From: Owenia fusiformis
Taxonomy: Eukaryota > Annelida > Polychaeta > Sabellida > Oweniidae
Length of the DNA: 64,000 nucleotides
Direction of reading: 5' to 3'
NCBI GenBank assembly: GCA_903813345.2
Contig: CAIIXF020000003.1
Coordinates: forward strand, 30,891,248-30,955,247
In this document: in pieces, positions 1-64,000 of the stretch
How positions within the stretch are numbered: position 1 is the first letter of the stretch
Layout of the letters: each line of letters starts with the position of its first letter
The notes under the pieces: model-generated
Database searches by the model: none
What the model was told of the DNA's origin: nothing
The model's input: only the letters and a program-made list of their open reading frames with translations
Position numbers and translations under genes: made by a program

Positions 1-472
1 TGTACAAAAATACATGCTTGATATTTTGAGAAGGAAATATTTTTGAGTTAGATATCCAAGAGAAATCAATGTCAATGAGGTCTAAAGTGTACAGAGCAAC
101 TGACCTTAATATACAGTGCAATCAAGAGTTATTGGCCTCTCATAAGGTTTATTGTCAAAAGTTTATGACATTTGATCTATGGCAACCTTGCAGCGGCCAT
201 AGCTTCCCAAAATCGTGAAAAGTTTGCAGCATAATATAAAGGGATAAGCAGCACGATGTAGATTTTCTTTATCAATTTTTTGAAGCTACAGCCGCTGTAC
301 GTCTGCCATAGAGCATATGTGTTTGTTAATCAGAAAAAGTGTATGTATTGAGGAAGGCAGTTGAATTAATTCATTTCATCAACTTGAAATATTTTGTGAT
401 TAATAGTAACCACTCATTTCTTTTTGACCAATCAAAATTGAGACACTTACAATATATATTCTTGTATTTAAG
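1..472. other. intron sequence, no feature seen
   Basis: Presumed intron upstream of the first visible phosphatase exon. I see no exon-like segment with matching phase and no clear repeat. Confidence 0.4.
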
Positions 473-645
473 GTGCTGCAGTCATAGAAGCTTTAGAAAA
501 TGGAGTAAGTCAATATCCCGCCTTAGAAGGGAGGTTCCCACAGGTTGCTGGTATTTCATTTGGGTTTGACCCCAATTTACCTGAAGGAGAGAGAGTTGAC
601 AGAGACCATATACGAATACAGGGAGAACCCCTAGAAACAGAAAGG
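473..645 (+). CDS. 5'-nucleotidase-like exon 1 of window
   Basis: The acceptor is TTTAAG before 473. The first two bases complete a Gly codon (phase 1 intron). Frame runs through AAVIEALENG to GEPLETER, then donor GTATAT at 646. This is the core of the 5'-nucleotidase C-terminal domain. Confidence 0.8.
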
Positions 646-3600
646 GTATATTTATATGTATTCCATACCTACTAAGGTTCTAGGTAAATAACGAGCGGGA
701 ATATATACTGTATCTCGGGATCTATCACGATGAGCGGGGCGGGATGGATACAGCCTGTATCCATCCCGGTCCCGATCCTGAAAATTTTTAAAATTTTTTT
801 TTCAAATTTTCAAAAATTTTCAAAAATTTTTTTTCAACATTTTTTTCAAATTTTCTTTTTCAAATTTTTTTTTCACATTTTTTTCAAAATTTTTGGGAAA
901 TCTTGCAATCATTAAGAACAAGAAAATGTGTACCGTATGTTTTGGAACTTAAGTATGATGTACCTAAAACCTCAGTAGGTATGAAATACATCTGTTATGT
1001 ACGGTCGGTTTTGAATACAGGATTTATCCCGCGGGAAATATGTGTATCTCCCTCGGTCCCTGCGGTCCCTCGGGAGATACACATATTTATCCCATACTTG
1101 GACATGTTACAGGTACATAAAGCCGGTTTGTAAAAACTTATATTTTCATCAGCGGGCAGATATAGCTTTACGTCCCGCTCCGAGCGGGCAGATATAGTAT
1201 ATCTGCCCGCTACGTCATAATCGCCGCTCGCGTATTTGCTCATAATTTGTAACTTTCGCGTAATGACTGTAAACGACAATGGAGAATACACAGACAATCG
1301 GGATCTGTTTGATGGTTTAAAAAAGGGAAGGAGCATCCACTAATCAAAAAATTCGAGAAAATAAATGTGGGAATATTTGAGAGAACAGGAAAATCCGCCC
1401 ACGGCCAAGAAAACAAAACTGGACATGAATATTCTAAAATATTTCCACGATTGAACAATGTGAACCAGATGACCAAGATTAGTATGGGATAAACATATTA
1501 TCCCTTGGCCAATATAATATATTTTTCCTCGGGACCTGCGGCCCTCGGGCAAATATATTATATTCGCCTCGGGATAATCCCAATATCCTGAACCTCATAT
1601 AGGATAATCTCTATTTACCTTGGGATAAACCCTGTATCCAAAACCTCCCAGTACATAACCCTTATATATTTATCCTCAATGAAAAATGTTAAAATACTGT
1701 ATATATTATAGAATTTTATATTATTGAAATTTTTTGCTTTAGGATAGTGTCACACAGTAAGGAATATCGTAAGCACATAAAAGTTTGATCATCGATTGAT
1801 GTATTATGAAGATTAATTTTTGAAAACCAATGATTGCTATATTTAGGACCTTATGGACTTAACCTAACCTTAGACTTCAAGATTGGAGCCGATGAGTAAT
1901 AATACTTATATTTTTTTGTATGAAAATTGCTTACATTTATATTGTGAGCTGCACAGGTGAACAATTACTCAGATGACATATTCTGGATTCCAGCTGTACC
2001 GTCTCTGTACCAAGCACTACCTCTCATTGGGCAAAGATGGCTATACGATGTTCAAAGATTGTCCCGTCCTGATTAATGATGAGGAAGGTCCAACGTTGAG
2101 TGTAGTGGTTCAAAATCATTTCAACTCAATCAAGATCCTGAAGGGATTAAAACGATGCAAGTCGGGACATAAACAGAGTGTTATAAGTACACATAGGTGA
2201 GAAATAACACATGACTATAGAGTACCCATCCAAGATTTATAGTCCCTTTCTTCAGTCATCATACTGAGCTCTTTGTCAAATAAATTATTATTTATATTAT
2301 ATACATTTTTATTCTTATCTATTTGAAATATGTGCAACAAATTGGGGCGGTTATTCCATTACTAATTTTATATCTATTTGAGATTATGTTTTACCATAGT
2401 CAGCACCATCTATCTAATATCTAACATAATATAATGAAGTCTGGTAACTTAGAAAAAAAGAAAATTCTAAATAATTTTTTCTCATGCCAGGGGCTTTGAT
2501 CAGTTATATTTTATGTTTATTCAACTTTCATATTTTATTAAACCGTTTTAGCCCAAACTATTGTTGTTTAGTTATACTGTTGCAAAATGAGGAGTAAAAC
2601 CTGGATTTTGGCAGTATAAATAAGTAACACAGATTATTTGATGTCACTTGATGTCACTTAATGCCATTTGATGTCACTATAGTACGTGAGAATATCTAGT
2701 TCATTCTGTAAGGATTTTTATTGTTTCAGGCGAAGAACATGCATTAATACACTTGATGTCACTTAATGCCATTTGATGTCACTATAGTATGTGAGAATAT
2801 CTAGTTCATTCTGTAAGGGTTTTTATTGTTTCAGGCGACAAAGTCTCACGAGGTCTTTGAGTCTGAATGATGGGGACGCTTTAGTGCCAATGAAAAGACC
2901 ATCACGTGGTGCCTTGCTACAGCGACAGACAAGTATACATGACGTAGAGGTCAGTGAGTGCAATCTAGCCCCGTGTAAGGATGGCAGGATATACCTGATT
3001 GATAGCTCAAAAGTGAGTACTTATTTATCATACATGCAACAAGACTAGGCTATTTAAGGCTTGAAAGAGAGATGCCCCTGCAGAAACTTTTAAATTTATT
3101 CATCATTATTATATACAGTAGTAGTCATATAGTAGAAGAAATAGAAAAAAACGGGCTTATGATCCTTTGGTCAGAAGCTCATGCTGTTGTGACTCGGCTA
3201 AAATATTCTTTTTTGTGAACCTTTATTATTTCATGATTAGACCTAATGTATAACATGTTAATTTTACATACATGTTAATTTCAAGTACAAGCTTGTGTTT
3301 ATTCATTGGGACCATTGATTAATCATACAAATACATATATAAGTTTTAAATTATGAAGTACACAAATTGTTGGTGGTTTTACAGATGAAACCATGTACTT
3401 TGTTATTGAAAGACAGACTTTCACTTAATTACATATGGTTATTTCAGGTGATGAATGGATTTTAATCATGAAAAGAAAGGTCAGCAATATCACATATAAA
3501 ACACAAGCACTGCACCATTTCATACTAGGAAAACTTGATTATTCCTTTTACATATAGTATAAACCTAGGTCATCATGCTCTAATTAAAACCTGGAATGCC

Positions 3601-4491
3601 TTTTCTCAATTGTAATCAGAAATGCATTCATTCAGTCACATGGTTAATTAAGTTACAGAATAATGCCTGGGTCACATTTGCCCCGATTCATTGGCCGATT
3701 GAGTGTTTTTTTCAATATTGTATTCAATTTTGAACAAAATACTCAATTGGCCGGGCGCCGTAGTGAAAATCGGAGCAAATGTGACCAAGGCATTAGCAAT
3801 CAATTGGACATGTGGAAAAATACAATTTGGTATTACATACTAAAGAGACCTTGCTTTTGTATATTCTAACCAATGGGAGATATATTCAATGGGAGAAACC
3901 AAAGTTGGCACTGAGAAAAAATATACACATTGAGAGGTGTTCAGATTAGAGAGGTGTTGGAATATACAGGTTTTACTGTGTATTAATAATGCATGCGCTT
4001 GATTTGCTTTGTAGCAGTTGTAGGTTATTGCAGTGGAGAATGTCTTACATCTCATACTTATTATTTTCAGATTTGAAAACTTGTTTATATGCTTAATTGT
4101 AATTCTGTATTGCAACAAAAGTGTTTATGGAATTTGAAGCTGTGTTGTTTGTATGCAGATATTCATTGCCATATAAGGGAATTATGCAAATGTATTCCCA
4201 AGGTGAAACTTATGCAGTATTTCCTGTAAATGTTGCAGTCATAACTGGTCGATAGTACTTTTCATCTTCCCTGCGAGCAGGATTATGACTTTTCTCAGAA
4301 TAAGTTCATCTATTTCATATGCCAATAAATTATGTATATTTTTAAAGAATAACTGTCTTTTTAAAAAAAAAAATTATATCTTAACGCATTGCATTTTCTG
4401 TATGCAGTTCCACACAAAGTTGAAGCCCAGCAACATTATCCTTCAAGATACAATCAGCGAAGGAGGAGAATCGGACCCTGGAACCCCATAA
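473..4491 (+). CDS. 5'-nucleotidase-family metallophosphatase, C-terminal part (4 exons, partial)
   Basis: Joined exons 473-645, 1994-2196, 2835-3012 and 4408-4491 give an uninterrupted C-terminus of about 212 residues; the N-terminal metallophosphoesterase domain lies upstream of the window. The first two exons match the C-terminal substrate-binding domain of the 5'-nucleotidase/UshA family: a GAAVIEALENGVS helix, GRFPQVAG, a DPN segment, and the nucleoside-stacking region with GKDGYTMFKDCPVL. Family members hydrolyse nucleotides or related phosphomonoesters; the exact substrate cannot be read here. The third exon encodes a Ser/Arg-rich linker with RRQS and RSLS, candidate basophilic kinase sites. 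There is no C-terminal hydrophobic GPI-type tail, so this is not the classic membrane-anchored CD73 form. Introns are phase 1, 0, 2 and 0 and all splice sites are GT-AG. Confidence 0.8.
690..1620. repeat. cluster of nested palindromes with GC-rich centres, plus AAATTTTT tract
   Basis: This intron segment contains several separate inverted repeats. Examples are GATGGATACAG/CTGTATCCATC near 742, ATATGTGTATCTCCC/GGGAGATACACATAT at 1038-1088, GCGGGCAGATATA against TATATCTGCCCGC at about 1152-1211, and TATTATATTTG-type arms around a GGGACCTGCGGCCCTCGGG centre at 1490-1580. A low-complexity AAATTTTT/TTTCAAA tract fills 780-905. Similar arms with CTCGGG/CCGAGG centres occur at 33.4 kb and 61.9 kb. 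It is probably a family of foldback repeats; no coding potential is seen. Confidence 0.6.
1994..2196 (+). CDS. 5'-nucleotidase-like exon 2 of window
   Basis: Acceptor is TTCCAG ending at 1993, phase 0. The exon starts LYRLCTKHYL and contains the conserved GKDGY. It ends after two bases of an Arg codon at donor GTGAGA. A nearer upstream AG (ACAG at about 1957) would not align with the family, so 1994 was chosen. Confidence 0.8.
2641..2840 (+). repeat. tandem duplication of intron 3' end including splice acceptor
   Basis: The segment ACTTAATGCCATTTGATG... through the polypyrimidine tract and TTTCAGGCGA occurs twice, with the two acceptors 105 bases apart (AG at 2728-2729 and 2833-2834). Only a few bases differ. 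Both copies keep a full acceptor, and both are followed by GCGA. Use of the first copy would add RRTCINTLDVT and then a stop. Confidence 0.8.
2835..3012 (+). CDS. 5'-nucleotidase-like exon 3 of window
   Basis: Acceptor TTTCAG ends at 2834 and the first base completes the Arg codon from exon 2. The exon encodes RRQSLTRSLSLND and then a segment with CNLAPCKDGRIYLIDSSK, and ends at donor GTGAGT in phase 0. It lies directly behind a tandem duplication of its own acceptor region. Confidence 0.75.
3661..3795. mobile_element. MITE with TAATGCCTGG termini (copy 1)
   Basis: About 135 bp with inverted ends: TAATGCCTGGGTCACATTTG and the complement of CAAATGTGACCAAGGCATTA. Terminal TA on both sides fits a TA target duplication, as in Tc1/mariner-type elements. 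A second copy is at 21552-21696, and the GC-rich element at 52156 has related ends. Confidence 0.75.
4408..4491 (+). CDS. 5'-nucleotidase-like terminal exon
   Basis: Acceptor TATGCAG ends at 4407, phase 0. The exon encodes FHTKLKPSNIILQDTISE and an acidic GGESDPGTP tail, then TAA. The 3' UTR follows; an ATAAATAAAT stretch near 4570 could serve as poly(A) signal. Confidence 0.7.
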   Translation, partial: FHTKLKPSNIILQDTISEGGESDPGTP

Positions 4492-5572
4492 AGCTACATA
4501 GCTACAAAATATATCATCGGGGGTCTGGAGTCAGACCTGGTACCTGAGATTCAGAACACCAGGACTATATAAATAAATAGTACACAATTATCAAGGGTTT
4601 ATACTTGATTAGAGAAGGACCTGGTAATTTTTTGAAACACAATCATTGAGGGTAGGGAGATAGACACCAATATAAATTTAATCTTGGTTTCCATTGATTT
4701 ATAGTATGGAAATATCAATTTCCTACTCATTCATTTATGGCCCAAAAACAGTAAAAGTGGATCTTTATTTCTTTGGGGACTATAATTTCTGTTACACTAG
4801 GAATAGGATCCTAGAATTTTTACCAACGAAAAAGACTCTATGCAATGAGGTACCGGTGCTAAAAAGTTAAAAACGTCTAGGCAATAAGTTTATGTTAAAA
4901 AACGTGCATAGTCAAGATGGAACATTGTACAACATGGGCTTCTGCGCCCTTGTAATCACTTATTTATACAGCCCTGTCTTACAATGGTATAAAGCACTAA
5001 GGATGTGATATTTTGAAGGGTGCCAGTTGATATGTATATCATTTACATGTGTTCAGAAACTTCAGATGACCTGATAGAATCCTTTTTTTTCTCAATTGTT
5101 TATATTATTGTATGGTAACCGTCAGAGAAAACAGTCCGCTATATCTGCAGCAAAATATTTTGTGTTGAACTACATCGGTGACATCATATTCTTAACGTGA
5201 AATGATTCATCATTAACTATTAAATCTAAGGTCATTCACGATGTCTTCCAATCATTACTCATATCAGATAGAAATGCAATTGTTTCATTTTCTTTCCATT
5301 GGTATGTAATATTATTGCAAATATATTGGTACTTAGAAATGGGGTCATTTTTATTGATCAACCCTGTACTGTAAATAATCGTCTTATTTTCTACCCCACC
5401 TAGTAGCTTGTGTTTTTGCATATGAGAAGTACCCAATGCAATATTAATTGTACAATAATTAAATGGTGCATTATTATCATCAAATAACTGTAATTTAATC
5501 ACGGCATATTTATATTTTGATTGTTAGTATTTTACTACTTTGAGCAACAGTAGAGTACTGTTTGTAATTATT
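4492..5572. other. intergenic/3' UTR, nothing further seen
   Basis: 3' UTR and intergenic AT-rich sequence. Open frames here are short and lack family resemblance. Confidence 0.4.
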
Positions 5573-7045
5573 ATCCCATCGAACGAAGTTCGGAGGGATA
5601 TAGGGAACGCCTCCGTCCGTCCGTCCGTCCGTCCGTCCGTCCATCCGTCCGTCCATCCGTCCGTCTGTCCGTCCGTCCGGGCAATAACTCAAATACCGTT
5701 GGCCCGATTTTGTTCATATTTTGTACACATATACCAAATGGAGGTAGAAGTTCTGCTCGAAAACTGATTTTCAAAATGGCTGCTCATTTAAAAATGGCGG
5801 CCATTTTAGTGCCGATTTTACAGTAATTTAAGTTCTGCATATAAAACTCTAATAGCAATATGTTTTAAATGTAGAAAAGTTATATAGAACATTGATTAAG
5901 CTAGAAATGTAAATATAGAAGAAATACATGGCAGCCATCTTGAAAATGGCTGCCTTTGCACGTCATTTTACGATTTTTGCTGTAACTCCAAAAATAGTGG
6001 AGCGATTTTGTTCATATTTGGTATGTGAATACTTTAAGCATGGCACAATGTCTAATAACATTTTGGGTAGTATGCAGCCATTTTGAAAAATGGCCGCCAT
6101 TTTTACTTGTGTTGTTTATCATTTTTTACTGTAACTCAAAAAGTAGTGGAGCGATTTTGTTCATATTTGGTATGTGAATACTTTAAGCATGGCACAATGT
6201 CTAATAACATTTTGGGTAGTATGCAGCCATTTTGAAAAATGGCCGCCATTTTTACTTGTGTTGTTTATCATTTTTTACTGTAACTCAAAAAGTAGTGGAG
6301 CGATTTTGTTCATATTTGGTATGTGAATACTTTAGGGATGGAACAATGCCTAATGACATTTTTGGTACCAGGCGGCCATTTTGAAAAATGGCCGCCATTT
6401 TTACGTGTGCTATTTTACATTTTTTACTATAGCTCAAAGAGTAGTAGAGCGATTTTGTTCATATTTTATATGTGAATACTATAAGCATGGCACGCTGTCT
6501 AATGACACTTTTGGTAGTAGGCGGCCATTTTGAAAAATGGCTGTCATTTTTACATTTTTTACTATAACTCGAAAAGTATTGGAGTGATTTTGTTCATATT
6601 TGATATGTGAATAGCATGGCACATTGTGTAATAAAACTTTGGGAGTAGTCGGCCATTTTGAAAAATGGACACCATTTTTATGTGTGTTATTTTACATTTT
6701 TTATTAAAACTCAAAAAGTAATAGAGCGGTTTTGTTCATATTTGATATGTGAATACTCGTAAGGATTGCATACTGTCTTATGACTTTTTGGGTAGTTGGC
6801 GGCCATTTTAAAAAATTGCCACCATTTACATGTACATGTGTGCGATTTTTTAAATTATTATATGTGGCTACTTAAAAGCATATTACTTCTTCTGATGACA
6901 ACTTGGCTAGGGAGCAACCATTTTGAAAATGGTGGCCTTTCTTATGTGTGTTATTTTATGATATTTGCTATATATTTCGTTTGTAAAAATGCCAGCCATT
7001 TCTGTTCGATGGGATTCGCTACGCTTTGGCGTTGCCGTTGTTCTG
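5573..7045. mobile_element. CGTCCG-type interspersed element with 149-bp tandem units
   Basis: One end reads ATCCCATCGAACGAAGTTCG, then a (CGTC)n microsatellite at 5611-5679. It continues with about seven degenerate units of roughly 149 bp, each with GCGATTTTGTTCATATTTGG and a palindromic GCGGCCATTTTGAAAAATGG core. The other end has TGTTCGATGGGATTCGCTAC near 7005. An inverted relative with both kinds of end is at 57113-60480. No protein is encoded, so it appears non-autonomous. Confidence 0.7.
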
Positions 7046-8474
7046 GTTTTGCTGGCTTGTTTTATTATCTTTTTTTAGTTGTTATAAGCAGTATGTTATA
7101 TAAGTGTATTTATGATTGTAGACTTTATCATTAGTTTAAAATGATTTTATCCAAGATGGAAAGTTTTATTCTTGCCCAATTGGAGCTAATATTTCCCCAA
7201 ATATGGATTTTTCCACCTTGTTTCCTGTAAAGGGTTTTGTCAATTAAAGGACTTGTCATATTTGGAGAAAGCAAGTTTCAATATGATAAGAATAAAATAT
7301 ACAAATTGCATCGCGGATAGAACCTTTAAATAGTGCAGATGGTGCCATCTATATATTTTTAGTAATAAAGTGAGTTATGAGATTGTACTTTGAAAAAATG
7401 ATTCCAATGAATAAGACATTGCATTGTTTTCTGTATGGGATGAATATAAGAAAAGCACTCAACTTATTATTCATATTAGCTCAAGATGAGTAGAGTATTC
7501 AACTTGAGTATAGTCAAGATGAGTACTGTACTCAGCATGGATATTGTACTCTGAACTTTATCTAATAACAGTATACAGTGTATTATATAGTACTATGTAT
7601 ACATTGTTAAGAAACTGACTGTATTATGTGTAAATCTGTACAAAAAACTGTACATTTTGTATACCTGTAGATTTATATATTAATTGAGACAAATGTCTCC
7701 TAGAAATCTTCAGCACAAATATTTTATTGAAATCTGTTAACCAAAGTTAGTAGACACTCACAATATTCAAGTCATGACCTTTGGTTAGGACATGTGATTG
7801 GACAATGTGTTGTACTACGTTTCCTTGTAATGATGCCCCTCGATTATATTTCACATGGGCATTATTCCTAAGGTTCTTTCAAAATGATGACCCATAGGCA
7901 TTTATTTTGATGGAAAACATACCTGTAATTAGGTAATATTCCCTTCCCAGGGATACATTATAAGAAAATCCAATAAGTTACACATTATGCTATGTTTTCC
8001 ATATAGAAGGAAATGTGATGTTTATTTTCTTATTAAATACAGACAGTGTCATTTTAATGAATGGTGTGTGTGTGCTTACTAAAATGGAAAAGGGTAAAAA
8101 TACTATTAGATTGTTACAAATGCAGTTTAATGCACAGCTACAGAAATTAGTCAAAAGTGCATCATTTACCATATTTTGTTGAATATGTGCATGAGACTGC
8201 ATACTTATGTTTTGTAATCAAATATTTACTAATTTAAAAGACATCACATCATAAGAGTGTTATGTCATATGAGCTTGCGTAAATGTATGTGTATATGATC
8301 ACTGTTACACGCACAGACACTTTTATATTTTTATATCAAAAATCAGTTTATTATTAATATTATATAAATCACAACAATCATTATAATTCTTTACAAAACA
8401 TCGCTTTAATTCAATCATAAAATTAATAATACCATTATCAAATACATGTGTTACTAATGAGGATATACATGTTT
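7046..8474. other. intergenic, nothing seen
   Basis: AT-rich sequence with no coding similarity, no obvious terminal repeats and no tandem array that I could recognise. Confidence 0.4.
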
Positions 8475-8978
8475 ACAGTAAAACTTGTCAAGTTGAACAC
8501 CTCTGTAAGTTGAACACATTATAAGTCGAACACCTGTGTAAGTTGAACACTTTTAAAGTTGAACACAGGTGTTTATCTTTGTAGTTTAACTTATATCACT
8601 GAACTCACACACCTCATTGAGTTGAACATCTGTAACCTTAACCTTGGGGTGTTCAAAAATAAGATTATACAGTAAATCGTGTCATGTGAACACTTCTGCA
8701 AACTTATTGAAGAACTCAGCATATTTTATGAATCGCTAGTGTTTTCCATTTTCCTATCTTCATATCCAATACTTCATATTCATTTCATCCTATTAATGAT
8801 CATAGACCAATTATACACATTCTAATAGATAGGCGAGTACATGTATGTGCAAATTGAACAATATTTGAAAAAGTTAGAGCCATTTTAGTGAGAAACTGTG
8901 TTATTGTATATATATCCATCACCCTTATCATTCAAGAGGTTAAGCCAAATTTAGTTCAAGTTGACAGGTTTTACTGTA
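8475..8978. mobile_element. foldback/MITE of the ACAGTAAAAC...GAACACC family
   Basis: Left end TACAGTAAAACTTGTCAAGT, right end carries GTTGACAGGTTTTACTGTA. Between them lie repeated AAGTTGAACACCT motifs. TA flanks and the ACAGTAAAACCTG-like terminus resemble pogo/Tigger-type short elements. Diverged relatives occur around 12433-12560, 16208-16442 and 17475-17600, inside PDPR introns. Confidence 0.55.
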
Positions 8979-9412
8979 CTTATACCGACTGTATGTATAA
9001 GTAAAGAAACATTTTACTGTACTTATACCTACTGTAAGTATAAGTAAATACAGGTTTTACTGTACTTATACCTACTGTAAGTATAAGTAAATACAGGTTT
9101 TACTGTACTTATGCCTACTGTAAGTATAGGTAAATACAGGTTTTAGTGTACTTACACCTACTGTAAGTATAAGTAAATACAGGTTTTAATGTACTTATAC
9201 CTACTGTAAGTATAATTAAATACAGATTCTACTGTACTTATACCTACTGTAAGTATAAGTAAATACAGGTTTTAATGTACTTATACCTACTGTAAGTATA
9301 AGTAAATACAGATTCTACTGTACTTATACCTACTGTAAGTATAAGTAAATACAGGTTTTACTGTACTTATACTTACTGTTAGTATAAGTAAATACAGGTT
9401 TTATTGTACTTA
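8967..9412. repeat. 43-bp minisatellite
   Basis: About ten copies of a unit with ACTGTACTTATACCTACTG followed by TAAGTATAAGTAAATACAGG. Each unit contains the self-complementary pair CTTATAC/GTATAAG and so can form a hairpin. It starts at the TTTTACTGTA end of the preceding foldback element and seems to have grown from it. Confidence 0.8.
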
Positions 9413-10359
9413 TGTTACTTATTACTGCATTACAGTGTTGTTATTATATATTGAAGATGATTAATAAATTGTTTTATTTTATTCTCAAACAGCTAGTCTT
9501 TTCCAATCGAGAAATGTTTACATAACTTTTGGTAGTGACAGGCATACAAATTATTTATTATTAAAAAATGCTATTTGATCAATAATACACTTTTTAGTCT
9601 AGCTACAGGCCTCTTTGACCCCCCTCTATACTTGACTAAACACATTCTCACTTCTCACTTGTTGTGCAAGGGCTTGTAGCTTGACTATACAGTCACCTTT
9701 TGTCCTACATATACAGGCTGTATGTCATCTTAAGGCAACTGTGCTAACACATTATCTCACAATACTTCCTTAAAATTGACAATAATAGATAGAAATCATT
9801 GCCTTCAAAATTGGGCAACTCTAGGCATTTTTGACAATTTTAACACTAAAAATGCTGATAAAATCATGGTTTTTGGAAGACCACCTTTATTACATTTAAA
9901 AGATGTGAGATATTGTAAAGCAATTTATAAAGAAGATTTCAACAAGTCAAGTATAAAATGAACCATATTTCACAATGAATGTGTCTCCAATGTTATTGAA
10001 AATGATTTAACACAGAATTCTATATCGAAAAAAACTACAAAAATCACTATTCAAATTCAATATGATCATGGGGCTGAGAAGAAATGAGATGTTTATCATG
10101 ATGGGTTAGAGGTAGTAATGAACACTACACTTTGAGGGGGGGGGCTTAGCCTCTTTAACTTTCAACTTGGTCCAGAATTTATTTAATCATACTAATCATT
10201 AATCAAGATATGTTCTCACCTTAACTCTATATTCAAACCTCAAAATATTTATTAAGTCCCCCCCATAAATCAAATATCTAATTTTCTGCATGTTTTGCAC
10301 TATATTCGACTAGCTCAAAATTGACTGCATAGATATTGGGTTGTGAAAGGCAGTTTTTA
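9413..10359. other. intergenic, nothing seen
   Basis: No supported feature. The longest open frame (9776-9961) shows no recognisable motif. Confidence 0.4.
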
Positions 10360-11820
10360 TGTCCCCACCACATAGTGTGGGGCCATATTGTCGGCCTAGG
10401 CGCGTCCGTCTGTCTGTCCGTCTGTCCGTACGTCTGGCAGTTTTCTCCAAAACCGCTACAGATATCACCTTCAAATTTTCAGGGATAACTTATGAGTGCA
10501 TACAGATGTGGATGAAAAAAAATTAACTCGATACCTACTTCCTGTCGGCCATTTTGAAGTCAAATGCTAAAATCCTTGTCTGCAAACTTTAAGAAAAACT
10601 GCTTCACAGTTGCTTTTAAAACTTTAACATCTTGTTCAGCTCACTTCATTCTAGATCTGATTAGGTTTTGAACCTGCTAGCTCAGTCATGTCAGCCATTT
10701 TGAATGTCTTAAAGAAAAGTTAGCGCGCGATAATACTTTGTATCATATTGAATGGTGTTTTTGAGTTTTCATACTTTAACTATTTAGTAGCTTTATAAAT
10801 AATTTCAGATGTACTTTGCTGTAAAAGCCTACTTTATTGTTAACAGTAGTTATATGTGATAATTTTGTAAAAAGAAATCAGCAAAAACTCATAAGGACTT
10901 TTTTATTGTCGGCCATTTTGGATTTTTCGGTCCTAAAATCTTGTCTGTGAAGTCTTGTCTGCGCGTTTTCAGGTGAACCGTTTGGTGGATCAATTTCAAA
11001 TTTTCAGGGATGATTCTTAGTATAAAAATCTAGATCTCATTAGTTTTTTGGCATTCTGGGTAAATGTCAAGGCAGCCATTTTGGATTTTCCGTCCTAAAA
11101 TCTTGTCTGTAAAGTCTTGTCTACTCGTTTTCAGGTGAACCGTTTCGTAGATCAGTTTCAAATTTTCAGGAATGATTCTTAGTATGGAAATCTAGAACTG
11201 ATTAGTTTTTTTGCATTCTGGGTAAATGTCAAGGCAGCCATTTTGGATTTTCCGTCTTAAAATCTTGCCTGTAAAGTCTTGTCTACGCGTTTTTAGGAGA
11301 ACGGTTTGATAGATCAATTTCAAATTTTCAGGGATGATTCTTTGTATGAAAATCTACATCTGATTACTTTTTTTGCATTCTGCGTAAATGTTAAGGCAGC
11401 CATTTTGGATTTTCTGTCCTAAAATCTTGTCTGTAAAGTCTTGTCTACCAGTTTTCAGGTGAACCGTTTGGTAGATCAATTTCATATTTTCAGGGATGAT
11501 TCTTAGTATGAAAATCTACAAACAGATTAGTTTTTTGACATTCTGGGTAAATGTCAAGGCAGCCATTTTGGATTTTCCATCCTGAAATCTTGTCTGTAAA
11601 GTCTTGTTTACATGTTTTCTGGTTAACTGTGTGACGGATCAATTTCAAATTTTCAGGGGTGGTTCTTAGTATGAAAATCTAGAACTGACTAAATCTTTGG
11701 CATTCTGGGTAAATTTTAAGGTGGCCACTTTGGATTTTCCGTCCTCAAATTGTGTTGGTAAAGTCTTGTCTACTCATTTTCAGGATAACCATTTCACGGG
11801 ATCACCACTTGGTGGGGACA
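10360..11820. mobile_element. TGTCCCCACC element with 162-bp internal tandem units
   Basis: Terminal inverted repeats TGTCCCCACCA at 10360 and TGGTGGGGACA ending at 11820. A short CGTCTGTC microsatellite lies near the left end. From about 10900 there are five to six 162-bp units containing GGCAGCCATTTTGGATTTTC, AAATCTTGTCTGTAAAGTC and TTTCAAATTTTCAGGGATGA. No coding sequence. Organisation (ends, CGTC tract, internal tandem units with GCCATTTTG) parallels the 5573 element, although the ends differ. Confidence 0.7.
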
Positions 11821-12011
11821 TTTTGTACACATTTGTGTTCTTGTATTAACACTATAAGTGTGTAAATCATATTTTAGAATATACTTTTTAGTATTTCCTA
11901 ATCTTCACTTTCAAGAATAAGAGGGTGGAGCTCGAATTACAAATGAATTGTGAAATGAATTTAGTCCAAAACTTTTGGGACACCCCCTTTGATATATCAC
12001 AACCTTGCATC

Positions 12012-12416
12012 TTATTTCATCCTACTAGATGTCCGCGGTACATACACATTCCCAGTCGTAGCTGCTGGTAAAGTAGGAGGGTATATATTGGCCTTAAGGG
12101 GATATCTCTTCCCAGCAATATCAATCTCAAACTTAGCATCTCTCATTATAAAATCATTCGTAATAAGCTCCTCTTTTTTTGTCTCCTGGTTGTAACTATG
12201 CACAAATCCCAGGCAGATGAGTTTCTCTAGTGTGTAACCATATCCACTAGATGTCACTGTTCCACAATAGTGGCCGTTCCTGTATATTGGCTCTCCCTGG
12301 AAGGGCCATGGGTCATTGTCAAGATTGTGCCCTTCAACGAGGAATTGAACTAGTTTCTTAGTTATCCCATCTTTGTGCTGCTGCTCTAGGGCTGCCTTTC
12401 CAATGAAGTCTGGTTT
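12012..12416 (-). CDS. PDPR: PDPR-like terminal exon
   Basis: 405 nt including stop. Encodes KPDFIGKAALEQQ, GEPIYRNGHYCGTVTSSGYG, LICLGFVHSYNQ, FEIDIAGKRYPLKANIYPPT and ends NVYVPRTSSRMK. The GCV_T C-terminal barrel is complete and the family-typical length is reached. Confidence 0.88.
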   Translation of the reverse strand, partial: KPDFIGKAALEQQHKDGITKKLVQFLVEGHNLDNDPWPFQGEPIYRNGHYCGTVTSSGYGYTLEKLICLGFVHSYNQETKKEELITNDFIMRDAKFEIDIAGKRYPLKANIYPPTLPAATTGNVYVPRTSSRMK

Positions 12417-15400
12417 CTGAAATAACACAAGGGAACAGTAAAACCTGTATATCCGAACACTTATCAAAATCTGAACACCTCTCAACACAAACACTTTTTT
12501 GGGCCAATGTGGCCATAGCCCTCCATCTTGTAAAAACATGGAAATATGAACACCTACCAATTGGCACACTTTTATCTGGTCATTATAGCATTTAGATAAG
12601 TATGTGGAATAAAAAACAATTCGTTGGTAGTCTGATCTGTGATTAACATTTCAAGCATAAAATTAGGATTATAAAATTAGTCAGTCAAATTTTCAGATTT
12701 AATTGACCCTTTCCATTAGTTTGATTTTGCTTCTTAAAAGAGAGCTTCACCTACCTTATAATCCTAATATAACAGGCTCTGACCCTCAGTGTTATTTAAA
12801 TCTAGTATGCACTCAATATACTGGTTGGCCCAAACGAAGGCTAACAGTTATTGAACCATCTCTTTCTGTAAACTGTAAACCTACTTTTGGGCCACCCAGT
12901 ATATATGGGAAAAGTTTGAAGCAAATTAATTTGTTAGGTCGAAATAAATATCAGCAGGGAACCCAAGAATTGTGTGTTAAAACTCCAACAATAAAATCTT
13001 TCAGACTTACATCAAGTCTGACCCTGAATTCTCTGCTACACTCCAGGGGAGTAGTATAAGGTGATAGTTCCTGTCCCCAGTATGCAAAGAACTTCTCAAT
13101 ACGCAGACACCTCAGCGCAAAGTACCCAGCATTCCTTATTCCGTAATCCTTCCCAGCAGCCATCAGTGTGTCGTACACATGTAGAGCATACTAAATGAAG
13201 ACGTTAATTGAAAATATGGATTGGAAATTATGGCCTGTAATGAATGTTGTTTTGTTATACAATTTTCATAGGCTAGGTCTTAGAAGGAATTTTATAAAAA
13301 GATGGAGTTGAAGTCAATCTCTTTTATCTTTATATTGACCTAGAATCTCTGATAATTTAACATTATATAATGTTACAATGGAATTAGTTCACTACGTTTA
13401 AACATTTGTTACAAATGGTTATTTATTCTTTATTCATTAAAATCATAATTTGAAAAATTTGAATGTGGAATCAAGAAAATGAGTTTATTTTTACCTCAGA
13501 TGGAATGTAGAGAATCCAGCCATCTTCCCCTGAATGTGTAAGTCTCATTGCTCGTATACCACTAGCATGGCCTACACTGATGATCTGAAACCAAAACGGG
13601 AAAACTAAAAGCATTTAAAGCTATTAACTGGTTGAAGACCAGACGTATACCATTATAACAGAAATTAATAAAAAGACCATTCATTAAAGCAAGCCAAAAG
13701 GGTTCAACAGAACATACTTTGCAGTTCATGGAGCTAAAGTCCTGTTTGGACATGTTCGTATCAGTCAGGTTTGACAACAGTTCTTCTGCCTTGGGACCAA
13801 TCACATTGATTGCTGTGTACATAGATGTCACGTCACCAATCTGTACAGAGCCATCTGCTGGTAGATGTTTGCGTAACCAATGCTGACTGCGGGTCTGTTG
13901 TGATGTAGAACAGATGAGGAAATAACTGGAATGAGAATATACAGAACATTCTAGAAAGCTTAGATAATGATACAAAAATTGTCTTCAAACTTTGTTTGGA
14001 TGGAAAAAAATCTAACCTCTTGAATATGTTTGAGAAACAATAAAAGGGCAACGAGGCAAATTAGAAGGTGGTGTCAAATTACTACATAAGTTGATTTTGA
14101 ACTGAAGTGCAGACATGACTTCAAAATCACCAAAAAGTCGAGTGACATTCTACATTTCCTCCAAGCTTAGAAATTATTTATATTTTTGCACATTGCGAGT
14201 ATTAATAATGTTGATTTACCTGTTTTCATGAGTTCTCAACAAACTGACATCATTCTCATATCCTCCCTGTGTATTCTGCATTCCAGTGTGGATGACTGAG
14301 CCAACTGGTTTATCAATGTCATTGGAACACACATACTGCAAGAAATCTACCACCTCTCGACCAGCAGACTGCAACATATAAAGGGAGGTTTGTTGATATG
14401 GTAAACGTGTACAAGATACAAAGATGACAAAATGTCAACACCACTTATTGGACACCCAAACACCAAATGCCGAACACTCTACACAAATAAGTTGGAGACT
14501 ATAACAATATGTCACCACTTGTTATATCAAGGGAAAGATCAATACCCGGTGATTTCAGCGGGAAGTGGCATTTCGTTCAGTGGACGAGCTGCGCGCGCAC
14601 GCATAAATGTGATTATCAATATTATTTAGGGGAGGGATATTCAAGCTTATTTTCGTCATAGGCGCGACCCAGGGCTGTTGTCTTAAGGACATTTCGTTGA
14701 AAATTAGCCATTCGGCTGATAATTTGTAAGAGTTTGCGATCTTATAATGTATAACTGTTATTCAGAAACATATTTTGACACGATTCTGTTGGAATTAAGC
14801 TTTGAACCGAGAGATATTCACGATTGATATGCACATTTTTGATTGTGCCATTGCTTTTCCATTGCACAATCCATGTATTGATAGAAGTAACAATAATGCA
14901 GATTGTTTTACCTTCAATACATGGCGGATTCACTACATATCGGTCTATTAAATACCATTTTGTGCCCTAAATAGTTTTATATTTCCATCACGGCCTGGAG
15001 CCTGGGTGTGTTTGTCTCTATGTGTATGCGTGTGAATATTGGTGGGGCTGGTAGGGCCACCAATCCCCTGGCCCCGCCCATCCTTTATTCTACTTCCCAC
15101 TTATTATAATTTATGCTGTAACATTTAGACTTCGCTGGAAAACAGTAGGAATTATTTTTCTTGCCAATCAATCGTGAATCACAATCAAAATTTCAGAAAG
15201 GATCAATCAGGCAATCGTCCAAAATCCAAATCAAGTTATAACATTATATGATATTCAGCAAGAAGTCCGGAAGAAATATAGAATATTTAAACATCAAAGC
15301 TGAAAGTTAAAAGCTAATCTGTCAATTTTCTGTCTGCAAAAGAACGTTTACATTTGACACAATAAAAGACCGAGGCTTTGAAATCTAGGATTCCCCAGGA

Positions 15401-18400
15401 AAATATGACGTCATACTAATTAGCATAAGGATTTCCCTAGTGGTCTGGGTCGTGCATCGTCCGAAAACACAATCCGATAAATACATGCTAATTTCTAAGG
15501 AGATGGGAAGTGTATGACGTGTTTATCGATTTTGTTTAACGATTTAATCAATTATCAAATTGTTTAAGTGGATAAAGTGGTCACACTTGCTTCAATTCAT
15601 AGCGTAATCGACGGATAGAAACTGCACCGAATTCCCGATATCCTACCCCGTATTATGTAGGCTATAACCACAGTGACCTGCAGATGGCGCTATCACAAAC
15701 AAGTACTGCACGAACCGATAAATTCCCGGGTATTGTAACGCCCTTGGTTATATGGCTATAAATGGGAATTGCGAACAATGGAAAATGGTATGATTATCAA
15801 ACCAAAAAGGTTAGATGATAACTGATCAACTAAATCTATTCATCATTCACATTCATAGGAACTTTTGTTGTCTTTCATTTGATCTGAAGCAATTTGGCCA
15901 CCAGGTAGTGAAATTGGTAAATACCCACTGGCACAGATTATTGGAATTGCGCATTATTGAAACAGGGTAACTACTAAACTATAAATATGATCAAATTTTG
16001 GCATGGGTTTTGCATGTAACACGAGTACTAGCTTATTTTTCATAGATTTGGTATCTTGAAAGTCACAAAAATAATCTATGAATTCATGTACTTACTTTTA
16101 ATTCAAGTTTTGTAAAGGAAGACATATCAATTAGACAGACACCTTCTCTGCATGCCCAGTACTCAGATCTGCAATAAATTCATTATACAGTAAGTTGTTT
16201 CGTTCCATGTACAGTAAAAGCTGCAAATAGAACACCTTTGGAATCTCCTAAAAGTGTTCCATTTATATGGTGTTCATTTAACATTAAATGAATGGGTCGT
16301 GGGATTCTGAAGTGTTCCACTTACAAAGGTGTTCTACTTACAATGGTGTTCCACTTACAGAAGTGTTCCAATTACAAAGGTGTTCCACTTAAAAAGGTGT
16401 TCCACTAACAGAGGTGTTTCATCTGACAGTTTTTACTTTACAGTAGTACACAACAGATACTTTTGTAAGATATCCTGACTAATTTCACATTATTCATTAT
16501 GCTAGCCTGACTCATATTATAATTTTTTTCAGGAATTGCTTTTTCAACCTTTTCACCAAATTGAAATAATTTACTACGATCCATTAACACTTTCCACCTC
16601 CCTACCAGCTTGCAATAAATATAACAAGGCATTAATATGCAAAATGTCACAACCTGCCATTTGGTACAGACATCGATGGCCAAATGTGAAATGATAACTA
16701 CGGAATGCTGTCTACTGTCTACAAAAAAGTTGGAGACTATAACAATATGTCACCACTTCTGGTGGTGACATAAAAATATGAAGTTCAGTTGCAATACCTG
16801 ACTATATCAAAGTAGGCTGGCTTATGCCAAATGTACCAGGTGTGTTTATGTGGCTTATTGCATCTTGACATTATAAATATGAAGTTCAGTTGCAATACCT
16901 GACTATATCAAAGTAGACTGGCTTGCCAAATGTACCAGGTGTGTTTATGTGGCTTATTGCATCTTGACATTATAAATATGAAGTTCAGTTGCAACACCTG
17001 ACTATATCAAAGTAGGCTGGCTTGCCAAATGTACCAGGTGGGTTTATGTGGCTTATTGCATCTTGACATTATAAATATGAAGTTCAGTTGCAATACCTGA
17101 CTATATCAAAGTAGGCTGGCTTGCCAAATGTACCAGGTGGGTTTATGTGGCTTATTGCATCTTGACATTATAAATATGAAGTTCAGTTGCAATACCTGAC
17201 TATATCAAAGTAGGCTGGCTTGCCAAATGTACCAGGTGGGTTTATGTGGCTTATTGCATCTTGACATTATAAATATGAAGTTCACTTGCAATACCTGACT
17301 ATATCAAAGTAGGCTGGCTTGCCAAATGTACCAGGTGGGTTTATGTGGCTTATTGCATCTTGGTCGGGATCATCTATAACACAAAAACGATTCCATGTTA
17401 TTCTTCTCAGTATATTGGTGGGATTATACAGTCCAGTGAAACCAGTAAAGTGGCATATTTTTGTTACCTCTAAAAGTGTTCCATCTGGCAGGTGTTCCAT
17501 TTATAAAGATCCATTTAACATTAAGTCAGTTGGTCAGGTTGACTAACAGAGGTGTTCCACTTCTGTATCTGTTCCACTTTACAGGTTTCACTGTATGTAC
17601 AAAGTAATTATTAGAACTGTAATATGGTTCTTTATTTTAATGTACTAATTCAATCAAATGAAAGATATCTTAATTTAATTATCGTATTTAATCTAGTTTT
17701 TCATGCTTTGTCTTCAGCGCATACAAAATCTATTCGTGTTCATAAACTATCGATAAAGTTAAAATAAATAATGTTTGTGTTTTTACAAACTAGAAACAAA
17801 TCTATCATGCATTAAAATATATTAGCTTACAACAAAAGTATGTGCCATTTTAAAGGGGTACATACTTATACATACATATTATACTATATACTATATATAT
17901 ATGTATATTGCAAGCAAGCAAATTAGCTGACAGAAGTAAAATGGATTTGATTCTATTTTTGTTGCTTATGATAGGAATAGAAACTGTAGAATTTCACTTT
18001 TATCAAGTCTTATCAAGACACTTAATCTATAAAGTGACATGAGAGTGCAAGTTGTCATTTAATTTACAATAAGCATATCAAATAAAATTAAATTAAAAAT
18101 AAGAGCATCTAAAATATTCATATATGTTGTAAATAGATTTCCTAAGAATATGAGTTAAAACATCAAAACAGTAAGCCCCATCAACTTATTACTATGTGAG
18201 CATTTATAAACATTGAAGTTCACAAAAAATAATGTATCAAAGTTTGGCAGTGGGGCCCTTTAAGTTACTTTAGATGAACTTTTAATCATTAATTCATTTG
18301 AAACAATCAGCAAATTAAATTACAGGACAATTAATAATAAAAATGAATAATGCAACATGTCTGAACATAGAAAATGTGAAAATTAAATCAGACGAAAAAA

Positions 18401-21400
18401 ATCAATTTATCGGCATTTTATTTTCGAAAAGTACATGATTACTGTTCAACCAAAGTGAAGGTGTTAGTATTTTAACCTATAGTTGATAGAAACACTTTGT
18501 CACAATATTTCATAATGATGAGTCAAACAATAATTATCCCAATTAACATTATAATCAATTACTCATAAAGTAAACAATCAGACAGATCAAATAAAAATAA
18601 TGTAGCAATGAAAGATCAAAGTGAGATTTGCAAGCCCTAAAGTGTAAGAAATATGCTAAAGTCAAAAAGCCCATCAAAAAATATGTTCAGTTTTTGAGAT
18701 TTATTAATTTGATAATCGGTTTACTTGCTATTTACTTCCGAGTGATTGATTCAATGTATCTATGTTCCATTTGTTTATTAAAATGATGTTTATACAATAT
18801 CAGATGTATAATCAACGACGTAATACTAATGACAGATTGTAGATATCAATTTATTATAAATCTTTAAATGCCATTTAAATTAATTCGTAATAGTTGATAT
18901 ATGATACCTAGAGGTTTGTTTAAGTAATTTATGACTCAGATTGATAAATGTTCACAATGATCTTTCAGTTGTTGAAAAATTATTATTCATATCGCTATAT
19001 GCTAATTTTCGTTACAGTCGGGTCTATTCTGTTGCTAATGAATCGCAAAAACATTAATACCACAGAAAGTATCACAAGGCTCAAAAAGCAAGAATTCATG
19101 GATACGGAACTGACTTCAACATCAAAAACCATGAAGATAAAAGAGCTCAGATGTGAACCCTGGGAAAATGAAGATTACAATCGAGTAATTGGCTATGGGC
19201 TTGATAATTATGTCAAACTCACAGAATTCCCAACAGAACATTGCTCAGATAATTCTTTATGTGGTGCTCGTCTTGACAACTCTATTGAGCCAATCAGATT
19301 TCGTGATGATTTACCGGTAGATGCTTGCTTAGACCCAGAGATTTGTGTGACAGTGATTTGTAAAACAGCGACTCGTCTTAATTTTGCACAGAAACTCGTA
19401 GCATCTATTTGGAGATTATACCCTCGTATATTTATCATAATTGTCGGAGACCGGAATAACAAATACACAAATGACCATATTTGGTATAAAACTGTGCTCA
19501 GCAACAGACATCGATTACTTTACATACAGGAGAATTCGACTGTGGGAATTAGCGCTGGGAGAAACAGAGCGCTTCAATTAGTCAAAACCAAATATTTCTT
19601 TTTAACAGACGATGACATTATTCCTGCTACAAAAAGTTCTTATAACCTCACAGATATGTTGTATTTAATGCAGATAAGTGACTTTGATATAATTGGTGGA
19701 AGTTATTCCCCGCATATATTTACTGGAATTTGGCACGCTGCCAATAGTAACCAAACAATGAATTCAATAGATGGCGCTGTAAGCTCAAATGCCAAGAAAG
19801 GTTTCGTTAATCTCTTCCACTATACTAAATATCATTACGCAAAGTTATCCTGTTTTGAATCATGTTACCACACGGATGCTACATTAAATATATTTCTCGC
19901 GAAAACTGCTGACATCATCAATATCTCAGGTTGGGACTGCAAATTCAAGATGGACCAAGAACATTTAGATTTTTTCCTTAGGGCAAAGATTGCGCGTCTG
20001 AAAGTCGGCATCTGTTATGATTTCCTGTTCGACCATATATCAAGCTCAACAAATGTTGTACATTTAAGACGTTTACAGTTGAAACCATACTTTGAACATC
20101 TATTTTTAGAAAAATGGAATATCACATATGTTTATTCCTTTGGGAGACTCCAACGGAAAAAGAGAGTTGTATTATCAAGGTTTAGTGATAACAAATATGT
20201 TTAATATAATCAACAATTTGAGACCATATGGTGGACTTACATAGACTCTTATTTTGTCATTTTGATGGGCATTTGGTTATTCAAGGATCCTTGTTGATTC
20301 ATATATTGACTCATCTACTCAATATTTCTCTTGTCAATTAGTATACAGATACATAATTATTAATTAACCTCTTGACTACCCAGAGGGACAAGATTTCTCT
20401 GTCACAAAATTTTTCACTAAAAGTGCTCAATTTTTTTCTAACTGAGCATCACCTGTTGTATATGTATGTAGTAAAATGTCAAAGACTGGCAAAAATGAAA
20501 AAATTCCCTGGTTTCAAACCAATTTTAGAAGCTGGGATTCAAGAGGTTAAGCTTTTTGAGATTATCATGATTTCTTACTTTGCCCATTGAAAATTAATTA
20601 ATGAGGACTGGAATATCTACAAATCTAAGATATTATTTGGAATTGAGAAAGATGTTTGAAAAAATGAAACTTTTTCAAAATAATTCAAAAATGAAAGATG
20701 TTCCACAACACATAACATGTAACAGTAACCATTAAAAAACAATAAAAGAAGCTAATTTTAATCTATACAATCACCAGTGTTACGCTTCCCAAAAAATAGT
20801 GCTCTTTCAAAGCCCATAATTTCACCGAATGTTGCCCCAGCCTTCTGGAATCTTGGGTATATGGTGGAATGTCGCAAGTTGCGGGCATATTGATACTCAA
20901 CGTTGGGGTAGTCCACTTTATAATGTCTCCCTGGGTGCAAGCAAAAAGCAAAGATTCAATCAACACAAGCATTAGGCAGAAATACATTAAGGTAGCCAAA
21001 GTAGAGTGACTAATCTAACTAATTCATTTGAACCTTTTACAAGTTGGTTCATACATTGTCACAAAAAGCCCACCTTAATTAATGCAAGCTCATTCACGCT
21101 GGCTATGACCAACGCAATCCAACAAATTATGTTATTAACAGCAAGCATAAAGTATATGTATTGGACTGCGTTCGGTAAACCCAGTTTGTTTATGGACTTA
21201 AAATACAGTGCAGGTTAACACAGATATCTATGTGTAATATTATATATCAGATGAACATATAGATAATGTTGACTAGTACTGCAGCATTAATTTCTTGTTC
21301 CACAAAAACAGAGCCTTCAATTTAAACTGTGTAAAATACTGTAGTAATTTCAATGTGTAGAACAATTACTTAAAATTGGTAATTTAGGTCAGTTAGTCTT

Positions 21401-24400
21401 ATGAAGGCTCTGTTAATATGCAACTTACAATATAAGAAAAGTAAAACCTATGTACAGCGAATCCTGTCTTTTACACTACTCAGACTTGTTCAACTGTTCA
21501 AAGAGAGGTGTTTATATTTACAACGAACTAATTGGATCTCATATATCTCATTTATGCCTGGGTCACATTTGCTCCGATCCATCGACCGGCGTCGAACCAT
21601 TGAGTGTTTTGTTCAATATCGTATTCAATTTTGAACAAAATACTCAATCCCCCGGGCGCCGTAGTCAAAATCGGAGCAAATGTGACCAAGGCATTAGATG
21701 AAGAAAGTTCTGAACATTTTGAGGTTGTCACAACAGAGAGGTTTTCACATACAGAGGTTTTACTGTATATAGTATATAACAGGGTGGCCCAAAAGGAGGT
21801 TTATAGTTTACAGAATGAATTGTTGAATTACTGTAAACCTACTTTTGGGTCAACCAGTATATTAGGGGATTCAACAACTATCTATAGGGGATGGTATATT
21901 CTCGGGTACAGGGGGGGGTACCTTCCCCATCAGCTTGTTTCCTCTGAAAGTACATGCCCCTCTCATATCCATTCCTCTCCCCAAAGACAGCCTTGGCTTC
22001 CTGTAGACGTGGGTAGAGGGGGGTGAGGCCGATAGCCCTAGAGGTTTGGAATTCCTCACGTGGATAGCGGAGAGTGTACATAGCCCCTATATGTTAAATA
22101 TTACATGCAATAATGGAAATATTCTGACTATTCATGCGTTAAGAAACTACCTATAGCTAAACATGCACGAGTACACAAGTCGCAAATGAATCAGTGCTGT
22201 TTAAAATCAGTACAGTTTCAAAATTGATATTGTAAAACTCAAAAAGTGGTTCTTTTTCATCTACAGTGGTTCATTTCATAATTTAGTATTTTATCATCCA
22301 GGAGTGGCACTCTTTTATCCTAAACAATACTTTTTCATCCTCAGCACTGACTTATTGGCAAATGAAACTAGACAGGTCTGGTCATCACCAAAATATGCCA
22401 AAATAAACTGTCAGATCACATATATAGGAGTTTTGCTTGCCCTGGAGAAATTCTGATCAAATATCAGTGATTTTTGGTCACTTCATATTAGTACAAATAA
22501 ACTAAAACATGCAGCTTGCTGAAATAAGTTATGACTGTTATTTGATTCCATCCAGAAAGCATGAATCCTCTGCCTAGCAACACCCTAGCAACACCATAGC
22601 AACTCCCTAGTAACGCTCTAGTTATCACATGCCTGTAATCCAATGAGTATGGAACCGAGGAAAATATAAAGCTCGCTCAAATCCTACAACTTCCTGGAAG
22701 ACCGCCCCTGCAGCTTGGGTTCGTGGGAACACTGGGGTGACTCGCACATTGCGTGCTGTTTTGAAGTCATAGAATGGCAAGTTGGGTATACGATAGAAAG
22801 AAGCACCTAAACAAAAATAAAATCATTTTTATTTACTACATATTTGACTCACATTGCAGCTTGAAAGATAATTCACACATACAGACTGTAGCTAGGTATG
22901 ATATACATGTATCACATTCCAACCAATTAGAACACAGTATACATTTAATATGTGTCTTGTATGCCAGCCTTTGAATTTAGTTGGTCAGGTTCCTCCCTCA
23001 TTCAAAGTCTTATACAGGACATTGTGCATAAAATCATCCACAATTCATTGAGCACTGAGCTTAAATCCTTTAAAACTTCATACTATTACATTTGTATTTC
23101 TTGTACTAAGTTTTTTTAACTGAAATAAATATTGGTATTGGCCTAATATTGACTTCATACTTCTACCAATAGAATTATGTATATGATTAATATAAGATGA
23201 ACGTCTAGACAAAATTGGGAACAAAAAAAGACAAACATCAAGTTACATTTTAAGAGCAAAATAACTGCATATTTTATTAAATGGAACAAAGGTTGTTTCA
23301 TGAAAGTACATTTAATTCAATGAATGACAATATTATTTAAAATTATGATTACAGTTATTGGTTCTTTTATCATTCTTGTTAACATGACTACATAAATCCA
23401 TTATTTTGTTGTACAATAAGAACTACATACCTAAAGTTTCTCTGACCCTATCACGCAGGTATTTCTTGTTGTTATGGAGATCAACAAAACGTCTGATATC
23501 AACTGACCAGAGATCAACGCTTGGACTGCCATCTATAATCCACTCTGCCATGTGACGGCCAACACCTCCAGCACTAGCAATGCCAATAGATGTCATACCT
23601 GCCGCCACAAAATAGTTGTTGATCTGGAACGAATTTTTGTTATTTCAAAATATATCTTACAATAATTGCATTTAATTTCCATTTTTCTCATTTTTTTACA
23701 ACTTTACAAGTTGTTTGTTAAAACATTTTTCAAACTAATAAAATATTAGGATTCCAAATATTGCCCCCTGTGTAACACCACTATAATATCACTATATTGC
23801 TCTCACCTCTGGTGCCTCACCCAGGATGTATTTACAATCAGGTGTAAAACTCTCTGGTCCATTGAACAACTGACGAATCTCTGCTGTTTGAATAGATGGA
23901 ATTCTGTGTAGGATCTGCTCAAGTAGCACCTCTGAAATATACATTATACATATTATGAGGTTATATAATGGTTCATTCTGTATATCGTGTTTATACTCGA
24001 GTGAGTATATGATATATTCACAAGTGAGCGTAGCGAACGAGTGAATATATTATATTCTCACGAGAGTATAAAATGCACGATATACAGAATGAATCATTAT
24101 ATAATCTTATTATGCCACGCTAAGTTCAACTACAGTTGATTCGAACACAATCATAACGATTAAAAACCATAAAAATATCCCATAGCCAACTCAATAATGC
24201 CGATGTTGATCTCGAACCATTTATGACGTCACTTGATTCTAGGAAATCATGCCGGAACCATTTAAGACGTCACTTGATTCTAGGAAATCATGAAAATTTT
24301 GGAGCGTCGGAACTCCTCATTCGCTCCGCTCATTCGAGGGACACAACAGTCTGTGTAACAAAACATACACGTTGTTCTTCGCTCTATATTCATTAGTTCC

Positions 24401-25479
24401 CAGAATGCACTTCTACAGTGGTATACGCTGGAGTGTATACGGTGGAGTGTATACGATGACGATATACCACTCTCCACTATATATCGTTGTTATAGACCCA
24501 AGTTATACAACTGTAATTTGACTTAGAGTGGTATAAATGGTAATACACCTGAAAAATACATTATACATATATGGTCATATACCTGAAATATATATTACAC
24601 ATATATAGCCATATACATGGAGTATAAAATATAATATAAACATTACAAATTTGGGATATTGTTCATTGTTCTCTTTTGTATCCATGGTTGGAAAAATTGA
24701 TTTAGGAATTTTAAACTTTATAGAAATTCAGTTACCAGAAAGACTTGAACACATTGTACAAGATTTGTCAAGACATTGAGAGTGAACTTACGGAAATGGT
24801 CCCAGTCCTCAGGTAGCTGACCAAACTCAAATTTGTCTGGGATGCCATTATGGAAGACTGGTTTAGCTACGGGTTCAAATCCTCCGGCCATGATGCCTCC
24901 ACTCCACTCACGGAAGTATGTGTACCCATCATGGTCTCTGATCACTACATATACAATATTGTACCATAATAATTAACTGATTAACCAAAGAATACATTGC
25001 TCCAGTAAAATTTTTAATGATATACTTGCATCAATGGTGAATATTTATGTCAAGGTCACATCATTTATTTGAGTCTGATCATAAGCAGATTTTCAAGTTT
25101 CATTTGACCTATTTTAGATGAGACGGAGGTCAACCTGCTTTTGACCAGTGATAGGGGAAATCTGGGTACTTGTGATCCCTAATCAGCCTGAATTGATTTT
25201 AATTCACAACAATCTGTACCTTGCATTATACAGACTTTGGCACAAATCCTCTTTTTAGAAAATATCAAAGTTTGAAGTTTGAAAGTTTGCTTCCCCTGTA
25301 TAGTATATGAGATTGATTTTTTTTACCTGGCGTCATCCTGTCAACACCAAAAGGTTTAGTGACAAGGTAGTAGTGTTCTGTAGAGTGTAAAGGAACCCTC
25401 ACCCTCGGGTTACTTTTCTTCCCCAGACTTCTTGCCCATTGGCCAGCGCAGTTTACAAAGTATTCACATTGTATAGTAC
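12012..25479 (-). CDS. PDPR: pyruvate dehydrogenase phosphatase regulatory subunit-like (PDPR), 3' part
   Basis: Exons in transcript order: 25327-25479, 24792-24944, 23807-23931, 23431-23623, then homologous exons A 22633-22806, B 21922-22086, C 20775-20930, then 17295-17373, 16096-16168, 14220-14368, 13718-13925, 13495-13584, 13011-13190, 12012-12416. With one of A/B/C they join in frame to about 654 codons. The order of domains is the C-terminal half of an FAD-dependent oxidoreductase fold (NCAGQWAR, HYYLVTKPFG, GGFEP), the FAO central region, then the aminomethyltransferase-like GCV_T region (PPGTFGKP, CREGVCLIDMSSF, GIRNAGYFALRCLRIEKF). Related families are sarcosine and dimethylglycine dehydrogenases; details of the C-terminus fit PDPR best. 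PDPR acts in the mitochondrial matrix on pyruvate dehydrogenase phosphatase. About 225 N-terminal residues with the dinucleotide-binding motif are not found in the window. Confidence 0.85.
12433..12570. repeat. fragment of the ACAGTAAAACCTG...GAACACC repeat
   Basis: In the last PDPR intron, ACAGTAAAACCTGTATATCC is followed by GAACAC, CTGAACACCTCT and ATATGAACACCTACC. It is related to the repeat at 8475 and to 16208-16442. Only one end is clear. Confidence 0.5.
12817..12904. mobile_element. short MITE, TATACTGGTTGGCCCAAA ends (copy 1)
   Basis: About 88 bp with ends TATACTGGTTGGCCCAAACG and the complement of ACTTTTGGGCCACCCAGTAT; internal GTAAACTGTAAAC. A second copy is at 21775-21862. The TA flanks and size fit a mariner-type MITE. 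Confidence 0.65.
13011..13190 (-). CDS. PDPR: PDPR-like exon
   Basis: Phase 0-0, 180 nt. Encodes YALHVYDTLMAAGKDYGIRN, then AGYFALRCLRIEKFFAYWG and TTPLECSREFRVRLD. Donor GTAAGT. Confidence 0.88.
13495..13584 (-). CDS. PDPR: PDPR-like exon
   Basis: Phase 0-0, 90 nt. Encodes IISVGHASGIRAMRLTHSGE and DGWILYIPSE, the conserved TGEPG-like turn region (here HSGEDG). Confidence 0.85.
13718..13925 (-). CDS. PDPR: PDPR-like exon
   Basis: Phase 2 to 0, 208 nt. Encodes YFLICSTSQQTRSQHWLRKH and TSMYTAINVIGPKAEELLS, the folate-type barrel of the GCV_T domain. Donor GTATGT. Confidence 0.85.
14220..14368 (-). CDS. PDPR: PDPR-like exon
   Basis: Phase 0 to 2, 149 nt. Encodes SAGREVVDFLQYVCSNDID, GSVIHTGMQNTQGGYENDVS and LLRTHEN. 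Acceptor TTGCAG, donor GTAAAT. Confidence 0.85.
14369..16095. other. PDPR intron, nothing seen
   Basis: No exon with matching phase and no clear repeat. A GCGCGCGCAC stretch near 14591 and a CCCCTGGCCCCGCCC stretch near 15064 are the only GC-rich patches. Confidence 0.4.
16096..16168 (-). CDS. PDPR: PDPR-like exon
   Basis: Phase 2 to 0, 73 nt. Encodes SEYWACREGVCLIDMSSFTK and LELK, the start of the GCV_T-like region. Donor GTAAGT. Confidence 0.85.
16208..16442. mobile_element. foldback of the ACAGTAAAA...GAACACC family inside PDPR intron
   Basis: Left end TACAGTAAAAGCTGCAAATA followed by GAACACC; right end GTTTTTACTTTACAGTA. The interior has at least six copies of AAAGGTGTTCCACTTACA-like units. 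A half copy, GTGTTCCATCTGGCAGGTG to GGTTTCACTGTA, lies beyond the exon array at 17476-17595. The exon array may therefore have expanded between two such elements. Confidence 0.55.
16791..17373 (-). repeat. 99-bp tandem array derived from a PDPR coding exon (6 units)
   Basis: Units start at about 16791, 16892, 16991, 17090, 17189 and 17288, spacing 101, 99, 99, 99, 99. The last is the genuine exon. Each extra copy holds codons for AISHINxPGTFGKPxYFDIV plus the GT donor and about 20 bases of intron. The extra copies lack the true acceptor, but end upstream in GTCAAG/ATGCA, an AG in the same phase as the real exon. The unit at 16791 has a 2-base insertion that shifts the frame; the others stay open. 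Substitutions Pro to Thr and Ala to Val occur in the most distal copies. Confidence 0.9.
17295..17373 (-). CDS. PDPR: PDPR-like exon (parent of the 99-bp array)
   Basis: Phase 1 to 2, 79 nt. Encodes DPDQDAISHINPPGTFGKPA and YFDIV, highly characteristic of PDPR/sarcosine dehydrogenase relatives. Acceptor GTTATAG, donor AG/GTATTG. Five partial copies follow it downstream in the transcript. Confidence 0.85.
17596..18947. other. PDPR intron / upstream of nested gene, nothing seen
   Basis: AT-rich. It must contain the promoter of the nested + strand glycosyltransferase gene, but no distinctive element is recognisable. Confidence 0.35.
18948..20204 (+). CDS. GT12-type beta-1,4-N-acetylgalactosaminyltransferase-like protein, intronless
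   Basis: 418 codons, one exon. Residues about 17-31 (YMLIFVTVGSILLL) form a type II signal anchor, so a Golgi location is expected. The catalytic domain starts near residue 132 (ICVTVICKTATR) and has IWRLYPRIFIIIVGD, GISAGRNRALQLVKTKYFFL and the DDD motif at 221-223. These are followed by FDIIGGSY, CYHTDATLNIFLAKT, DQEHLDFFLRA and a late DH (362-363). This order matches GM2 synthase-like and related N-acetylgalactosaminyltransferases, which add GalNAc from UDP-GalNAc to glycans. The acceptor substrate cannot be deduced. The gene lies inside a PDPR intron on the opposite strand. The lack of introns suggests an old retrocopy or a lineage-specific intronless family. Confidence 0.82.
   Translation: MFTMIFQLLKNYYSYRYMLIFVTVGSILLLMNRKNINTTESITRLKKQEFMDTELTSTSKTMKIKELRCEPWENEDYNRVIGYGLDNYVKLTEFPTEHCSDNSLCGARLDNSIEPIRFRDDLPVDACLDPEICVTVICKTATRLNFAQKLVASIWRLYPRIFIIIVGDRNNKYTNDHIWYKTVLSNRHRLLYIQENSTVGISAGRNRALQLVKTKYFFLTDDDIIPATKSSYNLTDMLYLMQISDFDIIGGSYSPHIFTGIWHAANSNQTMNSIDGAVSSNAKKGFVNLFHYTKYHYAKLSCFESCYHTDATLNIFLAKTADIINISGWDCKFKMDQEHLDFFLRAKIARLKVGICYDFLFDHISSSTNVVHLRRLQLKPYFEHLFLEKWNITYVYSFGRLQRKKRVVLSRFSDNKYV
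20775..20930 (-). CDS. PDPR: PDPR-like alternative exon C
   Basis: Phase 1-1, 156 nt. Core NVEYQYARNLRHSTIYPRFQ then AGATFGEIMGFERALFF. Acceptor TGCACCCAG, donor CTG/GTGATT. It is the exon nearest to the downstream constitutive exon, about 3.4 kb away. Confidence 0.75.
21552..21696. mobile_element. MITE with ATGCCTGGGTCACATTTGC termini (copy 2)
   Basis: About 145 bp. Ends ATGCCTGGGTCACATTTGCT and complement of GCAAATGTGACCAAGGCATT. Interior AATTTTGAACAAAATACTCA and CGGGCGCCGTAGT are shared with the copy at 3661. Confidence 0.75.
21775..21862. mobile_element. short MITE, AGGGTGGCCCAAAAGGAGG ends (copy 2)
   Basis: Inverted ends GGGTGGCCCAAAAGGAGGTT and the complement of ACCTACTTTTGGGTCAACCA. 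Same family as 12817-12904. It lies about 60 bases from the donor of exon B. Confidence 0.6.
21922..22086 (-). CDS. PDPR: PDPR-like alternative exon B
   Basis: Phase 1-1, 165 nt. Core REEFQTSRAIGLTPLYPRLQ then AKAVFGERNGYERGMYF. Acceptor CATATAG, donor GAAG/GTACCC. The least conserved of the three at the motif preceding YER, where RNGYER replaces the usual hydrophobic-Gly-aromatic-ER. Confidence 0.7.
22633..22806 (-). CDS. PDPR: PDPR-like alternative exon A
   Basis: Phase 1-1, 174 nt, 57 codons plus split codon. Core FYDFKTARNVRVTPVFPRTQ then AGAVFQEVVGFERALYF. The acceptor is TTGTTTAG. The only donor in the right phase is a GC site, ACAG/GCATGT; the GT dinucleotides nearby are in phase 2 and a stop follows. 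Homologous to exons B and C. Confidence 0.7.
23431..23623 (-). CDS. PDPR: PDPR-like exon (constitutive exon before the A/B/C cluster)
   Basis: Phase 0 to 1, 193 nt. Encodes NNYFVAAGMTSIGIASAGG with the Gly-rich FAD contact region, then RHMAEWIIDG and DIRRF. Its phase 1 donor (GTATGT) is compatible with each of the three following homologous exons. Confidence 0.85.
23807..23931 (-). CDS. PDPR: PDPR-like exon
   Basis: Phase 1 to 0, 125 nt. Encodes VLLEQILHRIP, then LFNGPESFTPDCKYILGEAP, the conserved GPESFTPD segment of the family. Confidence 0.85.
23962..24106. repeat. long palindromic foldback, ATATAATGGTTCATTCTG arms
   Basis: Arms TTATATAATGGTTCATTCTG and complement of CAGAATGAATCATTATATAA, followed inward by TATATCGTG/CACGATATA and TATACTCGAGTGAG/CTCACGAGAGTATA. 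The centre is GTGAGCGTAGCGAACGAGTG. It lies in a PDPR intron. A smaller relative with TGGAGTGTATACG and ACGATATACC is at 24418-24490. Confidence 0.7.
24792..24944 (-). CDS. PDPR: PDPR-like exon
   Basis: Phase 1-1, 153 nt. Encodes IRDHDGYTYFREWSGGIMAG and FEPVAKPVFHNGIPDKFEFG, ending in EDWDHF. Donor GTAAGT. Confidence 0.85.
25327..25479 (-). CDS. PDPR: PDPR-like exon (first visible)
   Basis: Phase 1 at both ends, 153 nt. Encodes EYFVNCAGQWARSLG and HSTEHYYLVTKPFGVDRMTP, the conserved FAD-oxidoreductase segment. Acceptor TTTTCAG, donor GTAAAA. Confidence 0.85.
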
Positions 25480-27423
25480 CTGAAAATACATGAAATGGAT
25501 TGGTCAGTAGCGCTGGTTTCATTGTTCATGGTATGTGTTTTCCTTAGCCTATGAGTATTAAACTTTGTATCATTGAGGTCAATCAATGTCACATATAAAG
25601 GTCAAGGTCACTAGAATCATAATCACAAGAGTCATTTTTACATAAAAACATTTTGATAATGCATTAATCAGTAAAAACAGAAAAATGTAACAATAGGTAA
25701 TACTCAATATATGCTTATAGTCTCACAAAATGTTTTTAAAAAAAATCAATATTAAATCTCAACTGAATAAGTGGCAACAACATCAATTCAATCATAAATC
25801 TAACATGATTAAATAACCATCAGTCCATCCAGGTGCTAGTCTTGCCTATGTTTTTTCTTTATTCTTTATAAGTATGGAGATAAATTAAACCACAAGTGAT
25901 ATCAATAACTTTTGACGAGTTACTATAGTCACATGCCTTATCTTATAATTTAAAAATGAAACCGTTAACTCACTACTCTTGAAAGATTGTACGAGTAAAC
26001 TTACATATTATTGAATTATCGCAAAAATACATGCACCTGGTACTAGGAAAAATAATAGATCTGTGCTCACAATACAATTTGTCTGCACCTGTAGATTATT
26101 GAATGGATATCATATTCAGTAAGTATACATGTAACTCATTTCCTCAATATACCATTTCATAATACACAAATACATTAGTATGCAAGACAATAAACAACAA
26201 CTTCAGGTTGTTGACTTTAATAAGGTTAAACAGAATACAACTTATAACTTAACACCGATTAGAATTTGTAGTCTATTCATTTATCTATTAAACACCGGTT
26301 TCAGACAAATAGGTTATGACATAACACGACATGCTATGCAAAAGGTTAAACAATAACATTTCTGGTGCACTTAAACATAAGTCTTTAATAATTTTCAAAC
26401 ACAATACAGTCACAATAACCTAGGTATGTTTTGCAATTTATATTATGTTGTTGCTTGTTATTTTAGTATTTGCATCATTTTCAATGTTGCCATTAAAAAT
26501 GATTTTAAGATGTCAAGTATAAAATCTCTAACCTGAAACCTTTGATTTGAATTAGATTATTAGGTTTATTAGGTTTACAAGTTAAAGTGCTTATTCGGTA
26601 ATATCTGTTTATTTTTTTCTCACTACAATAGATTAAACAGATATTGGTAAGTAAAAATAGTATTCCAACAGACTCTCAACTCATTCCGTTTGTTCAATAG
26701 TGGGGAAATAAGATTTCCCGGGAAAAACATGACATCACGAACAGAACCGGTTATGGATTTTTAACGGCAATGCGTTATGCAACTAAAGTGCCAAGTTAAA
26801 ATTGTTTATGTTGCAATCAATTACACTAACACTTTATAAGCACGTTCGGAGATTATGAACTCCAACAACATATTCAAAACCCGTTCTGTTCGTGATGTCA
26901 TGATTGGCATTTGCCATTGTGTTCCCGATTTTGAACATCAAATTTCACATTTATAAAAATATTTACAAGAACGGTACCTGGTTTGACATGTTAGTGGTAT
27001 TTACTTCATTTAGAACGTGTATAAACTGTATTTTGACCCCATGAGCATCGAACAGACACTTTAAAACAATTATATATTAGTTTCATTTTAGTCTTTATAT
27101 TCCATATATTTTGTTAAACATTATTTAAACTAAATGATAAAAATTAGTTTCATTTTGTTTTATCGCCTCCTGTGGACAGCGCTTACCACTGAAGGTCAAA
27201 CATGTATGTGTTACAATATTCATTATACATCCGTTATAAAATAATCAAACAACCAAGTTTCAGGCAAATCTTAACAACAATAACACATGCAAGAGCGAAG
27301 ATAACATGCTAAGTAAATGGTGTGCAGTCTGTAATATTTGATCATAAAATTATAGAAAAATTGTAGATTGTGATTTCCTTCAAGTGGTTAATAAAATCCC
27401 AAGCACATGGTTTAGATCTGTAG
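25480..27423. other. no feature seen; expected upstream PDPR exons not found
   Basis: I looked on the minus strand for the missing FAD-binding exons (GxGxxG, Trp-His-Ser-Ala-Gly type motifs) and did not find them. AT-rich, no strong repeats. Confidence 0.35.
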
Positions 27424-27611
27424 CAGTGGCGGATCCAGAAATTAACAAGGGGGGGGGGCAAATTTTGAGTGTGGAAAAATTTTTGGGCCTCTAAAACCAA
27501 ATTTTGAAAAATTAAGGCCCATTTTTTGATAAATTGGCCAAAAGTTTTGTGGCCCAAAAACTAAAAAAAAATTCTGGGCCCCATGCCCCCCCCCCCCTAG
27601 ATCAACCACTG
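27424..27611. mobile_element. hAT-like MITE, CAGTGGCGGATCCAG end
   Basis: Ends CAGTGGCGGATCCAGA and complement of CTAGATCAACCACTG; poly-G and poly-C tracts near each end and an AAATTTTG interior. Flanks share TGTAG, a possible 5-bp target duplication. CAGNGGCG termini are typical of hAT relatives. Confidence 0.65.
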
Positions 27612-27921
27612 TGTAGCATCTGGATATAGTACTATTTCTGAGGATATATTCAAAAATGCATTTCAATATATGTAAATAAATTTAAACATGATTTAACTGA
27701 TTTTAATTCTATTTGCGAATTTCACATTCTGCCTCTGGCTGAAAAAGCAACAAATAAAAGTGTCCTTATAAGAATTCATACAGACAGATCTGACATCTTT
27801 AATTGTGAGCAATCTTGAAATAAATCTTGATTCTAAAAGATCACTTAAATTCTATCAAAACATTGCCTAATTCCAGAAAGAAGACCGATTCATCCATACA
27901 GATTATAGACAAGAAGTAGCC

Positions 27922-28846
27922 ATGTCTTCCAGTGAAGATGAAACACACCTTATGCGAAGTCTCCATGACTTCAATGAATGTGTTTTCAAAGAGAAAATAC
28001 CCCAGAATGCAGGAGACATTGATCCTATAGTATGGGACCTGAAAAAAGTCCTTGAGAATCACAAGGCAAATATCAATGTCAAAGATGCAACAGGACTTGC
28101 CCCATTAATGTATTTTATACAAGAACTGTGTATCAGAGAAGGCGATGTTCCGGAGATATGGTATCTTATAGAAGCAATCAAACTCCTTATTGCATTTGGT
28201 GCCGATATTAATACTACTGATGAAAATGGCTTCTCTCCATTGATCTACCTCAGGGCATTCAAAGGAAGGGACCATGTAGTTATAGATGTCATTACACTTT
28301 TTGTAAATCTAGGTGCAGAAGAAGATATGAATAGACACATTACTTATTGTGTCATTCATGCATCTATATCCATGGAAACAGTGCATGTATCCATGGAGAC
28401 AAGCATTGAAAACATAAGTGATATCTCTATGATAACCTTCCATGAGAGCATGGAGATATCCATAGCAACAACATCTAGCTCATCTATGGACACAACAAAT
28501 GTTTTCTATTCCCTCGAAAGAACTGCTGAAGGTGACAAAATTAAAGTGGACCAGATAGTACATGTGGTTGAAACTGTTGCCAGGAAAATTGTTCATGAGA
28601 CACTATCAAGTTTCAACACTTGCACTGACACTATTGCAGTAAATGGAACAGAAAACTTACAGACTGGAATCCTTGCAACTCAAGACTCCACAAGTGAGCT
28701 TTTAAAAGAATCAGATCAACTAGATACTGCTAACAGTGAAGTTCCAAAAACAACCACTGCTCAGAGTGTGGGCACAAACAAAGATGCAAATACTGATAAG
28801 GCTTCCACAGTAGGAGCAGATACTAAGAGAACAAGAAAAACAGCAT
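27922..28846 (+). CDS. ankyrin/death gene, exon 1
   Basis: ATG in GCCATGTC context at 27922. 925 nt, ends phase 1 at donor GTAAGT. Ankyrin repeats and the linker. Confidence 0.75.
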
Positions 28847-30153
28847 GTAAGTCAATTTCAAAATTCAATTTCAAATAAATTTGAAAATTTCATAATAAAC
28901 ATATACAAGCATTAACAATAACATAAACATGTATTTTCCAGGTATGTTTATCATTTCAAATAATGAAAAAATATTGTGAATTGCAGATGGATCCATGAAT
29001 AAACTGTACACCAAACTCTCCCCACAGATGGGTAATTCCAGTTACACAATTTTTATCAACCTTGGTGTAACCTCAGGAGAATATGAGACATCACAAAACA
29101 ACTATCCTCATGATGCAAACAGTAGAAATATCAACCTGCTAACAATATGGGACAAGAAGCAATCCAAAGACATTGATAAGTGTAAATTATTAGCTGAAGC
29201 ATTGCAGAAATCTGACAGAGCAGACCTTGCAGATATGGTTTGGTGAGTAATAATATAACTCTATGAGTTAAAACTCAGTTTACCTGCTAACACATCCTCC
29301 TAAGCAGGTATCCAGAATCCATACCTCCTTCTTCCCCCTGCTATAACCAATTTGGCAGCGCCCGATTAAACTGAATCACATGATCTTATTATGCGCAATG
29401 ACTTATACATGATTTCTGTCGCAGTGTTCCGACAACCAATCAGATTGCGAGTTCTTAATCGTGGAAATGCTAACTGCTTATCGCAGTGAAGCCCTATGAT
29501 CGGAGGTTGTGGTAACATTATTATCTGAAATGTCTAGCTATATACAAGTAAACCCTTGCTGAAAAGATTAACAACTTATCTTCTTATACTAGTCTGTCAT
29601 TAAATAAAATGGCTACTTTAAAGTTGCAATCCTACTGAGGGATGGCCCAAATGAGGTGTTAGATATAGCATAGTCTAACAAGGCAAACACATAAACTGTA
29701 TCTAACAACTGGTTTTGAAACCCTAAATATGACACTCTCTATTTTGTTTCCAGGGATGCTGATATATCTGAGGGTACACAAGAATCAAAACCCCAGAAGA
29801 GAATAGTCATATCAGAAAATGCTGACAACCAATCCAAATATGATGAAGACAGTATCCCTAAGAAAAAACCAAAGCTTGATGACTCCAAAGCTAGTACATG
29901 TACTGCAACTTTAAATATAACACTATCTTACAACATTGAATCTATGGACTCTGGATTCAACTCTTCAACATCAAGAAAGAGAGGAAGATCAAATGAATCA
30001 AATGAATTAGACTCAACTCTGTGCTTTGATGCAACATTAGACTTGAGAAACATCCCAGTGGAGAGAAGGCCCAGCTCAATTCCTAACAAGAAACGGAGAT
30101 TTGATAATGACCAGCATGATTATGGTGATGGAGATGTTACACTAAAGAACTAG
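27922..30153 (+). CDS. ankyrin-repeat / death-like-domain protein with basic tail
   Basis: Exons 27922-28846, 28987-29242 and 29754-30153 join in frame (phases 1 and 2) to 526 residues. Residues about 45-145 carry two to three degenerate ankyrin repeats (NVKDATGLAPLMYF, LLIAFGADINTTDENGFSPL). A Ser/Met/Glu-rich repetitive stretch follows (SMETVHVSMETSIENISDIS). Exon 2 holds an approximately 80-residue helical domain (LYTKLSPQMGNSSYTIFINL, then NLLTIWDKK and KLLAEALQKSDRADLADMV) that resembles death-fold domains. The last exon is polar and basic with PKKKPKLDD and NKKRRFDND, possible nuclear localisation signals. Death-fold plus ankyrin proteins usually act as adaptors in innate immune or cell-death signalling; here that is inference. 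AATAAA at 30306. Confidence 0.72.
28987..29242 (+). CDS. ankyrin/death gene, exon 2 (death-like domain)
   Basis: Acceptor TTGCAG, 256 nt, phase 1 to 2, donor GTGAGT. It is homologous to exon 37840-38092 of the neighbouring gene in sequence, phase and length. Confidence 0.75.
29754..30153 (+). CDS. ankyrin/death gene, exon 3
   Basis: Acceptor TTTCCAG; frame DADISEGTQESKPQKR onward to TAG at 30151. Polar, with several basic clusters. Confidence 0.7.
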
Positions 30154-30305
30154 ATGGATAGCAGTTTTCAAGCATTTGTTCAGTGCATTTTCCCTTCTCT
30201 GTAGATGTTTGATTCAGTTTTCTTCAGGATCCAAACAATTTAGGGAAATTAAATGAAATGATTTCAAGTATCTGCAGATGTAAGGAAGGATAAATAAGTG
30301 CACTG

Positions 30306-30311
30306 AATAAA
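30306..30311 (+). promoter_or_regulatory. poly(A) signal candidate
   Basis: AATAAA about 150 bases after the stop of the ankyrin/death gene. Confidence 0.5.
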
Positions 30312-30407
30312 GCTTTGAAACTGGATGACACATCTATTGATTATTCAATAGATTGTACCCAAGATAGAAATACAACTCTTGGATACAATCCACTGAGAAA
30401 GAGAAGT

Positions 30408-31500
30408 ATAGTTTTGTAAATAAACTAGCATAGCTTGCTTAAAATAGTACCATTGCTTGTATCAAATACACTGTATGTGTGTAGGCTACACTTGTCAAAT
30501 GGTCAAATCAAGCACAGGCGCCAAGTAATGGTCAAATCAAATACAAGTGACAATTAAAACACAATGTATGCAGCTCATAAAAACTTGAATTTGATCATTT
30601 ATCATATACACTGAGTCATACAATGTTACAGCATATATTGGACAAATACTCCGGCTTACATTTTTCTTTATGTTAGATGCTGTTTGGCAGAGCAGGATGG
30701 CAAATCTCAATAAAGGAAAAGGACTCTGTGTATTAACATATACACATTATAGTCAAGGTAAGAATGTAAATTAACAGTACATTTATACAATCATATTGAA
30801 ATCTCTGAATAATGCCTTTACTTCTTTGCACTGCTTATGGGTTAATATAACAAATAGCATTTAAACATTTCTAAATGCTTAATATGAAAAATATTGACAC
30901 CTTTCCTCTTTGCTGAAGACAAAAAGAAGAGTCTCAATTCTAAACAAAACAAGTTATTCATTTTAACTTGAATGTTTTTTGTTATTTCTACTTTAAGGTC
31001 TTCATGATCGGTTGATGTCTGAGTTTGATGAGACCTGTGTCTACACAACAGCTGAGTGTTATAGCCTCATTGACTCATGGTTACCTCAGATGCTGGGTTT
31101 AACATAACAAGGCAATGTGTAAATATACATTCTGGAGTAAAAACATTGAACCATCGACAGTGTCAGTGAAATATATAGACTTATAGACTATAATCCACAT
31201 GAATTTGATATGTGTTCATTTAGAATTTATGAGTTTGTGTTTCACAATGTAAATCCCACACTAGGCAACTTGTCCATGCAAGTAAAACGATTTGCCAATC
31301 TCCACTTCATAGGTGCATTCAGGTGTAACAGAGGCACACCTTGGCACAGAGTGGGTGGACCCCCTAATTTTCACATACATGAACTAGCAAGTTTGATATG
31401 TGTTGTTTTAGGTTGGGTTCCTGGATTTGGAGATTCTCAAACATGTACCTGTACGTTGAGGCGTTTTTTAAATGAGAGCTTACAAAAGCTAAAATTAGAT
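30408..31500 (+). repeat. segmental duplication, copy 1
   Basis: Starts TATAGTTTTGTAAATAAACT. It is repeated as 38553-38653 plus 55061-55920, the two halves being separated by the retrotransposon. The duplication includes the two-exon unit below and following noncoding sequence (CACTTCATAGGTGCATTCAG, GGTTGGGTTCCTGGATTTGG). Confidence 0.8.
30677..31107 (+). CDS. unrecognised gene, last two exons (copy 1)
   Basis: Exons 30677-30757 (phase 1-1, acceptor ATGTTAG, donor GTAAGA) and 30998-31107 (acceptor TTTAAG, stop TAA). Joined protein: AVWQSRMANLNKGKGLCVLT, YTHYSQG, LHDRLMSEFDETCVYTTAEC and YSLIDSWLPQMLGLT. I do not recognise the family. The paralogous copy at 55 kb keeps exon sites, and most differences in the first exon are silent or conservative, so this was once or still is coding. 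Upstream exons are not identified. Because phase 1 acceptors are shared, it could be an alternative 3' end of the death-domain gene. Confidence 0.5.
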
Positions 31501-31507
31501 ATCAAAT

Positions 31508-32628
31508 TGTAAGGAAATAATTTCTATAAAGTTTCATTTTTTGCTATGAGGCTCGATTGAGGACACAAATGCATACAAATGGACACAAAGCATACTTTAA
31601 AAATATGTATAAATGCAAATAAGAAATAAATCATACGGTACCGTATACTATATATACATATGATATGAATACAACTGTATACACTGTACATCTATTATTG
31701 TCTACATTGCATATGCGAGAATTGAAATTAATTAATTTTTTGTCATTGCTGCTATACAAAAATTTAAGATACTCTTTATTAAAAACATTGCCTAATATAT
31801 CTTATCAAGGTAACCTTGGCCCAGTCTATTTGGCATTTACAAAAAACTGCTGAAAATATTGTACCTTTTTAGGTACGATAAAAACCATAAACCACAAAAT
31901 ACACTTAAATAAGTTGGCATTACCTCAATCAACTTCTCATTACCAAGGATTCTATTGTTGTCTTCAAGTTCGATATCTACAAATGAATTGGTGACATACT
32001 TAACAAAATAATGTCAATACAGAAACTGATGACGTATTTCACAAAATGATATCAGTCATTCAAAAGGAAAGTAATATACTTTTATAAGCTTTGGTCAAAA
32101 TACAAGTAAAGTATTATTGTAAATAAGGTATTAAACTGTTCATTTTGTAAGAGATTTGTATCAACATGTCATCTATTATTCATATTAGTTTTACTTCACA
32201 TATGAGATGGTAATCATCAATTGCTCTCATTTATAATGAAATAATGTATGCTCCTTATAATTTCCCCGGACTATTTTGGCGCCTTTTTAGAGGTTCAATC
32301 AATCAGATTTAATGACTGGAGAAAACCCAATGGAGAAACTCTTGGTAAGAATTTATCCCATTATTTTGTAGTATTTTTAATTAACATAATAACCCCTATA
32401 CAGCTTAATTACATTCATATTCATCAAGTAGATATTATAAGCTTCATATGCATATAAGTTATTAGATATTTTGATAGAAGTATTAACTTGAAATTATAAT
32501 CTTAGAAACTTGTCAACTTTTTTATTTTGTAAACAGACATTTTACATTTTGGGTATTACTTCATTGAGGTACATCTTTGAGATAGCATGAATGCATAATA
32601 TTATAAACAACACAACACTTGTGGCATA
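31508..32628. other. mostly empty; one weak minus-strand exon candidate at 31924-31976
   Basis: AT-rich. On the minus strand TTTGTAG/ATATCGAAC to GAG/GTAATG bounds a 53-nt frame reading IELEDNNRILGNEKLIE. Nothing ties it to a gene, so it is not annotated as CDS. Confidence 0.25.
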
Positions 32629-33201
32629 TCAAAAATTCAAATCTAAATTCAAATCTAAATTCAAAACAACATTTGTTGTGTCCAAAAATGAGCTAGATGT
32701 TGTTGCTATGGATATCTCCATGCTCTCATGGAAGGTTATCATAGAGATATCACTTATGTTTTCAATGCTTGTCTCCATGGATTCATGCACTGTTTCCATG
32801 GATATAGATGCATGAATGACACAATAAGTAATGTGTCTATCCATTTCTTCTTCTGCGCCTAGATTTACAAAAAGTGTAATGACATCTTTAACTACATGGT
32901 CCCTTCCTTTGAATGCCCTGAGGTAGATCAATGGAGAGAAGCCATTTTCATCAGTAGCATTAATATCAGCACCAAATGCAATAAGGAGTTTGATTGCTTC
33001 TAAAAGATACCATATCTCCGGAACATCGCCTTCCCTAATACACAATTCTCGTGTAAAATGCATTAATGGGGCCAGCCCAGTTGCATCTTTGACATTGATA
33101 TTTGCCTTGGGAGGCTCAAGGACTTTTTTTAGGTCCCATACTATAGGATCAATGTCTCCTCCATACTTGGGTATTTTCTCTTTAAAAGAAAAATTCATCA
33201 A
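32629..33201 (-). pseudogene. inverted partial copy of the ankyrin exon
   Basis: A 190-codon open frame on the minus strand, nearly identical over about 170 residues to residues 22-195 of the ankyrin/death protein (FKEKIPKYGGDIDPIVWDLK, LLIAFGADINATDENGFSPL). It lacks the first 20 residues and replaces the exon end by a repeated NLDLNLDLN tail from a simple repeat before the stop. No death-like exon follows it on that strand. The open frame points to a recent duplication or retained selection. Confidence 0.65.
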
Positions 33202-33337
33202 TTTTATAATACATCAAGAAACCTAAAGTGCTCCTGTCTGAAGTATTATGCGGTAAACTCCAGGATAAATAATGCAATTAAGCACACACATCTATAATTT
33301 TTTATAATTTTTTATGAATGATATTATACTAAAGATG

Positions 33338-33720
33338 TAATAATATACAAATAGTGACTGCCATTGAGGGCAATAGTGTAAATTATTTCCCCGAGGGAAT
33401 ATCCTCTACAGCTTAGGGAACTTTATACACGTTGCTTATATTGTATCGTTCACGCACGTCTGTCATGGTGAACGGAGTTGATTTGTGTTTGTGCTCATCC
33501 TCCATTTTTCTGTTTTTTGTCTGCGCAGTGATGATGCGCAGACGTTTCCAAGGGTAATAGAAAGTGCAATCGTGACGTCAGCGGGCAATAGTTCAAATGT
33601 ATATTCCCGCTGACGTCTTTCCGAGGGAAATAGTCAATCTATTTCGGAACACGTGACTAGGTATTGACCAATCAGGATTAGTGTTACATATTGGGTATAT
33701 AATAATAAATGCTAGCCATT
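33338..33720. repeat. foldback repeat with CCGAGGGAATATCC motif (copy 1)
   Basis: Contains ATTTCCCCGAGGGAATATCC, and GCTGACGTC/GACGTCAGC arms, and ends with CACGTGACTAGGTATTGACC and ATTAGTGTTACATATTGGGT. The inverted relative is 61441-61960, which starts with the complement of that last segment. The central TGCGCAG...CTGCGCA pair resembles an NRF-1-like palindrome, so promoter-derived sequence is possible. Confidence 0.65.
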
Positions 33721-33984
33721 AATGCCATTGGCGCTTGGCAGCATACTTTCTTGTACATGAAATTGTTAAATAAAGACAAGTAAAACAAACAAACCACATG
33801 TAGCTATACCTATGATTAAGCAATATCAAAAATTACACAAGCCCAGAGATGGCAAAAAGAAAATTACTAATAGACTATTACATCTACCTTACAAAATTGA
33901 TTGAAGTTAATTACATAGGTGAATATATTTTTTCAGATCTTCATTCTGATCTATTTCATCATGCAGCATTTCCTGATGATGCTC

Positions 33985-34070
33985 ATGTTGACCATGTTGA
34001 CCATGCTGACCACGTTGATCATGCTGACCATGTTGATCATGCTGACCATGTTGATCATGTTGATCATACT
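33985..34070 (+). repeat. 9-bp tandem repeat, GACCATGTT/GATCATGCT
   Basis: Alternating GACCATGTTGACCATGCT units, open in all frames (DHVDHADH on +). It is preceded by TTTTTTCAG/ATCTTCATTC, a reasonable splice acceptor, but no partner exon is found. Confidence 0.6.
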
Positions 34071-34316
34071 CATCACCTTTTTTGGAAATGATGAAAATAA
34101 TATTAAACTGATCTCTGACCACATCATTACTATTATGCAAGCAGTACTGGATATCGGGTAAAACATTTCATTAAGTTCAAGTTTATTTGGCCAATCTTTA
34201 TCATAATATAGTTAGTTTTGGTAATTAACATTCATGTATGACATACATATATACATGTATATAGAATCATAAGACAGTGGTATTGAAGAAACCATATTAA
34301 AACAAAATTTCCATCA

Positions 34317-36393
34317 ATGAACAAGATGTTTAATACAGATCATCATAATATTTTTCTAAAATACATACATAAAGTATCAGATAGAGGTTCAGAAATAAGT
34401 TCAGATTATTTTAAATCGACTGATACACAGGTTGAACATATTAATACCTTATATTTTCTTAAATCCAGGGATACTTACAATGAAGCTACCAAAACTGTCA
34501 ACCCCAAAAGAATGAGATCCAACTCCTATACTAACCATGGAGATTCAAACCCAACAGTCAATTTCCGAGATGATACCAGCAGGGATACTAACACCCAATG
34601 TCACCCTAATGACAGGAGTAGCGGGGATGTTGTCTCAATATTAGTGCATGAAAATCAATGTGGATTTATTAAAAAATGTTCTAGTAGCGAAATTTTGAGA
34701 GCCAGTAATGATGTTTTTGCTCATTTAGATAATGAAGATAAACAAGGGATTATATTACATGTATTTGAAGATTACTCAAAATGTTATGACAGTATTTTTA
34801 AAGATTTTATGTGTGACTCTCTTTCAATTTTTGGATTTAGTGAATATTTTATAAGCTATGTAAAGCAAATCAACAATAACTGTATAAGCTGTATAAATTA
34901 CAATGGATGGATTCATGGTAGAATTCAACTAGATAAGGATAAAAAGCAAGGAAACCCCTTGTCTCCTGTAATCTATGATATATTGTTAAAAAATTTATCT
35001 TGTAACATTTTTCAGAACAGAAATGTGATTGGTGTTGAACTGCCAAATGGCTCAGAATTTAAACTACTGCAATATGCAGTCAATACAACAATATCTATTC
35101 AAGATGAACAATCATCAAAATACATTCTTAAACTATTTGACAGTTTTGTCATAGTTTCTGGATTAAGATTAAACAAAACTAAAGCATTATGGTCAGGAAA
35201 ATGGAAGTCTAGGAAAGAAACTATTTATCATGTAAAATGGAAAATTTATAGAAATAACACATTTAAGATTTTAGGTATTACATGTATGTATCGAACAGAA
35301 AATGTCATGAATATAGCTGATGGTATAGAACCAAGATTTGGCAAATGTCAAAATGTATTTAAGATCTGTTCAATACGTAATATAACTTTGTTAGGTAAAA
35401 TCGCATCGATTAAATCCTTAGTTTCCTCACAATCCATGTATTTAATGCAAAGTTTTATATTTCATGATGATATAAAGAGAATGATTACCATGTTTTTCAA
35501 GTTTATACGGTCAAAAAATGTTAAAAGAGATTTTATGGTCCAAGTAGATTATAAAGATGGAGGTTTTAAAATGACTGATATGCATGATATGCAGGCCTCA
35601 TTTATTTTGAAGTGGATAAAACATATTGTACTACCAGGTAATGGGCATTGGAGTTGTATTCCTAAGTTTGATTATAGCAAATATGCCACTGATCTAAATG
35701 CATTTACATGTAGCGGTGAACTTAGTGATTATACAAACTTACCTGAATTTTACAGAAAGATTTTACAAACTGGGCAAAATCATAAAACTGAATCTGAACA
35801 ATATCTTATCTGGAATAATGAAAATTTAAAAATAAGTGGGAACAATATATATTTTACAAATTGGATTGCAAAAGGTATAAATTATGTATGTGATAGTGAT
35901 GTAACTAATGAAAGATTAATGATAGAACTATATAGAATTATTGGTAGCAGTAGCAGGGATTACAAGGCAACAACACCTAAATCATGCTTGACCAACATCA
36001 GTCACATCAAAACTGCTGTCCAGTCCAAAACAATGAGATTCAACTCATGTAAAGATACACCTCCTCTAAAGGAAGCAACAAAGGTTTATTTAAATGACAC
36101 TGCTCAAGTCTCGAATTTGAAAAAAAATAGAAAGTACAATGGGGTAGAGGAGACAATTTCAAATTATACAGACAGTATTAAAAATTATAGAACAAAGACA
36201 AGACATGGCATTCACCTGGAGGATACAAACATTAAAGCTTCAAAACCAAAAAAGGTTACCCAAGAGGAAACAGAAAAGAAACATGTTGGTACACAAGTTG
36301 AATTTCATGGTTTAGACAACGAGAAACCAATAAACTCAAATCCTGAAGATGAAAATACTTCGAATACTGATAGAGTTAAAGGAAATACAATGG
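34317..36393 (+). CDS. RT-derived first exon
   Basis: 2077 nt, ATG at 34317 (a second ATG three codons on), ends phase 1 at ATGG/GTAAGT. The intronless RT segment is embedded in non-RT sequence at both ends (residues 1-110 and about 560-692, rich in Asn, Thr, Lys). Confidence 0.7.
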
Positions 36394-38439
36394 GTAAGTT
36401 AATTTGAAAACCTAATTTCCAACTTGCTGTTTAAGACACTTCATAATATGTAGACTTCAAGATGTCATATATCATCATGGCCATAAGGAAAAGCTACATA
36501 ATATGTTGACTCGAATGATAATTATTTTTTAATCAACAGTAACCTTTTAACAATGCTTGCGAAGATAAAAAAAATTGCTACAGTAATATAGATACTGTTT
36601 ATCCTTTTAGATGATTTTCACAAAAAGTGGATTGATTGTATAGTGGACATATATTCCAAGATACCCTTTTACCTCTCATTAAGTAAATATGAGACCTCAG
36701 AACTGCAGAGTGTTTCCCACAATGCCAACAAAAGGGTGTCTAAAAAAGAGTAAGTACAAACAACTTACCTTACTTTTAGTACTTACAATACAGTGTACTC
36801 TTATTTGGTATGGCTTTCCTTGAACTACAGATGTACTAAAGTAAAATGCAGCGCTATATACACTATATAAAAACTGGACCATTTCACTATAATAGGTATA
36901 ATAGGTACCTATACTAGGTTCAATCCATGATGTACCACTTCTAGATGCTTTGGACAAGTTGTATCATCAGCAGAACATTGTTGTTAACAGATTGCTTGAA
37001 AGATTTAATTTATCCCAACATGGGTTTGAACTAAAAATATTACTATTGTACAGGTATATAGAGGATATACTATGATTTATGAGTGATATGATTTTTATCC
37101 AAGAATGGATATGAGTGACTACAGATATCAATATCCTGCCTAAGTGGATTAAAGTCAATCAACAGTCATACTAATGAAAGTTTGCAACTGTTTATTACTA
37201 AATTAAAAATCATCTGAAATTATGTGGTTTTACTCCAAAACAATTTGACCATAACTGTCAGCCTCACTTTGAGTCAAGTAGCATAGATCAAAAAATTTAT
37301 TTGATGGTTCAGTGAAAATTTGCCAAAATCCCATTACTGTACAATCAGGGGTTTCACTAGAATTTCCCACAACAGGCTACAAATGAAAACAACAGGCAAA
37401 ATTAAAGGAAATCATTTTAACATGGAAAAGTTGAAAAATCCCTGAAAACAACAGGCAATTTTGTGAAAACAAACAATGAAAATTGCCTGTTGCCTGCTGC
37501 TAATGAAACCCCTGACATTTCAAAAATACTGTTTTTATTTTGACATGATGAATACAGTAACTATAGAATAATAATACTAAATATCCCATGTGTTTCTAGG
37601 GACAAAGATTCTAATGGATACAAAGGTCCTACATCACAAAGAAAAGGGAAAACATGTAAGTGAATTAGAAACCCTTATTTTCACCTGATTTCAAAAACTC
37701 AGACAAATGTTTTAAATGTAACTTTTGTGAAAACATTTAACATCCTTTTTCCATATCATATTAGAAATTTTTGTAGCAATGTGACCAAAGCATGTGTATT
37801 ATTTTCTGTTATTAATATGACAAGAATTGTTAATTGCAGATAAATCATGGGATATACTTTATGGAAAATTAGCTTCACATATTGGGGATTCCAGTCTTAG
37901 AATATCTATTTATCTTGGATTCACTCTAGAAGAATATCAGACATCACAGCAAAAGTGGCCACATTCTCCAATAAATGTGAATATTGACTTATTGACACAA
38001 TGGGATAGGAAAAATGATGGTGGTGATAAATACAATCTGTTAGCTGAAGCATTCCAGGAATGTGGCAGGAATGATCTTAAAAACATGGTTATGTGAGTAT
38101 CCCACGAATCAAAATTTAAATAAAGTATTTAAAAAAGTGTGTGAGGATTCCATACAGAGTGTGCAAATGTCAAAGTTGGGACTATAAATAGGGCAAGCCA
38201 AAGCTAAGTTTAATTTAGGTATAAGAGGACATTGAGGACTATGATTACATCTCAGACAGATAACAGATATTTACCATATTAGTAAAGTTTTGGCCTAGTG
38301 TGACTTCGGATTACCTTGCGTCCGGTATTTCACAACTACATGAATGTCCAAATGATTGACTCAAAATAAGGTCTTAACTTGAAAATACCTAATTTCATTT
38401 TTACAATATTTTTACAGGAATGCTTACATACTGAAGTAA
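34317..38439 (+). CDS. LINE-RT-derived / death-like-domain fusion gene
   Basis: Exons 34317-36393, 36611-36749, 37600-37655, 37840-38092 and 38418-38439 join in frame (phases 1, 2, 1, 2) to 848 residues. Exon 1 carries a LINE-type reverse transcriptase palm from about residue 113 (NQCGFIKK). Motif A Asp 152 is in EDYSKCYDS; motif B is QGNPLSP (211-217); motif C, normally YADD, is YAVN (253-256). The RT C-terminal region follows (LLGKIASIKSL, DGGFKMTDMHDMQASFILKW). The fingers domain is missing. A 150-residue polar tail follows. Exon 4 encodes a death-like domain homologous to the neighbouring ankyrin gene (LYGKLASHIGDSSLRISIYL, LLAEAFQECGRNDLKNMVM). A 696-codon open frame with lost catalytic site argues for domestication. 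Splicing is inferred from phase and sites, not transcripts. Confidence 0.65.
36611..36749 (+). CDS. RT/death gene, exon 2
   Basis: Acceptor CCTTTTAG, 139 nt, phase 1 to 2, donor GTAAGT. Encodes DFHKKWIDCIVDIYSKIPFY and LSLSKYETSELQSVSHNANK. The spacing SKYETSELQ resembles VTSGEYETSQ of the death-like domain, so it may be a second, truncated death-like repeat. Confidence 0.6.
37346..37514. mobile_element. MITE with CAGGGGTTTCA ends
   Basis: 169 bp in an intron of the RT/death gene. Ends CAGGGGTTTCACTAG and complement of CTAATGAAACCCCTG; interior ACAACAGGCAA repeats on both arms. hAT-like termini; no clear target duplication seen. Confidence 0.65.
37600..37655 (+). CDS. RT/death gene, exon 3
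   Basis: Acceptor TTTCTAG, 56 nt, phase 2 to 1, donor GTAAGT. Encodes a basic linker DKDSNGYKGPTSQRKGKT. Confidence 0.6.
37840..38092 (+). CDS. RT/death gene, exon 4 (death-like domain)
   Basis: Acceptor AATTGCAG, 253 nt, phase 1 to 2, donor GTGAGT. Clear paralogue of exon 28987-29242, including NxDLLTQWDRK against NLLTIWDKK. Confidence 0.75.
38418..38439 (+). CDS. RT/death gene, terminal exon
   Basis: Acceptor TTTTACAG; completes Met and adds NAYILK then TAA. Very short, so an alternative downstream exon is possible. Confidence 0.45.
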
Positions 38440-38653
38440 GACCTGGATTAAGAATACAAAACTATATTTATGAGAGTGTGATGGTCACCAATCAAGTAAT
38501 AATGATGAAGTCTGAATACATCTCTTCAATACAATCCAATGAGGCAGAGAAGTATAGTTTTGTAAATAAACGAGCATAGCTTGCATAAGATAGTACCATT
38601 GCTTGTATCAAATATGTGTGTAAGTTACACTTGTCAAATTTAATCATTTATCT

Positions 38654-39046
38654 TGTTACAGTACTGACTATTATATTCACATTAAGTTTAGTTTGCTTTC
38701 TGAACATATACGGATTATCATATACATTTGTGGATTATCATAAACATTTGTGGATTATCATTAAACATTTGTGGATTATCATCAAACATTATTGGATACG
38801 GACATTATAGGATTACGACGAACATTACTGGATTATTACAAACATTGGAGAACTATTAACAATTATCGAAACTTTCGTGATCTGGAACATTCTAAAGGAT
38901 CGTCAACGACATTTATCTACATCTACATATCATATGTATTGACTTTTATATATTATTGTTATTGTTTTTAGTTTTCAAAAATATATTACTGTACATTGTT
39001 ATATTTTAATTGCTGTTTTTACTTTCTGTTATTTTCGAACGTAACA
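38654..39046 (+). repeat. 5' LTR (internally deleted)
   Basis: 393 bp, TGTTAC...GTAACA. It contains three GTGGATTATCAT units. Compared with the 3' LTR it lacks about 1 kb in at least two blocks, so the two LTRs no longer match in length. Confidence 0.85.
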
Positions 39047-39051
39047 GAAAT

Positions 39052-39069
39052 TGGGGGCTCGTCCGGGAT
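39052..39069 (+). promoter_or_regulatory. primer-binding site, tRNA-Pro type
   Basis: TGGGGGCTCGTCCGGGAT starts five bases after the LTR. It is the complement of a tRNA-Pro 3' end including CCA. Confidence 0.85.
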
Positions 39070-39142
39070 ACAACTACAAGCTAAAATATTTTAAAATTCA
39101 AAACTTGCACATCTAAATTGTTAGGACAGCAATTAATCGAAA

Positions 39143-42100
39143 ATGAGTTTTGAGGTTGAGACATTTTTAGAAGCGCCCTCTTTGGAGGAATTTGACGATT
39201 TAAAGAAAACTGAACTTCTGGCAATTGGCCTGTCAGTCAAAAGCTCATACAATAAAGGTACAATCAAAAACTTTGTACTTCAATATTTGATCGCAGAATC
39301 ACTTCTGCCTGAGCAGCCAGCCCAACATGTTGACCCTGTTGATCCTATTAAGCTTAAAGAGCTCGAAATAAGAGAGAAAGAGTTAGAAATTCAAAAAGAA
39401 AGAGAAATTAGAGAATTGAGAGAAAAAGAATTAGAAATGCAAAATGAAAGAGAAAAAAGGCAACAAGAAATTGAATTAAAGAGGCTCGAAATAGAAGCTA
39501 AATCCAAAACTGACGAACATGCTACTATGCATCAACATTTTGAAAATAGGTTTGACGCTTCAAAATTTCTCAAATTTGTACCTAAATTTCAGGAGAAAAA
39601 TATTGATAAATACTTTACGCATTTTGAAAAGGTCGCTCAGAGCTTAGACTGGCCTAAGTCAGCATGGCCAGTTATGCTTCAGAGTGTATTCATTGGTAAA
39701 GCGAGTGAAATATTTGCCTCTCTCTCAGCAGAAGCATGCTCTGATTATGACCAAGTTAAAAATGTGATTCTTAAAGCTTATGAACTAGTGCCAGAAGCTT
39801 ATAGACAAAAATTTAGAAATGCCCACAAACAGAGTGACCAAACCCATGTTGAGTTTGATCGAGAGCAAGAGCAGCTTTTTGACAGGTGGCTTGTCTCTAA
39901 AGATGTATCTGAAGAGTTTAAAAAGCTCAGAGAGCTTATGCTAAAAGAACAATTTAAAAACTGTGTTCAATATCACATTACAACTTATTTAGATGAACAC
40001 AAGGTAGAAACTTTAAGTCAAGCTGCCACCCTATCTGATGATTACATACCTGCCAACCTACCGTATTTTTACGGGAATCTACCGTAAATTTTTCGTTTTT
40101 CCGTAAAAAAATGACAAACTTCCGTAAAAAATACCATGTTTTTCCCGTAAAAACGCCCGTAAAAAGATCTACCGTATTTTTTTCGAAATCTACCGTAAAT
40201 TTATTTTTTAAAAACTCGTTTCTTCCATGAGAACGGCCGTAAAATCTACCGTATATTTTTGAAAATCTACCGTAAATTTTCGAAAATCTACCGTATTTCT
40301 GCTAAAATCAACAGTATTTTTGTTCAAACTACCGTAAAATTTCCCGTTATTGTTGGGAAATGCTGAAAAATTGAAGTCTTCCTGTACTGTCCCTGTAATA
40401 TTCCTTCACCAACCCGAATACAAATAGGTATCGACAGGTCTGTGGTTATCAGGTTATTGCGCATTTATCTAAGTACGCTGGCGTATAATCAGTCCAAACA
40501 CCAACTACCACAAGAAAGAATTCTTTCTGACATGATTTTTGTAGTTAACCAAACCCTTTTGTACACAGATCTTTATTCCGAATGCAACAAAAATATGATT
40601 TTAGTTGCGCTTCATCTAAATAAATGAGTGGAAATGACAAAAACTACTTGCTTTACCGTATGAAATATGCGTAGTTTGGTTTATGATCAGTACTGAACGC
40701 CACATATACATTATACATAGTTTAATCAATTTGTTTTCAGTACGATAAAATGTTGTATTTTTCATCTGAACACATTATATCAGTAACAAATACATAATAT
40801 ATACCAACCAGCATGAGGATTATGGAATTTTTTCTGCATCTTTTGGATTTGATTACAACCATTCGATATTCCACTCTATTAAAATGGTTCGAAACACGTA
40901 ATAAATTCGTTTGTTTTTACACATTTATATTTGATTTATGTAACTATATATGCGATAAATGCACTTGTATATGCGGTTTATGTTATTCAGTGTTTGGTAA
41001 AATGTCACATATTTAAGTCACGAACAAAGACGGTTGACACATAATATATTTAGAACACACATCAAATACAAATATACTTTAGAACCAAACAATGTTCATT
41101 TACCGAACATTTACCAAATAGCACGGACATATAGTGACTTACCCCACATATTAATGACATATTGCACATAAAATCATGTGGGGTAGGTCAAATTCTTCCA
41201 CAAAACTAGTTATTTTAAAATCTATCGCAAAAACTACCGCATTTTTTCCAAATTTACCGAAAAGTACCGCATTTTTGGCAAATCTTCCGCAAAAGTACCG
41301 GTTTTTTCAAAAAATTACCGTAAAAACTACTGCAATTTTCAAAATCTACCGTAAAACTACCGCATTTTTTCCGAATCTTCCGCAAAACTACCGGTTTTTC
41401 AAAAAATTACCGTGAAAACTACCGCATTTTTTCAAAATCTACCGTAAAACGGCGCATTTTTTCAAAATCTTCCGCAAAACTACCGCTTTTTCAAAAAACT
41501 ACCGTAAAAACTACTGCATTTTTTAAAATCTACCGTAAAACTACCGCATTTTTTCTAAATCTTCCGCAAAACTACCGCTTTTTTCAAATTTCTACCGTAA
41601 AATTACATTTTTTTTCAAAAATCTACCCCAAACCTCTGAAACTACAGTATTTTTTTAAATCTACCGCAAAAACTACCGTTTATTTTATAAATCTACCGCA
41701 AAAACTACCGTTTTTTTAAAAATCTACCGCAAAAACTACCGTTTTTTCTAAAATCTACCGTAAAAACTACCGCAATTTTGTTGAAAAATACCGCAAAAAC
41801 TACCGTTTTTTGAAAAAATCTACCGCAAAAATACAGCAATTTTAAAAAATCTACCGCAAAATTTTGGTCTTAGGTTGGCAGGTATGGATTATACTCTTAC
41901 TCATAAGGGTAGTTTTATCAAAGGTAATCCAAACTCTAACTTTAGAGGTTATCAGGGTAACAAACCTTCATATGACTCTAAATCAAATCAGTCCTCATCA
42001 TCAAATACATCAAACAAAGCAAAAGACCAGTCTAATGCATCACAGAGTTCTAGCTCAAAATAAGATCTATCAAATTCTTCAGGTCCAAAATCAAATGTCA

Positions 42101-42150
42101 CCTGTAATTATTGTAAGAAGCCTGGTCACCTTATTTCTGAATGCTATAGA
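39143..42150 (+). pseudogene. gag of the LTR element, interrupted
   Basis: Open from ATG 39143 to the insertion at 40045, resuming at 41892. Order: N-terminal region, a Glu/Arg/Lys coiled coil, a retrotransposon gag/SCAN-like capsid region (KFLKFVPKFQEKNIDKYF, YRQKFRNAHKQ), a Ser/Asn linker, then a CCHC knuckle CNYCKKPGHLISEC at about 42102. A TAA at 42061-42063 lies between linker and knuckle. Confidence 0.85.
40045..41886. mobile_element. DNA element with 16-bp perfect TIRs and CTACCGTAAAA arrays
   Basis: Ends CATACCTGCCAACCTA and its exact complement at 41871-41886. Target duplication GATTA at 40040-40044 and 41887-41891; removing the insert restores the gag frame. Both flanks of the interior are degenerate repeats of ACCGTAAAAACTACCGCATTTTT; 40380-41170 is unique. 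No transposase, so non-autonomous; 5-bp duplications occur in Transib and some hAT relatives, superfamily unassigned. Confidence 0.88.
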
Positions 42151-42168
42151 ATTAAGAATAGAAGGGAG

Positions 42169-42600
42169 ATGTCTGGTTCTGCTCATTCAAATGGTTGTGC
42201 TACAGTTCCCATTTCAAGAAAGCCCATTGTTTGGGATTCATATACTCATACTGAGAAATCAACTCATAGTGATATTATGGAGGATTATAAGCCTTTCATG
42301 TCGGAAGGATCTGTGTCACTATCAAGTGATGGTACCAATTCAAAGTCAATTAAGATTCTTAGAGACATGGGTGCATCTCAGACTTTGTTGTTAGAAGGTG
42401 TCCTTCCTTTATCTGAGGAGTCATTCACAGGTACCCATATTTTGATGCAAGGCATTGAATAAGGATTTACTAAAGTTCCCCTCCATAGTATTCGTATCAC
42501 ATCATAGTTAGTCAAAGGGCCAGTTATTGTTGGTGTTAGGCCAAAACTTCCTGTTGAAGGAGTCGCATTGCTTTTAGGCAATGATTTAGCTGGGGGTAAG
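42169..42600 (+). pseudogene. aspartic protease region, degenerate
   Basis: ILRDMGASQTLL corresponds to the D-T/S-G-A active-site loop with Thr replaced by Met. LLGNDLAGGK near 42575 matches the protease end. Stops at 42460 and about 42506; interrupted after 42602 by a foldback insertion. Confidence 0.75.
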
Positions 42601-42610
42601 GTATCATTAG

Positions 42611-43797
42611 GGGGTCAACCCAGTTGTCCGAAACCCAGTTTTCCGAAACCCAGTTGTCTGAAACCCAGTTCTCCGAAAATTAGAGGATCTTATTTGAAAA
42701 ATACATTTTTTTAAACGAATCTCGTTGTCGCAACCTCTGCGAATCATAACATAACATTGGAATAACGTTGACATCATTGCAAAATTAGGCTAAATATGCT
42801 AAGTCAAGACGTTAATTGTTTAATGTTTAGCCTACGAAAGTTCATATACAGGTGATATAGATGTTCAAACAAACAAAGTTAAATTATGTTATTCTCATTG
42901 TAAAATGGTGTTTACACAACATACATAGATAGGGGTCTACAATTTTTAAACCAATTTTCTTTATGGCCCATGGGCCTTTTTTGAGAGGGAACAACATTTT
43001 TCCAATGGGTGATGAGCGTTCATAAAAAGAAAAATAGCTTTCCCAAGCCAGTGGGCATTTATTTAGTAAAGTTGACATGTACATCTTTAGAAACCAAAAC
43101 TTATTCTTCATTTACGTACTCTGTTCGAGAAATAGAGATTAAATTAAAAGGATGAAGTGAGTACATGGCGAAAATGAAACTTCTTGCGAATGGGAGAACA
43201 TCCATTTTGATACGAGGACAGCCTGCCTTCGTTTCCAGTTGATCCCAAGTGATTAAGTTAAGAATGTTTTGTTCTTTTACGATTTGATAAAATACAGAGA
43301 CTAAGAAATTAAATGCGACGAAGTATTTTGACAACGTAATATGTATACTGTTTTATTCTTAAAGTACTATATGCGTAAACTTATTTTATCTGTTTCAAAA
43401 TGATTCATTTTATTTTGCCTATATAAAAGAGATCGAAGGAGATAAGATAAACTGTTCCATAATATATATTGTGTTTTGATAACCTTTTTTTAGAATCACA
43501 ATGTAAAATAAATCCCCCGTTCCTGCCATTCTGGTAACGCGTGCAATGGATGCAATTCAAAGTGAGAGAGAGAGATCTATGAACATCAGAATGCGTCCAT
43601 GCCATTAATTTGGCCAATTACATGGCATGAAACTGCCCTAAGCTTAGTACGTCTCCCCTTTCTCTGGTAAATTATGACTATATTTTACGGAGTAATGGGT
43701 TTCGGACAAGTGGGTTTCGGACAACTGGGTTTCGGAAAACTGGGTTTCGGACAACTGGGTTTCGGACAACTGGGTTTCAAACAACTGGGGTGCACCC
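42611..43797. mobile_element. foldback element with AACCCAGTTGTCCGAA repeats
   Basis: Flanked by the 8-bp duplication ATCATTAG (42603-42610, 43798-43805). Left end has four AACCCAGTTNTCCGAA units, right end six or seven in inverse orientation (TTCGGACAACTGGGTT). No coding sequence in the 1.0 kb interior. 8-bp duplications fit hAT- or P-like mobilisation. Confidence 0.85.
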
Positions 43798-44928
43798 ATC
43801 ATTAGACCCCATTGTTTCTGATCAGCCTTGTTCTATTGAGGATTCTGTCCAAGAGGGCTCTGATATATAGCCTGCTTGTGCTGTTACTAGGGCTATGGCT
43901 AAAAAGTTAGCTAATAGTGGGGATTCGTCTGTGGGAGATGACTTTGATAGTGGGTTTTTAAGCTCCTTGTTTGATGATGAATGTCACTTACCACTTGTTA
44001 AAGATGATCCTTATCCTATTTTAAAGGCAAATTCTTCATTGAAACAGCCTTCTGTTCAAGCCAAGCAGTCATCTATTGAGGCAAATTCTTCATTGAAAAA
44101 GCCAACGCCAGAGGTGATTCACCTTCTGAGCAGGATCACTATTTTAATGTGGTTTCGCCCGCTCTTGCTAATCCTGATGAAGTTTCATCTTCTTCTGCTA
44201 GTGTTCATGAGGTTTCATCCCCTCCTTGTTCTGAGGTTTCATCCTCTATTTCTGATAGTGATTCTTTGAAAAATGATCCTCATTCTAAACACATGTTAAT
44301 TTATGAACAAGAGCATGATCCATCACTCATTGATCTTCATAAAAGATGTCTTACTATTGATGAAGCCGAAAAGGTCCCTGTTTGTTTCTACAAAAAGGAT
44401 GGCATATTAATGCGAAAGTGGAGACCTCCTGAAGCTTCCCCTGAAGATGATTGGGCAATTGTACATCAAATTGTTGTTCCCAAATCATATCATAAGGAAA
44501 TCCTGAGTCTAGCTCATGATTCTCCCATGGCAGGTCATTTAGGAGTAACTAAAACATACAATAAAATACTCAATCATTTCTATTGGCCCAAATTAAAACA
44601 AGATGTCCAAGAGTATTGTAGGTCTTGTCATACATGTCAAATGGTAGGGAAACCTAACCAGAAAATTCCAGCTGCTCCTTTACACATTATACCTGCATTT
44701 GATGAACCATTTAGTAAGGTTCTTATTGACTGTGTTGGTCCATTACCAAAAACAAAATCTGGTAATCAATATTTACTCACTATTCTTTGTATGGCCACAC
44801 GGTTTCCAGAAGCGATTCCACTTAGCAATATCAAAGTCAAGAATATAGTGAAATCACTCATCAAATTTTTCACCTTAGTTGGACTGCCAAAAGATCTTCA
44901 GTCTGATCAGGGCTCAAATTTTATGTCA

Positions 44929-47900
44929 TAGTCCAGTAAAACCGTGGCAAAAATTGACAAATGAAGGAAAAAATTGCAAAAGTATTTAAACCTAGTGTAA
45001 TCAATGCATAATGATGGGTTAAAAGACATATCAAAAATCTAGAAAAATCTAAGTAGTGGAAAACTTCGAAAATCACCATTTATACCCCCTGGGGTACTTT
45101 TACGAGGGGGTACTATGGTAAACCTTAATTATTCCTGTTATGTACCCCAGATCACATTCAAATTTTCAGGGATCATGCAGCTATACATAGTCAGTTACCA
45201 TGGCAAGTTTGATATTGATTGGTGAAATGATTACCATAGCAACACAATTTGATTACACAAAAGCTGTAAATATTTTGGATAAATCCAAAGCTTCCTTAAA
45301 AATAAAAACAAATGTCTGCTTATCTTTTTAAGTTATTCCAAATGAACACAAATTTGACCTTTAAAACAAATTTAGGGAGTTTTCAATAAGATAACATGAT
45401 CAAAATGATGAACTCGTGGATGTCTATGACTCTGGACTCTGTTGATATTTGGTGACTACTGCTCAATCTACTAAAAAGTGGGTGTGGTACTTTTGGTTAC
45501 ATTTTCTAACAATTTCATTTTGACAGTATCAATCACAGTCATATTTATAGGGGTCATGAATACAGATATTATAATTTGATATGGTAAATCTGAACATGAT
45601 TGGTCAAGTGGTTGCCATAGTAACACAACATAATGAATGCAAATAGTGGCTAGAGATCATTTCAAATAATCCTTATATCTTAACAGGTTGTTCCAATTAC
45701 ATTCACCTTTTAAGAGTTATTTTGTGTATGATTCTAACAAAATTAAGTTTGGATAATATTGATACATGGTTGTTATGGCAACTTAACTGATAATGCTGTT
45801 TGTTTTGACACATGCTTCGCTACTGTAGTATCTTCTTAGTACAAAATACGACAGGCCATGTCTTTAACTCTCTGTCTGTCTGGATATCTCCTTCTAGACC
45901 CTTCAATCTTGAGTCATCATGCTTGATCAATATTCTTAGTGGATCAATGAGTATCCTATTAAGGTCATAGGTCAATATCTCGGTATTTGGCATTTTAAGA
46001 TCCTGGGCGGATGCTGTGACCCTTGACGATCAATGATAAGGTAACCTGAAGTCAAGGTCAATGTTATGGGTCAAAGTCATTCCAAGGTCAATGATCAATT
46101 TCTAGGTGTTAAAGTATTTTGGGGCCTTTTGACCCACTTGTATGGGTAGAGATTGCTAGTATAAGTAATGGAATTATGTTCAATTTGAATTGTTTTCACA
46201 ATTCAAGTTTAAATGTACTTGTTAAAACATATTTATATCTACTTCCATTGTGTCTCAATCTTTCTGATATAAAGTTGTTTGTAAGAGGATGTATTCATCT
46301 CAGACTTTGGAGGCTGAGGCTGTACCCATCTTGAGACTCTTGAGACTGTACCATCTCCGATTCTGAAGGATGTATTCATCTTAAACTCTGGAGGCTGTAC
46401 CATCTTTGATTCTGGAGGATGTATTCATCTTAAACTCTGGAGGATGTACCATCTTAGATTCTGGAGGATGTACCATCTTATATTCTGGAGGATGTATTCA
46501 TCTTAGACTCTGGAGGCTGTACTATCTTAGATTCTGGAAAATGTATTTATCTTAGACTCTGGAGGCTGTACTATCTTAAATTCTGGAGGAAGTATTCATC
46601 TCAGACTTTGGAGGCTGAGGCTGTAACTATCTTGAGACTCTTGAGACTGTACTATCTTAGATTGTGAAGGATGTATTCATCTTAAACTCTGGAGACTGTA
46701 CCATTTTAGATTCTTGAGGAAGTATTCATCTCAGACTTTGGAGGCTGAGGCTGTACCTATCTTGAGACTCTTGAGACTGTACTATCTTAGATTCTAAAGG
46801 ATGTATTCATCTTAAACTCTGGAGGCTGTACCATCTTAGATTCTGGAGGATGTACCATCTTAGATTCTAGAGGATGTATTCATCTTAGACTCTAGAGGCT
46901 GTACTATCTTAGATTCTGGAAAATGTATTTATCTTAGACTCTGGAGGCTGTACTATTTTAAATTCTGGAGGAAGTATTCATCTCAGACTTTGGAGGCTGA
47001 GGCTGTACCTATCTTGAGACTCTTGAGACTGTACTATCTTAGATTCTGAAGGATGTATTCATCTTAAACTCTGGAGACTGTACCATTTTAGATTCTTGAG
47101 GATGTATTCATCTTAAACTCTGGAGGCTATACTATCTTAAATTCTGGAGGAAGTATTCATCTCAGATTTTGGAGACTGAGGCTGTACCTATCTTGAGACT
47201 CTTGAGACTGCACTATCTTAGATTGTGAAGGATGTATTCATCTTAAACTCTGGAGACTGTACCATTTTAGATTCTTGAGGAAGTATTCATCTCAGACTTT
47301 GGAGGCTGAGGCTGTACCTATCTTGAAACTCTTGAGACTGTTCTATCTTAGATTCTGAAGGATGTATTCATCTTAAACTCTGGAGGCCGTACCATCTCAG
47401 ATTCTGAAGGATGTATTCATCTTAAACTCTGGAGGCTGTACCATCTTAGATTCTGGAGGATGTATTCATCTTAGACTCTGGAGGCTGTACTAAGATTCTG
47501 GAGGATGCATTCATCTTAGACTCTGGAGGATGTACCATCTTAGATTCTGGAGGATGTATTCATCTTAGACTCTGGAGGCTGTACTATCTTAAATTCTGGA
47601 GGATGTATTCATCTAAGACTTCAGAAGCTGTACCATCTTAAATTCTGGAGGATGTATTCATCTTAGACTTTGGATACTGTACAATCTTAGATTATTAAGG
47701 CTATAACCATCTATGACAATGGAGGCTGTACCATTTTAGTCTCTGGAGGCTGTTCCCATCTTAAGACTCTGGAGGCTGTGCCCAATTTAGAGTCTGTAGA
47801 CTGTACCATCTTAGGCTCTGGTAGCTGAACTATGTTATAGTCTAAGTGCTCTACCATATTAAGGCATGGGATGTTACTTTCTAGCGATTGAGCCGCATGT

Positions 47901-49161
47901 TCTCTGGGGATTGGAACACGGTGCAGAATTTTGAATCAACATTGCAACATACATGTACACTCTTAACATACATATGGTAGAATACTCTCATAGTCAATAT
48001 ATTGCAAATGACATGGATTGAATAGGACCGCAACTTAGTCAGCACCTCAGCTTATTTCAGCAGTTGAGGTTACATTATTTATATTTTCACTTATCAGGCT
48101 ATTGCTGAAGCACTTAATAAAAAAAATAAGAACATTTATGATAATTACAGGCACAACAATTAGATTGAAAAATATTTGAACTCCTTTGATACTCCTTTTA
48201 AGTAAAAATGTAGTTAAGATAATAAGTAGGTGTCCCTGGCCCCGCCCACATTTTACATTAATCACGTTTTGTTACTATGACCTACTGTGAGTAATTTGCG
48301 ACCCATTGTTACTATTGACCAATTATGATCAAGATTACCATATCAATTGACGATAATGGGATTGATGACCCTATGAAAATGACTGTGATAATAATACCAA
48401 CATAAAATTAATAGGAAATGCAACCAAAAAGTGCCACGCCCACTTTTCAATTCACCCCTGCCCCATGATGTTAGAATTGTCAAAATTAAGAACATAAATA
48501 TATTCTGTTCATCTACAAAATTATATTTTATTGTATTTTACACACCATTGGCACAATAATATGTTGAATATTTGGTTGATATACCTCTTATTTTAAAAGG
48601 ATGATGTTGCTCTCATCCTGACCCTAAAACTGGCCCTAGAAAATGAACAAATTATAAGAACTTAAATAATTTTTTTCTGTCAAACAAAATAAGCTACAGT
48701 ACTGATATTCATAGTGTCTAATGTCTGATAGTAGGACAACTCTCATGACTTTTTAAAAGTCATCACTATGTCTAATGATCAAATTATAGGCATTTATAGA
48801 GAAAAATGGGTGAAAAAAGCATACAAGGTAAGGTCATGAACACACACAAAAATGAAATTTTCTCAATATTTTCAAACTCTCTTCTATGAAACTATCAATT
48901 TTGATATCTTTCTTATCCATACATGAAAAAACAAGGGACACTTTAAAAAGAAAGTAGTGTTATAATTTTTTTTAAATAAATTGTTGTCATTTTGGGGGGT
49001 CATTGAGGGGGGTATCTTCAGCATGAAAATTCATAGTCTTCCACTACTTAGATTTTTCTAGATTTTTGATATGTTTTTTTACTTATCAAGACACATTGAT
49101 TTCACCAGGTTTAAAAACTTTTGCAATTTTTTCCTTTATTTTTGTGTTTTTTACTGGACTA
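44929..49161. mobile_element. 4.2-kb foldback element with long imperfect arms and central minisatellite
   Basis: Ends TAGTCCAGTAAAA and complement TTTTACTGGACTA; flanks share TCA (44926-44928, 49162-49164). Inverted similarity extends far inward: ATCAAAAATCTAGAAAAATC left against GATTTTTCTAGATTTTTGAT right, and GTGGGTGTGGTACTTTTGG against CCAAAAAGTGCCACGCCCAC about 700-900 bp in. The centre is the array at 46270-47860. No transposase seen. Confidence 0.8.
46270..47860. repeat. minisatellite, GGATGTATTCATCTTAGACT units
   Basis: Dozens of degenerate units of about 24-26 bp arranged in pairs, such as GGATGTATTCATCTTAGACT-CTGGAGGCTGTACCATCTTA, with a longer variant containing TTTGGAGGCTGAGGCTGTAC. 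Higher-order repetition of roughly 190-330 bp is visible. Confidence 0.85.
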
Positions 49162-49546
49162 TCAGGCTTATTCCAACAAGTCATGGATACATTGGGTATC
49201 AAACAGTGTAAGTCAAGTGCCTATCACCCAGAGTCTCAATGAGCTCTTGTGCGTTACCATCAGCCGCTTAAGACCATGATTAGAGCTTTCTGTTTTGAAT
49301 ATGAGAAAGACTGGGATGAGGGCATACCATTGCTTCTGCTACCAGGGAGGCTAAGCAAGAATCATTAGGGTTCAGTCCATTTGAGCTAGTATTTGGTCAT
49401 TCTGTGCGTGGTCCACTTAAATTGCTCAAAGAAAAGTGGCTGTCAGAAACTGAAAAGTTTAATTTATTGAACTATGTCACTGGGTTTAAAGAGCGCCTAT
49501 AAAAGGCTTGTGAAATAACCAAAGAAAGCTAAATAGCCAAGATAAA

Positions 49547-51324
49547 ATGAAAACTTGGTATGACAGAAAAGTCAAAGAAAGATCTTTCCAGCCAGGTGAC
49601 AAAGTTCTTATATTGTTGCCACTTCAGACAAATCCATTACAGGCAAAATTCTATGGTCCTTATGTAGTGGATTCCAAGGTCAATGACCTCAATTATATTG
49701 TCAAAACTCCAGATAGGCGCAAAGAAACACAACTGTGTCACATCAATATGATAAAAAGGTACTTTGAGCCAGAAAAAGAGCATGGCTCAGTTAAACATGT
49801 AGTTACTTTGGCACCTGCCCTTGTAAAAGAAACTGATCTACAAGATCCAGATGATATCACTTATACTGATTTAGACTATAAAGATATCAAAGGTTTGTCT
49901 AGGTTAAAGAACTCTGAAGTATTATCAAATCTAGATCATAAATTGCACCATGTGACAAATGATCAAAAACAGCAAGTCACAGAATTAATTCATGAGTTCA
50001 CTGATATCTTCTCTGATGTAACGACTAAGACATCTATAGCTTATCATGATGTTGAAGTCCAAGATGTAAACCCTATTAAGCAACATGCTTATAGAGTTAA
50101 TCCATCAAAATCTGAAGATTTGAGAGCTGAGGTCAATTATATGTTAGAAAATGACATAATTGAAAAGAGCAATAGCCCATGGAGTTCACCTGCTTTCATT
50201 GTACCAAAATCAAATGGTGGATGTAGGCTAGTAGTTAATTATATCAAAGTGAATCGAGTAACAAAGACCGATTCTTATCCCATACCATGAATTGACGACT
50301 GTATTGACAAAATTGGAACTGCTAAATATGTCAGAAAATTTGATCTCCTCAAAGGATTCCTAGGGGTTCCATTAACTGAAAGAGCAAAAAACAGGTATCT
50401 GCCTTTGTTACTCCTGATGGTTTGTACCAATTTAAAGTTATGCCATTTGGTATGAAAAATGCACCTGCCACATTTCAAAGAATGATGAATGGCTTATTAG
50501 CAGACCTCAAAAACACTGGTGTATACATCAATGATGTAATTGTCTATTCTGACACTTTTGATGAACACATGTGTCTGCTGCATAAGTTGTTAGAAAGAAT
50601 CTCTCTTGCCAATTTAACCATCAATTTGGCTAAAAGTGAATGTTGTAAAGCCACAGTTGAAAATCTGGGCCATGTGGTAGGCCAGGGGCAGGTTAAACCA
50701 GTGAGTGCCAAAGTGGAATCAATAATACAACTCCCAGCTCCTACTAACAAGAAAGAATTGATGAGAAGTCTTGGAATGGCTGGCTGTTATAGGAAGTTTT
50801 GTTCAAATTTCTCTTCAATTGCTCTTCCATTGACCAATTTACTTGGAAAAAACATCCAATATGTGTGGTCTGAGCAATGTCATACAGCCTTTGATAAAAT
50901 CAAGGCCATACTAAGTGAACAACCAGTGCTTGTTGCACCTGATTTTAGCAAGCCATTCAAGATTCAAGTAGATGCTTCTGATGTAGGAATGGGGGCTGTC
51001 CTATTACAAGAAAAGGATGGTATTGATCATCCAGTGTGTTATTATTCAAAGAAATTTGATAAACATCAGAAAAACTACTCCACCATAGAAAAGGAATGTC
51101 TAGCATTACTTCTGTCATTACAGCATTTTGAAGTATATGTTAGTTCACCAGCTCATACAGTTACTGTATTTACTGATCACAATCCACTGACATTCCTTCA
51201 TAGAATGAAGAACAAGAATCGTAGATTGTTAAGGTGGAGTCTGTTATTGTCAGAGTACAATCTTGAAATAAGACACATCAAAGGCAAGGATAATCTAATT
51301 GCTGACACTCTTTCAAGAGTGTAA
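49547..51324 (+). pseudogene. integrase C-terminus, reverse transcriptase and RNase H
   Basis: The open frame 49547-50290 holds the integrase C-terminal domain and RT start (PWSSPAFIVPKSNGGCRLVV). A TGA at 50288 and a frameshift near 50390 follow. From 50422 RT continues (VMPFGMKNAPATFQRMMNG); the catalytic box reads YINDVIV, its first Asp replaced by Asn. RNase H has FKIQVDASDVGMGAVLLQ, STIEKECLAL and VFTDHNPL and ends TLSRV. Confidence 0.88.
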
Positions 51325-51603
51325 TACCTCAATTTCTAAGAGGCTATTTGACTTGTACTGCATCTGCCTGTACTTGTAGAGTGTGATTTGATAATATTAT
51401 TGTAATATGTTTTGGGTTTTACTCAGTCTGTAACTACTTAAGTAGATAAAATATTATTGTATTTGTACACTTATTATATTTGTAAAAAGATTAATGTAAA
51501 CAAATATTATGTAAGTTTCAACCTCATCTTTAGAAAATTGTTACCCTCGCTACACCAGATATTATTGTAAAAGTTTTTCATTGTATTCAAAACTTTTCTT
51601 TTA

Positions 51604-51613
51604 AGGAGGGAGG
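51604..51613 (+). promoter_or_regulatory. polypurine tract
   Basis: AGGAGGGAGG directly before the 3' LTR TGTTACAG. Confidence 0.8.
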
Positions 51614-52155
51614 TGTTACAGTACTGACTATTATTTTCTATTATATTCACATTGAGTTTAGTTTATCAATATGCATAAACTGTAACTGATCTTTGTTAAA
51701 GATCTTAGGTCAAGGTCACAATGACATTATAATTTGTAAACAAAACTGAACTGAATGACTCATTAACCCTTGGCCTTCTAGAAAGTACTGGAACTATAAT
51801 CATCTATACTCATTCAACCATCTGACTTAAGATGTCCAATCAGGTTGCTTTCTGGAGGTCATGACATTCTGGAAATGTCTTGACTTTGCCTTTGTACTAT
51901 ATAATGAGAAAGCTGATTGGACCTTGACAGCAGCATTTCAAAGTTTATCAAAAGGACATCTTCTTAGCAGAAAATTACAGACACCTACTGTGGGAACATT
52001 TATAACACAACAAACACACAACCTGAGGATTTTATATGGACATATATTACAACACACACTATATACGGATTACTGTATAACATGAAATATTGCCGTGGAT
52101 ATAAGAAACGGCAACATAAAATTCAGAAATATAACTAAGTAATTGAAGATCGATC

Positions 52156-52833
52156 TAATGGCCTAGTCACCTTGCCCGGCCGATGTCCGGCATCGGTAGA
52201 GCTCGGCGGATTTTTTTGGTGCCATCGAGCTCTCCTCATCGGAAGCAGAGCTCGGTGACGTGAACGGACTCCATCCGGACATCTTCAGGCGACCAACTGA
52301 ACACCGGCCGGTGACCGTACGGAGTCTGTCTCAAAATGGTAGTTTTTTTCTGCCGATGTGGCAGCAACTACCGGCCGGAGGTCGGCCGGACATCGGAAGG
52401 AATACGGCCGGTACCCGAGCAGGTAACAGGACACCGTGCAATCGCCGGCCGGGTTGTTAACGGGCTTTGAACAGTGACCGGCCAATGCTCTGTCCCACAT
52501 CGGCCGGAGCTCGGTCGGAGCTCGGCCGCTGTCCGTTAAAAAACCTCGTCCTCTGGTTGTCTCAGATGCACGGGACACCGGCCGATACTCGGCCGTGCAC
52601 CGGCCGATGTGTTTTCCGATGTGGTTACGATGGGGCTGCGATGACATGATGAGGATGCTCGGTGAGAGCCCGGTGAAATTTAACTCCGAAGTTAAAATTT
52701 CACCGAGCTACCACCGATGCGGTTTAAGCAACAAACGCCACGGATGTCCGGCCGGTGTTCGGCTGAGTTCGGTGAAAATTGCATCGCTGGCTCATCGTAA
52801 CCTCATCGGCCGGGCTATGTGACTAGGCCATTA
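52156..52833. mobile_element. GC-rich MITE, TAATGGCCTAGTCAC ends
   Basis: Perfect 15-bp inverted ends TAATGGCCTAGTCAC. The interior is strikingly GC-rich with many CCGGCCG, GAGCTCGG and CATCGG motifs and internal inverted repeats, unlike the AT-rich surroundings. The end pattern (TAATG, GTCAC, TTGCCC) is shared with the short MITEs at 3661 and 21552, so they look like one superfamily. Confidence 0.8.
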
Positions 52834-53396
52834 GTGGGCGATAATATGGTAGTTGTCTAACATGCGTCAACTTACTGTAATAGGGTAATTTTCGAACGAG
52901 TATCAACGATAAAATCGAGGCTTTATTCCCCAGCATAAAATTACAATAAAAAGTTAATAATAAATATGTTGCAGTTAAAATCCATGCAGTAAAATCTATA
53001 AAATATTAAAAGGATTGTCATGTTAAAGAGTTAAAATGTCAGAAGATCTAATTGTATCCAAAGTGCTTTGGAAATCCCAGTATTAAAAGTTTTTAATCCC
53101 AATATTAAACGTTTTTAATCCTGGTATTAATTTTCCTTTGTCTATCGAATGCAGGTATTATGTGAATAAATCCCTTGAATTGTCACTCATAATGTCAGGA
53201 TGTCAGATTTTCTGAGTCAGTCAAATGAACGTGATTAAAATTCAAATCAAAATTACATTGAAGGGTGTCAGCGTAGCAGTATTTTATTTGGCTTTACATT
53301 TAGGTGTGTCAGGTCGGCAAACTTTTATTCGGCAATAACAATTTTAATCCAATTCGGAAAATAAAGCATCCGGATTTTATACATGTTATACAGTAT

Positions 53397-54743
53397 CAGG
53401 GGCGTAGGAAGGTGTAAATTCAACACTACGCCAAAAATCCCGCCCAAAAATATGAAACAATTGTGTCAATATTCTATATCAAAACGCCTATATTATGCTC
53501 GTAAAACGTCATTTTATGGTAACAGAGATTTTAAGCTTGCAATATTCACAACCTAAATGTGAACGGAAATACTTAAGCGATGCATTTGTATGGGCGATTG
53601 GTCATACGTATAGGTTGGCGTTTCGATTTCATATGCAAGCTTTAAATCCCTGATACCTTTTTAATGTGCTTTAAAATGTTCGAATGATTTTCATCATTTA
53701 AAATCGCCTTGGAAAGCCTATCTTTTAAATCTCGACACAAATCATTCTCACTTTGCTAATGTCTCGAACGATTGAAACGACCAATTTCAAAAAAACAATT
53801 AGAGATTTTTTAATCATTTTCGAATAATTGAATTAAGATATATAGTATTGTCGGATTCCATCGTGTACCGTGCAATACAATACGTACAGATTAAAGAAAC
53901 TAGTTTGATCAATTGATATAAAGAAACGCATTCGTGATCAATGAAACAAATAAACACACTTACCACAAAGGTCAAATCGAGTTCAACGTGACTTAGGGGA
54001 TGCCAAAAAATGTTATAAAACAAGAATCTATTATTTTTCAAATGAAAAAAAAACTAGGTTATCGCTTTTCTAGAACTGAAACCAATGGAACATGTAATTG
54101 AATAATCAGCATTTTCAAGTTGTTTTTGTCTTTAACATCCATATTTCAAAAAGTACTACCAATAACAATTAGTGATTTAGTAAGAAGATAGATAATTGTT
54201 GACTTAACTATAATTTTGTGTCTATGATTTTGCATAGCAACGGAATATAAATCGATAGTGAAATTGAAAAATTGGGGTAGGGAAGAATAAAAAAATATAC
54301 ATCTAAATTTAAAGAGGTTCATCATTATAATTATATGATACCATAGTTAGCATAAGCATTACGGAAAATGAAGAAAAAATGTCAAAGGTATTCATCAAGT
54401 AGTTTTTGAAAAAAACAGTTTTCCTCTCAAATTCGTGAAGAGAACGCGATTCACGAATATTTGGCGAAATTGTATTTATAAGACAGTCAATAGTGGCTCG
54501 ATTTTCATGAAATAAAGCATGTTGGTAAGGGAATTCAATCTGTTAAATGATATTTGCCAGACAGACCAATAATGATATGGTATCCACAAAACATTTCTTT
54601 AGGCTAGTGTGCTCGAGATTACTTTTGCACAATACAATGAGAAAATATGACTAAAGAACATAGGAAAGTTAAAAAGTCTTTTTTATTCTCACTTTTCAAC
54701 ACTACGCACTGGCGTTTTGGCGTACATTGTTCCTACGCCACTG
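53397..54743. mobile_element. hAT-like non-autonomous element, CAGGGGCGTAGGAAGG end
   Basis: Ends CAGGGGCGTAGGAAGG and complement of TTCCTACGCCACTG; subterminal TTCAACACTACGCC and TTTTCAACACTACGC. The flanks share AGTAT (53392-53396, 54744-54748), a 5-bp duplication. No transposase frame in 1347 bp. Confidence 0.75.
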
Positions 54744-55060
54744 AGTATCATAAACATTTGTGGATTATCATTTAACATTTGTGGATTATCATCAAACATT
54801 ATTGGATACGAACATTATAGGATTACAACGAACATTATTGGATTATTACAAACATTGGAGAACTATTAACAATTATTGAAACTTTCGTGATCTGGAACAT
54901 TCTCAAGGATCGTCAACGACATTTATCTACAATTACATATCATAAGTGTTGACTTTTATATATTATTGTTATCATTTTTAGTTTTCAAAAATATATTACT
55001 GTACATTGTTATATTTTAATTGCTGTTTTTACTTTCTGTTATTTTCGAACGTAACAATCT

Positions 55061-55920
55061 ACACTGAGTAATGCAACAGCATATATTGGACAAATACTCT
55101 GGCTTGCATTTTTCTTTATATTAGATGCTGTTTGGCAGAGCAGGATGGCAATTCTCAATAAAGGAAAAGGACTCTGTGTATTAACATATGCACATTATGA
55201 CCAAGGTAAGAATGTACATACAATCAGATTGAAATCTCTGGATAATTCACTTCTTTGTACTGCTTATGTGTTTATATAATCAAACAGCATTTAAACATTT
55301 TTTAATGCTTAATATGAAAAATATTGAAACCTTTCCTCTTTGCTAAACAAAAAGAAGAGTCTCAATTCTGATCAAAACAAGTTATTTATTATTTAACTTG
55401 AATGTTTTTTGTAATTTACTTGAAGGTCTTCATGATCGGTTGATGACTGAGTTTGATGTGAACTGCGTCTACACAACAGCTGAGTGTTACAGCCTCATTG
55501 ACTCATAGTTACATGTACCTCAGATGCTGGGTTTAACATAACAATGCAATGTGTAAATAGACATTCTGAAGTAAAAACATTGAACCATCGACAGTGTCAG
55601 TGAAATATATAGAGTTATAGACTATAATGCACATGAATTTTCTGGGTTCATTTGGAATTTAATGAGTATATGTGCTTCCATAATATAATATAAATCCCAC
55701 ACATGGCAACTTGTACAAGTAAGACAATTTGCCAATCTCCACTTCATTGGTGCATTCAGGTGTAACACAGGTGAACTTTGGCACAGAGTGGGTGGACCTC
55801 CTAATTTTCACACGCATGGACTAGCAAGTTTCATATGTGTTGTTTAAGGTTGGGTTCCTGGATTTGGAGATACTCAAATATATGTTTTAGGTGTTTTTTT
55901 AATTAGAGCATACGTACCTT
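55061..55920 (+). repeat. segmental duplication, copy 2 (right half)
   Basis: Continues the copy whose left half is 38553-38653. It parallels 30604-31500 with small indels and substitutions. Confidence 0.8.
55125..55508 (+). pseudogene. unrecognised gene, last two exons (copy 2, nonsense)
   Basis: Exons 55125-55205 and 55426-55508 match copy 1 with intact splice sites (AVWQSRMAILNKGKGLCVLT; LHDRLMTEFDVNCVYTTAEC), but a TAG at 55506-55508 replaces the Trp codon of SLIDSW and truncates the last nine residues. The 16-kb retrotransposon lies just upstream. Confidence 0.6.
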
Positions 55921-57112
55921 AGAGGAGATATATTAAATTGAGTAAATGTTATAAAAAATAATTTATACATGTAGAAACAACTATTGTTTGCTGAGGCTTG
56001 AGTGATGATTTCACAAAATATCTCTATTTTCTGAAAATGGACACAATGCATATTTTTTAATGTATAAAATGGGAAATAATAATGAGAAATAAAAAATTAT
56101 ATAGTACCCCACACAAGTTTTTGATGGTTTCTTTGACCAGTGATTTGAACATCCTACCCTGTGTTATTTGTTATTAAAATTAGCACATGTTAACTAGCCT
56201 ACCTAACCATCGTCACCATACAGCGTCAAAAAATAGTGCCATACAGCTTTCTGTATGGTGACGATTATTAACTGATTTAAAGCAAAGCTATGATGAGGGT
56301 TTTAAAAAAATTTGATGAAAACAAAACGATTTCATTCGGAATAAAAACAGCATTCTCTTAGACATGGTGAAATTTCTTATTATGATAAATGTATTAATAA
56401 TGAGCACTACTCGGATTTTTTCTGAGTGAATCCGCCCACATTATATATTTATTTAATTATATGCAGTTTTTGAAATATTCTAGCTTGTGATAAGACATAC
56501 ATCCCCTGGGGTGTCTTTATTATTATTATGTAAATATGTTAATTTGATTTTAATAAATAAATCAAAAAAACTTAAAAAATGTTTTAATTTGACATCTCTC
56601 TCAATGGGAAATTCTTTTTTATTTTTAAAAAAAAATCCCACAATTCAGATTTTCTTTAAAAAAATTGGGATCATTTTATGCGACAACAAATGGATTTCTA
56701 AAAATATTTGAGAAAATTCACCGTCCAGAGCTTGAGTGTGTTATTCCATTGTGTATGACTAAAACTGCCAAAGGTCATTTAACAAAAACAAAATCACATG
56801 ACATTGTATTTTGGTATTATCTAAATAAACTAATAACTCAATAAATTATCAAGGTTAAAAGTTCAAGATCAAGATAACTGATAACCTATTTCAATATTGT
56901 TCTTATTTCCGCATATTACATGTACATGTACATTCAAAAGGAATTTTCAGAATATTCAGTACGATTGCTCAAATAATACCAGTAAATTGATGCAAAATCT
57001 CTATTGTTTAGAGCAACATACTTAGATATTGTCATTATAAAAGGTAAGTTACAGCAATAAGCTCATTTTGAAATTGAAATTAGCTAATGAAATTAGCTAA
57101 TGATTATAAGTT
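55921..57112. other. intergenic, nothing firm
   Basis: A short inverted pair CACCATACAGC/GCTGTATGGTG... (ACCATACAGCGTC to TTTCTGTATGGTGACG) at 56212-56262 is the only structure noted. Confidence 0.4.
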
Positions 57113-57659
57113 TTAACTAGATAACGGCAACTGCGCGGAGTAGCAAATCCCAACGAACAAAATATCAATTACCGAATTCCAATCAATTATACTCATTACT
57201 TTGGTTAAAATTGAAAAATTTATGATTTTAGAATTGCGAATTCCTGCAAAGCAGCCATTTTGAATTTTCTGAGCTACAAATCTGAAAGATAATACCATAA
57301 TTGTGATCTACTCCAAAATTCTCGAATCAGAAAAAGATACAATATTTGCAATCTGCTTTTAATTGCCTTTTATTTGAGTATAATAAAGCTATACTTCAGA
57401 AAGAAAATTTCTGTTTTCGGAATAAATGTGAAATAGATAGATGTTGCGAATATACTACCAAAATTTCAAACAATAATAATTACTTTGGTTTAGAATTAAA
57501 AATTTATGATTTTTGCGAAAAAGTCCCGTCATTTTTAAAGTGGTGGCCATCTTAAAAAAATCCATTTTGAATTTTCTGAGGTACAAATCTGAAAAATAAT
57601 ACCATAATTGTGATCTACTCCAAAATTCCTTCAATTTGAGTATTATATAGTTTTAAGTT
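57113..57659. repeat. 547-bp tandem duplication, unit 1 (empty site)
   Basis: Nearly identical to 57660-58023 plus 59769-59941. It contains the uninterrupted CAAACAATAATAATTAC at about 57467-57483. Confidence 0.85.
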
Positions 57660-58023
57660 TTAACTAGATAACGGCAACTGCGCGGAGTAGCAAATCCCAA
57701 CGAACAAAATATCAATTACCGAATTCCAATCAATTATACTCATTACTTTGGTTAAAATTGAAAAATTAATGATTTTAGAATTGCGAATTCCTGCAAAGCA
57801 GCCATTTTGAATTTTCTGAGCTACAAATCTGAAAGATAATACCATAATTGTGATCTACTCCAAAATTCTCGAATCAGAAAAAGATACAATATTTGCAATC
57901 TGCTTTTAATTGCCTTTTATTTGAGTATAATAAAGCTATACTTCAGAAAGAAAATTTCTGTTTTCGGAATAAATGTGAAATAGATAGATGTTGCGAATAT
58001 ACTACCAAAATTTCAAACAATAA

Positions 58024-59768
58024 CTAGATTGGTAAATTGAACAAAGTTCAATTTAAGACTCCAGATTGATTTACTTGAGTAAAGAGCTGAGTAGGAAGCT
58101 GAGTACGTAGATGATTAAGTAGCTGAGTAGGTAGCTGAGTAGGTAGCTGAGTAAGTAGCTGAGTAGGTAGCTGAGTAAGTAGCTGAGTAGGTAGCTAAGT
58201 AGGTAGCCAAGTAGGTATGTAGGTAGGTAGGTAAGTAGGAATAGTTGAAAGTATATTTGATGGATCTGCATTGTGGATACTGGCAAATGTGAATTTTAAA
58301 CAAATGTGAATTTTAAAATGGCATAGAATCTAAACTGGGAGTCGGATTGAAAGTTGATTTGCAGATTTGGATTCCTTAGAAAATTCTACCCTTAATTTAT
58401 AACTCATAAGTTAAATTTGGAGAACTTTTTATTTTGACCTACTTTTCGGACACCATATCTCAAAAGTGGGTCAAAATACTTTCTGACGGCAAAAGGCTAA
58501 CACTATTAGCACACTCTTTGTTACCTGTATACAAAATTTTGAAGCAAATTATTAAAGTGTAATGTCAGAATCGCAAAATTAAGGAAAAGCTATGAATTTG
58601 ACCTAGATTTTGACCTTGGCATTTTGGTGTCCACATTTTGAAGCTAGGTAGCCGTTTGAGGTCCCCTTCTTTTATAGACTTTCATTATGTTGAGCTGTAC
58701 TCAGTCTATACCTGGTATTTTACACTTCAAAAAGATATCTTTCCCTATTGATATAACATGGGGCACCAAATTTAGCAATTTTTGAGCTTTCAAAATGCCA
58801 TAACTTCCGACCTGAAAGTCGAATCAAAATTTGATTTGCAAATTCGGATTCCTGAGAAAATTCTACCCTTATTTCATAGCTCATATGTTAAATTTGGAGA
58901 ATTTTTTATTTTGACCTACTTTTCGGACACCATATCTCAAAAGTGGGTCAAAATACTTCCTGACGGCAAAAGGCTAACATTATTAGCACACTCTTTGCTA
59001 CCTGTATACAAAATTTAGAAGCAAATCATTTAAGTGTAGTGTCAGAATCGTAAAAATTAGGAAAAACTATCAATTTGACCTAGATTTTGACCTTGGGATT
59101 TTGGTGTCCAAATTTTGAAGCTATGTAGCTTTTGGGTACCCTTCTTTTATAGGAATTCATTATGTTAAGCTGCACTCTGTCTATATCTCATATTTTACAA
59201 TTAAAAAAAGTCTTTTTTCCCATTGACTTAACATGGGGCACCAAATTTAGCAATTTTTGAGCTTTCAAATCGCCATAACTTCCAAACGGGAAGTTGGATC
59301 GAAATTTGGTTTGCAGATTCGGATTCCTGAGAAAATTCTACCCTTATTTCATAGCTCATATGCTAAATTTGGAGAACTTTTTTAGTTTGACCTACTTTCC
59401 GGACGCCATATCTCAAAATCGCTAAGAGTAATTAAAAAACGGATGGCACAATCTCGATTTGTTTGTTTCTAAGCTACATGTTGAAAAAAAGATGAAGGAG
59501 TTATCACAATTAACAACGAAGATAATTGACAGAATGTTGATTTGACCTAAATTTGACCTAGTTCTTGACCTTTGACCTAGATAAAAATTTGACCTAATTT
59601 CCCAGAAACTAGGTTGATGGGCTATGTTAGCCATGTAAGTAGGTTAAAGTAACTTCTTCTAGTTGCTGAGAAAAAGTGTTCGGAAAGAAAGAAAGAAAGA
59701 AAGAATGAATAATAATAATAAGAAAACTGGCAAAAGCAATAGACTCCAGATTTTCATCTGGAGTCTAA
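58024..59768 (-). mobile_element. Helitron-like non-autonomous insertion
   Basis: Inserted in unit 2 of the tandem duplication; unit 1 keeps the empty site. On the minus strand the element ends in CTAG, with a perfect hairpin AAATTGAAC/GTTCAATTT six bases before it, and the next host base is T, as at Helitron 3' ends. The other end carries a second hairpin, GACTCCAGAT/ATCTGGAGTC. Interior: a GTAGGTAGCTGAGTAA microsatellite (58080-58235), three units of about 420-460 bp (GACCTACTTTTCGGACACCA, AAAAGGCTAACA), and GAAA/AATA runs near 59690. A TAA target duplication (PIF/Harbinger-like) is the alternative reading. Confidence 0.6.
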
Positions 59769-60480
59769 TAATTACTTTGGTTTAGAATTAAAAATTTATG
59801 ATTTTTGCGAAAAAGTCCCGTCATTTTTAAAGTGGTGGCCATCTTAAAAAAATCCATTTTGAATTTTCTGAGGTACAAATCTGAAAAATAATACCATAAT
59901 TGTGATCTACTCCAAAATTCCTTCAATTTGAGTATTATATAGCCATACTTTGAAGGGATCGAAAAATTATTGCGAAATCGTACATTAGATGGACATTTTG
60001 AATTTTACGAGGCTCGAAATAGAAAAAAGATACAATATTAGCAATCTACTCTTAATTGCCTTTCATTTGAGTATAATAAAGCTATACTTCAGAAAGATCT
60101 AAAAATTAGCGAAAATTTCTGTTTTCCTGACCCCCCATACACAGCCCCTGGGGGTCAGGATGAAAAACGTGGAATATATGTGAAATAGATAGATGTTGCG
60201 AATATACTACCAAAATTTCAAACAATAATATTAATTACTTTGGTTAAGAATGGAAAATTTATGATTTTTGCGAAAAAGTCCCGTCATTTTTAAAGCGGCG
60301 GCCATCTTGAAAAATTTTTTTTTGCGTAAAACTATTTATCAATATACATCTTTCCACCAAATATGAAGAAAATCTGTCAACCAATATTTGAGTTATCTTC
60401 CGGACGGACGGACGAACTGACTGACGGACGGACGGAGGGCTTCACTATATCCCTACCGAACTTCGTTCTTTGGGATAATT

Positions 60481-61440
60481 ACCTCATAAAAACTACAACT
60501 ATCATAAATCTATGTTGACAGTTCAAGGGCAAACATGTTATCATTCTAATTCTTATCTTATTCACATTGCAGATCATTTGCGCAGATCTATAAGGATCAA
60601 ATCTATACTGTCTGAAGCAAGAGAAATATCTCATGGCCATAAGGATCTACATGTATTGCATAGAAAACAACTACGATTTTAGGAGTTATACTGTTATCAT
60701 TATCAATTTGGCCCTCTCAAACCTGAAGCATGTCAACTTCAGAGACTATCAATGTGAGTAGCATTCTTTTTCTCATCATTATGACCATGATCATTACTAT
60801 CTCAGAACTTAACAATCATCTATTATCTTTCAGTAAAACATTCAGAAGGTGCAGTATCACAACAGCTATTTGGCTGATCATTTTGTACTTTTTGAAGTAG
60901 ATTTGCAACAATTCAAAGACTAGACTAATATTGAGATTAGAAAGCAAGTCTTAAATCATGAATAATATGAAGCACATGTTTAGAATATTTTAAATGGTAC
61001 CAAGTTATACTGCTATAGAGGACTTCATGATGCAACAATCATGAAACTTTTGCTCAATTAAATGATGCATCAGTCTTTTAACAATCTCCTATTTGAAAGA
61101 TAAACATAACAAAACTTTATTAAAGTTCTTCATATTTTAGAATTTTCATACTAGGTTATGTAAATAACATCATATAATCTGAGGAAATAATCATTTACAT
61201 GCAGTTTCATTTTGAAATAAGACAAATAAAACATATAATAAGGGGAAGCCCATGTAACTTAGTATATAATATAGTACATGTACTGTAATATAGATTTGAG
61301 AGGCCTGTTACTGTTGTCTTTTCAGAATTATTGTTACACAAATGTGCCATTGAATAATAAGAATGAAAAAAAACAAAACATATTGTTAGTACCTCAGTTG
61401 AAATACTCAATTTTGATTCGTTAAATAAAGTCAACAATAG
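60481..61440. other. intergenic, nothing seen
   Basis: No exon, repeat or RNA gene recognised. Confidence 0.4.
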
Positions 61441-61960
61441 GTATTATTATATACCCAATATGTAACACTAATCCTGATTGGTCAATACCTAGTCACGTGT
61501 TCCAAAACAGATTTACTATTTCCCTTCGAAAGTTATACTGTACGCCTGGTATTTTTCGATTGCGATTTAGTTTCGCGCTTTTCACAAGTGTTGTAAAATC
61601 GTAAAAATTCATCGTTGCAAAATTGCAGATTAAATCCCCGGGGATTTGTTATTACCCAGGGCCATGAATTCTGAAAATAATGAATTTTAAACTTGTGAAA
61701 TTCGCTAAATTTAATCTTTTACACAGCTTATAATGCTGACAATGGACTCAGGGAGGGGGCTTTCTAAGCCTTTTCAGCCTTCGCAGAGGAAACGGGACAA
61801 GAGTCAGTATAGGGTATATAATAAAACAAATAGTGACTGCCTACTTTCGAGCAATAATGTTTACTCCTTGGGAATATCCGCTATAATGTACTATTCCCAA
61901 AGCCACAGGCTTGTTAGAGGATATTCCCTCAGAGAAATAATTTACATTATAACATACCTA
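61441..61960. repeat. foldback repeat (copy 2, inverted relative of 33338-33720)
   Basis: Begins with ATATACCCAATATGTAACAC and TGATTGGTCAATACCTAGTC, the complement of the right end of the first copy. It ends with AGAGGATATTCCCTCAGAGA and a complementary TTGGGAATATCC. The interior differs between copies. Confidence 0.65.
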
Positions 61961-62576
61961 TGATAATGTATAGTACTGTAACGAAATTTCAAACCAGTTC
62001 GTCCCTATGTGTGATTGATATAGTGGTACTTACCTGCCAGAGTTCACATATTGTCCCTTAAGACGATAATTACAGTAGATTGTTAGGCTTTACAGAAATT
62101 TTAATCATTTTCCGTAAACTGGTGTTATTTTTGGCGACGTAATGGAGGCTGCCATATTAGATTTGCCCATATAAGGAACGAGTCCAATTTATATTTTCAC
62201 ACTTCGATTTCTTAACACATAAGCTAAGTTACTTCACTTTTAGCCGTCCTAGACTAAGTTAGAGGTGTAGAGTTTCGAATTAGATACCTTTCAAGGTCCA
62301 AATCTTTATCATTTGTTAGAAATTATAGGGAATTGCTTCGTCAGATTTCGACTGGAAAACGTTTCGAATTTAACTTCCGGTTGGTAATTTTGCTCATATT
62401 TTGCAGTTTATCAACATTATTCAAGCTCCTATCTTTTATAAAAACATTCTAGAGTATTTATCGTTCCAATCTATCCCCGCCACTGTAAAATTATATGTTT
62501 TTAGCCCAAAACACTTGGATGACCGGCGGAGTGATATTTTCCTACCGCGGAAGGCGAACTATTTTGTTACAGGGAC

Positions 62577-62584
62577 TATATAAG
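62577..62584 (+). promoter_or_regulatory. TATA-box candidate
   Basis: TATATAAGGCGGGAAGC is followed about 25 bases later by CTTAGCTCAGTC, an initiator-like context. Downstream sequence consists of TTTCAG-bearing repeats. It may be the start of a repeat-derived transcript or an LTR. Confidence 0.4.
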
Positions 62585-62924
62585 GCGGGAAGCAGTGAGC
62601 TTAGCTCAGTCTTTATTTCAGGTTCAAGGGGAACATATCAAGTAGTCTTTCTTTCAGGTTCAGTACATACGTTTGAGGAGCGAGTCAATACGTTTCAGAA
62701 TTGTGGAATTGAGTTCTTTCAAATTCAAGCAATATCAATCAAGAGATTCGATCTCAGGTACTTTGAAATTCTTTCACCTTGATAGAAATACTTCTATAGA
62801 GATATATTTTGGATAACAATTGTTAGTGGAATTTAACTTCAACTTATTTCAGTTGACTTTTGTTTGGAACTTTGATTTATTTTAGGGATTTTATTTCAGG
62901 ACTTTATTTGTTTTCAGCACTTTG

Positions 62925-63545
62925 TATATTTTCAGATGCTGTCCAGACTCATTGTATGAGCAGAGACTTTGTGTATTTTCAGGAGCTGTCCGGACCAGGG
63001 TATTTGCAAAGCAGAGACTTTGTATATTTTCAGATGCTGTCCAGACTCATTGTATGAGCAGAGACTTTGTGTATTTTCAGGAGCTGTCCGGACCAGGGTA
63101 TTTGCAAAGCAGAGACTTTGTATATTTTCAGATGCTGTCCAGACTCATTGTATGAGCAGAGACTTTGTGTATTTTCAGGAGCTGTCCGGACCAGGTGTAT
63201 TTGCAAAGCAGAGACTTTGTATATTTTCAGATGCTGTCCAGACTCATTGTATGAGCAGAGACTTTGTGTATTTTCAGGAGCTGTCCGGACCAGGTGTATT
63301 TGCAAAGCAGAGACTTTGTATATTTTCAGATGCTGTCCAGACTCATTGTATGAGCAGAGACTTTGTGTATTTTCAGGAGCTGTCCGGACCAGGTGTATTT
63401 GCAAAGTAGAGACTTTGTATATTTTCAGATGCTGTCCAGACTCATTGTATGAGCAGAGACTTTGTGTATTTTCAGGAGCTGTCCGGACCAGGTGTATTTG
63501 CAGAGCAGAGACTTTGTGTATTTTCAGATGCTGTCTGGACTAGGA
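62925..63545 (+). repeat. 98-99 bp tandem array with TATTTTCAG units
   Basis: Six copies at a spacing of 98, 98, 99, 99, 99 (starts near 62971, 63069, 63167, 63266, 63365, 63464). Each is two related half-units: AGAGACTTTGTGTATTTTCAG-type followed by GAGCTGTCCGGACCAGG, or GATGCTGTCCAGACTC. All frames stay open because the unit lacks stops in most frames. TTTTCAG before a G resembles a splice acceptor in every unit. Confidence 0.85.
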
Positions 63546-63689
63546 GTAATCACACAGACTGTGTATTTTTAGGTGCTGATCCGGATCTTGGGAGTATTTG
63601 TAAGATTCTAGAGGTGATCCAGAGTCTGTGCAATTGCCGAGAATTTGGTGTATTTTCAGGACTTTTGTGTATTTCCAGAGGTGGTGACC

Positions 63690-64000
63690 GACTTTGATTG
63701 ACAACCGAGTTTGCTTTGTAGGCATTCTACCTTTCAGGGTTTGCTTTGTAGGCATTCCATTTCAGAGTTTGCTTTGTAGGCATTCTACCTTTCAGGGTTT
63801 GTTTTGTAGGCATTCCATTTCAGAGTTTGCCTTTGATATATTTTCAGGGTTTGCCTTCTACCTTTCAGGGTTTGCTTTGTAGGCATTCCATTTCAGAGTT
63901 TGCTTTGTAGGCATTCTACCTTTCAGGGTTTGCTTTGTAGGCATTCCATTTCAGAGTTTGCTTTGTAGGCATTTTACCTTTCAGGGTTTGTTTTGTAGGC
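63690..64000 (+). repeat. tandem array, GTTTGCTTTGTAGGCATTC units, running off the window
   Basis: Units alternate between GGCATTCTACCTTTCAGG and GGCATTCCATTTCAGA, period about 28-31 bp, a pair about 59 bp. They continue the TTTCAG theme of the preceding array. The right edge lies outside the window. Confidence 0.8.

Follow-up and report, generated by a model that had tools for sequence, protein, structure and literature searches.

The locus considered here raises the question of whether three homologous exons, lying in a row within one gene, are alternatives from which each transcript takes a single one, and which part of the protein would be exchanged by such a choice. It is located on the minus strand of a 64 kb stretch of DNA (hereafter, the window), and in the preliminary description it was assigned to a PDPR-like gene. 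PDPR is the regulatory subunit of pyruvate dehydrogenase phosphatase, a protein that binds the catalytic subunit of the phosphatase and keeps it in check. Its function has been called poorly understood (PMC12146199). In our assessment, the members of the cluster are probably alternative coding exons, duplicated in tandem within a PDPR-type gene; one of the three would normally be used, resulting in three isoforms, and the invertebrate would thereby probably be able to build PDPR with any one of three connecting pieces.

Organization of the host gene

The host gene is of PDPR type, spans about 70 kb, and contains all domain parts in the order DAO, FAO_M, and GCV_T, its N-terminal exons lying beyond the window. 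The proposed relation to PDPR is borne out by this order and by the closer similarity to PDPR than to relatives: identity to a provisional reference sequence of human PDPR amounts to 39-68% by window exon, while for two related genes on contigs C6 and C7 it is 25-47% over matched pieces, which are other stretches and make the comparison rough. When a 512-aa stretch of PDPR (isoform B) was searched against the whole genome, it gave 20 matches, 15 at the present locus on contig C3, 2 on C6, and 3 on C7, and no second PDPR-type gene was found with this query, for which a missing match does not prove absence. Within the window, no DAO N-terminal exon was found; a DAO match lies beyond it on the same strand, at C3:30975728. 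Because of this match and the remaining exons placed in the fetched flanks (one of them by eye), a truncated gene or pseudogene was rejected; the exon set as placed leaves out the start codon and the boundaries of exon 1.

Upstream of the cluster, PDPR exons occupy positions 25327-25479 (the earlier DAO exons being outside the window), 24792-24944, and 23807-23931, followed by the common upstream exon 23431-23623, which holds the start of FAO_M and ends in phase 1. The common downstream exon 17295-17373 starts in phase 1 and ends in phase 2, and further on there are parts of GCV_T at 16096-16168, 14220-14368, 13718-13925, and 13495-13584, an exon of the aminomethyltransferase-like half at 13011-13190, and the last coding exon with the stop codon at 12012-12416, all on the minus strand. 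Both common exons join each member of the cluster, with no stop until the end of the last exon. Single flanking exons on either side had been described from the start, and they were indeed found, apart from minisatellite units: exon 17295-17373 opens a tandem array of 99-bp units, in which it has partial copies. Since the flanking exons are single in the window and in the fetched flanks, those units aside, separate tandem genes were rejected. A general tendency of the gene to duplicate its exons was likewise discarded, because among the 11 other PDPR exons of the window only one (17295-17373) has copies at E ≤0.05, all of them units of the 99-bp minisatellite and not an old duplication.

Splice structure and divergence of the three exons

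In the direction of transcription, the cluster consists of exon A (variant segment 1, 22633-22806, 174 nt, 58 codons), exon B (variant segment 2, 21922-22086, 165 nt, 55 codons), and exon C (variant segment 3, 20775-20930, 156 nt, 52 codons), separated by introns of 546 and 991 nt. All three lie on the minus strand with phase 1 at both ends, AG acceptors, and open frames, so that positions, lengths, and phases agree with the preliminary description. A point absent from it is that the donor of exon A is GC and not GT (CAG/GCATGT, the slash marking the junction). Donor consensus is matched at 7 of 9 positions in A and C and at 5 of 9 in B; ranked by U1 pairing energy among 18 donors, with the donor of the N-terminal exon e4 left out, B takes the 10th-11th, C the 15th, and A the 17th place, i.e., all belong to the weaker half, which is not proof of alternative use. 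In-frame stops, noted by eye from the sequence, appear within about 50 nt past each donor, and read-through of a donor could in principle turn A, B, or C into an alternative last exon of a truncated PDPR devoid of the GCV_T half. Introns, however, yield early stops by chance, and the phase of every donor in the cluster suits one and the same downstream exon, which would be needless for a terminal exon; we consider this option highly improbable.

Homology of the exons, as claimed before, is evident from pairwise tblastn searches in the 64 kb window, with E values from 2e-11 to 6e-10: 2e-11 and 3e-11 for A-C and 3e-10 and 6e-10 for B-C depending on search direction, and 2.5e-10 in both directions for A-B. 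Further copies of the segment were not detected in the window, where the next matches had E of 0.8 (A), 2.4 (B), and 2.6 (C), or in the fetched C3 flanks at E ≤0.1. Pairwise identity is 40-49% for protein and 48-55% for nucleotides over aligned parts, and this low nucleotide identity led us to reject an assembly duplicate or allele. Second codon positions are identical in 62-71% and third positions in 26-49%, and the identity among copies approximates that between a copy and the provisional human PDPR sequence (39-47%). In neutral simulations without realignment, 1 of 24,000 runs (6 series of 4,000) attained the observed identity while keeping an open frame. As omission of realignment biases this comparison towards the observed value, each simulated exon was realigned in a repeat, with the same outcome: none of 12,000 (6 series of 2,000) was open and at the observed score, and with stops permitted, 1 of 12,000 attained this score. 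Both tests were run under a single base composition and a single transition bias, and they are blind to recent loss. Because the similarity of the proteins was matched by none of the 12,000 open neutral simulations, the three exons are old and have been retained as protein.

Encoded segment and the proposed mode of exon choice

Each exon completes the same stretch of the protein, in which FAO_M ends and GCV_T starts. The segment was originally regarded as FAO-type, which is right with respect to the end of FAO_M and too narrow with respect to the first part of GCV_T. Relative to a form skipping all three exons (47.8 bits), the FAO_M score rises to 56.8 with A, 67.4 with B, and 76.7 with C, the match also becoming longer, and the GCV_T score rises from 19.9 to 29.6, 32.2, and 31.2, respectively; given the cut-off of 25.6, skipping puts GCV_T below its threshold.

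One might suppose that a single exon is used constitutively, B or C being the likeliest, and that the remaining copies are decaying remnants of old exon duplications, spliced rarely or never. In favor of such a scenario, exon A has a GC donor, scores lowest for FAO_M, and forms the longest branch in a 7-sequence tree (1.10 against 0.69 for C and 0.47 for B); this tree, with support of 52-68 around the three exons, is weakly supported and was taken only as a hint, by which recent loss of A is possible. Moreover, of the 8 positions invariant in the provisional human PDPR sequence, the C6 and C7 genes, and 5l46, none of the exons keeps all (A and B retain 6 and C retains 7), and the proline following the E-R/Q pair is absent from A, B, and C alike. 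Yet frames and both splice sites are intact in all three, protein similarity of every pair is far above neutral expectation, and both domain matches are improved by each exon, so that only a loss of function recent enough to escape the neutral and domain tests would be compatible with decay, and we regard it as unlikely.

Phase 1-1 and lengths of 58, 55, and 52 codons bring the cluster within the definition of candidate mutually exclusive exons (MXEs), namely, homology, the same frame, and a length difference up to 20 aa (PMC5740500). Homology is usual for such exons and not universal, as some exclusive exons lack it, and many neighbouring exons of high similarity are not spliced exclusively (PMC5740500). 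The latter favors inclusion of two, three, or none of the exons as cassettes, giving rise to repeated or missing linkers. The reading frame is kept in each combination examined (any single exon, A+B, B+C, A+B+C, or none of them), therefore clearance of frame-shifted products cannot enforce exclusivity, and introns of the lengths given above impose no steric block. Against cassettes stand the position of the segment across the join of two domains, where a second copy would put about 55 residues between them, the drop of GCV_T under its cut-off upon skipping, and the finding of a single copy of the segment in the C6 gene and likewise in the C7 gene, so that neither relative shows it as a serially repeated unit. 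We judge cassette use improbable as well.

Alternative use of three old exons, subjected to selection at the protein level and sharing common flanks within one PDPR-type gene, thus stands from the earlier interpretation as the best reading, while the choice of one exon per transcript is what we infer from the arrangement. One of A, B, and C would be spliced between 23431-23623 and 17295-17373, transcripts presumably carrying one exon at a time, and the isoforms would differ only in the 52-58 residues joining the flavin-oxidoreductase half to the aminomethyltransferase-like half. Docking and selector stems did not stand out in any of the three layouts scanned for ungapped stems (the last intron, 3.4 kb, being covered by its first and last 1 kb): the smallest stem observed was reached by 71, 91, and 15 of 100 shuffles and the observed sum by 50, 42, and 40 of 100. 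Our guess is that trans-acting splicing factors might make the selection. Choice of exon by tissue or oxygen supply may tune the restraint imposed by PDPR on the phosphatase catalytic subunit.

Duplicated exons in other metabolic genes

In the titles and abstracts listed, no published work was found that links PDPR to exon duplication or to exclusive splicing, and the main text of PMC9741552 contains no occurrence of "PDPR". The cluster is probably a new case within the known class of duplicated alternative exons. Homology, the same frame, similar length, and single flanks are shared with tandem duplicated exon substitutions and MXE candidates, although those sets rest on annotation, transcripts, or proteomics, whereas the PDPR cluster is known here from the genome sequence (PMC9741552; PMC5740500).

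The nearest counterpart is coq-2, whose exons 6a and 6e are mutually exclusive in helminths, annelids, and molluscs, as established for exclusivity by RNA data and for function by C. elegans mutants (PMC7434440). The same genome has both of these exons, with lengths of 131 and 134 nt, 49% protein identity, 58/77/44% identity by codon position, and the residues of the published e- and a-forms, one exon carrying Leu/Ser and its partner Phe/Ala (PMC7434440); their presence points indirectly to a rhodoquinone-type lineage. Like the PDPR cluster, coq-2 combines homologous internal exons of similar divergence with a mitochondrial metabolic gene, and swapping of one exon there changes the enzyme (PMC7434440). 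It differs in having two exons instead of three and in that skipping or double inclusion would shift the frame, whereas the PDPR forms examined stay in frame. By parallel with coq-2 6a/6e, one may speculate, with little confidence, that the three-way choice sets the gate of the citric acid cycle in a hypoxia-tolerant invertebrate of rhodoquinone type, a different linker between the flavin and folate-type halves conferring a different set point for reactivation of pyruvate dehydrogenase according to tissue or oxygen state.

Natural exchange among three versions of a single, well-delimited segment would reveal the part of PDPR that sets control and would make this control testable by isoform assay, and it would add the entry of pyruvate to the metabolic steps tuned by exon exchange in coq-2, alternative oxidase, and OGDH. 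Exon 10 of alternative oxidase is duplicated in Crassostrea virginica, the choice of isoform responding to air exposure; it resembles the PDPR case as a tandem duplicated exon of a mitochondrial gene, there in a mollusc, and differs as the 3′ (last) exon, present in two copies, of another enzyme (PMC5589949). In vertebrate OGDH, exons 4a and 4b are mutually exclusive and their choice sets calcium sensitivity; duplicated exons in a component of a 2-oxo-acid dehydrogenase system are common to OGDH and PDPR, while OGDH is an E1 subunit and not a phosphatase regulator, has two such exons, and owes the enforcement of their choice to distant branch points (PMC7969005).

Tandem exons and the segment they encode

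The preliminary description had placed three homologous exons in tandem in a gene resembling PDPR, the regulatory subunit of pyruvate dehydrogenase phosphatase, and both their coordinates, on the minus strand (A, 22633-22806, 174 nt; B, 21922-22086, 165 nt; C, 20775-20930, 156 nt), and their homology (pairwise tblastn E 2e-11 to 6e-10) were borne out. Upon translation each is stop-free throughout in the phase set by the upstream exon; all acceptors are AG, while donors are GT in B and C and GC in A. Among 18 donors, U1 pairing ranks B 10th-11th, C 15th and A 17th, the donor consensus being matched at 7/9 positions in A and C and 5/9 in B. Beyond these three, tblastn over the 64-kb window matched nothing better than E 0.8 with A, 2.4 with B or 2.6 with C.

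With A, B or C included singly, the FAO_M score is 56.8, 67.4 or 76.7 bits, respectively, against 47.8 in the form skipping all three; the GCV_T score, which at 19.9 bits in that form falls below the cut-off of 25.6 bits, reaches 29.6, 32.2 or 31.2, all above it. Since both scores rise with each exon, A, B and C are, as judged from sequence, alternative versions of one piece closing FAO_M and opening GCV_T. The segment had been termed “FAO-type”, which describes its extension of the FAO_M match but leaves out that it also starts GCV_T.

The PDPR gene, its relatives and its repeats

Exons of the gene were located with a human PDPR sequence, used as a lead, and then set by splice sites and frame, giving 11 minus-strand exons in the window besides A, B and C: 25327-25479, 24792-24944, 23807-23931 and 23431-23623 upstream, the last directly before the cluster, and 17295-17373 (first after it), 16096-16168, 14220-14368, 13718-13925, 13495-13584, 13011-13190 and 12012-12416 (carrying the stop codon) downstream. 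No N-terminal DAO exons were found within the window; DAO was matched at C3:30975728, on the strand of the window exons, and the remaining N-terminal exons were located in fetched stretches outside the window (one recognised by eye), so that the gene has its complete set of domain parts across ~70 kb. A genome-wide search with the 512-aa isoform-B piece returned 20 matches, 15 at the PDPR locus (C3), two on C6 and three on C7, and no second PDPR gene, although such a search can miss true matches. Among solved structures, 5l46, a dimethylglycine dehydrogenase, matches this piece best (E 1e-57). The C7 gene is DMGDH-like, since its three best exon pieces match the 5l46 chain at 48-72%; the C6 gene is a putative SARDH. 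In the fetched stretches both contain the segment matching A, B and C once, split by an intron.

Most of exon 17295-17373 and its donor make up the first unit of a 99-bp tandem array (16766-17362; 6 copies, 97% alike); the remaining units repeat the donor and the 3′ part of this exon but lack its original acceptor. By eye, the DMGDH-like gene (L006 3446-3752, C7) likewise has an exon 3′ end and its donor repeated in short tandem units of EPMYDLIECDPNRYSKWTDR type; such repeats in two related genes may be chance or a genome habit. The intron following exon C holds an intronless plus-strand open frame of 418 aa (18948-20204) with a match to glycosyl transferase family 2 at E 3.5e-6, a nested gene that may, at a guess, have arisen by retroposition. 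By eye, another PDPR intron holds a plus-strand gene at ~27.9-30.1 kb and its partial inverted minus-strand copy at ~32.6-33.2 kb (region 27900-33200), with what we guess to be ankyrin-type repeats. Inverted repeats in the B-C intron (21548-21701, 76% self-complementary; 21774-21862, 74%) resemble, at a guess, short transposon relics more than splicing elements.

Divergence and constraint of the copies

Aligned locally over 41-49 codons, A, B and C share 40-49% protein identity versus 48-55% nucleotide identity, with 0.49-0.57, 0.62-0.71 and 0.26-0.49 at codon positions 1, 2 and 3. Simulated neutral drift from any copy to equal nucleotide identity gave a mean protein identity of 19-27%, and 1 of 24,000 simulated copies, taken without realignment, remained open and attained the observed identity. 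Because this version did not realign simulated copies, the test was rerun with realignment: 0 of 12,000 both remained open and attained the alignment score seen between the real copies; with stops allowed, 1 of 12,000 attained it. Identity to the human PDPR lead sequence (A 18/40, B 21/45, C 17/44) is near the low end of that of the other window exons (43-68%) and similar to the pairwise values, so the copies are about equally distant from one another and from vertebrate PDPR. The duplications are thus old, or evolution was fast, with selection at the protein level. Eight positions are invariant across 5l46, the human PDPR lead sequence and both the C6 and the C7 gene; exon C keeps seven of them and exons A and B six each, and the proline after the E-R/Q pair is absent from all three. 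Loss of function in one copy, if very recent, is conceivable.

Proposed choice of one exon and known parallels

The proposed mutually exclusive layout agrees with the sequence criteria for candidate exons of this kind, at least those drawn from PMC5740500. The frame is kept in A+B, B+C, A+B+C and skipped forms, and the introns between copies measure 546 and 991 nt. A scan of ungapped stems for the suggested docking/selector pairing in three layouts, with 1 kb from either end of the 3.4-kb last intron included, gave no complementarity exceeding shuffles (smallest stem reached by 71, 91 and 15 of 100 shuffles, stem sum by 50, 42 and 40). Given in-frame multiple inclusion and this outcome, exclusivity would rest on the protein argument. 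Most likely, one of the three exons would be picked per transcript by splicing factors, resulting in three PDPR isoforms whose flavin and folate-type halves are joined by different linkers. A title- and abstract-level literature search found no precedent for duplicated or exclusive exons in PDPR.

The same genome holds a known exclusive pair of similar divergence, in coq-2 (L007, C2): the e-form exon (2090-2220, 131 nt; Leu, Ser) comes first and the a-form (5720-5853, 134 nt; Phe, Ala) second, with 49% protein identity and codon-position identities of 0.58/0.77/0.44. The residues, matched by eye inside TLNWG/TFNWG and YSHQ/YAHQ, fit the published markers of both forms (PMC7434440). As far as that source's account extends, the pair is reported only from rhodoquinone-making animals (helminths, annelids, molluscs), and therefore the animal probably belongs to a rhodoquinone-type, hypoxia-tolerant lineage. 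Like A, B and C, the coq-2 exons are homologous; unlike them, joint use would break the frame, whereas PDPR combinations stay in frame. Exchange of duplicated exons is already a known phenomenon, with coq-2, OGDH 4a/4b (PMC7969005) and oyster alternative oxidase (PMC5589949) as cases in mitochondrial metabolism.

Follow-up and report, generated by a model that had tools for sequence, protein, structure and literature searches.

To our knowledge, few host genes have been built from LINE reverse transcriptase (RT), and the bucentaur p97 protein of ruminants is not known to have a Death domain. Fusions of DEDD2-clade TRADD-N proteins with retrotransposons have been described in marine invertebrates (Kaur et al. 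2021, PMC8195603). These fusions resemble the gene reported here in combining a death-pathway gene with a retrotransposon and in forming lineage-specific, architecturally variable families, but in them the partner is TRADD-N, usually accompanied by a DED, in place of a Death domain; section 11 of that paper leaves the fused portion of the retrotransposon unspecified. The present protein may lack TRADD-N, its Pfam listing showing RVT_1 and ASA5. Similarly, RTOM1-3 of monotremes are putative host proteins with an RT devoid of catalytic aspartates, for which purifying selection was reported (PMC9514029). They share with the present gene an RT-derived host sequence without these aspartates, but their RT is retroviral and not LINE-derived, and fusion to a signalling domain is not mentioned in the relevant passages of that paper. 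The ruminant bucentaur p97, going by the titles of Iwashita et al. (2003, 2006) cited in PMC7284322, took in a LINE endonuclease domain. Its likeness to the present case lies in a tandem duplication after which retrotransposon sequence, with a LINE enzyme domain among it, was recruited; it differs in that this domain is the RTE-1 endonuclease, where the gene described here has RT.

The original prediction regarded an RT-derived exon spliced to a death-fold domain as unfamiliar in animals. This holds in part: the retrotransposon/TRADD-N fusions (PMC8195603) and RTOM (PMC9514029), as presented in the passages of these papers, are precedents, but no LINE RT-Death domain gene was found in titles and abstract openings among the literature matches listed, all from one library only. 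Such a combination would connect the domestication of transposons with signalling in innate immunity or cell death.

Predicted exon chain and the neighbouring Death exon

The window, which is the whole stretch of 64,000 nucleotides of Owenia fusiformis DNA analysed (34% GC), contains an open frame of 706 codons at 34287-36407. A long ORF arising by chance was rejected, since each of 20 random 64-kb sequences with matched base composition had its longest stop-free run in the range of 94-171 codons. This frame provides the first exon of a predicted gene, hereafter the RT-Death gene:

34317..36393, forward strand: exon 1, 692 codons, ending in phase 1 at the donor GTAAGT
36611..36749, forward strand: exon 2, open in the predicted frame only, the one that continues exon 1
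37600..37655, forward strand: exon 3, 56 nt, with two open frames, one of them the predicted frame
37840..38092, forward strand: exon 4, predicted Death domain with six helices (best of five models, pLDDT 88)
38418..38439, forward strand: exon 5, coding at 38418-38436, with the stop TAA at 38437-38439 and an AATAAA at 38565

Joined from the ATG at 34317, the exons encode 848 residues with zero internal stops, and the four introns are all of the GT..AG type; the coordinates and phases originally given for the 692-codon exon, its phase-1 donor and the phase-matched downstream exons proved correct. A Pfam scan of the 848 residues up to E 1 returned only RVT_1 and a sub-cut-off match to ASA5. Five copies of the donor pattern GT[AG]AGT lie within 34001-38700; four are the exon ends of the model and the fifth, at 38620, lies past the AATAAA. 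It is quite unlikely that exon 1 stands apart as a LINE-derived gene or relic, with another first exon used by the Death exons. The agreement in phase would by our reckoning arise by chance one time in three, and the exon chain is a prediction from sequence; however, the 706-codon frame stops 11 bases beyond its only GT[AG]AGT donor, exon 2 is open solely in the matching frame, and a free LINE relic so diverged would be expected to hold stops. Just upstream of the gene, a 9/18-bp tandem repeat occupies 33984-34067.

The death-like domain had been predicted to be paralogous to that of a neighbouring ankyrin gene, and the following features were located on that side of the RT-Death gene, together with a sequence related to its 3′ end:

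27922..28846, forward strand: paralogue, ankyrin exon of the neighbouring gene
28987..29243, forward strand: paralogue, Death exon, with the same phase at its 5′ junction
30369..30500, forward strand: 3′ end sequence, 86% identical in DNA to 38515-38639
32629..33213, reverse strand: ankyrin exon copy, inverted and truncated; relative to the forward-strand copy, dS is 0.125 and dN 0.059 over 178 codons

The paralogy was borne out by tblastn within the window, in which the Death exon matched 29004-29240 of the ankyrin gene with 51% identity (E 3.6e-15), and by the phase-1 junction at which both Death exons start (K-T-Y and K-T-A-Y). Taken alone, the exon 4 sequence reaches about 13 bits (12.9-13), under the Pfam PF00531 cut-off of 22.6, and its paralogue matches Pfam Death with an E of 6.7e-5. 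The predicted structure of exon 4 is a six-helix bundle that matches solved Death domains, which supports the presence of a Death fold; the model shares this fold with the Death domains of ankyrin, PIDD and FADD, from which it differs in showing only 12-22% identity in structural alignments and in having another N-terminal partner. Among 109 candidate relatives of the Death region none matched at E up to 10, and among 3725 candidates for the ankyrin-Death protein none matched at E up to 1. The two Death-domain genes resemble each other more closely at their 3′ ends (86%) than in their Death exons (65% in DNA), a difference for which gene conversion, a common repeat or a constrained 3′ end are alternative explanations. 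The RT-Death gene would represent a single-gene example of the way in which invertebrate death-domain clusters acquire new N-terminal parts.

The LINE-derived segment of exon 1

Comparison with nine LINE proteins (P0001-P0009) divides exon 1 as follows:

34317..34628, forward strand: residues 1-104, pLDDT <50, open (P of being open 0.0013), no similarity to LINEs found
34629..35894, forward strand: residues 105-526, LINE ORF2 palm-thumb segment in a single frame, 50% identical to P0001
34770..34772, forward strand: motif A aspartate D152, retained, with a two-residue insertion directly before it relative to P0001
35073..35084, forward strand: motif C, YAVN and not YADD, both aspartates lost (LINE D255 to V, D256 to N)
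35895..36392, forward strand: residues 527-692, linker, pLDDT <50, open (P of being open 2.5e-5)

The LINE origin of the segment is directly supported. P0001 was matched with an E of 3.4e-124 over its residues 552-985 of 1189 only, P0002 showed 46% identity in a match extending to 35924, and RVT_1 covered residues 109-322, equivalent to profile positions 36-204/205 (E 2.8e-10, 40.7 bits vs. a cut-off of 29.6). For the linker alone, LINE similarity was not above that of shuffles, and the P0003 alignment extends weakly to residue 607. Since the homology starts only at residue 105-107, which corresponds to residue 556 of human L1 ORF2p, the RT start is absent; the claim that the fingers are missing stands to this extent, the equation of the absent part with the fingers being our own reading. 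The palm-thumb sequence and the predicted fold resemble those of L1-type LINE ORF2p (8sxt and 8uw3, the PDB matches from which, and not from a clade tree, the L1-like label comes). Unlike full-length LINE ORF2p, the RT-Death protein has no endonuclease, RT start, C-terminal region or YADD, and its LINE part is in phase with host exons. The predicted RT model is of low confidence, with a mean pLDDT of 49 and values of at least 70 in 155 of the 692 residues. Motif B (Q211-G212) is present along with motif A, and both catalytic aspartates of motif C are gone, as originally read; the segment should be incapable of DNA polymerisation. A search for RT relatives in viral contigs yielded one stretch that fit a pattern and none that was confirmed.

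Protein comparisons of the flanks of the segment with each other, with the ankyrin exon and with the nine LINE proteins gave no score above the best shuffle. In DNA, the N flank scored 47 against the ankyrin linker (maximum of 200 shuffles, 45) and 47 against the C flank (shuffle maximum, 51), and the C flank scored 56 against the ankyrin linker (shuffle maximum, 60); the first of these scores marks at most a possible similarity, and the other two are taken as negative. A recent insertion is disfavoured on present evidence, as 34500-34680 and 35800-36250 have no exact repeat of at least 10 bases in common and 35701-36420 contains a single A/T run of at least 8 bases, the A8 at 36120, within the open frame. 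A very improbable explanation is that the gene is a mobile element, i.e., a present or former multicopy LINE that captured a Death domain. Fusions of retrotransposons with death-pathway genes are reported in passages of PMC8195603, but in the present case introns interrupt the Death part and its neighbour, likewise genic, has the same phase, tblastn in the window found no second Death copy beyond the Death exon of the ankyrin gene, and the LINE matches reach neither end of P0001.

Selection on the frame and on the RT fold

An RT-region tree gives the segment a branch of 0.62 vs. 0.24 for P0001 and 0.28 for P0002, beside which it is placed with a node support of only 71, and its distance from P0003 is 1.60 vs. 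1.22 and 1.17 for these two proteins, respectively. With gapped columns left out, the segment has lost 7/24 of the residues invariant in all nine LINEs, 15/53 of those invariant in P0001-P0006 and 44/156 of those invariant in P0001-P0003. The leave-one-out losses of P0001-P0009 were 1/25, 0/24, 2/26, 2/26, 3/27, 2/26, 3/27, 8/32 and 9/33; because the remote P0008 and P0009, which have the longest terminal branches, also lose many, the loss count is not unique and is telling only in combination with the short sister branches. Neutral decay was simulated under a simple mutation model of our own, with the present sequence as a stand-in for the ancestor and an assumed indel rate. With 28% of the codons changed, a mean of 9.4 stops accumulated and none of 400 runs was stop-free; at 20% the mean was 6.9 stops, again with no stop-free run, and P was 0.0025 for a change of 15% and 0.0175 for one of 10%. 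The flanks (104 + 166 codons) are also open, and their other two frames hold 4-19 stops. The long branch, the lost residues and the lack of stop-free neutral runs together indicate that the frame seems to be under selection. It appears to have remained under protection as RT function disappeared and, in agreement with the original prediction, its openness outlasts far more change than the neutral simulations permit.

The question of whether the RT fold itself is conserved is weakly answered and leans towards no. Among 157 sites that are hydrophobic in P0001-P0003, 47 have changed to a residue unseen there, and hydrophobicity was kept in 31 of these 47 core changes vs. a neutral expectation of 26.3 (P 0.11). 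The corresponding values for LINE controls were 47/51, 43/56 and 79/108 (73-92%), a rough yardstick in that they were counted over every column in the alignment to the 692 residues and not over residues 105-526 alone. At polar sites, 24/28 changes stayed polar vs. 21.0 expected (P 0.13). At the 44 changed sites that do not vary among the three nearest LINEs, the changes were milder than expected under neutrality (P 0.012), those at 15 stricter LINE-invariant sites were not significantly conservative (P 0.13), and part of the mild changes may predate the loss of RT function. The view that a dead RT was kept for its own sake is thus not upheld, the core changes being near neutral, and selection may act only on read-through to the Death domain.

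These values are the ground for a possible, less probable explanation, in which the Death-domain gene is real and its LINE-derived exon is functionless and only read through, its residues being free to drift. Stops and frameshifts would be removed since the Death domain lies downstream, and the core, polar and 15-site results, along with the pLDDT below 50 of both flanks, are consistent with such a spacer. It is a close rival to the adaptor-platform explanation given below and, if true, would provide a clean case of selection holding a dead LINE open owing to downstream sequence.

Possible function of the RT-Death protein and other features of the window

The best explanation, put forward tentatively and at somewhat under even confidence, is that the gene belongs to a local Death-domain cluster, that its 5′ exon is a captured dead LINE palm-thumb and that its product is a Death-domain adaptor. 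A Death-domain gene would have been duplicated beside the ankyrin-Death gene, one copy would have gained an internal LINE ORF2 piece (RT palm and thumb) as a 5′ coding exon, and selection would then have held the entire message in frame; we infer this order of events and that the gene is transcribed. As to signalling output, the C-terminal domain would recruit partners via Death-Death contacts. The large N-terminal part would act as a non-catalytic platform that localises or clusters the protein, perhaps retaining nucleic-acid or partner-protein binding.

An immune or sensor role may also be considered. In a more specific and unlikely version of this idea, the protein would be an integrated decoy in which the dead RT palm serves as bait for retroelement RNA, cDNA or RT complexes, and engagement or clustering of the bait would trigger death-fold signalling via the attached Death domain. 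If the RT part binds retroelement products, the idea of a self-derived retroelement sensor becomes directly testable, and a decoy of this kind would constitute a self-derived anti-retroelement alarm in an animal.

Other retroelement-like sequences occur downstream. A gag-like open frame of 316 codons at 39137-40087 begins about 0.6 kb past the RT-Death gene and matches SCAN (E 8.3e-12) and, below the cut-off, a Ty3 capsid, and Ty3/Gypsy-like integrase and RT/RNase H pieces are found at 44080-44931 and 49514-51324 (49514-50290 unscanned). Elsewhere in the window, an open frame on the reverse strand at 12012-12650 matches the glycine cleavage T-protein C-terminal domain (E 4.6e-15) and probably represents one exon of a conserved gene of metabolism. 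The open frame at 18948-20204 (418 residues) matches family 2 glycosyltransferases (E 3.5e-6). Finally, a 99-bp tandem array at 62919-63535, with 6.3 copies and 99% matches, contains long open frames on both strands.
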